Positions 1-64,000 of a DNA stretch of 64,000 nt are shown piece by piece (the first letter of the stretch is position 1; each line of letters begins with the position of its first letter). The notes beneath the pieces were generated by a model, which was not told the DNA's origin, did not search any database, and was given only the letters and a program-made list of their open reading frames with translations. Where the stretch lies: positions 45,949,501 through 46,013,500 of the forward strand of contig NC_080591.1 in NCBI RefSeq assembly GCF_029962835.1. Reading direction: 5' to 3'. Both the position numbers and the translations under genes were made by a program. The DNA comes from Magnolia sinica (taxonomy: Eukaryota > Streptophyta > Magnoliopsida > Magnoliales > Magnoliaceae).

Positions 1-1498
1 CTTAGTGGGCTAACCCAAAACGTTGGCCCCCCATTGATGATGATACTTTCCACTATCCTTTCAAGTGGACCCCGCCTTAGGATATATGATATACTATTGC
101 CTCAAATAGATTATGATAGTTTGACATGGACCATTTCATATACACTTCTATACCGTTTGGCCCCTATTCTTGTAAGTGGCATACCAGTTAAGACCAATCA
201 TCGCCTATTATATCTGATAATCATGCTAGTGTACTTAGTCAGTAAGACACACTAAGAATATGCTTAGTATAATATCATAATACATGCCCATACGCATCAT
301 TCGTATGCCTATTATGAGGAGCGTTTGATCATAGCATACGCCGTTGGGCTGAGACATTTATGGGACTCCTTATAAGATGGAGTGCCCCATATGATCGCGC
401 AATATGCGCAAGACTGATGCATGACCAGATGGTATGACTCATGGATTGCACATTGGTGTGACATGATCACTGTACACCCTAACAACATCAGGATCGTGGC
501 CTCCACAGGCACATCGTGGATGGCCAGATTAGATACCGAAAATATTGAGCACATAGGATGTCCTTGGATGAAAGTCTCAGAACCTTTTTGGTACCAGGAG
601 ATGCTCTAACGTCTAGACCGAGTAGAAACATGAGCACATGAGTGACGAATACCAGTAGGCCACGTCTCCCATTGTGTCGTGATCGATTGGGAGGGGGTGT
701 GGCCTTATCCGCCCAAGTGAGGAGGTTGTAAGCTAGGCTGAGTTTGACCAGCTCATAAATGGGTTCACTATTGACAAACTGGGTAGGTATTGGAAAACTA
801 CTGGTTAGGTAGATAGTGTGGTCTCTTCCACTCGTTGGGCTATGCGGCTAGGGAGGCGACAGTTAGTGTGGAGTGTACAAGACCCTGGTGATATCCCAAA
901 GGGGAACTATACTAATATATGTACTTGATGAGGATTGACATGCTTGTGTTGCATCTTGCATATGACATTTGGCTACGTAGGCATTGTATCGCATAGCCTT
1001 GGTATAGCCGATAGCATTCATGCCTTACATGGCATAGCCTTGGTACGACTGATAGTATTCATGGACTTACCAGCATATTCCTGCATTACTCTGATATTGC
1101 ATACTTGGCACTTGCCTTGCGCATACACTTACACCACCCTCTAAGCTTTTCATAAGCTTATGCATGACCGTTGCGTGCAGGTGATGTTGGATCGCAGCAG
1201 CGCTGAGGCGGGAGCGCGTGGCAGATTATTTTGGAGCTTTCTTATCACCTTGTATTTTCCTTTTTGCATTGTACTCAAATGATTTATTATAGTGGATATG
1301 TGGTGATGTTGTTTTGTGACTTGGTTATGCTTGTGGTTATGCTCCATTACAAAAAAAAAATCATATTAAAAATCCTCCTTGTAAGGTCCCAGGATCAGAA
1401 TTTGGCGTATGGGCCCCGAAAGCCAAGAATGAGGTACTATGGAGGCTGTCAGTGATCGGGAATTCTGTGAGCCCAGTTTCTGAGTTTGGGGTGTGACA
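1..1498 (+). mobile_element. 3' part of a long Ty3/gypsy LTR (Tekay/Del-like), cut by the window edge
   Basis: The segment ends in TTTGGGGTGTGACA at 1498, the mirror of the start of the solo LTR at 12575. Other blocks also match that element in reverse: the GCATAGCCTTGGTA/GATAGCATTCATG repeats near 960-1060 and the GTGTCGTGATCGATTGGGAG block near 673. It therefore belongs to the same LTR family. No primer binding site follows 1498, so it is a solo LTR or the 3' LTR of an element starting outside the window. No coding capacity is visible. The family name is inferred from the terminal sequence style only. Confidence 0.7.
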
Positions 1499-2696
1499 TG
1501 CTTGGCTTGGTACAGGTACATGAATTCATCTAGTGTCAGCTCTTTATTTTTGAGCTAATACCAGATAATATAAGCCCCAAACAACGACCTTCAGGCGTTC
1601 GGGGTGAGCTACCCTGGAGCCAACCTTAGGTGTTCGGTCATTATCCTCACAAACAGATGGATTAGGAGTTGAAGCCCACATTGGAGGACACAGATGAAGA
1701 TAGCAACATCCCCTTCAGCCATCTCTTTGGGGACATCGAGAGGAGTAGAGGCTCGAATAACCACATAGTCCGGGATCTAGAAGTCTTAGGGGACTTCGGT
1801 CATTTTGGCATCGGTGATGATTGACCCCCCGAGGATGAGTTCAGCGGGTCGTCCAGCTTGTGGCTCAACAGTCGTCCTCACGACCACAAACTGGGCAACC
1901 TTCTTGGTGCCTCTGGGCGAGCAGTAGCCTTCGGGCCCTTGGCCTTCCTAGCTTGAGGACGAGCAGTTGTCTCAATAGGCCACAAAGGCACGGCAATTAG
2001 CACCTCCACTAAGGCCTCGACCTTGGAACTCACGCTCTCTAGGTCAGTATCATCACCAAAGGCATAGACTTCAGGGATGCCTTCCGAGACATTCGACATT
2101 GAAAACTTGACGGAAAAAGGTGCAAAAGCAAAGGAAATGGAACAGAAAAGACCAGGGAATGGGAAAGACTCACCGGAAATCGTCTGCTCCCGGAGCCTGT
2201 CTGTAACTAAAGTCTTTGAGCAAATATTGAAATCAACAGAGGAGGAAATTGTTTTTATAACAATGGTCGGCCGGATGTAATCATGATGGGAGTTAATTAC
2301 TGGAGATGAAGGGCCATCTTGCCGAGCACCATCTCATATGTGGCAGCACACAATCAGCCAAAACGATATGTCTTCAGCAACCATGCAACATCTTCGATAA
2401 ATGGCATTTAATGCTGCGAATGAGGAGCCATCCTCTAGCCCAATGCTTTACACGCAGCAACTACCCACTCGCCCCAACGTTACATACTCCCATCATCTGC
2501 CATGCATCCGTCCACCATAGGTCTGAAGTCGAGGAGCCGCCTCCGCAAAGTACGGCACCTCGGTAGCACTAGGCCATAACTTCGAATCCTCTTCAACACT
2601 TCTACCAACGCTAACCGTCAGTAGAGTGTAACGGACTAATCATCCATGTATTTACTCCTCAAGTCCGTGCTGCAAACTCAAGGAGTAGGGGGCTTC
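1499..2696 (+). mobile_element. Internal 3' remnant of a Tat-like gypsy element
   Basis: This stretch lies between the LTR end at 1498 and the Tat-like 3' LTR at 2697, so by position it is the region downstream of pol. It contains a short minus-strand open frame (2099-1878, proline- and alanine-rich C-terminus) and a short plus-strand one (2077-2280). I recognise no domain in either. Tat elements often carry an extra, sometimes antisense, ORF here, so the minus frame could be a remnant of one; this is inference. A polypurine tract (AAGGAGTAGGGGGCTTC) ends the segment. Confidence 0.45.
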
Positions 2697-3395
2697 TGTT
2701 ATGGGAAATGTAGTGGGACCACTATTAGCTCGGCTCGGTGATATTACCATTGGTGGAAGTAAAGTATAGCTAATATCCGACCCCATAAGAACAATTCTAA
2801 ATAATACCGAGCTTCTGCTCAATAGTAGTCTATCAAAAGACAAAAGATCCCTCAATCTAAGAGCTGCCTGGACGAGCAATCTGGATAGTAATCTCCGCAA
2901 ACTCAGCCAACCAATGAGGCTCGGTGTAAAGCTCAGTATAGGTGAGCCCGACTCGATAACATCCTAGATAGCATAATGGTAAGCTCGGCTCGGACAGTCC
3001 TCAGTTGGAGTGAGCTCTGCTCGGACGGTCCTCAACCGATTAGCAAGGCTAAATTAACTCCAATAGCACACGATGGAAGTAATATCCAGCGCACAATCCT
3101 AGTGTAACCGCCAGCATTGTTGACCAGGCACGTCCCACCTAATGGCTTAGATTGTGCCTATAATGATGGACCATAACTCCTATGAACATTATAAATGAGG
3201 AGCCCACTCATAAGGATAGGTACGCAAAATATCAAACCCAAAACCCCTCTACACTACTAGACCTAGATTCCTAGCCTGACTTTGGCATCGGAGGGTCCCC
3301 TACTCTATCCAGGGTCTTTGTTGCCTTTCTCCCATTATGCAGGTGCTCGGAAGGTTGTTAGCTCGATGAGGGTGGACCAGATTTTTGCATCAACA
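2697..3395 (+). mobile_element. 3' LTR of a Tat/Retand-like gypsy element
   Basis: The 699-bp segment starts TGTTATGGGAAATG directly after a polypurine tract and ends TTTTTGCATCAACA, giving TGTT...AACA termini. The GGCATCGGAGGGTCCCC motif near 3285 is typical of Tat-group LTR ends. The downstream flank is Athila LTR sequence, so this element probably jumped into an Athila LTR. The 5' part is not in the window. Confidence 0.65.
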
Positions 3396-4010
3396 ATAAC
3401 TATCTGCGTAAGTCCTTCAATGCAATCGTCCAACTTTCAAGGCATCTAACTGGCTTTGATGTCATCGAACATGTGCTCAATGGGATCGAAAAACATCCAA
3501 ATCTATCCAGCGAGTTTACCCCAAAATTCATGATAATTCTGATGTCATCGAACTAGCTTTGATGGCATCGAACTGATCTTCGATGGGATCGAAGGTGTCT
3601 TCAATGGGATCGATAATTGCACCCAATTGTCCAGCAACCAAACTTGATTTTCTTTAATTTTCCAATATGATCGAGCCTCCTTCGATGGCATCAAACACTT
3701 ACTTCGATGGCATCAAATCGTCAAGTTCAGCAGTTACAAAATTATGCACTTTGCAATCTCAAATTTCTTCCTTCTTCACTTAGTTTTCTTGGATCTTAGA
3801 CTCTTGAAATCTTCATTCTTGGCCACCAAAAATCCATTCCTCACTTTGGTAATTCTTGAGTATCAAATCCATGCTTTTAGCATCCTTTTTATCTTAAGCT
3901 CTCAAAATCACCTCACAAGAGAAACATATAGAAATAGATCGATTAAGCACTATCATGTTCATAAAACCAAGAATAAATAGGAGGAAATATGCAATATTTC
4001 ACAATCAACA
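3396..4010 (-). mobile_element. Athila-type LTR remnant
   Basis: The end GCAATATTTCACAATCAACA (3991-4010), followed by a pyrimidine-rich PPT complement (CCCCTCTCGCTCTC), matches the minus-strand start of the Athila LTRs at 17544 and 39757. The block near 3770-3830 (TTTTCTTGGATCTTAGAC) matches the same LTRs. From 3440 to 3720 it carries many copies of a GATGTCATCGAA/GATGGCATCGAA motif. The rest of this LTR is missing, presumably displaced by the Tat-like insertion. Confidence 0.7.
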
Positions 4011-5939
4011 CCCCTCTCGCTCTCATTTGATCATCAAAGAAATATTCAAGAGCTTCAGTCATAGTACAGGAATTAAGAGCTATAGAGTTTAGGTATCTCG
4101 CGGATCATAGCGATGGGAGAAGGAAGGAGTCAGATGAAGAAAGCTGCAAGAAGAGCCTGTTACGTGACCGTGCAACAGAGTCTGGTTGTGCGACCGCACA
4201 ACAGAGGTCACATATGACCAATATGCTATGCATTTCATGTAGATTTGTCATGGATTCACCATCCTATGTGTGTCTTATACATATTGACGTGAAGTAAGGC
4301 TTTCAAACCCGCACACTTCTTCTGTCATTGCAACAGATGCTCTACAAGCCGAAATGATGTCGAAATCATCATTGGATTAATTTTAATTATATTAATTAAG
4401 TGTACTTCACTTTAAAATCAAGGGAAATGTGGGAAGTGTAATAAGAATTCAGATTGATGAAATAAAATGATGATGAGTATTTTTTAATTAAATTCTTTTT
4501 TTATTATTGAATATAGATATTCCAATTTCTAAAACATGTTTCTGATAGAAACACACCCATAGTGAGCTAACTAGTTGGTAAAATACATAGAAAGCACACT
4601 TATATTGTTAGCCACTATGTAAAATCTTCATGCTTTGGATGTATATCTACAACCAATGAAAACCCAGTCTATCGGCAAATTAATCTATGCTAAACTCAAG
4701 TAGGAGATGCATATTCGACTGGCATGCGACACCCACAGCGAGCTAAATAGATGGTAAAATACATAGAAAAGTACACCCATACTATTAGGGACCCGGTAAA
4801 ATCTTCATGCCTAGGATACATATTTTCAACCGACATTATTCCTAATTACTAACAACCTAATCTATAAATAATCCAAACTGTCAAGAATATTTTCAATTAA
4901 TAGCCCTTCCAACATAAAGGTCCAACCCAAAAGGCAGCTATGGCTGGAAAAGTCCAAATAGAAGGGCAACAAGGTTTCTCAAAGACAAGGTCCATCAATC
5001 ATAGGGTTGGGCTTCAAGTCCAAAATACTTAAACGACGATCCATAAGAGCAATAACCAATTCTGTATGAATAATCCATATACAACCATTAACTTACATAA
5101 ATGATTTATAGAATTAACAGATGAATTCACTCAACCATGCATAAAATGATAATTCCAACATACATAAGCCATCCACACACAAGTAATTCAACAGATGCCC
5201 ATAATACTAGGCATGTCAGCATGATTTGGTCAATTTACAAAAATCTGCATACAAACAACATAACAAACATTATAAGGATAGGCACAATCATACACACATA
5301 TATGCAAGAACCAAGTTAAAATGTCGGGCAAATCTTGAAGGGTAGATCTTCACTTAATTGTTGTTAGGGTTTTTAAGCTACGAACGCTCTGGCACTAATG
5401 TCCTACGGTAGCAACGGATTTTATAGTTGTTGGTCAGGAGAAAATTAGGGAAAACCTAGCTTACAGTTGAAACCAAAATTAACCTAAATTGGAAATATTA
5501 GGCCTGTCCTTTTACTTGATCATCTAAATTAGTTTGCTACAATAATGCGTCTAGCTCACCAGAGAGCCTGTTAGGGTTATAGGGTTTCAAGGCTTGGGTT
5601 CACTCATGGTTTCCATGTCATTCAGGTCCATGGGGTCAACTAAATTCAAGGTCTCGCTCACTCTCTGGGTTGCACTCACGGCACATGTGAGTATATGGGC
5701 GAGTGCTCAACCAACCAGAAAAATAAATAAATAAAACTATAACTGCCGAGGACGCCCAATACCCGAGTAATGGAGGACTGAGTGTCACACCAACTGTGTT
5801 TATTTTGTCATCCACCATTGAAACTTTATTAGGCCCACTGTGCGTTTATTTTGTCATTCAAGTTGTTAAGCAGGTCACATGACCCCACCGTATGAAGTGA
5901 AAACAAAAATATTAGCGGGGTCCAAGATATCGTGGGCCC
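4011..5939. other. Decayed repeat-derived sequence without recognisable genes
   Basis: The first part should be the internal end of the Athila remnant, since it follows a PPT-like tract, but no coding domain can be read in any frame. Two diverged copies of a ~90-bp unit lie at 4559-4648 and 4736-4825. The rest is AT-rich with no open frame above about 60 codons. I see no promoter, RNA gene or terminal repeat here. Confidence 0.5.
4559..4825. repeat. Diverged direct repeat, two ~90-bp copies
   Basis: Copy 1 (4559-4648) and copy 2 (4736-4825) share GGTAAAATACATAGAAA and GTAAAATCTTCATGC in the same order and spacing. They start about 177 bp apart, so this is a partly degraded tandem duplication. 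Confidence 0.65.
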
Positions 5940-6190
5940 CACCGTATTGGGCCCCACCGTGATGTATGTGTTATATCCCTATTGTCCATTGGACAATGGG
6001 ACCTACAATGATGTATGCCTTATATCCATGTTGTCCATAGGACAACGGGACCCATGATGTACGTGTTGTATTCACACTAACCACTGGATAACGAGCCCCT
6101 GTGATGAGTGTGATGTCTACCCAGTCCACTAGACAGTGGGACCACCGTGAGGTGTCTTTTATGTCCACGCTATCCATTGGACAACAAGAC
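5940..6190. repeat. Degenerate tandem repeat, period about 50-58 bp
   Basis: About five copies of a unit of the form ACCGTGATGTATGTGTTATA followed by TCCATTGGACAATGGGACC occur from 5949 to 6190. The same word set recurs in the long gypsy LTRs (14360-15900, 20160-21700). This suggests that the segment is part of another such LTR. Confidence 0.65.
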
Positions 6191-7269
6191 CCACCAAAAC
6201 GTTTATCTGTTATTTGACCAACCAATAAGGTCACTTGGATCGGGATGAACGAAGGACACAAGTATTGTTATTATAAACCTTTTGTGGGGCCTGCCATCCA
6301 TGAAGCCCACCTATTGTTTGTGTTTTATGTACGCATCCCAACTATAGGTCCACCCCGATGTATATGCTACCCACACCATTCGTGCATGCGAGTTAATTCC
6401 CCAAGTTCCTAACAATTCGATGTAGGATTGAGTTGTTTAGGCCAGAAATCTTCTGAACCTCGGAATTCTAACTTGGGGGAATTTGTGCATATCAAGTTCT
6501 TGAGGTTTGGATTGGCAGTAAGAGCAGCTCAGCTACATGTGGGTGTCGTGAGTGGTATTAACTTCATGAGAACCTCTAATTTGTGCCAAAGCGAGCCACT
6601 AAATTAGCAGTTGAGAGAGGTGAGTCCATCTCCAATTCCTATTATTCAAATTTTAATTAGAAATTAACTTAGGCCTAAACGAATTGAACTTCAAATTCAT
6701 TATAGGTATCAAGGTTTCCCCAAATCTTATACCTAGGGTGCGCTCAAATTAAAGAATCTCACTTTAGAGGTAATGATCTCTCCCTCAAGATTTCTTACAA
6801 CATGTTTAGTCTAGTAATAGTTTTAATATATGAATGGTTGTATAAATTCGATTTGGGAATCATGTGATAACACTTGTAATTCACATTACATATGTTAATC
6901 TTAAAATGATTGGTAGATTTCTTGATCTCTAGAACTTTGATCATGTACACATCACCTACTTAACTCATGCGCACTATCTTAAGTGTCTGTAATCGCTTGA
7001 ATATAACTCTTGTCTTATATATTTCACATGAACATAAATCCTAGCATGCTATTGTATAACTAACATGTGCTAGGCTATTAATATGCTTAAAATTATTGAA
7101 ATGTGGAAATTAAATCAAATCGTGAACTATTGTAAACAGTTTATGTGATTGGGATTGTTATTTAATAAATTGTCACCCTACCATCTTCATGATTTGCTTA
7201 TGTGATTTGGATCACTAATGATATGAATCAATGAAAGCACACCTCGAACTAGTGGCCTTTGTTATGTGG
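6191..7269. other. Non-coding, probable old LTR sequence
   Basis: The stretch is AT-rich, has no domain-bearing frame and lies between two tandem-repeat blocks. It resembles the middle of the long gypsy LTRs in composition but has no terminal motif. I see nothing else in it. Confidence 0.4.
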
Positions 7270-7490
7270 AGGATTGTGCAAATTGGAATATTTGTGGTGT
7301 CCTTGAATGAACTTGATTATCCTATGTGGCTTATTGGAATATTTGTTGTGTGCTTGAATGTTCTTGATTGGCCCATGTGGCTTGATGGATTGGAATATTT
7401 GTTGTGTTCTTAAACAGAGTTGATTGCCCTATGGGGTTTGATGGATTGGAGTATTTGGTGTGTCCTTGAATTGAGCTTGTTGGGTTGAAT
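7270..7490. repeat. Minisatellite, about four ~70-bp copies
   Basis: Units of the form TTGGAATATTTGTTGTGTGC + TTGAATGTTCTTGATTG + CCCATGTGGCTTGATGG repeat about four times with substitutions. The open frame across it exists because the repeat lacks stops; it is not a gene. Confidence 0.7.
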
Positions 7491-7599
7491 TCCTTATGGT
7501 GTCTATAATTGGACTTGTGATAGAAAAGATTATTCTATTGTCATATTACCATTGATTTAATAAGACTACTAGTTGAAGGGGTTAGTTATAATTGGTTTG

Positions 7600-7972
7600 T
7601 ATGTAAATTTGACTAATAATGGTTGGGCTAATCATGTATACATGGTATGCGGGCATTATTGGGTTTCTAGCCATTATGAACATGTACTTGTTGTATTTTT
7701 GTTGGTGGGTGGTGATTGTATGAATGTCCAATTTGTGTGAAATTTTATAGGGTGGCTAATCATCATAATCACATACTTATTGTATTTTCACTGATGATTA
7801 GTCATTGTGTAGTCGTCCCCTTTTTGGTGTGGGCATTATCAGGTGGCTAGTCATTGTGAGTACGTACTTGTTGTATATTTCACTGGTGACTAGACCATTG
7901 TACAAATGACCCTTTTTGGATGTGTTTAGTCTTGTTGTATTTTTGTTGGTAACTAGACCATTATATAGTGGG
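7600..7972. repeat. Minisatellite, ~95-bp units, cut by the Athila insertion
   Basis: Four diverged units share GGTGGCTAGTCATTGTGAG, TACTTGTTGTATTTTTG and a GACTAGACCATT-type block. The array stops exactly at the target site (GTGGG, 7968-7972). The sequence after the far end of the element (39758 on) would be its original continuation. Confidence 0.65.
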
Positions 7973-8149
7973 TGTTCACAACCCCAAGTGTAGGGTCGCG
8001 ATGTAGTAATAACTCGGCAAGACCGAGGTCAAATCCACAGGGACTAAACTTATACGTATTCTGAAAATAACTACAACTAGAACTAGAAAAAGATTTAAAT
8101 TAAAATCTGAATAATTGAGAGTAATGGTGAATAATGTTGGTTAAAATTT
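7973..8149 (-). repeat. Athila 3' LTR, segment 3 (outer end)
   Basis: It matches 38541-38705 closely, with TGTTCACAACCCCAAGTGTA at the terminus and the CTCGGC/ACCGAG hairpin near 8011. Homology stops about 8147-8149, where SIRE sequence begins. About 400 bp of LTR expected before 12333 is missing, so a deletion took both LTR and SIRE sequence. Confidence 0.85.
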
Positions 8150-11100
8150 GGCAGTCCAATGTGTTGTGATATTTAGGATATTTTATACCCTTAAGGGCTT
8201 GCTTTTTGGATGATGATTATACTACCCAAGCTTGGGGTAGTTAATTTTTGTTTAATTGGTGAATGAACGATGATATCTAATCACCTTCTTTTTTATAATG
8301 CTCATGCCATTTCTGTCCTATATTAGCATTTTTTTTAAAGCATGATTAGTTCACATCTAGTTCTTATGCTTCATTCCTATATTTTATAAACTTATGTGAT
8401 TTCTTAGTCTCTCCCTTTAGCTTTGGTTATACACATACTTCAGTTGTATTGGTTTATTACTTTACCTTTGCCAATCACTGACAAAAAGGGGGGAGAATAT
8501 TTTATACTCCCAAGTTTGTTGCTGTGTTGTGTTTCTTAAATCTTAATGCAGGAACTTAGTGGGAGCATGATCAACTCTTGAATAGATTTATTTCAAATTT
8601 AATCATGTATTGAGTTAATTGTAATATCTTAGGGTTGGTTAGTTCATTTTTATCACGTAATTGACAAAGGGAGAGATTAAAAGTACCCTAGTTTGTCAAG
8701 TTACATGAATGTTGAGTTTGTCTTAAGTGAGTCCCAAGACAAATATTTCAAGATGAAGACCTCAACCAAAGAGAAGCTCAAGTGCTCCAAACAGGTAATG
8801 AAGCCTCACTTCCCTAAACTAAACCTACTCATAACCCCAAGTGTAGGGTCGCGATGTAGTAATAATCTCAGTAAGACCGAGGTCGAATCCACAGGGACTG
8901 AACTTGTGTATCTTCTGAAAGCAACTAGAACTAGAACTAGAAGAAGATGAAAATCTAAATCTGGAAATATTTGAGAGAGTAATTGTGAGAGATTTAATGA
9001 AAAACTTAATAAATTCAAAGGTGGGAAACTAAGATTTTCAAGGATCCACTTGTAGAGATCGGGGAGATCTATATTTGATTCAAAGACACAACTGGAATCA
9101 AAGTCCCATCTTATCCAATTGGAAGATATCTCAGTAAAACCAAATCTAAACTTCCTTTGACCTAATTCTCAATGAATGAGAGGTGTGAGAACTAGAAGTG
9201 ATTCCATCACAAAACCATGCCCAGGAGACAAGGCAAACAACAAGATTTACCAATCCCACAACCAATCATAAGAAAATCATGAAGATTAGAAGGATTCCAT
9301 CACCCAATCATGCCTATGGGACGATGATGAATAACGAAATTTCCTAATTTCACAATCTCAATACATGAAAAGAACATACTCAAAGCTATCGCAGATCTAT
9401 TGTCACAACAAACCATTAAAAACTGAAAGTATTTCTTAAATATCAAACTTGAATAAAAAATAGTTCAACTTAAACATGAATTAAAGCAATAAAAAACATC
9501 ACATCACGCTACAAGCTTCACCTCTTAGCCCTAGCTAAGAGGCTTAGCCAATCATAGACATGATTGAATTAAAATCTCTTAAGAAAAGCATAAAAACAAC
9601 TAAGGAAAGGGAAGAAAAACTCTTAGCGACAGCTTCTCCATGCTTTTGCTCCACTCCACAGACCCTAGATGATCCTTAGGGATGCCCTAGGGACTCCTAT
9701 TTATAGTTTTATATCACCTCCATTCGCACTGAGTTGGAAATTTTCAGAAACCGTCTCAAATTTACGCAATCCGTGCAAAATTTACGTAACCCTCGACTAG
9801 TCGTAGACAATCCTCGACCGGTTGAGGGTCACCTTCGACTGGTCGTGGACCATCCTCAACTGGTCAATGATGACCTAATTTTTTATGATTTGGTCGGTCG
9901 AGTTCAAGTCGAGGAATCCTCGACTAGTCGAGCAGATCCTTAAACTGGTCGAGGATGGGCTTGAACTAGTCGAAGGACGCCGATTTTTAGGGTTCCTTTT
10001 CTCCTCTTCAAGTCTTCAATGCTCCACCTTCCTCACTTTATTTTCTTGGATCTTTGACATGTGAATTCTTCATTCATGGTCTCATCAAATCCATCTTTGA
10101 CCTTGGTGATTCTTGAGCATTAAATCCATGCTTTTAGCATCCTTTTCAATCCAAACTCTTAAATTCACCTTGCAACACAAACATGATTAAAATAGAACAT
10201 TAAGCATTATCATGTTCATAAAACCAAGTAATAAATGGGGTCCAATATGCAAATTTTGACCCTCAACAAAACCCTAAGGTATATGACCCTCATCCAACTT
10301 AAAACTTACCTCTAAACTCATTAGAAAACACTATGGTAAGATTAAGTAAGAAAGACACTTAGAATGTTAAAGGAATGAAAATTGCATTATACTAGCAAGT
10401 CAATTATATCGATTTGCAATCAAAGACATATTCAAAATATGTCCACCAACAAAATGATCTATTTGCTGGAAGATGGTTCGATACTATCAATATATAGTCT
10501 CATTCTGTCCAACAACAAAATTATCTATCTGCTGAAAATCTTGATAATATCAAATACGGTCCGATAATATCGAAATTCAAGCTTCGATACTATCGAACCC
10601 TTTTCGATAATATCAACTTAGGGACTTCCTTTAAACAGAAGACATTCTCAAAAGTGTTCATCGATCGAATCGAGTCACCCTCAATTACATCAAGAGTAAG
10701 TTCTTAATAACATCAAATCAAACTCAATTGAATCGAACTTATGGAACATCTTTTCCAGCAAGCTTTCAAAGAAAATACATATATATTTGATCATATCGAA
10801 TATTATTCAATGTAATCGAACTTCGAAATTCGATAACATTGAATGATGATCAATTACATCGAACTTCTGGACAAAATCTTCTAGTGGCCTAAGGTACATT
10901 TCTGAAGAGAATTCAAATGGGATCGAACTACCCTCGATAACATCGAAGTGCACATTGATGAATTCGAATGGTATTTGATAAAATTGAGCAAAGTCTGCTC
11001 TACACAAAAATAAACATATGTGTAGAAAGTCGATATAATCAAATGAGACTCAACATAATCGAAATTCAAATTTCGATAATATTGAAGACTGTTCGATAAT

Positions 11101-12332
11101 ATCGACAATGACAAATTTCTGCCCATTTTATTACAGTTGGGATTCTTTCTCTATAAATATCTCATGTTGCTTCTTCATAAAATGAGCTAGAATCCAAGAA
11201 AGTTTGAGTTTGTTATTCCAATATCTATCTATCCTCTTACTCACTCTCTCTTTCCTATTAGAGTTCATCATTAAATCCTTTGCTTGAGCATCAACTCATA
11301 TCATATATTCTTGGATTGAATTATGAACTCTAACATTCATGAGTTTCCAACTAATCATACTATCTTAGAACTCCTAAATGCCTAGTTCACGGGAACCTTC
11401 TCTATTTATTTAAATCTTACCATTTAATAAAGAAGATTAAAAAAAAAAACCCTAAACCTCACAACCTCAGAGCCTTCGCAAAAGCATCATGAACAAGTTG
11501 CGGTTCAAGGGAGCTGAAGATTCTTCGTCATCATCGAAGATCTTCACATTGGGCGAGAACGGGACTCACCAACTTACTTTGTAAGTATTTAGAGTCTAAA
11601 GTGTTTGAAGCCCTTTCCTTGTGTAGGATTGGGATTCAGAGTTTCAGTGTTAAACTCGCCAGGTCCTAGTTGTAAGCCCCTGATGGGAAAATACGTTGTG
11701 CCTTTATATAGGATGTGTAGCCTTACGTAGGTTGTGCCTTGTGTAAGCTTGGGTTGCTTTGTGTAGGCTCCCACTGTTAAGTCCTTAGGTAGGACATGCC
11801 ACCTTATGTAGGCATCTAGGAACCTTGTGTAGGTGTCCTAGTTTAACCTTGTGTAGGTTGTGAAGGTTTATGGTTAACCTGATTTAAAACCATTGGATAG
11901 TGAAATTCGGTACACTCTAAGAGAGAGTGTGTCTACTGGCAGTAGAGTAGGCAAGTAGCCCAACCACTATACATGATTGTGTTTGGGATTGTTTTGAGTA
12001 CATTTACCTAATTATGCTTATGTTCATCATATGTTTACATTGATGCATGATTTAGTTTATGTATGAGTATTAATAGAAGTCACATCCCACACACAATACA
12101 TATTATTCTTATAGGATTTGATTTTACATATGTATCTTGTATAAGCCTATGTGAATTGGACCCTTTATTGGCTTGGAAGCTATAAAGTTACTTTGCCTCA
12201 CTTCCCTGTTTTAAAAGTTAGGCATATGTAGTTATTAAAATATAAAAAAATTTGAAAAAGTCTTATTCACCCTCCTCTAGGACACTTAGTCATACTTTAT
12301 ACTTCAGTACTAGAGGTTCTACTACAATTTCA
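8150..12332 (+). mobile_element. 5'-truncated SIRE-type Ty1/copia element with its 3' LTR
   Basis: 8150-8677 is the internal 3' end, with GACAAAGGGAGAGAT as polypurine tract (8664-8677). The 3' LTR starts at 8678 (TAAAAGTACCCTAGTTTGTC, compared with TGAAAGTGCCCTGG in the copy at 35974) and ends ...CTACAATTTCA at 12332. It is split by a solo LTR (8826-10268), giving a net length of about 2.2 kb. No gag, pol or 5' LTR remains. Blocks such as CTTGTGTAGG repeats and TGTCTACTGGCAGTAGAGTA match the SIRE LTRs at 27553-29945 and 33581-35974 in reverse. Confidence 0.82.
8826..10268 (-). mobile_element. Athila-type solo LTR (1443 bp) inside the SIRE LTR
   Basis: It is flanked by perfect AAACC duplications (8821-8825, 10269-10273). 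It ends CAAATTTTGACCCTCAACA at 10268; its other end (TACTCATAACCCCAAGTGTA) is a diverged form of TGTTCACAACCCC. It carries the CCTCTTAGC/GCTAAGAGG hairpin (9521-9542). A block of TCGACTGGTCGAGG-like palindromes fills 9785-9980. No internal region remains, so LTR-LTR recombination is the likely origin. Confidence 0.88.
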
Positions 12333-12574
12333 ACTACAAGCTTCACCTCTTAGCCCTAGCTAAGAGGTTTAGCCAACCATAGACATGATTGGATCTAAAA
12401 CCCTAAAAGAAAACATTAAAAATAAATAAGGAAGGAAGAAAAACTATTGGGAGGTTGTTCTACCGTTTGGCTCTGCTTTTGAAAACCTAATTCATCCTTA
12501 GAACTCCTCAAAGAACCCATATTTATGGCTTTATTCGGCTGTCTTTGAATACCACCTCAAATTTACGCATTCTG
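12333..12574 (-). repeat. Athila 3' LTR, segment 2
   Basis: Between the truncated SIRE element and the 4.3-kb solo LTR, this segment continues the LTR, including the CCTCTTAGC/GCTAAGAGG hairpin at 12346-12367 and the TAGACATGATTG block. It ends with TTCTG (12570-12574), the target site of the solo LTR. Confidence 0.85.
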
Positions 12575-15500
12575 TGTCACACCCCAAACCCAGAAACCGG
12601 GCTCACAAAATTCTCGATCACCGAATCCGGTGCCGACAGCCTCCGTGGTACCACATTCTCGGCTCCCAGCGTGCATATGCCAGATTCCGATCTTGGGATC
12701 CTATAAGGAGAATTTTTCAACGTACATTTAACTCGTAATAAGCATAACTACAAGTTTACCCAAATCACAAAGGCAACATCATCATCACATATCCACTAAT
12801 ATAAACATTTGAATACAATGCCGAAAGGAAAATACATATATCAAAAATCATAGCTCTAGAAGACCATTGCATGCTCTAAGCTTAACGCTACTGCAACCTA
12901 ATGCCACCTACACGCATCTATCGTGCATAAACTTATAGAAAGCTTAGAGGGTGGGGAAAGTGTGTGCATAAGGTAAGTGCCAAGTACACAAATACAACAT
13001 CATAATCATACAATATTGAAAATACTGACAAAATCATGAATCATACGATATCAGAGTAAGCGAAAACATACTAGTAAATCCATGAATGCTATCAGCCGTA
13101 CCAAGGCTACATGATGAAAGGCATGAATACTAATGGCCATATCGAGGCTATGCGATGCAAAAAAGTAATAAGTCAATATCATATACTGAGGATGCAAAGC
13201 AATATGCAAATCTTGCTAAGTCCACGAATACCATCAGCCATATCTAGGCCATATAATAAGCAAAAATATGGCAACCTAAAATGTTAAATGCCGCAAATGC
13301 AATGCAATATGCGGTGCGAATGAAATAACCAAGTTGGAGTGAAGTCGGGATGATAATACATAGCATCACAAGCTATATGGTCCATCACAAGGGAATTCTA
13401 TCCAAACCAGTCCCATACCTAAATTTGGATAGTCAAACACAATGTGGTAAACTCCTAATCTCAGGTTAGTCGCATGCCCCAACCGAAATCCTGGCCATTG
13501 CGAAGGTACACGTAACAAATAGTTGTACACCACTAGCCCGAGTGGATAGTGAATGAATGAATGAATGAGTATGCAACTCCAACTCAATAAGTCCACATAT
13601 CAGTACGGTTCCTCTTTAAAAAATCACTGGGGTCTAATACACTCAACACCACCTGCTGCCCCATCACGTGCAACCAGGTGAGTGGAAGAGATCTCACTAT
13701 CCTCCTGTCAATATCGGGCCCAGCTCGTCTATAGCGGACTCATTCATCAAGCTGTCAAACTTAGCCTAACTTTGTCCCCTCCTCTCAGGCAGGTAAGGTC
13801 ACACCCTCTTCCAACCGACCACGACACAGTGGGAGACGCGGCCTAACAGTATACGGCCCTTATGCGCTCATGCATCTAGTCAGTCTAGGTGTTGGAGCAA
13901 CCCCTAGAACCAAGAGGGTTTAAAGAATTTCACCCAGGGATATCTATAGCACCCCATGTAAAATAGATTTTTGGTGTCTCATCGGGCCATCCACGATATG
14001 CCTGTGGAGGCTACGGCCCTGATGTCGCTAGGGCGTACGGTAATCACAATCACATAATGCAAGATGCATGAGTTACACAGTCCAATTATGCATCAATCCT
14101 ACGCATACCGTGCACTTATGTAAGGCAACTCCACATATCAAGGAGTCCCATAAACAACCTGCCCTATGACATCTGCAATGACTAACCATATCTCATAACA
14201 AATATGCAGATGATGCATATGGGCATGTATCATGATGTTATGCTGTCACATACTCATAATCAGTATTGATAACAAGCATCGATAATTGGCTTATCAAAGG
14301 GCCTAAGGGAAGGTCACAATGAGGACATTTAACCATCATTGCCCACCAATATAGACATTTGACCAATCATTGCTCCCAAGGAGTGGCCCGCATAGAGCCA
14401 AACATTTAGTGGGTCTATGACCTCACACAAGGGCCTAATATACATCACATCGGGCCTCATCAATGGCCACAATTACATCACAACGGGTCTCATACAATCA
14501 CAATGGGCCACATAAATCACAATGGGCCACCTACAATCATAATGGGCCTTACACAAGGGTCTCATACATTAAGTGGGCCGCATCACATGGGCCTCAAATG
14601 CATCACAATGGGCCGGATGGGACAGCCTATACGGTCCAGAATAAATGGACAGTATGAATATGGATCATATACAACATGGTGGGTCTGCAAGATGGGCCCC
14701 AACAAATGGATAGTGTATATGCAACACACACATCACGGCGGGCCTCATACATTCACAATAGGCCTCAATCAATTAGCAATTGGGCCTGATAAAACACATG
14801 CTTCTAGTGGGCGTGAAAATTGATGGACGGCAAGGATAAAACATATATCATGGTGGACCGCAGCCCATGAATGGCGTGCACACAAAACATACCTCAGGTG
14901 GGTCCTGTCCTAACTAGACGGTGCCAATAAAATACATACACCACGGTAGGACCCACCGTCCTTTAAACGGTATAGATAAAACACATACATCATATTGTGG
15001 CCCGACAGATGGGTGGCATGGACATATAATGTATACATCAACATGGGCCCCATGTCACCCTGGACAGATGGATAGAGTGGATACAGAATAAATACATTAA
15101 GGTGGGGTCCACGTCCCCAAAAGGATGGACGTTGAGGATACAACATATACCTCATATGTGGGCCCCACATAGACTTGCTGACGTCATACAGTGGGACCTG
15201 CAGAGCTTGATGGATGGATGGGGTTGATACAACACATATGTCAAGGCGTGGCCCATCGTCCAGCAATCTGGATGGTGGATATAACACATATTACAGTGGC
15301 CCCACACATCTCGTACAAGTGCTGGGGCCCACTTCAGATGGATGATGTGGGTGAAACCCACTCATCTGGTGGGTCCCATGCAGGGCCCACCATAATATAT
15401 ATAATTATATATAAAGATATATAATATAACATTTATTTATTTATTTATGTTATATTTTATATATATATTTAAATCTAGCTGCTGCTTGTATAAACGGATG

Positions 15501-16899
15501 GGCGGTGTGGATTAAACACATGTGCTTGTGGGTCCCACCGTCCGTATTGTTGGATGGTGAGGATGCACCATGAATACATCAAGGTGGGTCCCACCCCCAC
15601 ACGTGTCACACGTGTAGGGTGGGCCTACGTCATATACAAATGGATGGTATATAAGATACATACATCAATGGTGGGATCCCACCGTCCAGCAGATTGGACG
15701 ATGGGGATATAAAATATATACATCTCAGTGGGGTCCACATGTACAATGAACACAACTAGGTGGGACCCATAGAACTGTTGCCGTCAGGACAGCATCCATG
15801 TGCTGCTGGATGGATAGTCTGGTACAACACATACCTCATGATCGGATGCACAAAACTTGCTGTGTGAGATAGCAGCTACTGCGTGCAGCTGATGGACGAT
15901 TTGGATCTCACACATAAATAATGTGGGCCCCACGACTAATGACCAGCGTGATTAAAACACACATCACATGGCCTCAAGGCCTGGACGGTGTAGATTTCAC
16001 AAGTACATCGCATGGGGTCCACATATCAAGCTGATGTTTGTGATTCCCTTCATCCAGGGCCTCCCGAAATCCAGCAGTAAGTGGGCCTCATGATCAAACG
16101 GTCCGGTTCAGGTGGGCCACACTCCATCACAAAAAGGGAGAGAGAGAGAGAGAGAGAACGGTGGAGATGGGAGAGACCTCGTCACTATGGGTCCCTCTTT
16201 GATACAAAGCATACATCAAGATGGGTCCCACCAAAAGTGGGCCCTCAAATACACAATAATCAATGGTTAAAATTTCATAAAATCACCCACCCTTGATCTT
16301 CTTGAACTTCTCCTCATCTTAGCTCCAATGGGACATGATTCAACGGTTGAGATTGATTATGGAGGGTGGGATTGGGTGGTAGGAAGTGGGCCACACCTAG
16401 CTTTCTCCTCTCATGGAGCTTGAATGATTGCTTGCTTTGGAGATGGGTTTGAGAAAGAGAGAGAGAGGGTTGGGTGAGTGATGAAGTGATGGGTGAAGTG
16501 AGTGATGGGTGTACTTGATGGGTAGAGAGAGAGAGAGAGTTGACTTTAGGGGTTGCTTGGGGATGGGACATGTACTTGACATGTGAGGTGATGTGTACTT
16601 GATTGATGGGATTAATGTGATGTTCTCTCGAGTTTAGTAAATGCGCAGTGTTTTCTCGAACTGAACACGGGCCTACATCTCCTGGCCTGGGTATCGCCTC
16701 GACGCGCGAGACGCGGCGTCGGAACCGCGGCGACGACGCAGTCGCTAGGGTATAAGTTTCGAGTCAAGCCGACTCTAATATACGAGACATGATTCAGGAT
16801 CGTCCGCAAATACCGATAACAGATCGAGAGTCACCGAAATTTAACCGGGAGGACCGTAAAAGCCTACGGAACTGTAAGGGCTAGAATACGGGTCTCACA
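12575..16899 (-). mobile_element. Giant gypsy solo LTR (4.3 kb), Tekay/Del-like
   Basis: The minus-strand start at 16899 is TGTGAGACCCGTATTCTAG and the end at 12575 is GGGGTGTGACA. The flanks are TTCTG (12570-12574) and CTCTG (16900-16904), a 5-bp duplication with one change. The Athila LTR reads through once it is removed. No PBS, PPT or coding domain is visible. 14360-15900 is full of diverged units containing GTGGGCCCAC and ATACATCA. GA-rich tracts lie at 16139-16160 and 16458-16545. It shares blocks with 1-1498. Confidence 0.8.
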
Positions 16900-17544
16900 C
16901 TCTGCATAACGCCTTCAATGTCATTGAACAACCATCAATGTCATCGAACGTAACTTAAATTCAAAAGTCACGCCTTCTTTTCACACTGCATAATGCCTTT
17001 CGCACTGCGTAACTTTTCATGTCATCAATCAATCCTTCAATGTCTTGAAGGTGTTTAATCAATCAAGAATGTGTCCAGAGTGTTCTAACGAGTTGCTCCA
17101 GAAATCTTCAAAAATTTTGATATCATCGAATTGCCTTCGATGTCAACGAACAGGTCTTCGAGCAATCGCGATGTCATCGAGAAATGCATCTAGTTTGTCC
17201 AGCAACCAAACTTGATTTCATGTAATTCTTCGATGTCATCGAACACTAGCTTCGATGTTAGACATTGATGTTCAAATTCTGTAAATTTCTACACTTTTCC
17301 TTCCCTCTTACTTGGTTTCCTTGAATCTTAGGGTCTTGAAATCTCCAATCTTGGTCTCCTAAGATCCATCCCTTACTTTAGTGATTCTTGAACATTAAAT
17401 CCATGCTTTTAACATTCTATTCAATCCAAGCGCTTAGATTCACCTTGCAATACAAACATGTATAAAACATACCCATTAAGTGTTATCATGTTCATAAAAC
17501 CAAGATATAGACAGGGAAAACTATGCAATATTTGACACTCAACA
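16900..17544 (-). repeat. Athila 3' LTR, segment 1
   Basis: The outer start of the 3' LTR (17544, reading TGTTGAGTGTCAAATATTGC on the minus strand). It matches 39757 inward and stops at the 4.3-kb solo LTR, whose near-duplicate CTCTG is at 16900-16904. From 16915 to 17270 it carries TTCGATGTCATCGAA-type motifs absent from the 5' LTR. Confidence 0.85.
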
Positions 17545-18669
17545 CTCCCCTCCAACCAGCATTTTGCTAGTCCCGAGCAAAACATACGTGAAAGAATCTT
17601 CAATTCTTAATGCTCAAACTACTTTTAGAAACAATCTTTTGTACAATCAAGTATGAATGAGTAGAATCCAAAGAAGCAAGAGTGAAAATTTGAAAACCTA
17701 GAGCCAAATCACATTAGCAATCGATCAAATAGGCTCTTTCGCAATTACTTAAGAGCATAAGTTCATGTATTAAGTTTTTTAAATGTGCTTAGTGATTTCC
17801 AACTTACTTACCATAAAAGTACTATCATTTCATAATGTCAGTCATGCTCATTACCTCAAGATTAATTGAATAATCAAGTGTTGATTCCGAACTTATTTGT
17901 TTTTTCTTCTTTTTCTAGTTTTTTATTTTATATCGACGGTCACCTTTATTTATTCATTCTTTTCAATCCTTTCACCTTCATTCTTTTCAGACTTTTCATT
18001 CTTTTCCAATCTTTTCATCATATATGACCTTTTTATCGATCTCTCTGTTTTTTAACTGGTTCTTTTCATCTTTTTAAGGTGGATAAAATTCTCCAGATTT
18101 ACTTCTCAATATCTATCAATGTTCACATACTAACAATCAGAAATTCTAGCATTATTCACAAAAATTAATTTAAATGTATCTTGTGATTTAGACCAACATG
18201 ATATTCAAACTTTCTCTTAATCAATTGAATGAAAGAACATGAATGATAGTCTACTCAATTGATCAAACTCCAACAATTCAAAATTCAATCTATCTTATCA
18301 TCATACTCAAAGCATTCTTAATTACTCAAACTTTTATTTTTCCAAACGTATTTTTAATTTCAAAAATTTTAAAATTTTAAAATTTTTGCTCAAAGACTAA
18401 GAAAACATAGATTAGTTTACCTAATCCACACCCCCAACCCAAAATCTACATTGTCCTCAATGTAAAAGATATAAGCATGCAATGCACAAGAGACAATGAA
18501 AAGATAGGAGAAGTGATGGAAAGGTAGTACCTGAAGATGGAGAATTGAAGCTTTTCCAAAGTTCTCAACATGTAAATGGGTTAGCATGAAGACTAAACAA
18601 ACTGAAAAATAAACTATCATAATCTTAAATCTTATGAAAGCAATAAACCTAACTACACCTCCTCCATCA
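17545..18669 (-). other. Athila 3' untranslated region and polypurine tract
   Basis: The stretch is non-coding between the end of pol and the 3' LTR. CTCCCCTCCAA at 17545-17555 is the complement of the polypurine tract that primes plus-strand synthesis, and it abuts the LTR end at 17544. The rest is AT-rich with T/C-rich runs (17930-18060) and no open frame of note. Confidence 0.75.
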
Positions 18670-19083
18670 TATTAGGAGGTCAATCCTGGTACACAGGATC
18701 AATTAGAGGTATGAACATATCCTCTGAATCAAACTTCACAACAAATGACTTTAGATGATGTTTGTTTACCTTGAAAATATTGTCATTCGTCAAATTCTTT
18801 ATCTCGACGGCCCCATGAGTATAAACGTTTACAACAGAGAAGGGTTTGGTACAACGAGATCGAAGCTTCCCCAGAAAAAGATGTAATAGAGAATTGTACA
18901 GAAGGACTTTTTGACCGATTATGAATGAATTCTGAAAGATGGTCCGGTCATGGAACACCTTCATCCTGTCCTTATAAATTCTTGAGTTCCCATATGCGTC
19001 ATTCCAAATTTCTTCAAGTTTATTTAATTGAAGTTTGTATAACAAGTCAGTGTTGTCCAAGTTAAAGTTTAGATTTTTGATAG
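18670..19083 (-). pseudogene. pol: Athila integrase C-terminal part, separated by a solo LTR
   Basis: The frame that stops at 25166 (...EQRAYWAI) continues here with KNLNFNLDNTDLLYKLQLNK, then EIWNDAYGNSRIYKDRMKVF and KPFSVVNVYTHGAVEI, the usual integrase tail of this lineage. The 5-bp target site GATAG is present on both sides of the inserted LTR (19079-19083 and 25166-25170). This stretch is open to its stop near 18680. The end of pol lies here. Confidence 0.88.
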
Positions 19084-22000
19084 TGTAAGACTCCGTCCAT
19101 TCCATACCATGCCTATGTGCACAACAATCCACGCCCTTATCCAAACCTGGACTAGCCATGCATAGTGCACACCCGACTGACCGGAACCTTAAGACCTCAA
19201 AACCTATTTTATATCGACCGCCCTGTCGCCGCAATTGTGGAGGTACAACCTGTGCATCTGTATGACGCTCCGTTAGTGAGATACACCACGAAGAATCGTT
19301 GGTGTATCATGTGCGCATGTCGTCATATACTCCATTTCACACATGTGCACAACACATGCCATACACACATGTACATGCCGCACATGGGTGAGAGAATCTC
19401 TACCCATATGTATGATGTCACCCTCCCATGTCATCCCTCTCTCATGTGCTCCCCAAAGTCAACTTCTCTCCATACCATACCCTATGCATGACATCATCAC
19501 ACCATGTCATCCCATGCCCCTTTAATCCACCATTAATTCTTAATCATGCATAAATTCCCATAATCCTAGCCTAAGCTAACATTAATCACATTAGCCTAAC
19601 CTAACTAAATTTTTATCCATTTCTCTACAAATACCCCTCCATCCCTTAGCATTTTCACCATTTCCTACAATAGAGAGACAGAGGAGTGATCTTGGTGGGC
19701 CTTCAACTCCATCAGTCCCATCCCTTCCATCCATCTCAACCATCCATCTAATCCATCAAGGTGAGTACACCCCCTCCACTCTTATGGTTTGTTTTATTTC
19801 TTAATTATTTGGATGATTAATTGTAGTGATGATGTGATGATAATGATAATGATGATGGAATAGGGATTCATTAACCATGGCCCCCACCATTGCATTTAGA
19901 TGCAATCTGAACCATTCATAGAACTATGACTATTTGGATGAAGGAAATATTCAAAAACGTTTTAGGCTCAGTGATCAAGTGGACCACACTGTATGAAACA
20001 GTGTGATTGAAAACCTCACCATTAAAAAACTTCCAAAGGTCCACCAAACCATTGATTTAAAATAATAATAATAATAATTAATTAATAAATATAGAGAAGA
20101 GAGAGTGGATGCTGAAGCAAGCAGCGTCCCAGCTACTTTAAAGCAAGGGAGGGGCGGTGGGACCACAACGGGCCCCACCCATGATGTATGTATTTAATCT
20201 ACAGTGTCATTCAAATTTCTAGCTCATTTTAGCCCTTAAGCCGAAAAATGAAGCCAATTTAAATCTCTGGTAGGCCATACCATCAAAAAGGTTATTTTAA
20301 TAGTGATAAACTGTTAGGGCCCGCTGTGATGTTTCTATACGTCAAAAAATGCTAAATATTGGGCTCGTTTGGTTTGTCACGAGCCATAGAATCCAATAGA
20401 TGGACTGGATCATCTTAATAAGGGGCCCCACCTATGAAAATCCATTAAAAAAATTAACAATAGCTCTGGACGATGTTGCTACTAGCGTCCTGCTGCTTGG
20501 AATGGGCAGCTACCACGGGCCCCACCATGATGCATGTCAACCATCTACACCATGCATTTGATGGGTCCCCTTTAAAAATGGGTCACCCCCAAAAATCAAC
20601 CATCCACGGAACTCAGGTGGCCCACACCATCTAGAAACATGTGAAGATCAGCAAGATTTGTGAGTTTGATCATGAAGTATGTCTTATATTCAAACCGTCC
20701 ATCTAGTTGGCAAGCTCGTCTTAAGGTTTGAGAAGAAAAATAAGACAGCTCTAACTATCAAGTGGTCCACACTACAAAAGCAGCAGGGGATTGAACGTCT
20801 ACCATTCGAACCCTTTTTGGGTCATAGAAGTTTTGGACCAATATGAAATTTGTTTCTCCTCTTAATTCAGGTCTTCGTGACCTTATGAACAGATTGGATG
20901 GAAAAGAACGTTGTGGTGGGCCCTATGAATGGTTTAACGGTGAAATCATTATCTTCACTGCTATTTAAGGTGAGGTCTAGATAATCTTTAGATATGATTC
21001 ATTTTTTTGGATAATGCTCTAAAATGATCTCTGAAAATAGATGAACGGTGTAGGTATAATAAATACATCACTTTAGGACCCATGTAACTTTGATCTCCTT
21101 GAACCATTCGTACAACTCAGATCTCAAGCATATAAAAACACTTACTGGGGTCCACTTGAAATTTTGATGCATCTGAAACTTGGTTTGACCCCTTAACCAA
21201 GTGGGACACACATAATGGATGGGCTGAATTTGTGAACCACGCCTCGATGGCCCAACAAATGATTATGAATGTTTTAAAGGGGGATAAGTATGTGCTTCTT
21301 TTAATACCTATGTAGGGCCCACCAGACTATGGGGCCCACTATGATGTATAGGCTACATCCAAACCATCTGTCTATTTTAGTGGCACAAGAATCAATGTTG
21401 TTGTAATGTCTGCCATTTAAACCTCCTAGAATTTTACCATAATATGTGTGTTAGATCCACACCATCTATTGGCTTTTGCAGACCTTATAGATGTGGCCCT
21501 ACCACATTAGTGGGACCCACCCACTTGGACAAGCCCAAAATGCCCATAGTTGAAACCTTTAATGATCCACGATGATGTTTAGGAGATATCCAACCTGTCC
21601 ATTTGTGTTGCACAAATGGTGACCCTCTACCGCTACCAACCTTCTTACGGTCACTTTAATGTTTATTTATCACCTAAAATTGAGTGGGCCCACCATGTGG
21701 GACCCACTATAAAGTTTATTTGCCATTGAAGTTTATTGGGGGCTATTGTGTGCCCCACTATTATGTTTATATATCATCCAAACCATACAAAAGTCATCCC
21801 TATTAGATAAACTAAAAACATGAAGATATTGCTTGAGCTGAAATTCCCTGTCCCACTTAAACCAATGAACTGGTGATTTTGTGTGGCCCACTTACCTATG
21901 CAACCTTGTGATCTTGTATGGCCCACTCACCTGTACAAAAATGGTGATTTTTGGCTTCTAATCTTATGTTTGTAAGATGTGTGAATGACCGCTTAATCTA

Positions 22001-25000
22001 GTGTAAGGATGCGATATATGTGTTTGGCCCCTTAATCATGTGGGCATGTGACGTATGTATGGCCACCTAATCAAATGCAATTGTGGAGTATATGTGATCG
22101 TCTAACCATATGATTGTGAAATTCACACAAGGCCAACCAACTACATGAAATCAGGTGGCATTGGTGACCACCCAATGATATGACCATGTGCTTATGGGCA
22201 TAGCCATAGTCACCTAAACCATGAACAATCGGGTTGTACATATAGATTTTCTTAGTCATGAGAATTATGATATGAGTTGGATTATACAACTTGATAATGG
22301 AGTGGCCCTCATTCCGGTGTCATGCGACATAAATACAAGCCTTATATTATGCTCATAGGTGAGGCAAATGCGGGGACCATTAAACTATATCTAATGTGAT
22401 GGAACCTAGTTCTTAGCTTCTTGATCATGTGACATAGAATCTTAGTCATTCTCCATATGAAGTATAGGGTGGTCATATTTTAAGAGCTAGTGTAACGTAG
22501 TGTAACCGGGTATGGTGGGTATGCTTGTGATTGTACCTTGGATGCTTTGAGATGCGGTCACTAAACCATGATACTAATTGTATGTCTACTCAACCAAGTG
22601 AAATTATGGCATCGACAACCTGACCATGTGGGAGCTTAATAAAGTGGTTGTCCATAGATGTATGAGTTATGGTGTAGTAAAAATAAGTAACCATATAACC
22701 TTAAATCCTTTATTATGGGAAGTAGAGTGACATTTGTGTGGCCACTTAACCATATGGACTTCTGATAATGGAGTGGCCATAAGACCATGTGGGCATATGA
22801 GAATTGTGTGATTACTCAGACTCGTGGACTATACTGATGGTGTAACCTCTTCGGTATGTGAACTTAGGATGTGTGTCAGATTAATTATGGACCCTAACTT
22901 GATGTAAGTATTGCATATTTTACCATTTATCCATTAGGTTGGCTAATTCTAGAACATGATTCCAAAATGACCTAGATCCAATTCCTAAATAAGTCAAATG
23001 ATATAAAATAGTGTTAATTGAATGTATAACTTCCAAACACTTGTGAACCCACTCAATGTACGCATTTTATCCGCACTGTTCAATTGTTTTACCAACCAAA
23101 TAGTTCGATCATGGAGCCTGCTGACGTGTGCCTTATACATCTGAACTATTCTTCCTTGTACTACCTTAATGTATGTGAGTTGCTTATACTATCTACTTAT
23201 TGAGACCCATCATAATGTTTGTGTGTGGACCCATCTGCTTGCAGTACCACTTAGAAGTAGGACCCACTGCGTTGTATGAGACAAACCCACATTATCCAAC
23301 CGTGACTAACTCTTATGTATGTATTATATACCAAGTCGTTCAACTTAGGGCTCACTGTATCTTATGAGGTTTACCTATGCCTTCCAAACCATTATAGAAC
23401 TACTATGATAATTATTTACAAATCCAACCTACTAACAGCCTACCTGAAGGTGAAACCCTCTACATTATATGAGTTTCACTAGCACTATCCATCTTGTGGC
23501 TCATTTACTATATGTTATATCTATGCCTTTCATCTTATAACCACTTGGTGCATGTATTTTGCGTCACCACCACTCATTAACCATAAGGCCCAGTTAGAGT
23601 ATAACCATGTGGTTCCAATAGAATAAAATCATGTTGGGCCAAAGCCACTAATGAAATATCTATCTTCCGAAGGATATGGTGTAATTCTAAATACAATTAA
23701 TGCTCGTGATTATGATAGCTATGGATGATATTAGTGATGTTAGTGATTATGGTTAATAGAAGTATGTGATTTAATATCTTGATTAATGTTGTTCTACTTC
23801 CTAACATACTAAATTCATCTACTTAACCATGTTGATATTGATCAAACTCATGCACCAAGGAATGATGGTATGTGCAAGTGTACTTCAATACATTTGTTCA
23901 TGTGTAAGATATGTCCTCTTTAGTTTAGTCACATGACCATGGATTGATATAGTTGATGGTGGCACATGATGATTATATGTCATTTTTTACTTAAAGGTTA
24001 AACAGACCCTAAACTCATGGCATTATATGCATACCACATGCCCTTGAACGTATGCCTTATCATAATTGCTTGAATTCATGTATAATCATGACACAGATCA
24101 AAATACCACAGTCATGCCGTATAACATGAGTTGGATCTTGATGACGAAATGTATATCTATGATGATAGCTTGGGTTATCCCTGAAAATGAGTAGGACACC
24201 GAAAGTGTGGAAATAGGAGGGGATGATATGCCCCTTGGGTTAAAAGTCCTTAAACCCCAATGCTAGCTAGGGATACCTCACCGTCGGGCCGAGTGGATAC
24301 ATGGGTCATGGATTTGACTCCCACTGACGAGGTCGGGTTGAGAAGAGGTGAGTCTAACCTGCTTAAGGGTTGAGGTGCAAACAGGGACCAGTCTAACTCA
24401 CCGACGAGGAGAAGCACGAATGAGGTCTGCTACTGGCATGCCGGGTGGAAGTTCACCACAGGGCAGGTATGCGAGGTCGATTACTGGTGTCTGGTGCATG
24501 GGTGTCGACCACGGTATTTTTTCCAGATATACAATTATGATATGGCATGACATTATGATGATGATGATGTGATTACGGATGCGTGTAATACGGTTATGGT
24601 TGTAGTATAGGAGAAATGAAAATATGACTTGGTGATGCTGGTAGCACTGACACGGAGTATTACTATGATGCATATGCATTGCATTGGCATTGACATCATA
24701 CCTTACGTACTGCACGCCTTTCACTATATATGATTTCTTCGTGGCATATTTATCTTACTTGCATGTAGGACACACTGCACACACGAGTGTACTCACTAGG
24801 CTTTTTGCCTAAGCTTCCTATTTCCCATTTTTTCAGGGCAGGAGTAGCTTAGAAGACTTAGCTTTATCGATGCATTGTATCTATTTTTCGATCTTGCAAT
24901 GTTAACGTTGTGTACCTTTTGGAAAGCATTGTACTTGTAACCATTAGGATTTATAATGGAGAGTGTTGCTTGGTATTTTGATCATCGATCTTCATGCTCA

Positions 25001-25001
25001 G

Positions 25002-25047
<46 letters not shown>

Positions 25048-25165
25048 AATTTTCAGTCAAAAATCTTTCTTGTGGTGCGCCAAACTCAAGACTTGGTGTA
25101 TGGAAGTCTAGTGCCAGACTCGGAGCATCACGGAAGTTGTCCGTCTCCGGATTTGGGTCGTGACA
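19084..25165 (+). mobile_element. Giant gypsy solo LTR (6.1 kb), Tekay/Del-like
   Basis: It begins TGTAAGACTCCGTCC at 19084, ends GGATTTGGGTCGTGACA at 25165, and has perfect GATAG duplications on both sides. Removing it rejoins the Athila integrase frame. Inside are no gag or pol domains. Many GGGCCCACCATGATGT-like words occur (20160-21700), along with a block near 24280-24480 analogous to the other long LTRs, a probable R/U5 region near 24830-24960 and an ATT microsatellite. At 6.1 kb it is very long for an LTR, so smaller elements may be embedded in it. Confidence 0.78.
25003..25044. repeat. (TAT)n microsatellite, 14 units
   Basis: An uninterrupted TAT/ATT run inside the 3' end of the giant solo LTR. 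The poly-Asn open frame across it is an artefact. Confidence 0.95.
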
Positions 25166-26156
25166 GATAGCCCAGTAGGCTCTTTGCTCTAGCTCCACAG
25201 GCAGGTGATAAACTTTCCCATAGACTAGTTTAATGGGTGACATTCCAATAGGGATCCTAAAAGTCATACAGTAAGCCCATAAAGCATCAGTCAAGTGGAT
25301 TGACCAATCCTTATGATCAAGGTTAACCATTTTTTCTAGAATTTATTTAATTTTTCTATTAGAATACCCACTTGTCTATGATTGGTATGGAGTGCTCACT
25401 TTGTGAGAGACACCATATTTCTTTATTAAGTTATTGAATGGCCTATTAAAAAAGTGCAACCCTCCATCATTGATGATGGCTCGAGGCGTTCCGAACCAGA
25501 AAAGGATGTTTTCTTTTAAGAATCTAATGACCATTTGATGATCATTATTCCAGCATGGGATCACTTCAACCCACTTAGTGACATGGTCTACTACTAACAA
25601 AATATAAATAGTTCCAAAGGATTGGAGGAATGACCCTATGAAATCGATGCCCCAGTAATTGAATGCTTTAATGATAAGAATTGGGTTTAGTGGCATTATA
25701 TTTCGACGGGACAATCCTCCCAATTTCTGACAATGCTCATAAGCTTTGTAAAACTCATAAGTATCTTTGAACATAATGGGCTAGTAAAAGCCGCACTGCA
25801 AAATTTTGGTCCTAGTCTTTTTAGCCGAAAAGTGACCACCACAAGCCTGAGAGTGACAAAAGGAGATAACACTTTGATATTCATTATTTAGCACACATCT
25901 CCTTAGAATTTGTTCTGGACAATATTTAAATGGATAAGGATCATCCCAGAAAAACTTACGTACCTCAGTAAAGAATTTTTTTCTTATCTTGTGCAGTCAA
26001 ATATGTTGGCGTGAAACCTATGGTAAGATAATTCATAATGTTAGCAAACCAAGGTAATTGGGACAGTTTAAACAATTGTTCATCAGGGAACATGTCATTT
26101 ATCGATATTGGTTCAAGAGAATTGGGAAGATCAAGCCTTGAGAGATGGTCAGCCAC
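25166..26156 (-). pseudogene. pol: Athila pol, connection domain and integrase core, broken
   Basis: 26156-25965 contains MADHLSRLDLPN, the tail of RNase H/connection. Integrase follows with the zinc-binding tail (YEHCQKLGG), the first core aspartate in YWGIDFIGSF, and the second in TPRAIINDGGLHF (25774-25376). The stretch expected to carry the catalytic glutamate is shortened and broken by stops (about 25375-25330), so that residue is missing. The frame runs on as [20 protein letters not shown] until the solo LTR inserted at 25165. Confidence 0.85.
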
Positions 26157-26159
26157 TAC

Positions 26160-27547
26160 ATTCTCTCCTCCCTTGTTGTCTCGTATTTCTACATCAAACT
26201 CTTGGAGTAGAAAGATCTTATCAAGCGAGGCTTAGCATCATTCTTAGAAAGAAGGTACTTCAGCGCCACATGATTAGTATAAATGAAGATCTTGGATGCA
26301 ATCAAGTAAGACCAAATTTGTCCAAAACAAACATTACGACTAAGAGTTCCTTCTCCGTAGTAGAGTAGTTTACCTGGGCAGAATTCAGAGTTCTACTCGC
26401 ATAGTGAATAACGTAGGGCTTCTTCTATTTTCTCTGGCCTAACACTGCCTCAATAGTATAGTCTGCCACATCATACATAATCTCAAAAGGTATGCTCCAG
26501 TCAGGTGGTTGTATGATAGGAGAGGTAGTCAACATGCCCATGTGCTTAAAAAAAGCTCTCTGACATTCTTCACTCTACTCGAATGGGGTATCCTTTTGGA
26601 GAAGATTACATAAAGGACGAGAGAGATGACTAAAGTCCTTTATGAAGCGTCTATAAAATCCAGCGTGTCCTAAGAAGAATCGCACATCATGTATGCTCTT
26701 GGGTGGAGGCAGGTTAGAGATAAGGTCAATTTTAACCTTGTCTACCTCTATTCCCTTAGACAAAATTATGTGTCCAAGAACAATTCCCTTATGAATCATG
26801 AAATGGAACTTCCCCCAATTCAAAATTAAACTCTTTTCCTTACATCACTTCAGCACATTTTTCAGATTGTTCAGACACTCACTGAAGGATGGACCAAAGA
26901 TAGAGAAGTCGTCCATGAAGACCTCTAAATATTGCCCCACATGTCAGAAAAAATACTCAATATGCATCGCTGAAAAGTGGTAGGGGCATTCCATAGTTTG
27001 AATGGCATCCTTTGGTAAGAAAATGTGCCAAATGGACATGTGAACATTGCCTTTTTTTAATCTTCAAGGGTTATCTCTATCTGCTTGTAGCCCGAATATC
27101 CATTAAGGAAGCAATAGTAAGAGTGACCAGCTAGCCTTTCCAAAATTTAATCAATGAAGGGTAAAGGAAAGTGGTCTTTCCTTGTGACGGTATTCAACTT
27201 TCTATAGTTAATGCACATTCCCCAACCAGTAGTAACTCTAGTTGGCACGAGTTCATTGTTGGCATTGGCTACGATGGTGATTCTGGACTTCTTAGGAACC
27301 ACCTGAGTTGGACTCACCCATTGACTGTCGAATATAGGGTATATGATACCCACGTCTAACAACTTAAGTACCTAAGCCTTAACCACTTCTTTCATGTTTG
27401 GATTTAATCGACGTTGTGGTTGTTAGGAGGTTTTCGCATTATCCTCAAGATGAATGTGGTGAATACAAATCAAATCATCAATTCCTTTGAGGTCCGCAAT
27501 CGACCATCCAATGGCTCCTTTATGCTCAATGAGAGTGGAAATAAGTA
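26160..27547 (-). pseudogene. pol: Athila pol, reverse transcriptase and RNase H, broken
   Basis: After the SIRE insertion the polyprotein resumes with a HKGAIGWSIADLKGI block, then GWGMCINYRKLNTVTRKDHF (27362-27147) and the RT active-site box FMDDFS at 26919-26902. A GHIILSKGIEVDKVKID block and FFLGHAGFYRRFIKDFS (26823-26575) follow, then RNase H to about 26160. Function would be copying the element RNA into cDNA and degrading the RNA strand. Several in-frame stops are present (for example near 27140, 26850 and 26400). Confidence 0.85.
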
Positions 27548-27552
27548 TACTC

Positions 27553-29945
27553 TGAAATCGTGGTAATGACCGCTATAGTCAAAGTGGGAATATGTCAAGA
27601 TGTCCTAGAAGGGGGTGAATAGGACTTTTTAAAATTTTATGATGATTTAGAACCTATCAACCCAATTCTGTAGTAATAAGCAAATAACAGGATTTCTTCA
27701 AGGTAACTCTATTGGCTTCCAAGCCAAAATAGAGGATCCAATCATAAGACTATTCAAAACATAAATAAGTTGTATAATATAGTTCATGATGGATGTGACT
27801 GTGTGTGAGATGTGATTCTAATTAGTTTTAGGTAATCATGTAAACATGCATTATGAGAACATTCAAAAAAAATCACACAAGTAGTAAGAGTAAATAATAA
27901 TCTCAAACACAGTCATTTTTATAGTGGTTCGACTACGTGTCTACTCCACTTCTGGCAGACGCACTCAACCATTGAGTGAAATGGATCTCACTAATGAAGG
28001 TTTCAAATCAGGTTTACCTCAAACCAGTATAACCTATACAAGGCTGACTCTAGGACCTACATAAGGTACCTAACATGTCTCCACGAGACACATGTTTATG
28101 CCCCACACAGGAGCAAGGGTCAACACACAGCACCTAGATTTTAGGTCACACAAGCCTAGGATCCACACAAGGAACCTAACAGTTTATGCCCTACACAAGA
28201 GCAAAAGTCAACACACAGCACCTAAGTTTTAGACAACACAGGTCAAGGACCTACACAAAGGACCTAAGTTTATGCTCTCCACAGAGCAAAGGTCAACACA
28301 CAGCACCCCCACGTACTCTCCCATCGAAGGCCTCCTATGAGGATTTGAAAGGGGTGAGAAGCACCTTTGACCCAATCCTACAAAAGGAATGATCAAAAGG
28401 GTCTGTGGACTCTAATGACTTACAGATAAGTAGATGAGCCCCATTAAGCACGTTGATGAAGATCTCCTCCTTTGATGATGAAGAATCTTCAGCTCCTTTG
28501 AACCGCAACACAGATGATGCTCCAATGTAAGGTGACGAGTTGGGTCAAGGTTATGTTACAATCCTACTCTATTAAATGTTTACCTATTTTAGAAACAGAG
28601 TGATTCCAAGCATCTATGCATTCAAGATATACCAATTCAATGATTTGCCATTGGTAGCTAGAGGATCCTTGAATGCGAAAGTTTATTCCCCCAATCCACT
28701 CTATTGAATATTAATGATGAGGGTGGATTAGAGGATAAACTCCCATGAGAGAAAAAAGGCTTAGGGTAAGTAATCTGAATTAAACACTCAAAAGCTCTAT
28801 CTCTTTTCTCTACAAACAACAAAAGGCAAGCTCTCATTAAATAGGCAAAAAGTTCCAACCGAAATAAAATAGTCATATTTTCTACAAAGTTCGATATCAT
28901 CGAGCCGGCTTCGAGCTCATTGAGCGTATACTCTCGATAACATCGATTTGTCGCTCGATGACACGAACTAAATCTATCAAACACTTTTGACCTTTTTGCC
29001 AACTAGTCGAGGATATCGAACATGCTTCGATGTCATCAGATTTCAAACTCCGATTTCATCGATTCATTGTTTGATTCCTCGACATTTGAAAACTTGAGAG
29101 TAGACTTGCCTTTGAACCTTAATAGGTATCGATATGATCAAGTATCCCTCGATATCATCTGAATTTAAATGTTGATGATATCGATACAGTTTCGATTCAT
29201 CGATATTTTCAAGGAATTTTCCTATAAACTTGCTGGACAGTTTGTGTTCTATTTCAATGACATCATCCTGGTCTCGATATGATCGATATTTGGATATCGA
29301 TATCATTGGGTACTCCTCGATACTTGAACGAATTTACCTGAAAGCTTGCTGATCAGATTTGTGTCCTAATTCGATATCATCGAAGGTCCGTCGATATCAT
29401 CGAGGTTTGAATTTCGAGGATATCGAGGCTCTCTTCGAGATATCAAAAATCTCATGATTTTCCTTAACTGTATTCTAGACACAGACTGATCAGTTGTCAA
29501 TTTTATCAAGCCATCCCGATGAACTCGAGATTTGAAAGTCGATGATATCAAACATGCCACCGATTCATCGATAATTCAGTCCAGGATTTTATTGTGGTTG
29601 TTGGACATCTGAAGTCCTCATTTTGATAATATCGAGTGAGTTTCGAGGGCATTGATAATAGTGTTTGATTTTTTCGAACCACTTATCGATAAATCGACAA
29701 AGGAAGAAAACTTAGAGATTCTGATTTTGCAAAATAGTTTTCTCACTTTAAACCTTAAGTTGTTTTATCCATTTTTAGGGGTTTTATTTGCCTGGTGTTT
29801 TGGGACAGAGGATGTGAGGCTAAGATTACCTTGACGAATTCGGGCACACATCCTGTTGAGGCAGACTCTTGAATGATCTTCCTATAGGGCTCACTTATCT
29901 AGCTGACTCAACACTCATGCTAATTGACAAACCAGGGCACTTTCA
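27553..29945 (-). repeat. 3' LTR of the SIRE-type element
   Basis: A near copy of 33581-35974, one base shorter, with the same palindrome-rich block (28890-29700) and the same direct repeats (28080-28330). Differences are mainly C/T and G/A changes with a few short indels. Confidence 0.9.
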
Positions 29946-31129
29946 ATCTCTCCCTTTGTCAATTCGTGACAAAACACCTGAGGTCCTAGAATAGCATCTA
30001 GACCAACACCCTAAATTGTGTGTACATAACTCTTTACACAATTTTACAATGCTATTGCAAGTTTAAGCACACAAGTATGTAGCTGCTCCCCCTGTCTTCA
30101 TGCAACTGCTCCCCCTAACACCTATACCACCATTCATACATTAATACACACAATTTTCTCCGTGGTGGGATTTGTTCTCCCCCTTTTTGTTAATCATTAG
30201 CAAAGGGCAGTATAACAATACTAGTTGACTGAAGTTGTAGCATAAAGATATGAGAGAAACAATAGAGATCCAGATATTACCATACATACCAGATATATTT
30301 CTAAAAATGCCTAATCAGAAAGAGACAGATGTATAATAGATAACAACATCTCTATGTGCATGGAAACCATTTATGCATACCAGGTCAAAGGAGAGCTGTG
30401 AGTTTAATAGATAATAGTTGGATAGCTTTAAATGAAAGAAATCACATACCAACTCTCAATTGTTAAAGAATATGCAGGAGAAGACAATCACAATTTATAC
30501 CAGCATTTCATAGAATTTCATGCATAATTGTGAGCAAAGAGACATGGCAGCAAAGATATATGAATTATCAAACAGCCATCAACAGAAAATATAAAAGCTG
30601 CCCAAGCTTGGCAGTATTTCATCATCCATCCCAAACTAACACAACCAAATATCTAGCCCAACAATGGGCTTACAAAAATACAAGTATTTTCCTCATACGA
30701 TTTATCGATGATGAGTTCGAGGGCAAACCAATCGACCCAACATTTCAGATTCTCAAGAGTTCGTCGATGAGATTGATACGGTTCCGATGATATCGACGAC
30801 TCTCGTTCGATTCAATGATTCACTTATCGAGAAGAAGGATGGGACAAGTTATCTCCAGTTTTCGATAATCTTCCATATATGTATATCTTTAAATATTTTC
30901 ACGTCAGCTTCAGTATATAGTAAAAAATCTTTATAAAAAAGTTGTAATCATCAAACTTATAAACATTAATAATGTTTATGCTCAAAAAGAAGTTCCTAAG
31001 GTATAGAAACCTCTGATATATCATGATAATCATCAAGAATGCATCATTTGCATGTATTCATCCAGACTTAGATGTTATAGCCTGGATATGTTTACCATGC
31101 TCACTTGTTATTAAGCATATGGATCAAAC
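29946..31129 (-). other. SIRE internal 3' region where integrase-RT-RNase H should be
   Basis: ATCTCTCCCTTTGTC at 29946-29960 is the polypurine tract complement next to the 3' LTR. The rest carries no pol domain in any frame. A CGATGATATCGAC-type motif cluster (30700-30800) resembles the LTR palindromes. A deletion of the pol core is inferred. Confidence 0.7.
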
Positions 31130-31731
31130 CTTCCATTTCCTTCAATGACATAACGGTGGTCACTGGTGCGAAGACCCTCCATAACGGATTTTCCTGATAA
31201 GTCAAGGATCTTGCATTTTAGTTTGTCAAAGGTAACCACATGTTGGTTGTCACATATTTAAGAGATGCTTATCAGATTGTGAGTCAATCCTTTTATGCAA
31301 AAAGCATTTTCCTTTTTCAACATCTCTATTCCTTCTATGGTTCCACACCCTACTACTTCAGCAGTGCTTCCATCACCATAAGTGACTATCCCATCGTCAT
31401 GATCTGAATAATTTGAGAGAAGGGATTTGTCACCTGTGACATGTCTTGAGCACCCACAGTCTAGATATCATTTAGTATTATTGCTTATTGAATGATTTGA
31501 GTGAATAATAAGATAATTTTTCTTTTCTTTCACTACCCATTTTGTGATTGGATTTCTTATTATGGTAGTTTTTGCTTCATTAAGGATTTTGGTAGGCATG
31601 TTGGGTAACTGAACCATGTTTCCCTGTTTCATAAATTCGTTTGTTTTTTTATCTAGTTCACCCACCTGATTCAATAGCTCCTTCATTCTCTTGGTCATTC
31701 TGGGTGGAGATGGATGAGTTCCTTTTGCCAT
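31130..31731 (-). pseudogene. pol: SIRE protease and start of GAG-pre-integrase, broken
   Basis: Around 31470-31440 the frame reads YLDCGCSRHVTGDKSLL, matching the copia protease W-x-L-D-S-G-C-S-R-H-M-T-G box. The upstream Trp codon is a TGA stop and the catalytic D-S-G is D-C-G. It continues with YGDGSTAEVVGCGTIEG and CIKGLTHNLISIS, then a stop, and homology to the pre-integrase region fades near 31130. Nothing recognisable as integrase or RT follows before the 3' LTR at 29945. Confidence 0.82.
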
Positions 31732-31818
31732 ATTGTTTAATGGACTCTTGATATTCTGTATTGATTTTTCGGTTTGTCTGTATTTACCAATATGATTCAG
31801 ACTAGAATTAGATTGAGT

Positions 31819-33500
31819 CTACCTAGGAGTAATACATTCAAATTTGAAATGGCCGGAGTCTCCACATGAATGACAGATAGAAGTAGCTTTTGTGTTACTT
31901 CCTGATGCAGATGATTTCTCAAACACTGATGCTGCATTTTTGAATTTTGATTTGAATTTGTCATACCCTAATCCACTCTTGTCTTTTCCAAGTCTTCCCA
32001 TCCCTAAGAGTTTTTCTAATTTTTCACTACTTTGGGAAAATTTATAATTCAGTTCAACAAATTTTCTAGATTTCTCTGCATCAAACATGAGTGTGTGATT
32101 CTCATTCTTCAAATGCACATTTTCTTCTTTCAATAGATCAATCTGTTTAGTCATTTTTGATGATTCAGATTTGAGGGACGATTGATTCATTCCAGCTTAT
32201 CATTTTTAGAATGGTATTGTTGTAGATAATTGATTAGGTGTGTATTGGCTTCTGAAGTTTTATCTAGATCCATTTGTAGCAATTTATTTTTTTTTTCACC
32301 AATCCTAAGTCTTTTAAGGATATTGATGTTATGGATATAAAATTAATTATAGGCATCCTGCAGTTTATCCTTCTCTTCTTCTTCTTTCTCTGTTTCCTCA
32401 TCATCAGATGGAAATGATTCAGTGGCTTGAGGTTCTTTGATTTTCTGAGTTTCTATGGGAATGTTGGAGGCTGTAGAGACCATAAGAATTTTCAGAGATT
32501 TTTGGTCTCCATCACTCTCTAAGTCACTACATTCTTAATTTAACTCTTCAGTATCATCCCATGCAGCTGCCATTGCATTTCCTTTAGTTTTCCTATTTGG
32601 GCATTCAGTGAAAAGATGTCCAAACTTTCAGCAAGTGTAGCACTGTGGTTCTTTGGACTTTTTACCAGATTTACCTGTAAAATGTTTGTTGTCCAACTAT
32701 CTTCCTTCAAATGGTTGACCACGGTTTCTATGGAAGAATTTTCTGAACCGTTGAGCCAACAGAGCTGCTTCCTCATCTTCATTCTCCCTTTCACTTTCAT
32801 CTTCCTCATTTGTAATGTTCTTTGAAGTTTTGAGGACAATATTTTTGAGTTTAGGAGTTTGCTTGAAGTGTAGTTCAAGTGTTTGTAGGGAACCTACGAG
32901 TTCTTCTATTTTCATTTCATCCATGTTTCTACATTATTCAATAGTTGTAACTTTCGAGTTAAATCGTTCCGATAAGGATCTCAGAATTTTCATACAGATT
33001 TTTGGAACCAGAACTTTTTCTCCTAATCGACCCATGGTTGCAGATAATGTTCAGTTTTGTGAAAAAATCCATGAAGGTCTCATGCTCTTCCATTCTGAGA
33101 CTTTCAAACTATGATGTTAGGAGTTGCAGTTTGGATCTTTTCACTGTGCTGGTTCCCTCATGGGTTGTTTCCAATAAGTCCAATGCTTCTTTAGCAGTTC
33201 CACACATACTGATTTGATTGAAGACTTCTTGGGACACAGCACAGTAGATGACATTCATTGGTTTAGCTTCAGAGGTTTGTTTCTCTTTATCGAATGTTGT
33301 CCACATTTCTTTAGATTTTGGTTTGATGGTAGTTGTGCCATTTTCAAGTACTATTTGTTTGGTTGGCAACACATATCCTTTTTCAACAATATCCCAAACA
33401 TTATGATCCAAAGATCTCAGAAAGTAGTGCATCCTAGCCTTCCAGTAAGCATAATTTGATCCATCAAATATAAGAGGTCTAGCTACAAATGAGACCTCTC
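31819..33500 (-). pseudogene. gag: SIRE gag, broken
   Basis: Starting near 33500, the frame reads RPLIFDGSNYAYWKARMHYF, then DHNVWDIVEKGY and NQISMCGTAKEALDLLETTH, the copia UBN2 gag domain. 32924-32697 continues with an acidic linker. A first zinc knuckle near 32645-32600 (CYTC...KFGHLFTEC) has an in-frame TGA. The C-terminal part (32190-31819) is a coiled-coil-like stretch (LKEENVHLKNENHTL) and an intact second knuckle CHSCGDSGHFKFEC. Several stops and shifts (near 33110, 32690 and 32510) prevent a full protein. Confidence 0.85.
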
Positions 33501-33561
33501 ATTTCGCTATATTACCAACTTCAGTCAAGATCACTCTCTAGGCGGTGAAGCCCTTAAGAGA

Positions 33562-33580
33562 GACCTGCTCTGATACCAAT
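33562..33580 (-). promoter_or_regulatory. SIRE primer binding site (initiator tRNA-Met type)
   Basis: The minus strand reads ATTGGTATCAGAGCAGGTC directly after the LTR end. TGGTATCAGAGC is the standard tRNA-iMet complement of Ty1/copia elements. Confidence 0.92.
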
Positions 33581-35974
33581 TGAAATTGTGGTAATGACCA
33601 CTTTAGTCGAAGTAGGAATATGCCAAGATGTCCTAGAGGGGGGTGAATAGGACTTTTTAAAATTTTATGATGATTTAGAACTTATCAACCCTATCCTGTA
33701 GTAATAAGCAAATAGCAGGATTTCTTCAAGGTAACTCTATTGGCTTCCAAGCCAAAATAGAGGTTTCAATCATATTACTATTCAAAACATAAATAAGTTG
33801 TATAACATAGTTCATAATGGATGTTACTGTGTGTGAGATATGATTCTAATTAGTTCTAGGTAATCATGTAAACATGCATTATGAGAACATTCAGAGAAAT
33901 CACACAAACAGTAAGAGTAAATAGCAATCCCAAACACAGTCATTTTTATCGTGGTTCGTCTACGTGTCTACTCCACTTCCGACGGATGCACTCAACCCTT
34001 GAGTATACCGGATCTCACTAACGGAGGTTTTAAATTAGGTTCAAACTAGTACAACCTATACAAGGCTGCCTTTAAGACCTACATAAGGTACTTAACATGT
34101 CTCCACGAGACACAAGTTTATGCCCCACACAAGAGCAAGGGTCAACACACAGCACCTAGATTTTAGGCCACATAGGCTAAGGATCCACACAAGGAACCTA
34201 ACAGTTTATGCCCTACACAAGAGCAAAGTCAACACACAGTACCTAAGTTTTAGACAACACAGGTCAAGGACCTACACAAAGGACCTAAGTTTATGCTCTC
34301 CACAGATCAAGGGTCAACACATAGCACCCCCACATACTCTCCCGTCAGAGGCCTCTTATGAGGACTTGAAAGGGGTGAGAAGCACCTTTGACCCAATCCT
34401 ACAAAAGGAATGATCAAAAGGGTCTCCGAACTCTAATGACTTATATATAAGTAGATGAGCCCCATTAAGCACATTGATGAAGATCTCCTCCTTTGATGAT
34501 GAAGAATCTTTATCTCCCTTGAACCGCAACACAAATGATGCTCCAATGTAAGGCGACGGGTTAGGTCAAGGTTATGTTGGAATCCTACTCTATTAACTGT
34601 TTACCTATTTTAGAAACAGAGTGATTCTAAGTATTTATGCATTTAAGATATCTCAGCTCAATGATTTGCCATTAAGGTGGTAGCTGGAGGATCCTTGAAT
34701 GCGGAAGTTCATTCCCCAATCCACTCCATTGAATATCAATGATGAGGGTGGATTGGAAGATAAACTCACATGAGAGAAAAAAGGCTTAGGGTAGGTAATC
34801 TGAATTAAACACTCAAAAGCTCTATCTCTTTTCTCTACAAACAACCAAAGGAAAGCTCTCATTAAATAGGCAAAAAGTTCCAACGAAAATAAAACAGTTA
34901 TATTTTTTTCAGAGTTCGATATCATCAAGCCGGCATCGATCTCATCGAGCGTATACTCTCAATAACATCAATTTGCCACTCGATGACACGAACTCAATCT
35001 GTCAAACGCTTTTGATCTTTTTGCCAACTGGTCGAGGATATCAAACATGCTTCAATGTCATCAGATTTTGAACTCCGATTTCATCGATTCATTGTTCAAT
35101 TTCTCGACATTTGAAAACTTGAGAGCAGACTTGCCTTTGAACCTTAACAGGTGTTGATATGATCGAGTATCCCTCGATATCATCTGAATTTAAATGTCGA
35201 TGATATCGATGCTAGTTTCGATTCATCGATATTTTCAAGGAATTTTCCTATAAACTTGCTGGACAGTTTGTGTCCTATTTCAATGACATCCTCCTAGTCT
35301 CAATATGATCGATATTTAAATATCGATATCATCGGGTACTCCTCGATACTTGAACAAATTTATTTGAAAGCTTGTTGATCAGATTTGTGTCCCAATTCGA
35401 TATCATTGAAGGTCTGTCGATATCATCGAGGTTTGAATTTCGAGGATATCGAGGCTCTCTTCGAGATATCAAAAATCTCATGATTTTCCTTAACTGTATT
35501 CTAGACACAGACTAATCATTTTTCAATTTTATCAAGTCGTCCCGATGAACTCGAGATTTGAAAGTCGATGATATCAAACATGCCACCGATTCATCGATAA
35601 TTCAGTCCAAGATTTTATTGTGGTTGTTGGACATCTGAAGTCCTCATTTTGATAATATCAAGTGAGTTTCGAGGACATCGATAATTGTGTTCGATTTTTT
35701 TGAACCACTTATCGATAAATCGATAAAGGAAGAAAACTTAGAGATTTTCTTGATTTTACAAAATAGTTTTCTCACCTTAAACCTTAAGTTGTTCTATCCA
35801 TTTTTAGGAGTTTTATATACCTAGTGTTTTGGGACAGAGGATGTGAGGCTAAGTTTACCTTGACGAATTCAGGCACACATCTTTTTGAGGCAGACACTTG
35901 AATGATCTTCCTATGGGGCTCACTTATCTAGCTGACTCAACACTTACGCCAATTGACAAACCAGTGCACTTTCA
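33581..35974 (-). repeat. 5' LTR of the SIRE-type element
   Basis: The minus-strand start at 35974 is TGAAAGTGCACTGGTTTGTC and the end at 33581 is CCACAATTTCA, followed by the PBS. 34915-35720 contains many CGATATCATCGA-like palindromes. 34090-34340 contains direct repeats with CCTACACAA(A)GGACCTA. Open frames in this region come from those repeats. Confidence 0.9.
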
Positions 35975-35979
35975 TACTC

Positions 35980-36720
35980 TCTTGTTCCTTCTCTAGGTGG
36001 GAAGAGATCACCACTGAGTATGTCTCATCTTGATGTAAGTAGACATATTTAAGATCAGCGGGCAAAGGTTTTAGGTCAAGCTTCGGTGCTTTCAGGCTAG
36101 ACGGTAGAGGCACTATATTGGTTTGGGGCAATTTCTCAAATTGTGGCCTCCACCGGTTAACTTCAAGTACCGATGTAGCATCAAGCAAGGCATCCATCTC
36201 CCTAATAATGTCATCATCTAAATAAGGAGAGTGGGCCAAGCATGTCTCTAGAGTGTCAGAGTATAGAGTCAGGAGTCCTCTATCTTCCATGAAAGAATCG
36301 ATCATGTTAATGTCGTAGGTATCGTCATCATCCTCTCACTGTTTGTTTATGTTGAAAAAGATGTTGAACTCCAATGTCATATTTCCAAAAGATAAATTCA
36401 TAATTCCATTCCTATAAGTAATGATGGCATTTAATGTTGCAAGGAATAGGCGATTTTCTTTTGTATGTTTTACCGTCTTCTAGTCGTACATAAATCTTTC
36501 GAAAAATTGGCATATGAAGGTATTTATTTAACGGCATTCAGTAGAGAGATATTGACCTTCACTTGCTTAAGCACCTCTAGAATATCCTGTGAGTTAGCTA
36601 GAGGTTTTGGTGCAATCAAGCATTGAGGGAATAGCGTAATTGGTTTACTTTGAGGTTCCAATTCTAACCTATGTGGAGCATTTAGGTCTATCATTCTCAT
36701 CTATTTCCGAGTCCTTGGAC
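35980..36720 (-). pseudogene. pol: Athila pol, protease-to-RT linker, broken
   Basis: The longest open stretch (36305-35980) contains LPSSLKAPKLDLKPLPADLK and YVYLHQDETYSVVIS, the conserved lead-in to Ty3/gypsy reverse transcriptase. Upstream (36720-36306) the frame is broken and the protease active site could not be read. The frame stops at the SIRE insertion and resumes at 27547 on its other side. Confidence 0.75.
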
Positions 36721-37201
36721 TTTTCAGTCCTTATCGAAATAGATTTTTCCATTGTCCTCCCACTCCTAAGAGTGGTGATAGACTTAGCTTCCTCCATCTA
36801 ATTTGAAGAGCTTGAGTCACTTATTTCATTTTGTGGTTTTTGATTGGGGAGGCGTTAGGCTAGAAGCATCCCTTTCTCCCAATTTTCTAGGTGTAACTCA
36901 ATCTTTTGAATTGATGATCCAAACATTCTCATTGTTGTTTTAAGATCCTGAAATGCTTGCACCATATTTTGGTTGAATAACTCTTGGTTTTGCATGAACT
37001 TTTGAACCATATCCTCTTGAGGTTTCGTTTAATTCAGAAATTGGTTAAGGATTCCTTAAGGAGTAGCAGTTTATCCATTCCTCCAACTGAAATTTAGATG
37101 GTTCCTCCAACTTAAGTTATATATATTTAAGGTGGGTCCACTGAAAGGTCTTTGTTAGTTGTTTATGGCATTTGATTGCTCATTCAATATCTCTTGAAAA
37201 G

Positions 37202-38254
37202 TAGGAATTGTTGGGCAATTCTCAGTTGTATGTATGTTACAAGCACAAATACCACAAATAACTTCCACAACCTTGTCGGGTTCTACCTTCTTAAGTTTCA
37301 TGGCCTCGACTTTTCTTGTGAGTTTGGTCATTCTTACATTTATATCATCTTCCTCTTTTAATCCATAAATTCCTCCTCTTTTCTTTGATTGAGTAAGCTT
37401 ATAAGTGGTGGTTTTTGAGGAGGTATCCCATGATTGGGCATTTTCAGCAAGTTGGCATTTTCAGCAAGTTTATCAAAATAATCCCATGCATCATTAACTT
37501 CCTTGTTCATGAATTCCCCATTACACATCATCTCCACAAATTGGCGCATCGGTGAGGTCAATCCCTCATAGAAAAAGCTTGTTATACGCCATATTTTGTA
37601 GCTATGTTATGAACATGAATTTATAAGATCCTTAAATCGCTCTCAACATTAGAAGAAGGTCTCATCCTCTTTTTTTACAAAATTCATGATTGCTTTCCTT
37701 AAGGTATTTGTTTTATGATAGGGGAAGAACTTTTTAAGGAACTCCCTTGTCATCTTAGCCCATGTGCCAATGAACCTTGGTCTTAAGGAATGTAACCATG
37801 ACTTGTCCTTTTCTTCCAAACAGAAAGGAAACAATTTCAACCTAACTGTGTCCTTAGACATGCTCATGAAGTGTAATATAGATATTATTTCATCAAACTC
37901 TTTCATATGCAAGTATGGACTTTCATATTCCAATCCATGAAACTTAGGGAGGAGTTGAGTTATCCCTGGTTTAATATCCACAGTTTCTTCATTCAATGGG
38001 AATATCATGCAGGAAGGTGTGCTCACCCTTGCCAGTTGTAAATAATCTCATAGAGTACAAGGCAGGGGTGCATTATGCACCTTATTTTCATCTTGAACTT
38101 CCTCAACATGTGGTTGAGGTTGATTTGCAGCCATCAATTCTACTAACTCAGAGGGTCTCAAGTGATGTCTAATCTGGTAATGGATAGGCAACCCTTCGAC
38201 TAATCCTCCTTCACTTAAGAGACATCGAGTGCTATCACAAACCCACTTGGGCAT
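37202..38254 (-). pseudogene. gag: Athila gag (capsid and nucleocapsid), broken
   Basis: The gag of Athila-type elements forms the cytoplasmic particle. The frame runs from 38254 through 38026-37649 (with the PKFHGLEYESPYLHMKEFDE and KLFPFCLEEKDKSWLHSLRP signatures of the Retrotrans_gag domain) and 37561-37358 (MRQFVEMMCNGEF). It ends in a zinc knuckle CGICACNIHTTENC at 37256-37215, matching C-X2-C-X4-H-X4-C. Stops and frameshifts separate these blocks (near 38040, 37640-37565 and 37357), so no continuous protein can be made. Domain order and spacing fit an otherwise complete gag. Confidence 0.85.
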
Positions 38255-38516
38255 GAAACACTCGTAACTTCAAGTAACTAAACAACTAAACCTAAAAAGA
38301 AAAACTAGAAAAAATAAAACAAATAAGAGATCTAAAAAAGGTAAGAGAGAGGGTTGGAACAAATTTACCAAATAAGAATTACTATGTTAGGATCCTACAA
38401 AACAGAAAACAGTGTTAATTAAAAACAGAAAATCTTAACTTAAAAACAAAGCAGAAAAAAACATTAATCTTAACTTAATTCTAAAACTAATTAATCTCAT
38501 AAAAATGCAGCTGTAG

Positions 38517-38534
38517 TCCTTAGCAACGGCGCCA
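38517..38534 (-). promoter_or_regulatory. Primer binding site, tRNA-Asp type
   Basis: The plus strand reads TCCTTAGCAACGGCGCCA, close to a tRNA-Asp 3' end (TCCCCGGCAACGGCGCCA as I recall it), with three C-to-T or G-to-A differences. It sits a few bases inside the 5' LTR, where minus-strand cDNA priming occurs. The changes fit deamination of methylated DNA. Confidence 0.8.
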
Positions 38535-38540
38535 AAAACT

Positions 38541-39757
38541 TGTTCACAACACTAAGTGTAGGGACGCGATGTATTAATAACTCGGTAAGACCGAGGTTGA
38601 ATCCACGGGGACTAAACTTCTGAAAATAACTAGAACTAGAAAAACATCTAAATTGAAATCAGAATAATTGAGAGTAATGGTAAATAATGTTAATTAAAAC
38701 TTATGAATTTAAAAATAGGGAACTAGGGTGCCAAGGATCCACTTGTAGCTATCAAGATGCTACGTTACTTGATACAAGGAACATAATTGGAATTTGAGTC
38801 TTATCCTATCCAATTGGAAGATAAAACAATTAAATCAAATCTAAACTTTTCATTGACCTAATTCTCAATGGAAGAGAATTGTGATGATTGAAAGGGATTC
38901 ACCACCCTACTATGTCCAAGAGACGATGGTGAACAACGGGATTTACGAATTTCACTATCTCAAAACAAGAAAAGAAGATATCCAAAGCTATCAAAGCATC
39001 TATTGTAATTTAAGTCATAATAAATCACAGAAAACTGAAAATATTCCCTTAATATCAAACTAGAAATTAATGAAGTTCAATAAGAACAAGAATCAAAACA
39101 AAATAAACATCCCCATATGCTACAAGCTTCACCTCTTAGTCCCTAGCTAAGAGGTTTAAGCAACCATAGACATGATTGAAATCAAATTTCTTAAACAAAG
39201 CATGAAAAATAAACTAGAGAAGAAGAAAAACTCTTTGGCGGCTGCTCCACCCTTGTGTATGCTCATTAAGACCTTTTCAAACCCTAAAAAATGCTTTGAA
39301 TCATCCTAGGGAGTCCTATTTATAGTTGTGGAACTCCAACTTCGCACTTAGTTGGAAAATTTTAGAAATCGCCCCAAATTTATGCACTCTGCACAGTTTT
39401 CCAAAATAGGCTTGAAGTTCCAGAATATGCTTTTTCAGGATAATTTTAGGAATATATTTGTTTTCACGACAATTTCAGGATTCATTTTCTTCACTTTAAA
39501 TCTTTGATTTTCTTCATTCCTCACTTGGTTTTCTTGGATCTTTGGCATGTGAATTCTTTATTAATGACTTTTGAATCTTTAAATCTTCATTTAGTAATCT
39601 TTTGAGCATAAATCTTCCTTTTGGCATCAATTTTACCTTAAGCTCTTGAAATCACCTCGCATATGAAAACATGCATAATTAAATTGATTAAGCACTATCA
39701 TGTTTATAAAACCAAGGTATAAATAGGGAAGAAATGTGCAATATTTCACACTCAACA
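38541..39757 (-). repeat. 5' LTR of the Athila-type element (1217 bp)
   Basis: On the minus strand it runs from TGTTGAGTGTG to GTTGTGAACA. It contains the conserved CTCGGT/ACCGAG hairpin (near 38580) and the CCTCTTAG...CTAAGAGG hairpin (39132-39154) seen in the other Athila LTRs here. Its middle (39380-39510) lacks the TCGA-palindrome repeats present in the other copies. The PBS lies directly inside its end. Confidence 0.9.
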
Positions 39758-40363
39758 GTGGGTTTTACCCCAATTTTCCAGCTAGATGTGTATCCCCAGT
39801 TATGAGTGCATCTGCATGCATTTATGCATTTAAATAAGATCACATAATAGCTTGTTATTATGTTATATGTCTGTATTTGAAACTATACTTAATTAATATG
39901 TTGTGTGTATAATCTTGATGGAATTTCTTACTAAGTTGGCCACTCACATTATTTGATGTGTACTGTACCAAACAGGTGATAAATGGATAAAGCAAGTTGG
40001 TAGGGAGTGCGAGGAGGCTCCTAAGGAGGTTGGAAAGGATCTAAGAGACGAGGAGCCATTCCCCAGTGTGGCTGAGCTATACGAGCTCAACCAGTAGATT
40101 TATAATTCTTTTCCTTCGCTAGCTTTATCTCGTACATTTGGTTATACTTGGTTTGGACCCTTTTGGATTTATATTTTGATGATATTAGCCCTGATAATTT
40201 TTGGTACGGTTATACTTATTTATCTGTTGATGCCACTACTTAATGCATGCTACTTTGATTATTATTAGATAATACTTTGACTATGAGAAAATATGAGAAA
40301 CAAATCCACGTGTAATTTTATCCTAAAATGAAATATTCTTATTGTGATTGAATAAAAATCTAA

Positions 40364-40364
<1 letters not shown>
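39758..40364 (+). mobile_element. Older LTR-like remnant interrupted by the Athila element
   Basis: Downstream of the Athila target site the sequence resembles the R/U5 portion of the long gypsy LTRs in layout (GGAGGCTCCTAAGGAGG near 40014, then a T-rich tail). By position it continues the minisatellite ending at 7972. No terminal motif or coding frame is visible. The family is uncertain. Confidence 0.4.

Positions 40365-40430
<66 letters not shown>
40365..40430. repeat. (TA)n microsatellite, 66 bp
   Basis: An uninterrupted AT dinucleotide run of 33 units. Its open frame (Tyr-Ile repeats) is an artefact. Such runs are cruciform-prone and polymorphic. Confidence 0.97.
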
Positions 40431-40435
<5 letters not shown>

Positions 40436-40807
40436 CAATTAGAGAAAAAGTTTTTTCGAATCCTACGAGTGGCAATAAACCACAATCTAAAGGGAAATCT
40501 AAGAAGAAAAAGTGGGGTTATAATGATGGTTGCAGAAGCCAAACCCTATAACCCTATAATGTCTGCATTGTGTTTCTTATCTATAGTATTCGAATAGACA
40601 TGGAATGTTATTTGTGTGGAGACTCACGAGGTAGAATAAGTTGTGATGGGCTCAACTTTTTCAGGTCTTTTTTTTAAATTATTAAATTTGGTCTTGGTCC
40701 CCTCACTAACGCTTGCCAAAACCCATTCCCATTGAAGGGTTTTCTAAAGCATGCAAGGTATGAAAAATCTAGGAACAATAAGAAATCCACATAAAATAAT
40801 TCATAGC
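40431..40807. other. Non-coding, nothing recognised
   Basis: AT-rich sequence without an open frame, terminal repeat or RNA gene that I can support. Confidence 0.5.
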
Positions 40808-41440
40808 TTTCCAATCAGGTACAAATTTTGGTTTATTTGTTATTTTCGTATTTGATGCATAGATTGGTCCTTTTATTCGAAAGTTTAGTCTAACACCTTA
40901 GCCCTGTTTCAAGGCTGATATGCCGGCTTTCATTGCCATCTTCATTTGGGATAGATTAGGAGAAACATTCCTGTTGAATAATCAGCATTGGCAAATCAAT
41001 AGTTTCTTGGCAGCTTAATCAATATAATCCTAATTGTATAATTTTTATTTATTTTTTATTTTTTATTTTTTTTTGTTTTCTAAAATTTAATAAGATTTAA
41101 ATAGGGATCAAGGCTATAAATCTAAAACATGGCTTTTTCAATCAGGTATGAATTTTGGTTTATAATTTGTTATTGTTTGATCTTCATAAAATTGGTCTTT
41201 TTATTATACAATTTAGATTAACACTTTAGCTCCAGGGCTAATATGTTGGCCTTTATCGTCTCCTTCATCTGGGATAGAAAAAGAGAACTCTTATTGTCAA
41301 AGAATCAACATCGGGACATCGATAGTTTCTTGGCAGGTTAATCAATTTAATACTTACTGTATTATTTTTTGTTTTCTAAAATCCCATAAGATTTAAACAG
41401 GGATCTTCGCAGCTGTAAATCTAAAACATGGATTTTGAAG
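40808..41440. repeat. Tandem duplication, two diverged ~320-bp copies
   Basis: Copy 1 (about 40808-41120) and copy 2 (about 41131-41440) share TCAATCAGGTA(C/T), TTTTGGTTTAT, a GATATG(C/T)(C/T)GGC(T/C)TT block, and ATCAATAGTTTCTTGGCAG or its variant, in the same order. Both end in a TTTTTGTTTTCTAAAAT(T/C) tail. Function is unknown; it may be part of an intron or an unclassified element. Confidence 0.75.
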
Positions 41441-41787
41441 ACCTTTTATATTCCTCCGTTACATTTGTAGGTTGTTTTTGGGCTGGGATGTATGCATGTG
41501 GCTTGTAATTCGGCAGTATTGGTTAGTAATGAAATCTTTACTTACATTGAAAATGTTACTCCATAAAAACTTAGGTGAGCTGCACTAGCAGAATAAAGTA
41601 AAATTAGGCCTAAAACCTTTTATGTTGCCAAGATGTGGCTAGTTTTGATACTCAACCAAATTAACTTTTGTATCTTCCCTTCATTTAGGTGAGTCACAAC
41701 CTAATGAAAGGCTCCATAAAAGTCACACACCATGATGGGAATGCGGATAAATCAAACAGGGCACTGGACAGACTTCATTTTGAGCCG
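41441..41787. other. Left flank of the MULE, non-coding
   Basis: No domain or repeat was recognised. It ends at the 9-bp MULE target site ATGAAAAAG (41788-41796). Confidence 0.5.
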
Positions 41788-41796
41788 ATGAAAAAG

Positions 41797-43359
41797 GGAA
41801 TCGGATTGTGTACTGAGTAACTCAGTACCGTAAGGGCTACTGAGTTGAGGTGGCGGCGTTTCATTGGCCCTCATATGTGGGGCCGGCTTCACTCCTTCAA
41901 ACGGCAGAGCAAACGGCGTTAGCCCGTTTCTCTCTCCAGTTGTGTAGAGAGATTCTCTCCGCGTCTCTCCCGCCGTGCAGAAAAAAAAAAAGAAAACAAA
42001 AAAGAAGGAAAATCTCTCCAGCTGTGCAAGGAAAGAAGAAGAAGAAGAAGAAGAAGAAGCAGAGAGGGAGAGCTTCGTAGGTCTCTCCTGTCGATCTCTT
42101 CGTCTCCCTCTTGAGTTCAACCTCCCTCTCTTTCTCAGATCGACATCAACTCCTTTCTCTACATGGTGATGTTGATTTAGGATTAAGAATTTTTCTCCTT
42201 TCTCTTCTCTCTTTACTTGGTGATGTTGATTCAAGATTAGGGATTTTGCTCCCTTCGGTTGACAGTTTTATGAGAGATTAGAGATTAGGGTTTGAAATTG
42301 CAAATCCGCAGTAGGGAATTTTTCAAATCCCTAATCCATAACTTGAGATTTTTCAAATTTATAATTCCTAATTAACATTTTCATATTAGAAATTGAAAAT
42401 TCATGTTAGGGGATTTTTCAAATCCCTAATCCATAACTCGAGATTCTTCAAATTTCTAATTAGCATTTTTCAATCCCTAATCCATAGTAGGGGGATTCCC
42501 TATTTGTTTTTTTTTTTTTTTAATTTTTATAGAGATAACATTCCTAATCAAATGTGCATTTTTTTTTCAATCCCTAATTAGGATTTTGCATTTGTAAATT
42601 TAATTGGGGACTTTTTTTTAATCCAATTACGATTTTCAATTTTTAATCCATGGGCTGTATGCAAGCAAACTGTATAGTTATTCTTGGGTCAAACATTATA
42701 TCCTACCTCTTTTAGTTATGCTTTTACAGGGGATCTTGTGCTTTATTATTTGGAAATGACATAAATCACATGTGATCTGTATTAATCATGAAGAAATGAC
42801 ATAAATCAATGGAAATTATTTAGAAATTATAAAACAGATTTTTTTTAAAAAGCCATATTATTGTTAAGCATGTAACACAAAATCGCTGCTCAGTAGAAGA
42901 CAAATGCATAAAGAGCTTTCCTCCAGTTCTTGAGGTTTTTTTTTTTTTTCCTGATTCATAATTGCCTCTGAATTACTGAGTTTGGTCTCTTAACTTTATT
43001 ATAACAACAACAGAATTATTATTCAATTGAGACTTTCAACCTGGAATTCCTAAAAGAAAACGTTGCATGTCTTATCAGAATAGTATTGAGTAATCTCAGG
43101 GTTCACTTGGGTGTCTTGGACTAGCAGTTTTAAAGGGGAGTAGTTTCCATAAAAGATTGCATGGAATAGATAGCCTACTCATTTCTGCTCCTTAAGAAGA
43201 AATGAACCAGAACCTCATTTTAGGCTGGTATGAAACCAGAAAACCCACTCGATGTAGAATCCATTTTCTGTTATATCCGAGAAAGTCACCTTCTCAACTG
43301 CAGGTGGTGTGAAAAGGTTTCCACTGGAAATGTGGTTTAAGAATACTTCAAATTACAGC
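41797..43359 (+). repeat. MULE left terminal inverted repeat
   Basis: Pairs with 51122-52682 over its whole length. The outer 30 bases include ACTGAGTAACTCAGTAC, itself a palindrome. A GAA repeat near 42031-42058 is expanded relative to the right copy. Poly-T tracts (42510, 42930) are mirrored. In autonomous MULEs the TIR holds the transposase promoter; this is inferred, not seen. Confidence 0.92.
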
Positions 43360-43570
43360 AAATAGGCCATCTCTAGTGTCCCAAACATGCTGATTGCAGC
43401 TGGATCAATGTCTTTGCATCAATCAGTTCAGATGAGCTGGCCTTTTGCAGTTGCTTTTTTTTTTTTTTCTTTGTTGGCTTAAATGTCGCTATATATAGTT
43501 TTGAAGGATGTCAATAGTGTGCTCAGCAGTCTGTTTTCCTCTATTGAAAATCATGCAAGTGGTATGTGTG

Positions 43571-43679
43571 TAATGTTGATCTCCTAAACCGTTGTAATTT
43601 GCTTTTCTTAGGCAAGTAATTTTCCCGCTATCTTTGCCTTCTAATAAAGTAATTGTCATCTTTCCAAAAAAAATAAATA
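43571..43679 (+). mobile_element. 5'-truncated LINE-like insertion (109 bp)
   Basis: The segment ends in TTCTAATAAAGTAATTGTCA and an A-rich tail. It is bounded by near-identical 15-bp duplications CAAG(T/C)GGTATGTGTG (43556-43570, 43680-43694). This is target-primed reverse transcription debris inside the MULE. Confidence 0.7.
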
Positions 43680-44210
43680 CAAGCGGTATGTGTGACCCTT
43701 CATCCAATGGAATGCACCATGGAGATGTTGTTGCCCAAAATCTTTGAATATCAACTCAATCTTTAATGTTTGGTTGAGGATGGCTCATCTTTGTATAACT
43801 TACCTCATTGCTAACCTCCCTTGGGAAACCCAGCTTTTCCTTCTTTTCAAATTGAACAAACCTATGGATTCCACATTTACAGTCATAGAAATATGGCTAC
43901 GGTTTTTGTTTATCTAGTCGTATTGCCTATGTTTCTGTGCATAACTATAACCATTATTGTTATATCCCACGTGCATATTTTACATTATGAACTAAATTGT
44001 ATGCATGGTTTGTACGCCTTTTACTTTTGAAGGTCAATTATTGAAATGGATGATAAAATCTTGGAAAGTCAAGCATGTTCTTAAACATATCGAAGGTTAC
44101 AATTTGATATTGAAATAGATGTTCAAGATGCAAGCCAGTGCAATGAAGATGTAAAGCAAGATGTACTATTCAACATAGGTGATATATTAGATGAAGAACC
44201 AAAATTAGGA

Positions 44211-47094
44211 ATGGAGTTTTCTTCTGATGAAAGTGCATATAATTTTTATAATAGCTATGCTAAAAGGATAGGGTTCAGTGCTCGAAGGGGATGGATACAA
44301 AAATCAGATGAAGACATCATGGTTTTCAGAGAATTTTGTTGTTCTAAAGAAGGTCGAAAACATGAAAAGAAGCAAACCGATCTCGTAAGGTCTACCCGTC
44401 CGATTACAAGAACGAATTGTAAAGCAAGCATGATGATTAAGCTTCAGAAGAATGGAAAATATAGTGTAAATAAGTTTGTGGTAGAGCATAACCATGAGGT
44501 TGTTACACCAACGAAGGTGCACATGTTAAGGTCACACAGAAGCTTGACTGATGATCAAAAAGCTAACATAGATATCATAAATGATTCAGGAATAACACCA
44601 AGAGCAGGTGTCGAATATTTTAGTAGACAATCTGGAGGTTGAGAGAATATGGGTTTCACGCCAGTTGATTACAAGAACTACTTACAGAGAAAGCGAATGA
44701 AAGTGATGGAAAAGGGTGATGCAGGAGCTGTATTGGAGTACTTTCAACAAAAGCAAATTGATGATCCATCTTTCTTTTATGCTATACAAGTAGATAAAGA
44801 TAATCAAATGACGAACATGTTCTGGGCAGATGGAAGGTCATTAGTGGACTATAGTGTTTTTAGGGATGTCATTTGCTTTGATACTACATATAGGATAAAT
44901 AGTTATGGACGGCCTTTTGCCCCATTTATTGGGGTAAATCATCATAAGCAGACTGTAATATTTGGTGCGTCCTTACTATACGATGAAACGATTGAATCTT
45001 TCAAGTGGTTGTTTCAAACATTTTTAAGTGCGATGTTTGGAAAACAACCAATGACAATACTAACAGACCAAGATGCTGCAATGGCCAATGCATTAGCTTC
45101 AGTGATGCCAGAAACATATCATCGTCTATGTATGTGGCATATATACCAAAATGTTGCAAAACACCTTAGCAATGTATTTAATGGTTTAAAAAGTTTTGGT
45201 TCTGATTTTAGTAAGTGTGTATATGATTATGAGGAAGAGGAAGAGTTTCTAGCTGCATGGAATAACTTGCTTGAGAAATATGATTTAGTACAGAACAAGT
45301 GGCTACAGAATTTGTTTAAAGAAAGAGAGAAATGGGCTATGGTTTATGGAAGAAATACATTTTGTGCTGACATGAAGAGCACACAACGGAGTGAGAGCAT
45401 GAATGGCGTATTGAAAAAATATTTGAGCTCTAAATATAATCTTTTACGTTTCTTCACTCATTACGAACAAGTAGTGGCCGAACGACGATGCAAGGAATCT
45501 AAAGCTGATTTCAATATGAGGCAGAGTACCCCAATATTGTTTGCTGATGTCACAATGTTAAAGGAAGCAGCAAAATCATATACTCCAGAAATATTTGAAA
45601 TATTTCAAAATGAGTATAAGAAGTGGCTAAGTCATGCAATGTTTAAATGTGGTGAGTTTGGAACGGTTGTCGAGTTTCGAGTTGTTTTTAAAGGTAAAAT
45701 AGAAGGGCGTACCATTAGATTTGACTCATTAGATAGTACAGTGAGGTGTAGCTGTAAGAAATTTGAATTTGTGGGGATCTTATGTAGTCACGTATTAAAA
45801 GTTTTAAATTATTATAATATAGATGTGATTCATCCTCGTTATATTCTGAAGAGATAGCAAAGAGATGTAAAGGTAGGTTATGCTAAAGATTATACTGGGT
45901 TAACAATACAAGCTGACTGCAATGTTACTTCAAGTAAATGGTACAATCACTTGTGTCGCAAGCTTCTGAAAGTTGCAGCAATTGCTGGGGAACATGAAGA
46001 GGTCTTCAAAGTAGCTGATAAATATGCAGATATATATCATGATCAAGTGATGGAATGTACGAAAAGAATCAAAGAACTTCCATTAATGTCCGATATTGTT
46101 AAAGAAAGTGAAGATGATGCACCTACATGCCATTTGTTGACCAAAAGTTTAAATACCGAACATGCACACTCTGAACCCACAGAAAGTTTACATACTGAAG
46201 GTGCACCTTCCAATCTGACCTCAAGCGTACATACTGAAAGCACATTCCCTGAGCCAATTGAAATTGAAAACACTGAAAGCGTACGCTCTCGGCTAACCAA
46301 AAAACAAGTTACTTTTGTTGATAGTATGGGTACACAAATTGTAAGAGGGATTAAAGTAAAGCCCAAAGTTCGAAGCAACCATCGTGCGTTTAAAAATCCA
46401 CTAGATCGAATGAGGAAGAAAAGATCCTTATCTGAAACCGTTCAACCACAAGCAAGTCAAATGTTGATGGTGAAGGGAAACAATCATGCACCAAACGTCA
46501 TGCACCATGCTTCATTTCAACCTTCACATTATATGGTGTGGGTTACCTTCCTGACCCTAGTGGATCTATCAATGCATCAGTGGTTCAGTGTGGGTACCAA
46601 CTACATGATGCTAGCATGTTTCAACAAAACCTTTTCAACGTTGGATATCAGGTATAATTGAAGATTAATTTAGTAAACTTGTAATATTCTATATTGTCAT
46701 CTTAAAAAGAAAAAGAAAAAAAGAAAGAAGTTATAATATTACATATAACATTTATATCATTTCTACTTATTGGAGTTTTTATTATTGTGTTGTCGCTCTT
46801 TTAGAATTCAAATATTACCGGAGTGAGTTGTTCTGGATCCCAACCAAGTATTAACTTCTACCAGCAAAATCCCTCAAGCACCCCACATGATTCATCTACG
46901 GGAAGCGTCTTGCTTAGCCAGGTAAAAAGGATTATTTGTATTTGACATATTATTGAATATACCTTTTGAATTTATATATGGTAAAAAATCGTATTAACTA
47001 ATATGTGAATTTTCATATGCAGCCATCATTACCATCATATGATAACAATCAATTGTTGGGGTGTGAAGATTGCCACCCACGTTCGAGTAATTAG
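44211..47094 (+). pseudogene. MULE transposase (FAR1/FHY3 type), nearly complete but broken
   Basis: The enzyme would cut MULE TIRs and integrate the element in the nucleus. From the ATG at 44211 the frame has a FAR1 DNA-binding domain (residues ~1-95; Cys and HNH-type ligands, VVEHNHE). A TGA at 44640 follows where relatives have Arg. The MULE core comes next: CFDTTYRI, then LTDQDAAMANALASVMPETY and RLCMWHIYQN. A SWIM zinc finger (CSCKKFEFVGILCSH) follows, then a TAG at 45855 where relatives have Trp (ILKR*QRD). The frame resumes to about 46530, where one frameshift moves it to YGVGYLPDPSG. Likely exons follow: donor after 46651, exon 46805-46921, exon 47023-47094 ending TAG, all phase 0. 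The true start may be upstream. Confidence 0.9.
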
Positions 47095-47799
47095 TATTTC
47101 TTTTTTTCAAAGGTAAGCATGTGTTCTAAGTAGTGTTCTATGATGATAATGCAAATTTTGGTATAACCCAATTTGTCTTAAATGTATTTTTTTAATTATT
47201 ACTTATCTTGCACTTAATTTTTATCATTATTTTATCTTGGATGCAGGTGGAGATGCAACTGCTGTCAGGGGTGGGCTAACTCTTTTTGTCAAGCCCACCT
47301 AATTGATTCTTAAAAAATAGTGATTGTCTTATACAATAGGTGAGGCCCATTTCTTTTTGGGGCACTTGCCTAAATGATTGTACGGCTATACAAGAAAGGG
47401 AGTAGAAGAACCATCTAGCAGTTTTTTTCTACCAATTGTTTTAAAGGTCAGGATTTCCAAGCTCATCATTCAAATCAAACAACAGGGAGTGCAAAGTGAA
47501 GAAAGATTTTTTTTAATTAATTAATTTATTTTTATTTTTTTTGAATTTTGCAATGTCTTTGTGAAGAAAGATTTATTAAAAAGCATAAATAAGGGGTGTT
47601 GAAAGATTTATTGAATTTATTTATTTATTTATTTATATACCCCCGTTGTTACTTTTAGATTTTGGGTTTTATCATTGTTCTGTGGTAACCATTTTTTCAA
47701 TTGCCTAATTTAATATAAGCAATCTGCAGTAAGGAATGTATTTTTGATGTTGGAACCTTTTTGTATTCTTTCACATGACATTAATGTCACATATCAGTT

Positions 47800-47802
<3 letters not shown>
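47095..47802. other. Probable 3' flank of the transposase gene
   Basis: T-rich sequence without a frame. It may contain a 3' UTR exon starting near 47247 (after TTGGATGCAG). Nothing else was recognised. Confidence 0.4.

Positions 47803-47836
<34 letters not shown>
47803..47836. repeat. (TC)n microsatellite
   Basis: A 34-bp uninterrupted CT run inside the MULE. Confidence 0.95.
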
Positions 47837-47839
<3 letters not shown>

Positions 47840-48079
47840 GAAATTTCAATTGTGCACTTGTTCAAACCAAGGATTGGAAATTGGTTTCAGTTTACCTTAT
47901 CAGTCACCATGGAAATGGGGTTGTATTGCCGCTCATATTGCCCCGTTTCAGGCTATTTTGATCTGCGATACACCCATATCATTAGCCACAAAAACCTGTT
48001 TATACCAGGTGATACTAACCATCAAAGGTTAGAGGGACATTTTGAAAATATTAAAACTTATGGCATTCTGAAAATATCG

Positions 48080-49700
48080 CTGAGTTGAACACGTGTGGAA
48101 CATGTTCTGGTAGCAGCCTGCTCTGCGCTGACCCTAAAGTCATCGTCAATCGTCCTTTTCTTTTCCAATGGGATCAATGAGATTGTCGCTCAGCAGCTCC
48201 AAGATGAATTCGGGGCCTCTGAGTTTCAAGCTGAGTTCTCTCTTCCTAATTCCAGTATTTTCACAGAATTAGAAGAGGAGTGGGTTTATGTAACTGTGAG
48301 AGGGAAACCTTCAGCATTCCAGCTAAATATCGACTGCATTGAGAAAAGTGAATTGAGTTTGGACCATGGCATGAAAGATCCTGTTATGGGAGCTGCTAAT
48401 CTAGAACCAACTGAAAATCACGAGGGATTTATTTCAACTGATGCATTCAGTTCTCTGATTTCAACAATGAGATCGAACTTCATGGGTGTGGTTGCTGCTA
48501 AACCAGAAGCGATCTTGGGCGAGAATCTGATAAATTTTGATACAACGGCTTTGGTCGCCCTTGTGTCAGGAATAAGTAATGGTGGTGCAGAACTGTTGTT
48601 GGCAGCAACAGAAAGTGAGATGATAAAGCTTTTTAAGAACAATGTCAAGTTCGTGATGGCACAGGTAATCTATCCACTTTCAAGCTTTTCACTGCTTCTC
48701 CCATAGGGAATTTGAATGCAGGATTCCATTATTTCTAACCTTGTATAGCATGGTACCCTAGGTTTGGCTATTAGTCATTAAGCTTAGCAATTTAGGTTTA
48801 GGGTGCAGCGAGCATGGTGAGTTTGGGATGCATGCTTTTGTGGTTTCAGACTTTAGATGGTGAGATTGTTAAACTGCATGAGGTTGTTTTCTGAAGAACT
48901 TTGTAGATAGTTTTAAACTCAAAACCCATTATGCCTCTTTTTAGTTTTTGTTAGTTGGGGTTAATCCATGGTCACCAGATGTTTGTTGACACGAAGCAAT
49001 ATTTTCAATATTCTATTGGATAGAGACCCATGAAGTGGAAGTTGAGAAATAGTGGGCTGAGCTTTTTACCTTGTCACTTGCAGCACTGGACTGCAAAGTC
49101 ATGATGTCTTTTTTTTTTTTTTTTTTTTGAAAGATGAGATTTTATTAAAAAGAAAAGAAAAACAGCGAGCCCAACAGAAACCAAACCAAGCAGAAAAAAG
49201 GAAGAAACACCTAAAAAGACAAGCTAAACTACACACAACCATACCCACATCTGGCAAGAGAAAACCCAAACCAACGAAGTCATGATGTTGTGTTTATATT
49301 AATATTCGAAAACATAACTCTACTTGGAAAACTCTTTCAGTTTGGGTTCAACAGGCTGCAAGGATGAAAGTTTCGTTGATTGAATACAACAAGGGCTAAG
49401 TTGATCATTGGTTCAGTGTGGGTGTAAAATTAGTGGGATGAGTATATGCAAATCAATCAAGTCGGGTGTAGAAATAGTGGGTCTAAGGCTAATAGCATTT
49501 AATCGTTGCTTGTCACTTTACAATCACAGCATTTATGATTGGGTTTCTCTGTTTGAAGTCCAAAACTTTCCTTTTTTCAGGTGATGTCCGAGCTTCAGAA
49601 TCCAATTCTAGGGGAATTGAGAGGTGTGCTATCTTGTAAGAGAGGTGTCATCCGTGAAAGTGTTCTTTCGGAGTTGAAGGAGGTGTCATCTGTGAAAATT
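48080..49700 (+). pseudogene. Captured fragment of a DUF1308 (UPF0415/C7orf25-like) gene
   Basis: Exon 1 (about 48080-48664) reads VEHVLVAACSALTLKSSSIV, then LFFSNGINEIVAQQLQDEFG and LINFDTTALVALVSGISNGG. These are close to what I recall of plant DUF1308 proteins (N-P-S-S-I-I-L-F-F-type and NFDTTALVALVSGISNG blocks). A GT donor at 48665 and an AG at 49579-49580 bound an intron. Exon 2 (from 49581) continues in phase as VMSELQNPILGELRGVLSCK and diverges near 49690. The N- and C-terminal parts are missing. The intron is retained, so capture was at DNA level. The cellular role of the family is not well known to me. Confidence 0.82.
49108..49276 (-). mobile_element. LINE/SINE-like retroposon fragment (169 bp)
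   Basis: The plus strand starts with a 22-base run of mostly T (tail of a minus-strand retroposon) followed by GATGAGATTTTATTAAAAAG. 12-bp duplications AAGTCATGATGT flank it (49096-49107, 49277-49288). It lies in the intron of the captured DUF1308 fragment. Confidence 0.8.
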
Positions 49701-49883
49701 GGTAAAAGGGATTTAATCCGTAGCCATAGAAATATAGCTACGGTTATTATCCATCGAACGACCGTCGTTGTAGGTGCCGAGCCGATTTCTGTAGCCAAAA
49801 GTACCTATAGATATAGCTACAGTTATAAAATTATCAGCTACGGTCAATATCCGTAGCTATATCCTAGATTTTAAAAAAAACTA
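49701..49883. repeat. CGTAGC-rich block of unknown origin
   Basis: ATAGCTACGGTTAT and CGTAGCTATA words occur in both orientations between 49715 and 49862. A similar word (CATAGAAATATGGCTACGG) is at about 43885. Related words sit at both ends of the foldback interior (55785, 60575). It looks like termini of a small inverted-repeat element, but I cannot place its ends. Confidence 0.4.
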
Positions 49884-50105
49884 TAATCATTCATTCATTC
49901 AATTACCACCTGCATAATCATTCATTCAATTACCACCTGAATAATCATTCATTCGTTCATTCAATTACCACCTACATAATCATTCATTCATTTTCCACCT
50001 AAATAATCATTCATTCGTTCATTCAATTACCACCTGTATAATCATTCATTCATTCAATTACAACCATTCATTCAATAATGAATGCTTGTAATTGAATGAA
50101 TGAAT
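49884..50105. repeat. Tandem repeat of ATTCATTCA-AATTACCACCT units
   Basis: Six or so units of 25-37 bp (ATAATCATTCATTC + AATTACCACCTG) with variable numbers of the ATTC tetranucleotide. The end folds back on itself (CATTCATTCAATAATGAATG). Confidence 0.85.
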
Positions 50106-50383
50106 CACTAACTTAAGTTCAACTTGTGTTTTATCATTTAGAACTCATCCAAAATACATTAATTTTCAGAAGGAAAGCTACGGGTATTAAGGCATTTGGA
50201 AATGCCACCAAAGTTACCTTAGAAGCAAATCTGTTAATACCATGCCTAGTGACGCTGTATGTACTCCAACCTTGGATCACTTGCACTCCTCCTTCAAATG
50301 CTTAGAGTTGCCTTGGACCACACTTGGTCGAACTATAGCTACAAATTCAAAGAATATAAAGAATAAATAAAAAGGACAGTTAC

Positions 50384-50723
50384 CCAAGCTGGACCCTTGA
50401 TGAACTGTTTCATCATCTGTATGCGTGCTTTGCTAATTTCTCGCTTTAGCTCCTGCTAAAAAAAGTTGTACGTGTAAATTTAATTTCAATGAAGAAACTA
50501 CATTTCGTCTCCTACTCCTTCATGTTGACAGAAGTACTTTAGAGAAGCAACAAAGCAAACCTGAATTTGCTCTAAAACAAAGCGCAGGCCCTTGATTGTT
50601 GCAATGACAAAGGAGTTGTTTAATATTTCACCTACACAAGCTATCTCTGCCAGCTCACTCAACAAATTCTGGTGGGCCTTTCTCATTTCATGCCATTCAT
50701 CAAAAGCTCCAAGAACTGAAGAA
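50384..50723 (-). pseudogene. Captured fragment of a T-complex protein 11-like gene
   Basis: On the minus strand, 50723-50561 reads DEWHEMRKAHQNLLSELAEI then IATIKGLRFVLEQIQ, followed by a GT donor. After an intron, 50452-50384 reads ELKREISKARIQMMKQFIKG then PAW, followed by GT. This order (HQKLLKELAEI, MIKGLRFVLEQIQ, LKQEISKARI) is what I recall of plant TCP11-domain proteins. Only this middle part is present. It lies opposite in direction to the transposase and the DUF1308 piece, so it was acquired separately. Confidence 0.8.
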
Positions 50724-51121
50724 CAACAGTAGCCAGAACCGACCTCCTACCCATGAGCAGAAATCCCAATTTTCGGATGCGGCTGCAAATGCCTAGTCCA
50801 TTTATTCATCATCACCCAAACACTGCATTCTTACCATCAAAACCAAAAAAACCACAAAAACACAACAAACTCCAATCAGCTACTGGCAATAAAACTGCAA
50901 TTTGGATTTATGGAAACTATGGAGTTGAAATTTTATGAAATATCAAAAAAGCTTGTTGAATTCCAAAGAAGTCAGAATATTGTTGATTAGTGTCGCTTAT
51001 TTGTTAATATAATCATTAGATTGATTTTAGACAGTGGCATAAAACATTTTGACTTGTAACTCTTATGGATCAGTCTAGACCCTGTGGTTTGATTCTAGTA
51101 CAATTTTAGTTCGTAAACAAG

Positions 51122-52682
51122 GCTGCAATTTGAAGTATTCTTAAACCACATTTCCAGTGGAAACCTTTTCACACCACCTGCAGTTGAGAAGGTGACTTTC
51201 TCGGATATAACAGAAAATGGATTCTGCATCGAGTGGGTTTTCTGGTTTCATACCAGCCTGAAATGAGGTTCTGGTTCATTTCTTCTTCAGGAGCAGAAAT
51301 GAGCAGGCTATCTGTTCCATGCAATCTTTTGTGGAAACTACTCCCCTTTAAAACTGCTAGTCCAAGACACCCAAGTGAACCCTGAGATTACTCAATACTA
51401 TTCTGATAAGACATGCAACGTTTTCTTTTAGGAATTCCAAGTTGAAAGTCTCAATTGAATAATAATTCTGTTGTTGTTATAATAAAGTTGAGAGACCAAA
51501 CTCAGTAATTCAGAGGCAATTACGAATCAAGAAAAAAAAAAAAAACCTCAAGAACTGGAGGAAAGCTCTTTATGCATTTGTCTTCTACTGACCAGCGATT
51601 TTGTGCTACATGCTTAACAATAATATGGCTTTTTTTAAAAAAATCTATTTTATAATTTCTAAATAATTTCCATTGATTTATGTCATTTCTTCATGGTTAA
51701 TACAGATCACATGTGATTTATGTCATTTCCAAATAATAAAGCACAAGATCCCCTGTAAAAGCATAACTAAAAGAGGTGGGATACAATGTTTGACCCAAGA
51801 ATAACTATACAGTTTGCTTGCATACAACCCATGGATTAAAAATTGAAAATCGTAACTGGATTAAAAAAAAGTCCCCAATTAAATTTACAAATGCAAAATC
51901 CTAATTAGGGATTGAAAAAAAAATACGCACATTTGATTAGGAATGTTATCTCTATAAAAAAATTTAAAAAAAAAAAAAAAACAAATAGGGAATCCCCCTA
52001 CTATGGATTAGGGATTGAAAAATGCTAATTAGAAATTTGAAGAATCTCGAGTTATGGATTAGGGATTTGAAAAATCCCCTAACATGAATTTTCAATTTCT
52101 AATATGAAAATGTTAATTAGGAATTATAAATTTGAAAAATCTCAAGTTATGGATTAGGGATTTGAAAAATTCCTACTGCGGATTTGCAATTTCAAACCCT
52201 AATCTCTAATCTCTCATAAAACTGTCAACCGAAGGGAGCAAAATCCCTAATCTTGAATCAACATCACTAAGTAAAGAGAGAAGAGAAAGGAGAAAAATTC
52301 TTAATCCTAAATCAACATCACCATGTAGAGAAAGGAGTTAATGCCGATCTGAGAAAGAGAGGGAGGTTGAACTCGAGAGGGAGACGAAGAGATCGATAGG
52401 AGACCGACGAAGCTCTCCCTCTCTGCTTCTTCTTCTTTCCTTGCACGGCTGGAGAGATTTTCCTTCTTTTTTGTTTTCTTTTGTTTTCTTTTTTTTTTCT
52501 GCACGGCGGGAGAGACGCGGAGAGAATCTCTCTACACAACTGGAGAGAGAAATGGGCTAACGCCGTTTACTCTGCCGTTTGAAGGAGTGAAGTCGGCCCC
52601 ACATATGAGGGCCAATGAAACGCCGCCACCTCAACTCAGTAGCCCTTACGGTACTGAGTTACTCAGTACACAATCCGATTCC
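51122..52682 (-). repeat. MULE right terminal inverted repeat
   Basis: Mirror of 41797-43359, ending CAGTACACAATCCGATTCC next to the ATGAAAAAG duplication. Differences from the left copy are few and mostly in homopolymers and the CTT repeat. Confidence 0.92.
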
Positions 52683-52691
52683 ATGAAAAAG

Positions 52692-53009
52692 CGGCCTGCA
52701 GGTGTTAGGAGTGGGACTCGTAGTCGAGTGAATCTTTACTTTTCACTGAGGTCCATGCCGCGAGGGCGCCGGTACACTTTTCCATGGGTGGAAGATGGGC
52801 GCATCCAATGCCTGCCATACACAATCCACGTTCCCATCGTGGCCCCACACACAACCCATGGTTGGTGTCTCATCCCCACCATTCCCTGTTGTCTAGCCCA
52901 CCTGAGCTGTGGATCTGAATGGTTTTTGACCCAGGACTTAGCATCGAGGAGACCACCTGATGTACGGACTGGATTTCAAATATCCAACATGGTTGGGCTA
53001 GGTGCCTCG
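52692..53009. other. Spacer between the MULE and the foldback element
   Basis: GC-richer than the rest, with an open frame that continues from the MULE TIR and so is fortuitous. No domain or element end was recognised apart from the two target sites at its borders. Confidence 0.5.
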
Positions 53010-53536
53010 TTTTTTATGAAGAAATTTACGACTGTGGACTCCACCTTTTATCCAGTGGTTATTACAATACAAGCTTAACATACGCACTTAGACCTCCTCG
53101 TACGGACACCAAATTTGAGGATGAAAATACCCCTGCCTTCCTCTGGCGGGTGTGCAGAGACGAGCGCTGACGGACGGTCTGGCGATGGGAACTCAGGTGG
53201 GGCCCACTGTGATGTTTGTGAGAAATCCTCCCCATCTATGTTCATTCATAGGGTCACAAAGACCTAGATGAAGAGGAAAAAAAAATTTCATAATGATCCA
53301 AAACTTCCGTAATCCCTAAAAGGGTTTAAATGGTAGACGTTCAATTACCCACTGCCATTTACAGTGTGGTCCACTTGATAGGTAGATCTGTCTTATTTTT
53401 TATCTCAAGCCTTAATACGAGTTCTCCAAACACATACCTCATAATGGGACCCACAAAAATCGGTGGAGATTACAGTAGGGAAGAAAAAGAGAGAGAAAAA
53501 AAAAAAGAAAAAAAAAGGAGCCAGCGACCTGGTCAA

Positions 53537-55755
53537 TGTTCACTCCCCAAGTATAGGGTTGTGATGTAGTAATAAACTCGGTAAGACCGAGGTCGAATCC
53601 ACAGGGACTGATACTTGTACGTTTCCTGAAACTAAATAGAAATAGAACTAGTCTAGGATGCGATCTAAACCAAATAGGATTTAAGAAATAATTGTGGAAT
53701 AATTATCTAAAACTTAAGGAATTCAGAGAAGGGAAACTAGGGATTTAGAGGATCCACTTGTAGGGATCAGGGAGATCTTTTGCCTGCATCAGGAATCATG
53801 GAAATCAAACTGAACTTACTTGATCTGGTTTTCAAGAGATGAAAGGTATATGAATTAGAATGGATTCCATCATCTAACCATGCCCAGGAGACAAAGCAAA
53901 TAACAGGATTAAACTAATTTCCAACCAATCAAAAGTACATGAAAGTTAGGAAGGGTACGATCATCCAACCATGCCCAGGAGATGATGGTGAACAACAGGG
54001 CTTCTTGACGTCATAAACATCCAAAAACAAAGAAAAAGAGATATTCAAAGCCGTTGCAGACCCATTATAATTTCATTCCCAACAGACCATTAAAGACTAA
54101 AAAAAAATTCCATTAATACAAATCGACTTCAGTTCATGAATTTAAATGAAAAGCAGGAAATAGTATCTCCCATCTCGCCACAAGCTTCACCTCTTAGCCC
54201 TAGCTAAGAGGATTAGCCACACATGAATGGGCTGATCCTTAAAAAATAAAGGAAATATAAAGGAAAAGAAGAGAAAAAAAACCAGGCTCTTTCATCTTTT
54301 CTTCCTTTCTTTCCCGCTCCAATAGCCAAGCCGATTCTTCTTTTCTTCTCCTTTTCTTCTTCCCTCCACACGCTGCCAGCAGCCCAAGCCAAAGAAGATC
54401 CAGCCACGTCCAGTCCCCCCGTCCAGCAGAAAAGCCCCCCGGCTGCACTCTCTTCTCGGCTGCACTCTCCTCTTCCCGTTTCTTCCCTCCTTCCTTTCTT
54501 CCTTCAATCCTCCACACGTTCCAGCCGTGGATCCTTCTCTCTCTTTTTCTTTTTCCTCATATAGAGCCAGGAGGTCGGTGCGGAAGGCTGGAGTCCACGG
54601 ACGAGTTAGCTGCGGAAGCGTTCTTTACGCACAGCAGCCAATTCGGAGCCTACCACTCTTCTTCTTCTTCTTTGCTTTCCTTCCAAAAGGACAACGTCCT
54701 CTGGGAGTTTTCGGGCAGACCTTCATGATGAACGGTTCAGATCATCCGTCCGATCGCCCCCATGAGTGCACAACCTGCCGCAAAAGCCGGACAGCGTCCG
54801 GCGCAAAAACAGGGCCTGCGTATCGTCACGCTATGACGATGGTGGGGTCCACAATCAGCTTATCAAGGAAATCCACACCGTCCACTGGTTTCCCCTCGGA
54901 ATTTTAGTTGGGAATCGCTATTTTTGGGTCCAAATCGATGTGGTCCATGGGTGTTTTCATTCAGCCGTCCGTCGTCCGTTTTAACGCTCGAAAACCGATC
55001 GCTGGTGTCTTTTGACATTCATCCACCTAGGCCTGAGTGATAGGGGGCATGTGCGTCTTATAGACGGTCCGGATCTGACCGTTGATGCGTGGTGGGGCCC
55101 ACAAAAATTCGTCCGCAAGTCCGTGTGCGGACGCTGGAAGAAGAAATCGGTCAAAAGTCGGATTGACCGACTTTTCGTCTCTGTGCACGGCCAGTGCACT
55201 TATGCACTATGCACACGCATACTCCAGTGGGGTCCATTATGATGTTTTTGAGAAATCCGCTCTGTCTATCCGTTTTCTCAGCTCATTTAAACAGTTGAGA
55301 CCAAAAATGGAGAATATCCAGATATCAGGTGGGCCCCAGATCAGTAATTTGTGGGCTGATCTGTCCGTTGGGCCACTTTCACAGTGATCCAGGAGCTGAA
55401 ATTTTACGTGTACGGTTCATTTATGGTCTTCAGGCCACGTATGGAGTTTTGAACTGATCAGATGGTGGGAACCCTATGATCTTGTATTCTGGACACTTTT
55501 CAGGTCACTTGAGCTTCAATTGCTCGATTTTCTTGGATCCTTGGCGTGCAAATCTGTCGATCTTGGTCTCCTAGGGTCCGTCCCATGCTCTGGTGTTTTC
55601 AGACCGTTAAATCCATGCTTTTAGTACCCTTTCCCAGTCCAGGCTCGTGAATACGCCCTGCATCACAAACATGATTAAATCAGGCTGTTAAACCGTACTA
55701 TGTTCGTAAATCCAGGCAGTAACTGGGTCTGATATGCAATATTTGACCCTGAACA
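53537..55755 (-). mobile_element. Athila-type solo LTR (2219 bp) inside the left palindrome arm
   Basis: Perfect GTCAA duplications lie at 53532-53536 and 55756-55760. The ends TGTTCACTCCCCAAG (53537) and ATATTTGACCCTGAACA (55755), the CTCGGT/ACCGAG hairpin near 53577 and the CCTCTTAGC/GCTAAGAGG hairpin (54190-54211) match the other Athila LTRs. The middle (about 54240-55500) is C/T-rich and then contains GTGGGGTCCAC-type words absent from those copies. The insertion interrupts only one arm, so it post-dates the palindrome. Confidence 0.9.
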
Positions 55756-56149
55756 GTCAACTGGGTTAGAGCTCAGCCTATGGCTACTGATTATAACCAT
55801 AGCCATAAGTGTAATGCTATGCACTTTTTTCTCTTTTTTATTTTTATTTTTAATTTTTTTTTTACATGGAGAACTTTTTCCCCCTTACATTTTTCTCTAA
55901 CACATAATTATGTAAATATGTATATATAAGTATATAAAAATATTATTCTATCTTTTAATTCATTTCTTTATCTATTTATTTAACAAGCATATTTCCTAAA
56001 CTAGAACAATTTACTTAACTTACCATATATGATTTTGGGGTAGGAGAAGCTAATTTAGCCAAGCAACCTAGTTATTTTCCAAGATTCCATCGGGTCGATG
56101 GTCGAAAATCCATTTCATTCAGTTTGTGGTCAATTTCAATCACTTCGCA

Positions 56150-56263
56150 GTCAAACTGGAAATTCGGCGGGGCAAACATGAAATTGAGCGAGGCAAACAT
56201 GAAACTGAGCGGGGAAAACTAGAATTTCAACGGGGAAAACATAAAATTGAGCAGGGCAAACAT
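56150..56263 (+). repeat. 21-bp minisatellite block, left arm outer part
   Basis: Units such as GGGCAAACATGAAATTGAGC repeat with substitutions. Mirrored by 60140-60233 in the right arm. Confidence 0.85.
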
Positions 56264-56922
56264 GGTGAGTTGGTTCGAGTTGGTGCTCAACCCTAACTCG
56301 ACCCAAGGTTCCTATACCTAAACCTTGACCCAACCCAACCCAATCTTGGGTTGGGAATTCTCAACCCAAGCCCAACCCAAGAGGGCTCGATGGGTTGATT
56401 GGGTTGGTCGGGTGTATACGTGCTAATATTTTCATTATTACATTAGTTTATTATATTTCAATATACCACTTATTTTTTGTATCTATGATTTTATTAATCA
56501 TATATGTGATTATTCATCATAAAGAACTTCATTTTTTTCTTTAAAAAACCAAGCTAAAATATAGGACTACTCCTTTAAAAAGTCATGTAGCATAACACGC
56601 AATCTATTTGGGAGAGAGAAATCCAGCATATCTTGTTAGCTTGAGTCCTTGGAAATGACGTGGACAAATGAGACCCGACATCACTAGTGTACCTTCTACA
56701 CAAACAATCCACACTCAATTATAATTTATAAGTAACTAATATATTGATCGGGTTCGGGTTGGGTCGGGCAACCTGAGACCTCAACCCAAGCCCAACCTAA
56801 GTTTAATCGGGTTGGTGTTTGAATAGCCCAAGCTCGAGATCGGACCCGATATATCCTGCTCGAGCCCAACCCAATGTCGGGTCGGTCACGGGTTGGTCGG
56901 GTTGAACCCACCCAACTTTCAG
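56264..56922 (+). mobile_element. Non-autonomous DNA element rich in CAACCC/GGGTTG, left-arm copy
   Basis: About 660 bp splitting the 21-bp array. GGGTTGGG/CAACCCAACC clusters are at both ends and the interior is AT-rich. The right-arm counterpart is 59473-60131, whose ends CTGAAAGTTGGG and CGACTTTAG are inverted repeats of each other. It must have inserted before the arm was duplicated. The superfamily is uncertain. Confidence 0.65.
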
Positions 56923-56927
56923 TCGTA

Positions 56928-57540
56928 CATGAAATTGAGCGGGGCAAACTAGAAATTCAGAAGGGCAAACATGAAATTGAGAAGGGCAAACATGAAAATA
57001 AGCGGGGCAAACATGAAACTGAGCGGGGGAAAGTAGAAAATCAGTGGGGCAAACATGAAATTGAGTGGGTGAAACTAGAAAATCAGCGAAGGAAACTAGG
57101 AAATCAACAGGAAAACTAGAAAATCAGCGGGGCAAACTAGGAAATCAACGGGGGAAACATGAAAATCAGCAGGGCAAACATGAAATTGAGCGGGGCAAAC
57201 TAGGAAATCAGCAAGGTAAACTAAAAAATCAGCGGGGCAAACTAGGAAATCGGCGGGGCAAACTAGAAAATCAACAGGGCAACACATGAAATTGAGTGAG
57301 GGAACTAGAAAATCAGCCGGGCAAACCAGAAAATCAGTGGGGGAAACTAGAAAATCAGCGGAGGAAACATGAAAATCAGCGGGGCAAACATGAAATTGAG
57401 CGGGGGAAACTAGAAAATCAGCAGGGCAACTAGAAAATCAACGGGGCAAACTAGGAAATCAGCGGGGCAAACATGAAATTGAGGGGGCAAACATGAAATT
57501 CAGTGGGGCAAACTAGACAATCAGCGGGGCAAACTTAACA
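56928..57540 (+). repeat. 21-bp minisatellite, left arm inner block (~29 units)
   Basis: Units of the form GGCAAACTAGAAAATCAGCG, alternating with versions containing CATGAAATTGAGC. The length is a multiple of three, so a long stop-poor frame encodes a seven-residue repeat (GKLENQR-like). Mirrored at 58915-59470. Confidence 0.92.
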
Positions 57541-58070
57541 GATAACTTCATGGCTTGAGCCGATAAATCTAAATGTATCCAATGTTCAAATGGACCACAC
57601 CAAATGAAATTTTGAATTGAACTTCTAATGTTGATCATTTCTTAGGGGCTACAGAAGTTTTGGATCAAGATTATAATTGTTTTTTCTATTAATCCATGTT
57701 TATATAATCTTATGAATAGGTTTGATAATAAACAAACATCACTGTTGGGCCCACTATGGTTTCAACGGTGGAAATTATTATGCCCACTAAATCCCGTGGT
57801 ATGATTCACTTGATCTTTTGATCGCTTCAATTTGGGGCTAAACCGCTAAAATTAGATGGAAAAACGGATGGACAGCGTGGAAATACTACATACATTCAAT
57901 GTGGGCCCAACTGAGTTAACTTAGTATAATGGGAGCGTACTGACTAACTCAGTACGTAATCCAATTACGCTTGTTACGCTCCACAATGATGTTTTATTTG
58001 TAATACATCATGTTCAATACCCCTCTGTTTTCATCGGAATATGTATACACCAAAACCCCATATGTGGGAG
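57541..58070 (+). repeat. Inner unique part of the left palindrome arm
   Basis: Pairs with 58376-58914 in inverse order. It contains GTGGGCCCA words and, near 57935-57966, ACTAACTCAGTACGTAATCC, which resembles the outer TIR end of the MULE at 41797. Confidence 0.85.
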
Positions 58071-58375
58071 AGAACCTAGACATTGAGCAGGACAAAGATG
58101 AAATTGAACGGGCCAAACATGAAATTTAGTGGGGGAAGCATGAAATTCAGCGGGAAATATGAAATTCAGCGGGGAAAACAAGAAATTGATCGGGGCAAAC
58201 TTGATTTTCAGCGGGGGAAATATGAAATGTGGAGCCCCGCTTAGTTTGCCCCGCTGATTGTCTAGTTTGCCCCGTTGATTTTCTAGTTTTCCCCACTGAT
58301 TTTCATGTTTCCCCCGCTCAATTTCATGTTTGCCCCACTCAATTTCATCTTTGTCCCGCTCAATGTCTATGTTCC
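58071..58375. repeat. Palindrome centre, 21-bp units in both orientations
   Basis: Left half in the GGCAAACATGAAATT orientation, right half in its complement, meeting near 58223-58240. The symmetry is imperfect, so there is no real spacer between the arms. Confidence 0.85.
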
Positions 58376-58914
58376 CTCCCACATATGGGGTTTTGGTGTA
58401 TACATATTCTGATGAAAACGGAGGGGTATTGAACATGATGTATTACAAATAAAACATCATTGTGGAGCGTAGCAAGCGCAATCGGATTGCGTACTGAGTT
58501 AGTCAATATGCTCCCATTGTACTAAGTAAACTCAGTTGGGCCCACATTGAATGTATGTAGTATATTCATGCCGTCCATCCGTTTTTCCATCTAATTTTAG
58601 CGGTTTAGCCCCAAATTGAAGCGTATCAAAAGATCAAGTGGATCATACCATGTGATTTAGTGGGCATAATGATTTCCACTGTTGAAACCATAGTGGGCCC
58701 AACAGGGATGTTTGTTTGTTATCAAACCTATTCATAAGATTATACAGACATGGATTAATAGAAAAAACAAATTATAAGCTTGATTCAAAACTTCTTTAGC
58801 CCCTAAGAAATGATCAACATTAGAAGTTCAATTTAAAATTTCATTTGATGTGGTCCATTTAAACATTGGATACGTTTAGATTTATCGGCTCAAGCCATGG
58901 AATTATCTGTTAAG
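58376..58914 (-). repeat. Inner unique part of the right palindrome arm
   Basis: Inverse copy of 57541-58070, including GCAATCGGATTGCGTACTGA near 58480, the MULE-end-like motif. Confidence 0.85.
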
Positions 58915-59470
58915 TTTGCCCCGCTTGTTGTCTAGTTTGTCTCGTTGAATTTCATGTTTGCCCCGCTCAATTTCATGTTTGTCCTGCTGATTTTCTAGTT
59001 TGCCCCACTGATTTCCTAGTTTGCCCCGTTGATTTTCTAGTTTCCCCCGCTCAATTTCATGTTTGCCCCGCTGATTTTCATATTTCCCACTCTGATTTCC
59101 TAGTTTGCCCCGCTGATTTTCTAGTTTGCCCCACTGATTTTCTAGTTTTCCTCACTAATTTTCTAGTTTGCCTTGCTGATTTTCTAGTTTGCCCCACTGA
59201 TTTCCTAGGATTTTCTAGTTTCCCCTGCGCAAGTTCATGTTTACCCCGCTGATTTCATGTTTCCCCCACTAATTTTCTAGTTTGCCCCGTTGATTTCCTA
59301 GTTTGCCCCACTGATTTTCTAGTTTCACCTGCTCAATTTCATATTTGCCCTGCTGATTTTCTAGTTTCCCTGCTCAATTTCATGTTTGCCGTGCTGATTT
59401 TCATGTTTGCCCCGCTCAATTTCACGTTTGCCCCGCTGAATTTCTAGTTTGCCCGTTCAATTTCATGTAC
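58915..59470 (-). repeat. 21-bp minisatellite, right arm inner block
   Basis: Complement of the left block (CTAGTTTGCCCCGCTGATTT units). Unit order and number differ somewhat between the arms, so arrays have changed since the duplication. Confidence 0.9.
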
Positions 59471-59472
59471 GG

Positions 59473-60131
59473 CTGAAAGTTGGGCAGGTTCAACTCGACC
59501 GACCCGTGACCGACCCGACATTGGGTTGGGCTCGGGCAAGATATATCGGGTCTGATCTCAAGCTTGGACTATACAAACACTAACTCGATAAAACTTAGGT
59601 TGGGCTTGGGTTGAGATCTCAGGTTGCCTGACCCAACCCGAACCCGATCAATATATTAGTTACTTATAAATTATAATTGAGTGTGGATTGTTTGTGTAGA
59701 AGGTACACTAGTGATGTCAGGTCTCATTTGTCCACGTCATTTCCAAGGACTCAAACTAACAAGATATGCCGGATTTCTCTCTCCCAAATAGATTGCGTGC
59801 TATGCTATATGATTTTTTAAAGGAGTAGTCTTATATTTTAGCTTGGTTTTTTAAAGAAAAAAAATGAAGTTCTTTATGATGAATAATCACGTATATAATT
59901 AATAAAATCATAGATACAAAAAATAAGTGGTATATTGAAATATAATAAACTAATGTAACAACGAAAATATTGGCACGTATACACTCAACCAACCTAATCA
60001 ACCCGTCGAGCCTTCTTGGGTTGGGCTTGGGTTGAGAATTCCCAACCCAAGATTGGGTTGGGTTGGGTCAAGGTTCAGGTATAGGAACCTTGGGTTGGGT
60101 TAGGGTTGAGCACCAACCCACCCGACTTTAG
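59473..60131 (-). mobile_element. CAACCC/GGGTTG element, right-arm copy
   Basis: Inverse copy of 56264-56922 with clear inverted ends (CTGAAAGTTGGGCAGGTT; complement of CACCCGACTTTAG). Target duplications are not clear. Confidence 0.65.
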
Positions 60132-60139
60132 GCCCTAAT

Positions 60140-60233
60140 TTCATGTTTTCCCCGCTGAATTTTTAGTTTTCCCCACTCAATTTCATGTTTGCCTTGCTCA
60201 ATTTCATATTTGCCCTGCTGAATTTCCAGTTTG
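60140..60233 (-). repeat. 21-bp minisatellite block, right arm outer part
   Basis: Mirror of 56150-56263, units of the form CAATTTCATGTTTGCC. Confidence 0.85.
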
Positions 60234-61462
60234 GCTGCGAAGTGATTGAAATTAATCATAAACTGAATGAAATGGATTTTCGACCATCGACCCGATGGAA
60301 TCTTGGAAAATAACTAGGCTGGTTGGCTAAACTAGCTTCTCCTACCCCAAAATCATATGTGGTAAGTTAAGTAAATCATTCTAGTTTAGGAAATATGCTT
60401 GTTAAATAAATAGACAAAGAAATGAATTAAAAGATAGAATAATATTTTTATATACTTATATATACATATTTACATAATTATGTATTATAGAAAAATGTAA
60501 CGGGGAAAATGTTCTCCATGTAAAAAATAAAAATAAAAAAAAAAAAGAGAAAAAAGTGCATAGCATTACAGTTACGGCTACAGTTATAATCCGTAGCGAT
60601 AGGCCAAGCTCTAATCCGGTCGACCAGGTCTCGCTGGCTTCGTTTTTTTTTTTCCTTTGTTTTTTCCCTGTTGTAATCCCCACTGATTTTTGTGAGTCCC
60701 ATTATAAGGTATTTGTTATATCCAAGCCGTCCATCTATTTGGCGAACTCGAATTAAGGCTTGAGGTGAAAAATAAGACCGATCTAGTTATCAAGTGGACC
60801 ACACTGTAATAGGCAGTGGGGAATTGGACGTCTACCATTGAAACCCTTTTAGGGGTTACATAAGTTTTGGATTATTATGAAATTTTTTTTCCTCTTCATC
60901 CAGGTCTTTGTGACCCTATGAATGAACTTAGATGGGGAGGATTTCTCACAAACATCACAGTGGGCCCCAACTTAGACAGGGGAGGATTTCTAATGGTTGA
61001 CGCTCATTCAACACTGTTTCCTGTAATGTGGTACACTTAAGATCTGGATATACCTCATTTTTTGTCTTATACCATAAAATGATCCGGAAAAATATATGGA
61101 CGGCTTGGATGAAAATCATACAACACGGTGGGTTCCACAGACCACCGACGATCGGCCATGGCGGGGGTGGCAGGCGGAGTAGCCAGTCCGTTTCTGTGAA
61201 AAGGAGGGGTATTTTCGTCCTGGAATTTGTCGTCCGTACGAGGAGGTCTAAGTGCGTAGTTAAGTTTGTATTGCTTCAAGAATATCCGATGGATAAAAGG
61301 TGGGGTCCACAGTCGTAAATTTCTCTTTTTTACGCGCTGCGTTAAACAGGCGCTGTGGAGGAGAGTATTCGACTGCCCCTCTGCGGACCTACGCGGCCTA
61401 TCCTTCGCCGGAAAGCGCGCTCTCTCTCTCAGTAACAGATCCACAGAAGCCTACCTGCAAAA

Positions 61463-61510
61463 ATGGTCGAAACAGAGCATCCCGGCAGCCTTTCGCTTGG
61501 ATATATCCAG
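61463..61510 (+). CDS. Possible first coding exon of an unidentified gene
   Basis: An ATG in a good context (AAAAATGG) opens 16 codons, MVETEHPGSLSLGYIQ, ending at CAG|GTTAGG, a plausible splice donor at 61511. The 130 bases upstream are CpG- and CT-rich (GAAAGCGCGCTCTCTCTCTC), like a plant 5' UTR, and differ from the repeats around. No second exon can be identified downstream and I do not recognise the peptide. If real, the palindromic element lies about 140 bp upstream of the start codon. This is speculative. Confidence 0.22.
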
Positions 61511-61900
61511 GTTAGGAGTTAATTCCTGCTGATGTCATTAAATTCTTTTTCTTTCTTCTTGGATTGATCTCTTTTCCCACCATTATTCTCCTTTGAAATT
61601 CCATCCTATCTACCCTTCGTTTGGATGCACGAACCAATGGAATTGCAAACAAATCCGTTTCCTCACTAGGAAATTAGAAAAATTAAAGAGAGAATTAAAT
61701 AATATTCATATTTTTATGAGCAAGTAGCCCCCAAATTGCAGATACATGCCTTTCAAGTCCATCTTAATTGTAATTTAGATCTAATACTCTGAATATGCAT
61801 GCCAAGAAAGGAATTTGCAGTTTGGTTATTTCCACCTTATTAAGGTGGTAATTGCTATTCAATTCGGTTGTGCATCCAGACACGATGGTAGGATGTGTCG

Positions 61901-61934
<34 letters not shown>

Positions 61935-62085
61935 AACGAGGTTTGGATGAGCGGCCATCACCGTGGGTTTGACGGCATGGATTCAACACATGTGAGATGA
62001 TGGGGCCCACAAAGCACCAACTAGTAGCGATCTAGTTATCGGCTAATGTCACTAGCCAAACTAGAGTGGATCCATCAAGGTGGGT
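61511..62085. other. Non-coding, with a 32-base poly-A run
   Basis: AT-rich intron-like sequence. A pure A run lies at 61901-61932. GTGGGCCCA-type words begin near 62005. No gene was recognised. Confidence 0.5.
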
Positions 62086-62918
62086 GGGATCCCAGATTGT
62101 GGAGCCCATTGAAATGTATTTTCCTCACATCCACATCGTTCATCCGTGTTGAAAAGCTCATTTTAGGGGACGCGGATTGCATCTTACCCCCGTCCATCTC
62201 AAGCCACGAATGTGCAGTTCTGTGGGTGGGCCCACCATGATGTATCTGTTTATCCATGCCATCCATCCATTTTCTTTGATCAATTTAAGGTATGAACACA
62301 AAAATGAGGCAAATCCAACGCTAAAGTGGACCACACCATAGTTGACTCTTGCATTTAATGCAACCCAAGCTTATTATTTGATGTGTTCCACTTGAGCGTT
62401 CGATCTACCTCATTTTTTGCACACATATCTTAAAATAATATGAGAGGAGATGGACAACATGGATAAAATGATACATCACGGGGGCTTGCCCCACAGAACT
62501 ACTTGGTCATGGCTAGAGACAGGTAGGGTAGGACGCAATCTGCGTCCCATTTCAGGACATGATCCAAAAAATAAAAAGATCTGAATTTCAGGTGGACCAT
62601 ACTATAGGAAACAGTAGCAATTGACCATTAAAAAGTTCGTGGGCCACAAAAGTTTTTGGATCAAGATGATATTTGTGTGGTCTCTTCATTCAAGTTTTTG
62701 TTACCTTATCAACAGGTTGGATGGCAAATAAATATTCTAGTGGCCCCATGAAGTTTTTAATGGTGGGGATTCAGTTAAGATTATGTCTTGTGGTGTGGCG
62801 CACTTGAGATTTGGATCAGCTTCATTTTTTGGATCATACCATAAAATGAGCTTTCAATACAAATGTACGGTGTGGATGTAAGAAAGTACATCATGGTGGC
62901 CCCGCTGTCAGGGATCCG
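62086..62918. mobile_element. Older foldback MITE containing a younger one
   Basis: Outside the inner MITE (62168-62547), the left part (GGGATCCC..., CACATCCACATCGTTCATCC, AAAAGCTCATTTTAGG) and the right part are inverted copies. The right part contains GGATGTAAGAAAGTACATCA and AAAATGAGCTTTCAATAC and ends GTCAGGGATCC. The flanking duplication could not be identified, so the borders are approximate. Confidence 0.55.
62168..62547. mobile_element. Foldback MITE, 380 bp, Mutator-type target site
   Basis: The ends GGACGCGGATTGC and GCAATCTGCGTCC are inverted and the two halves pair over about 180 bp. Nine-base flanks CATTTTAGG (62159-62167) and CATTTCAGG (62548-62556) differ by one base. It contains a GTGGGCCCACCATGATGTAT word. 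Confidence 0.8.
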
Positions 62919-63199
62919 AAACCGCCCCCTAGGTAAATAGCACCCGTTCTGCACTGACGCAAAAGAAAAAAAACATGATGAAGAGGAAAACAAATAAGGA
63001 AAAAAGAAAAAGAAAAAAAGAAAAACAAATAAGGGTTATCTTGTTAGAGCAGAGAGAGAGAAGGAGACGCAGAGAGAGAGAGAGGGAAGGAGACGTTGAG
63101 AGAGGGAGAAGGAGACGTCGGGTCAAAGAAGGTAGGTGCACTTTCAATGCAGCTGTGTTTCCACCCCCCTCTTCCAAATTCGAAATGGATAGCCGTTGC
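62919..63199. other. Purine-rich low-complexity sequence
   Basis: AAGAAAAAG runs (62998-63030) and GAGAGAGA runs (63050-63110). The open frames here follow from the composition. Confidence 0.6.
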
Positions 63200-63392
63200 C
63201 TGTAACAAAGTAACCTGTGAATTGGAAAACACCTAATTCCCCTGTTACATTTCTTGCAATCTTACCTGATAGAAAGTTACAAGTTGAGACTTTGTTACCT
63301 GTAACATTTCTCCCCCAAACACAAACTGTAAGAAAGTCACCTGTAACTTTCTTACATTTTATAGAAGTTACAGGCATCCAAACAACCCCTAA
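63200..63392. repeat. Candidate MITE with repeated ACCTGTAAC words
   Basis: GTAAC/GTTAC words occur in both orientations over about 190 bp, ending CATCCAAACAACCCC, a common plant MITE-like end. Clear inverted termini were not resolved. Confidence 0.35.
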
Positions 63393-64000
63393 TTGTTATG
63401 GTCTTTTCTTTCTGCACTATCAAGTTGAAGCGGAATCATTAGTTGAAGAAAGTCGAAGAAACCAGATTGTAATCGCATTTCTTCGAGCATGTGTATGGAT
63501 GGGCTGGGCTTCATATTGTAATCTTGTTGTTGTTAGGTTTGGATTGAGTAAGAAGAAGAAGCTAGATTTTGATTGATACTTCCTCGTCATGACAACTAAG
63601 AAACACCATGACTTTGTTATTATTTTTCAGTTTATCTTAACTAAGCTGAATATTCTTGATTTTATTCACTTGCGCGTCCAAAAATAGCACACACCCCACC
63701 CCCCCCCCCCCCTCTCCTCTTATGTGAAGTCTTAGATTGTTGGGAAATGGTTGTATCATTTCATCCAATCTCATTTTTTTATTATGTAAATACTTTCTTA
63801 TGAAGTTTAACACTACAATTCAAGGGAAATAGAATACAGATTATAATCTAAATAAACCGATTCAAGGATGCTATTAACACATAGATTACTTACAAAATTC
63901 ACAAGCATCACATGCATCTTGGATGGTTGAATTTGCCACTTGGGGGCAACCTCGTTATAAGAGAGGTATAAGGAGAAGATATTCTAGAAAGATATGCAAA
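63393..64000. other. Non-coding right edge
   Basis: AT-rich, with a run of 14 C at 63699-63712. The open frame 63217-63576 crosses the MITE-like block and has no recognisable domain. Nothing else is supported. Confidence 0.45.

Follow-up and report, generated by a model that had tools for sequence, protein, structure and literature searches.

The described systems closest in form to the locus analysed here are foldback transposons and rearranged Mutator-like elements (MULEs), with which we compare a palindrome in a stretch of Magnolia sinica DNA (64,000 nucleotides of contig NC_080591.1, hereafter the window). Tm1, a Mutator/Foldback element of root-knot nematodes, shares with it composite TIRs with variable tandem units, 9-bp duplications and non-autonomous members, as described in PMC3169594, and is likened to it by description. 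Tm1 differs in its host, in having a transposase-bearing member and in its units of 13-15 bp versus 21 bp in Magnolia, where in addition the arms reach ~3 kb, have no middle domain and both carry a nested hAT-like element. For FARE, the foldback elements of the plant Arabidopsis, PMC3169594 cites a link with a MULE transposase; here too the likeness is one of description. According to PMC3573991, Galileo 2RT copies of Drosophila have repeats that, as here, grew by tandem units and recruited internal sequence, and they are chimeric, the longest being non-autonomous like the palindrome; in contrast, Galileo belongs to the P superfamily and its terminal repeats reach at most ~1.26 kb in D. mojavensis. 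The non-autonomous Tetris foldback element of Drosophila virilis likewise builds its long repeats, which reach 1,735 bp, from a flanking, a tandem-repeat and an inner domain, but has 220-bp units, a middle domain and, in the account of PMC4079207, an unknown transposase.

Among plant elements, MULEs with multiple long TIRs resemble the palindrome in that their repeats were duplicated or rearranged and some were then amplified, whereas their extra repeats are mostly tandem (48, compared with 13 in which a solo TIR was added) and, as described in PMC3310237, involve no palindrome fusion. Maize Mu killer has both ends derived from one Mutator end with an inverted duplication between them, but is, in the description of PMC3440606, a single locus with partial transposase gene copies, while in Magnolia we find a family without recognised coding sequence. 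Because the MULE terminal repeats among the elements analysed in PMC6446971 span 14-500 bp, both the 3-kb arms and the 1.56-kb repeats of a neighbouring element fall outside that range. Literature search listings for Magnolia/Liriodendron, foldback, long-TIR and Mu killer contained no description of the tip family.

Results

Architecture of the palindrome

Self-alignment of the window revealed an inverted repeat at 53019-61325, forming a palindrome of ~6 kb (Table 1). An earlier reading made from the letters without database searches (the sequence-only reading) had described two inverted arms with identical part order, and arm alignment confirmed this: once 53537-55755 was set aside, the arms aligned from tip to axis, beyond the minisatellites. 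An inverted repeat arising by chance was ruled out by hundreds of aligned bases at 89-94% identity. The description of the palindrome as near-perfect was overstated, as inner blocks are 93-94% and outer blocks 89-90% identical, the arrays are unequal, and 236 bp at the right tip are unpartnered, this segment and the 64-bp outL being mutually unalignable. The arms join within a minisatellite, in which unit orientation reverses near 58229; 21-bp units on the plus strand stop at ~58228 and those on the minus strand begin at ~58234 (the latter by eye), close to the axis proposed near 58223. With three 21-bp-unit arrays per arm, the locus has the very long, tandem-repeat-bearing inverted repeats with little or no middle that characterise foldback-type elements. 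The supposedly unique inner block proved partly repetitive, its first ~205 bp giving an inverted match to the outer block (64%, 216 columns, E 1e-18).

The palindrome encodes nothing recognised: it is overlapped by 23 stop-to-stop ORFs with a length of at least 80 aa, and none of them contains a Pfam domain. An Rfam search of 40000-64000 gave three matches, all far under the gathering scores and none inside the palindrome.

Table 1 Parts of the palindrome and its immediate flanks, in window coordinates
Feature	Position	Strand	Basis or remark
Left target-site near-duplication TTTTTTATG	53010..53018	.	8/9 match to 61326-61334
Left tip with the TIR core of the family (GAGAAATTTACGACTG...), beginning with A in this copy	53019..53130	+	genomic tip matches
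outL, left-arm segment	53131..53194	+	common to 28/29 other fetched loci; replaced in right arm
Left outer subterminal block, GTGGGGCCCACTGTGATGTTTGTG...	53195..53536	+	arm alignment, other loci
LTR-like insert, 2,219 bp, probable solo LTR, outside palindrome proper	53537..55755	.	TSD GTCAA
Left A+T-rich blk; initial GTCAA is the LTR target-site copy	55756..56150	+	arm alignment
Left minisatellite 1, unit 21 bp	56151..56265	+	array units
Left hAT-like nested copy, 5' tip altered	56266..56927	+	CATGAAAT next, at 56928-56935
Left minisatellite 2, ~29 units of 21 bp	56928..57535	+	array units
Left inner block	57536..58081	+	first ~205 bp inverted, 64% identical to outer block
Left axis minisatellite	58082..58228	+	array units
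Right axis minisatellite; orientation flip marks axis	58229..58364	-	array units
Right inner block	58365..58912	-	arm alignment
Right minisatellite 2, with one CATGAAAT target-site copy (59460-59467)	58913..59467	-	array units
Right hAT-like nested copy, 670 bp, CATGAAAT either side	59468..60137	-	duplication check
Right minisatellite 1, with second CATGAAAT copy (60138-60145)	60138..60234	-	array units
Right A+T-rich blk	60235..60624	-	arm alignment
Right outer subterminal block	60625..60972	-	arm alignment
outR, right-arm segment, 236 bp, absent from left arm	60973..61208	-	arm alignment
Right tip GAGAAATTTACGACTG...	61209..61325	-	arm alignment
Right target-site near-duplication TTTTTTACG	61326..61334	.	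8/9 match to TTTTTTATG

Termini and Mutator assignment

The nine-base near-duplications reported at the outer ends were recovered, with agreement at 8/9 positions; among 200,000 random 9-mer pairs drawn from the window, the share agreeing at 8/9 or better was 0.000275. This target-site duplication is inexact, with one mismatch, and T-rich. The palindrome thus shows, at 8/9, the 9-bp target-site duplication of MULEs, together with long TIRs with conserved tips, GAGAAATTTACGACTG-type at both ends with the left one starting A; AGAAATTTACGACTGTGG is present at both tips. A tip search of the Magnolia sinica genome returned 40 scored matches, the left tip included, and 1,254 first-look candidates. 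Thirty loci, 29 in addition to the palindrome itself, were fetched by likeness to the left tip, reaching ~1.6 kb from the tip; the initial base was G in 28 of the 30 tips, and their 15-bp flanks differed in sequence. The family tip, the 8/9 near-duplication and the differing flanks support the earlier claim of a Mutator-type element inserted as a single unit, and we conclude that a non-autonomous foldback MULE very probably inserted at 53019-61325 in one piece.

A separate FAR1-type Mutator element with 1.56-kb repeats lies 318 bp left of the palindrome. MULEs are also marked by a MULE-domain transposase, carried by the element or by a relative sharing its tips; a FAR1+MULE gene was located 6-9 kb leftwards, but in an element whose tips are different, and neither this gene nor the ORFs overlapping the palindrome provided a transposase associated with the GAGAAATTTACGACTG tips. 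This FAR1-type neighbour was rejected as a close relative, as the tips differ (GGAATCGGATTGTG versus GAGAAATTTACG). A short motif like the neighbour's tip was seen by eye in the inner block of the palindrome.

Nested insertions

The ~660-bp element of the sequence-only reading is indeed a discrete part of both arms, at a mirrored position, and was identified as a hAT-like insertion. hAT elements are marked by an 8-bp target-site duplication and hAT-type tips, and the right-arm copy is flanked by the 8-bp duplication CATGAAAT, with ends TAGGGCCTAAAG and TACGGCTGAAAG. LTR retrotransposons have TG...CA ends and a 5-bp duplication; the insert at 53537-55755 has TG...CA ends between exact GTCAA copies and is, judged from these features, a probable solo LTR that arrived later than the palindrome. 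Stretches related to it occur elsewhere within the window.

The family in the genome

The order TIR-outL-outer-blk was kept in 28 of the 29 other fetched loci, and a minisatellite followed blk in 27 of these 28, being inverted in one of the 27 (L023). A hAT-like piece after the first array was present in 4/29 (L006, L007, L009, L016), and its junction matched the right arm of the palindrome in the three of these four loci that were inspected. An inverted-array axis was located 1,466 bp from the tip in L003 and a weaker one (74.5%) in L018, and in L017 and L019 the array was followed by another copy of blk in inverted orientation. Because only 6/30 loci gave any self-inverted match up to 1.6 kb from the tip, and in two of these (L015, L030) it was not an array axis, foldback structure is not established for most of the family. 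Two further loci look like foldback copies from their match positions. One, on C19 near 22.928-22.934 Mb, has blk on the plus strand at 22928388, blk on the minus strand near 22933009-22933269 and a minus-strand tip ending at 22933878, implying by hand ~6.05 kb; the first 1.6 kb of its visible arm (L012) lacks the hAT-like piece. In the other, on C5 near 22.297-22.301 Mb, plus- and minus-strand blk span ~3.5 kb outside-to-outside.

Foldback elements are already known as a kind, and the sequence-only reading had singled out 3-kb arms of composite content as unusual. Arm length and the doubled nested insertion are indeed unusual, whereas the composite make-up is not special to this copy, being for the most part shared across the family, with the nested hAT-like insertion added.

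Divergence between the arms

Identity between the arms was 90.0% in the tip (110 sites; 87.4% over 111 sites in a second alignment), 88.7% in the outer block (326 sites; 91.9% alone in the second alignment), 93.3% in blk (390 sites; 94.0% in the second), 94.4% in the hAT-like piece (643 sites) and 93.8% in the inner block (546 sites). The arrays gave 84.6% for array 1 (104 sites), 87.3% for array 2 (550 sites; 55 gap bases fall on the right side) and 76.1% for the axis array (134 sites). K2P divergence was lower in the inner arm blocks (0.061; 89/1,545 sites) than in tip plus outer block (0.103; 38/396; Fisher p 0.0085), a gap due mainly to the tip, as the second-alignment values for outer block and blk show. 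The lesser divergence of the inner blocks fits a later copying of the interior. While the left tip is 87.4% identical to its own right tip, it reaches 92.8-97.3% with the tips at the 29 other loci, a comparison biased by the selection of those loci for resemblance to the left tip; its nearness to them could mean that the ends are of mixed origin.

Discussion

A palindrome of this kind might also arise if two family members inserted head to head and the intervening sequence was lost, so that it never moved as a unit. The family is abundant, the right tip bears 236 bp of differing sequence, and the left tip is closer to the fetched tips, chosen by likeness to it, than to the right one. We nevertheless consider this unlikely, as the outer ends share one 8/9 target duplication, the hAT-like insertion is mirrored in both arms, the first units of both axis arrays correspond, and inverted structure recurs in L003, L017, L018 and L019. 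Inner arms more alike than outer ones would also be expected if a break at the locus had been repaired by fold-back and a piece of the chromosome had thereby been duplicated in inverted orientation, a process for which the axis within a repeat array offers a source of microhomology; however, the homology ends exactly at tips found at many sites with different flanks, and a near-exact target duplication stands at both sides, making such an origin without transposition very improbable. Fold-back repair may have built the palindrome earlier, which would leave the boundaries at the present site unexplained. An assembly artefact, in which the left arm was wrongly repeated in inverted form as the right one, is hardly credible: apart from the palindromic structure itself nothing speaks for it, the arms differ by substitutions (~6-13% according to block and alignment), unequal arrays, private segments and different flanks, and the left-arm structure occurs at other loci. 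We retain a foldback MULE inserted as one unit.

Compatible with a foldback MULE is a functional proposal, that the locus acts like Mu killer and represses relatives in trans through hairpin RNA. A long hairpin RNA from the palindrome is feasible in model terms, as folding of the strand after removal of the insert, computed without a shuffled control, predicts a near-complete hairpin with 2,676 of 2,991 left-arm bases paired across the axis. In maize, a hairpin RNA of ~4 kb was proposed for the Mu killer locus, a palindrome derived from MuDR (PMC3440606). On the other hand, the same account reports short antisense transcripts in Mu killer silencing plants and favours them over the hairpin, and the ORFs here contain no transposase domain, therefore only family arm sequences would be targetable. 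A Mu-killer-like role is thus doubtful. A bolder extension, which we regard as a long shot, is that repeated fold-back in the minisatellite turned a MULE family into full palindromes, and that transposition spreads 3-kb hairpin loci as dispersed, Mu-killer-like dsRNA sources policing the family and silencing genes whose 5' ends they occupy; if so, neighbouring promoters would drive transcription of these dispersed loci.

For the formation of the palindrome we envisage a route to which we give an even chance. In a high-copy MULE family of a 1.84-Gb plant genome, of which the palindrome would be a non-autonomous member, ancestral members may have had shorter arms (~0.9-1 kb) flanking a minisatellite, and a hAT-like element would have inserted into a single array unit. 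Break repair or replication could then have led to fold-back or template switch inside the array, copying the interior of one arm onto the other and yielding a full palindrome. Transposase supplied elsewhere would recognise the GAGAAATTTACGACTG tips and insert the whole as one unit with a 9-bp duplication; insertion at the present site would have been followed by divergence and by the LTR-like insertion into the left arm. If the host is affected at all, this might be through a DNA hairpin that makes the region unstable or, should the locus be transcribed, through double-stranded RNA.

On this route, the palindrome would be a readable case of terminal repeats lengthening until they fused, with the mirrored hAT-like insertion as a marker for the sequence of events. 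As the family is abundant, intermediates can be aligned, and the formation of foldback transposons thereby becomes testable.

The palindrome is genuine but its arms have diverged

Inverted-repeat search and arm alignment, with the 2,219-bp LTR-like insert of the left arm set aside, revealed homologous arms running from the tips, modules outside the minisatellites included, to an axis near 58229, a few bases from the 58223 first proposed. The Mutator-like (MULE) foldback candidate spans 8,307 bp, of which 6,088 bp remain once the insert is removed. Because identity between the arms amounts to 88.7-94.4% for modules outside the arrays and to 76.1-87.3% for the arrays themselves, the palindrome recognized in the sequence-only reading is real but diverged, and not near-perfect as described there. 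The nine-base near-duplications reported at the outer ends do flank the element, as TTTTTTATG (left) and TTTTTTACG (right), and a share of 0.000275 of 200,000 random 9-mer pairs from this window agreed equally well.

From the tip inwards, the left arm (plus strand) comprises a TIR core, outL (a 64-bp stretch), an outer GTGGGGCCCAC block, the A+T-rich block (blk), minisatellite 1, a hAT-like element, minisatellite 2, an inner block and the axis minisatellite; the right arm (minus strand) is its mirror image. Array unit types include CATGAAATTGAGCGGGGCAAA and CTAGAAAATCAGCGGGGCAAA. In the right arm, the position of outL is taken by 236 bp (outR), and the hAT-like piece is bordered on both sides by CATGAAAT, a sequence found in the minisatellite unit; the left-arm hAT-like piece has an altered 5' tip. 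The start of the inner block is related to the outer block in inverted orientation (64% over 216 columns, E 1e-18), which makes each arm loosely palindromic in its own right. GTCAA borders the LTR-like insert on both sides. Pieces 76-98% identical to parts of this insert occur elsewhere in the window, so its repeat family seems to be present several times there. A further stretch, 80-82% identical to the outer block, is perhaps another family member or relative.

Positions of the palindrome, its parts and neighbouring features within the window
Feature	Position	Remark
Palindrome	53019-61325
Left tip	53019-53130
outL / outR	53131-53194 / 60973-61208
blk, left / right	55756-56150 / 60235-60624
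LTR-like insert	53537-55755	left arm
Insert-like pieces	7973-10268, 12336-12375, 17339-17411, 38541-39158
Outer-block-like stretch	20657-20889
FAR1-type Mutator element	41788-52691	separate; 318 bp left of palindrome
Its inverted repeats	41797-43359 / 51122-52682	1.56 kb
Its coding frames	44085-44642, 44643-45857	stop between
Shared short motif	57947-57966 / 52661-52680	inner block / FAR1-type tip
Candidate first exon	61463-61510	128 bp past right target-site copy

Related arms occur in nearly all of the best-matching loci

The genome to which the window belongs comprises 1.84 Gb in 127 contigs, and a FAR1/MULE gene together with the repeat content indicates a plant. Among 1,254 first-look candidates for the left tip, only 40 places were scored, the element's own copy included, and blk alone gave 2,802 first-look candidates, 40 of which were scored. 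The 30 best left-tip matches, the window's own among them, were retrieved together with 1.5 kb on each side; selected for likeness to that tip, they do not sample the family at random. Tip, outL, outer block and blk follow in the same order in 28 of the 29 other loci, the exception being L015. After blk, a minisatellite lies within 1.6 kb in 27 of these 28 loci (not in L030; inverted in L023). A hAT-like piece follows the first array in 4 of the 29 (L006, L007, L009 and L016), and its junction is identical to that of the window's right arm in the three loci whose junction was read. The 15-bp flanks differ among the 30 tips. L015 carries the same tip, adjoined by outR-like stretches in both orientations that replace the usual arm.

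Within the fetched stretches, 6 of the 30 loci (L003, L011, L015, L018, L019 and L030) contain a self-inverted match of some kind. In L003, the centre of an inverted array lies 1,466 bp from the tip, thus within 1.6 kb, and L018 shows a weaker inverted structure (74.5%) within the same distance, while L017 and L019 carry a second, inverted blk. In the remaining loci, the second arm, if any, is beyond the fetched stretch.

There are known foldback transposons whose ends are composite and rich in tandem repeats. Several are of the Mutator type, such as Tm1 (PMC3169594), and Mutator-type foldback elements are also mentioned in the Tetris paper (PMC4079207). The ends of Galileo are described as growing via array expansion and recruited internal sequence (PMC3573991). 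Mu killer, derived from a Mutator element, is palindromic, and its two ends come from one and the same side (PMC3440606). Of the initial statement that foldback MULEs are known but 3-kb composite arms unusual, arm length does set the palindrome apart from these systems, whereas composite ends have precedent. In addition, the palindrome differs from them in having no middle domain and in that both arms carry a second transposon at mirrored positions.

Arm divergence fits more than one history

The left tip is 92.8-97.3% identical to the 29 other loci versus 87.4% to its own right tip, a comparison biased towards the left tip because the loci were chosen by likeness to it; the right tip matches the other loci at 88.2-91.8%. 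For blk, the arms agree at 94.0% and are about equally close to their nearest other fetched loci (left 93.5%, right 93.3%), and one unfetched place shows 95% identity to the left blk. A tree of 31 arms gave no supported grouping of the palindrome's two arms.

Differences between the arms affect 89 of 1,545 sites in the inner blocks versus 38 of 396 in tip plus outer block (Fisher p 0.0085), a count that omits the arrays, outL/outR, 53481-53536 and the first part of blk. The tip accounts for most of the outer excess; taken alone, the outer block is 91.9% identical between arms. This pattern is compatible with ends that had already diverged, or had mixed origins, by the time one arm's interior was copied onto the other, and also with conversion being more frequent close to the axis; since a single element is at hand, the order of events is one that we infer. 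The arms differ by 211 transitions; in the arm with the C or G, the site is in CpG context at 57 of these and in CHG at 35, counts without a matched control that are compatible with decay under methylation.

Transposase would be supplied in trans

No Pfam domain was detected in the 23 stop-to-stop ORFs of at least 80 aa overlapping the element, insert included, and the palindrome would therefore rely on transposase supplied in trans. The neighbouring FAR1-type element has inverted repeats that are 95.9% identical, an exact 9-bp duplication (ATGAAAAAG) and frames with FAR1 (E 1.9e-26), MULE (E 6e-31) and SWIM domains. Given that its tips are unlike the palindrome's, it is no evident transposase source. 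By eye, a short motif, ACTCAGTAC..AATCC.ATT, is common to the palindrome's inner block and a tip of the FAR1-type element.

A possible hairpin RNA and a possible downstream gene

The insert-free strand has a predicted RNA fold of -4,520.6 kcal/mol (computed without a shuffled control), in which 2,676 of 2,991 left-arm bases pair across the axis. A hairpin RNA is thus possible as judged from the predicted fold, which says nothing on whether it is made. Beyond the right target-site copy, we noticed by eye an ATG in good context, followed after 16 codons by a GT splice-like site. This stretch could be the first exon of a downstream gene and, if so, the palindrome would sit at that gene's 5' end.
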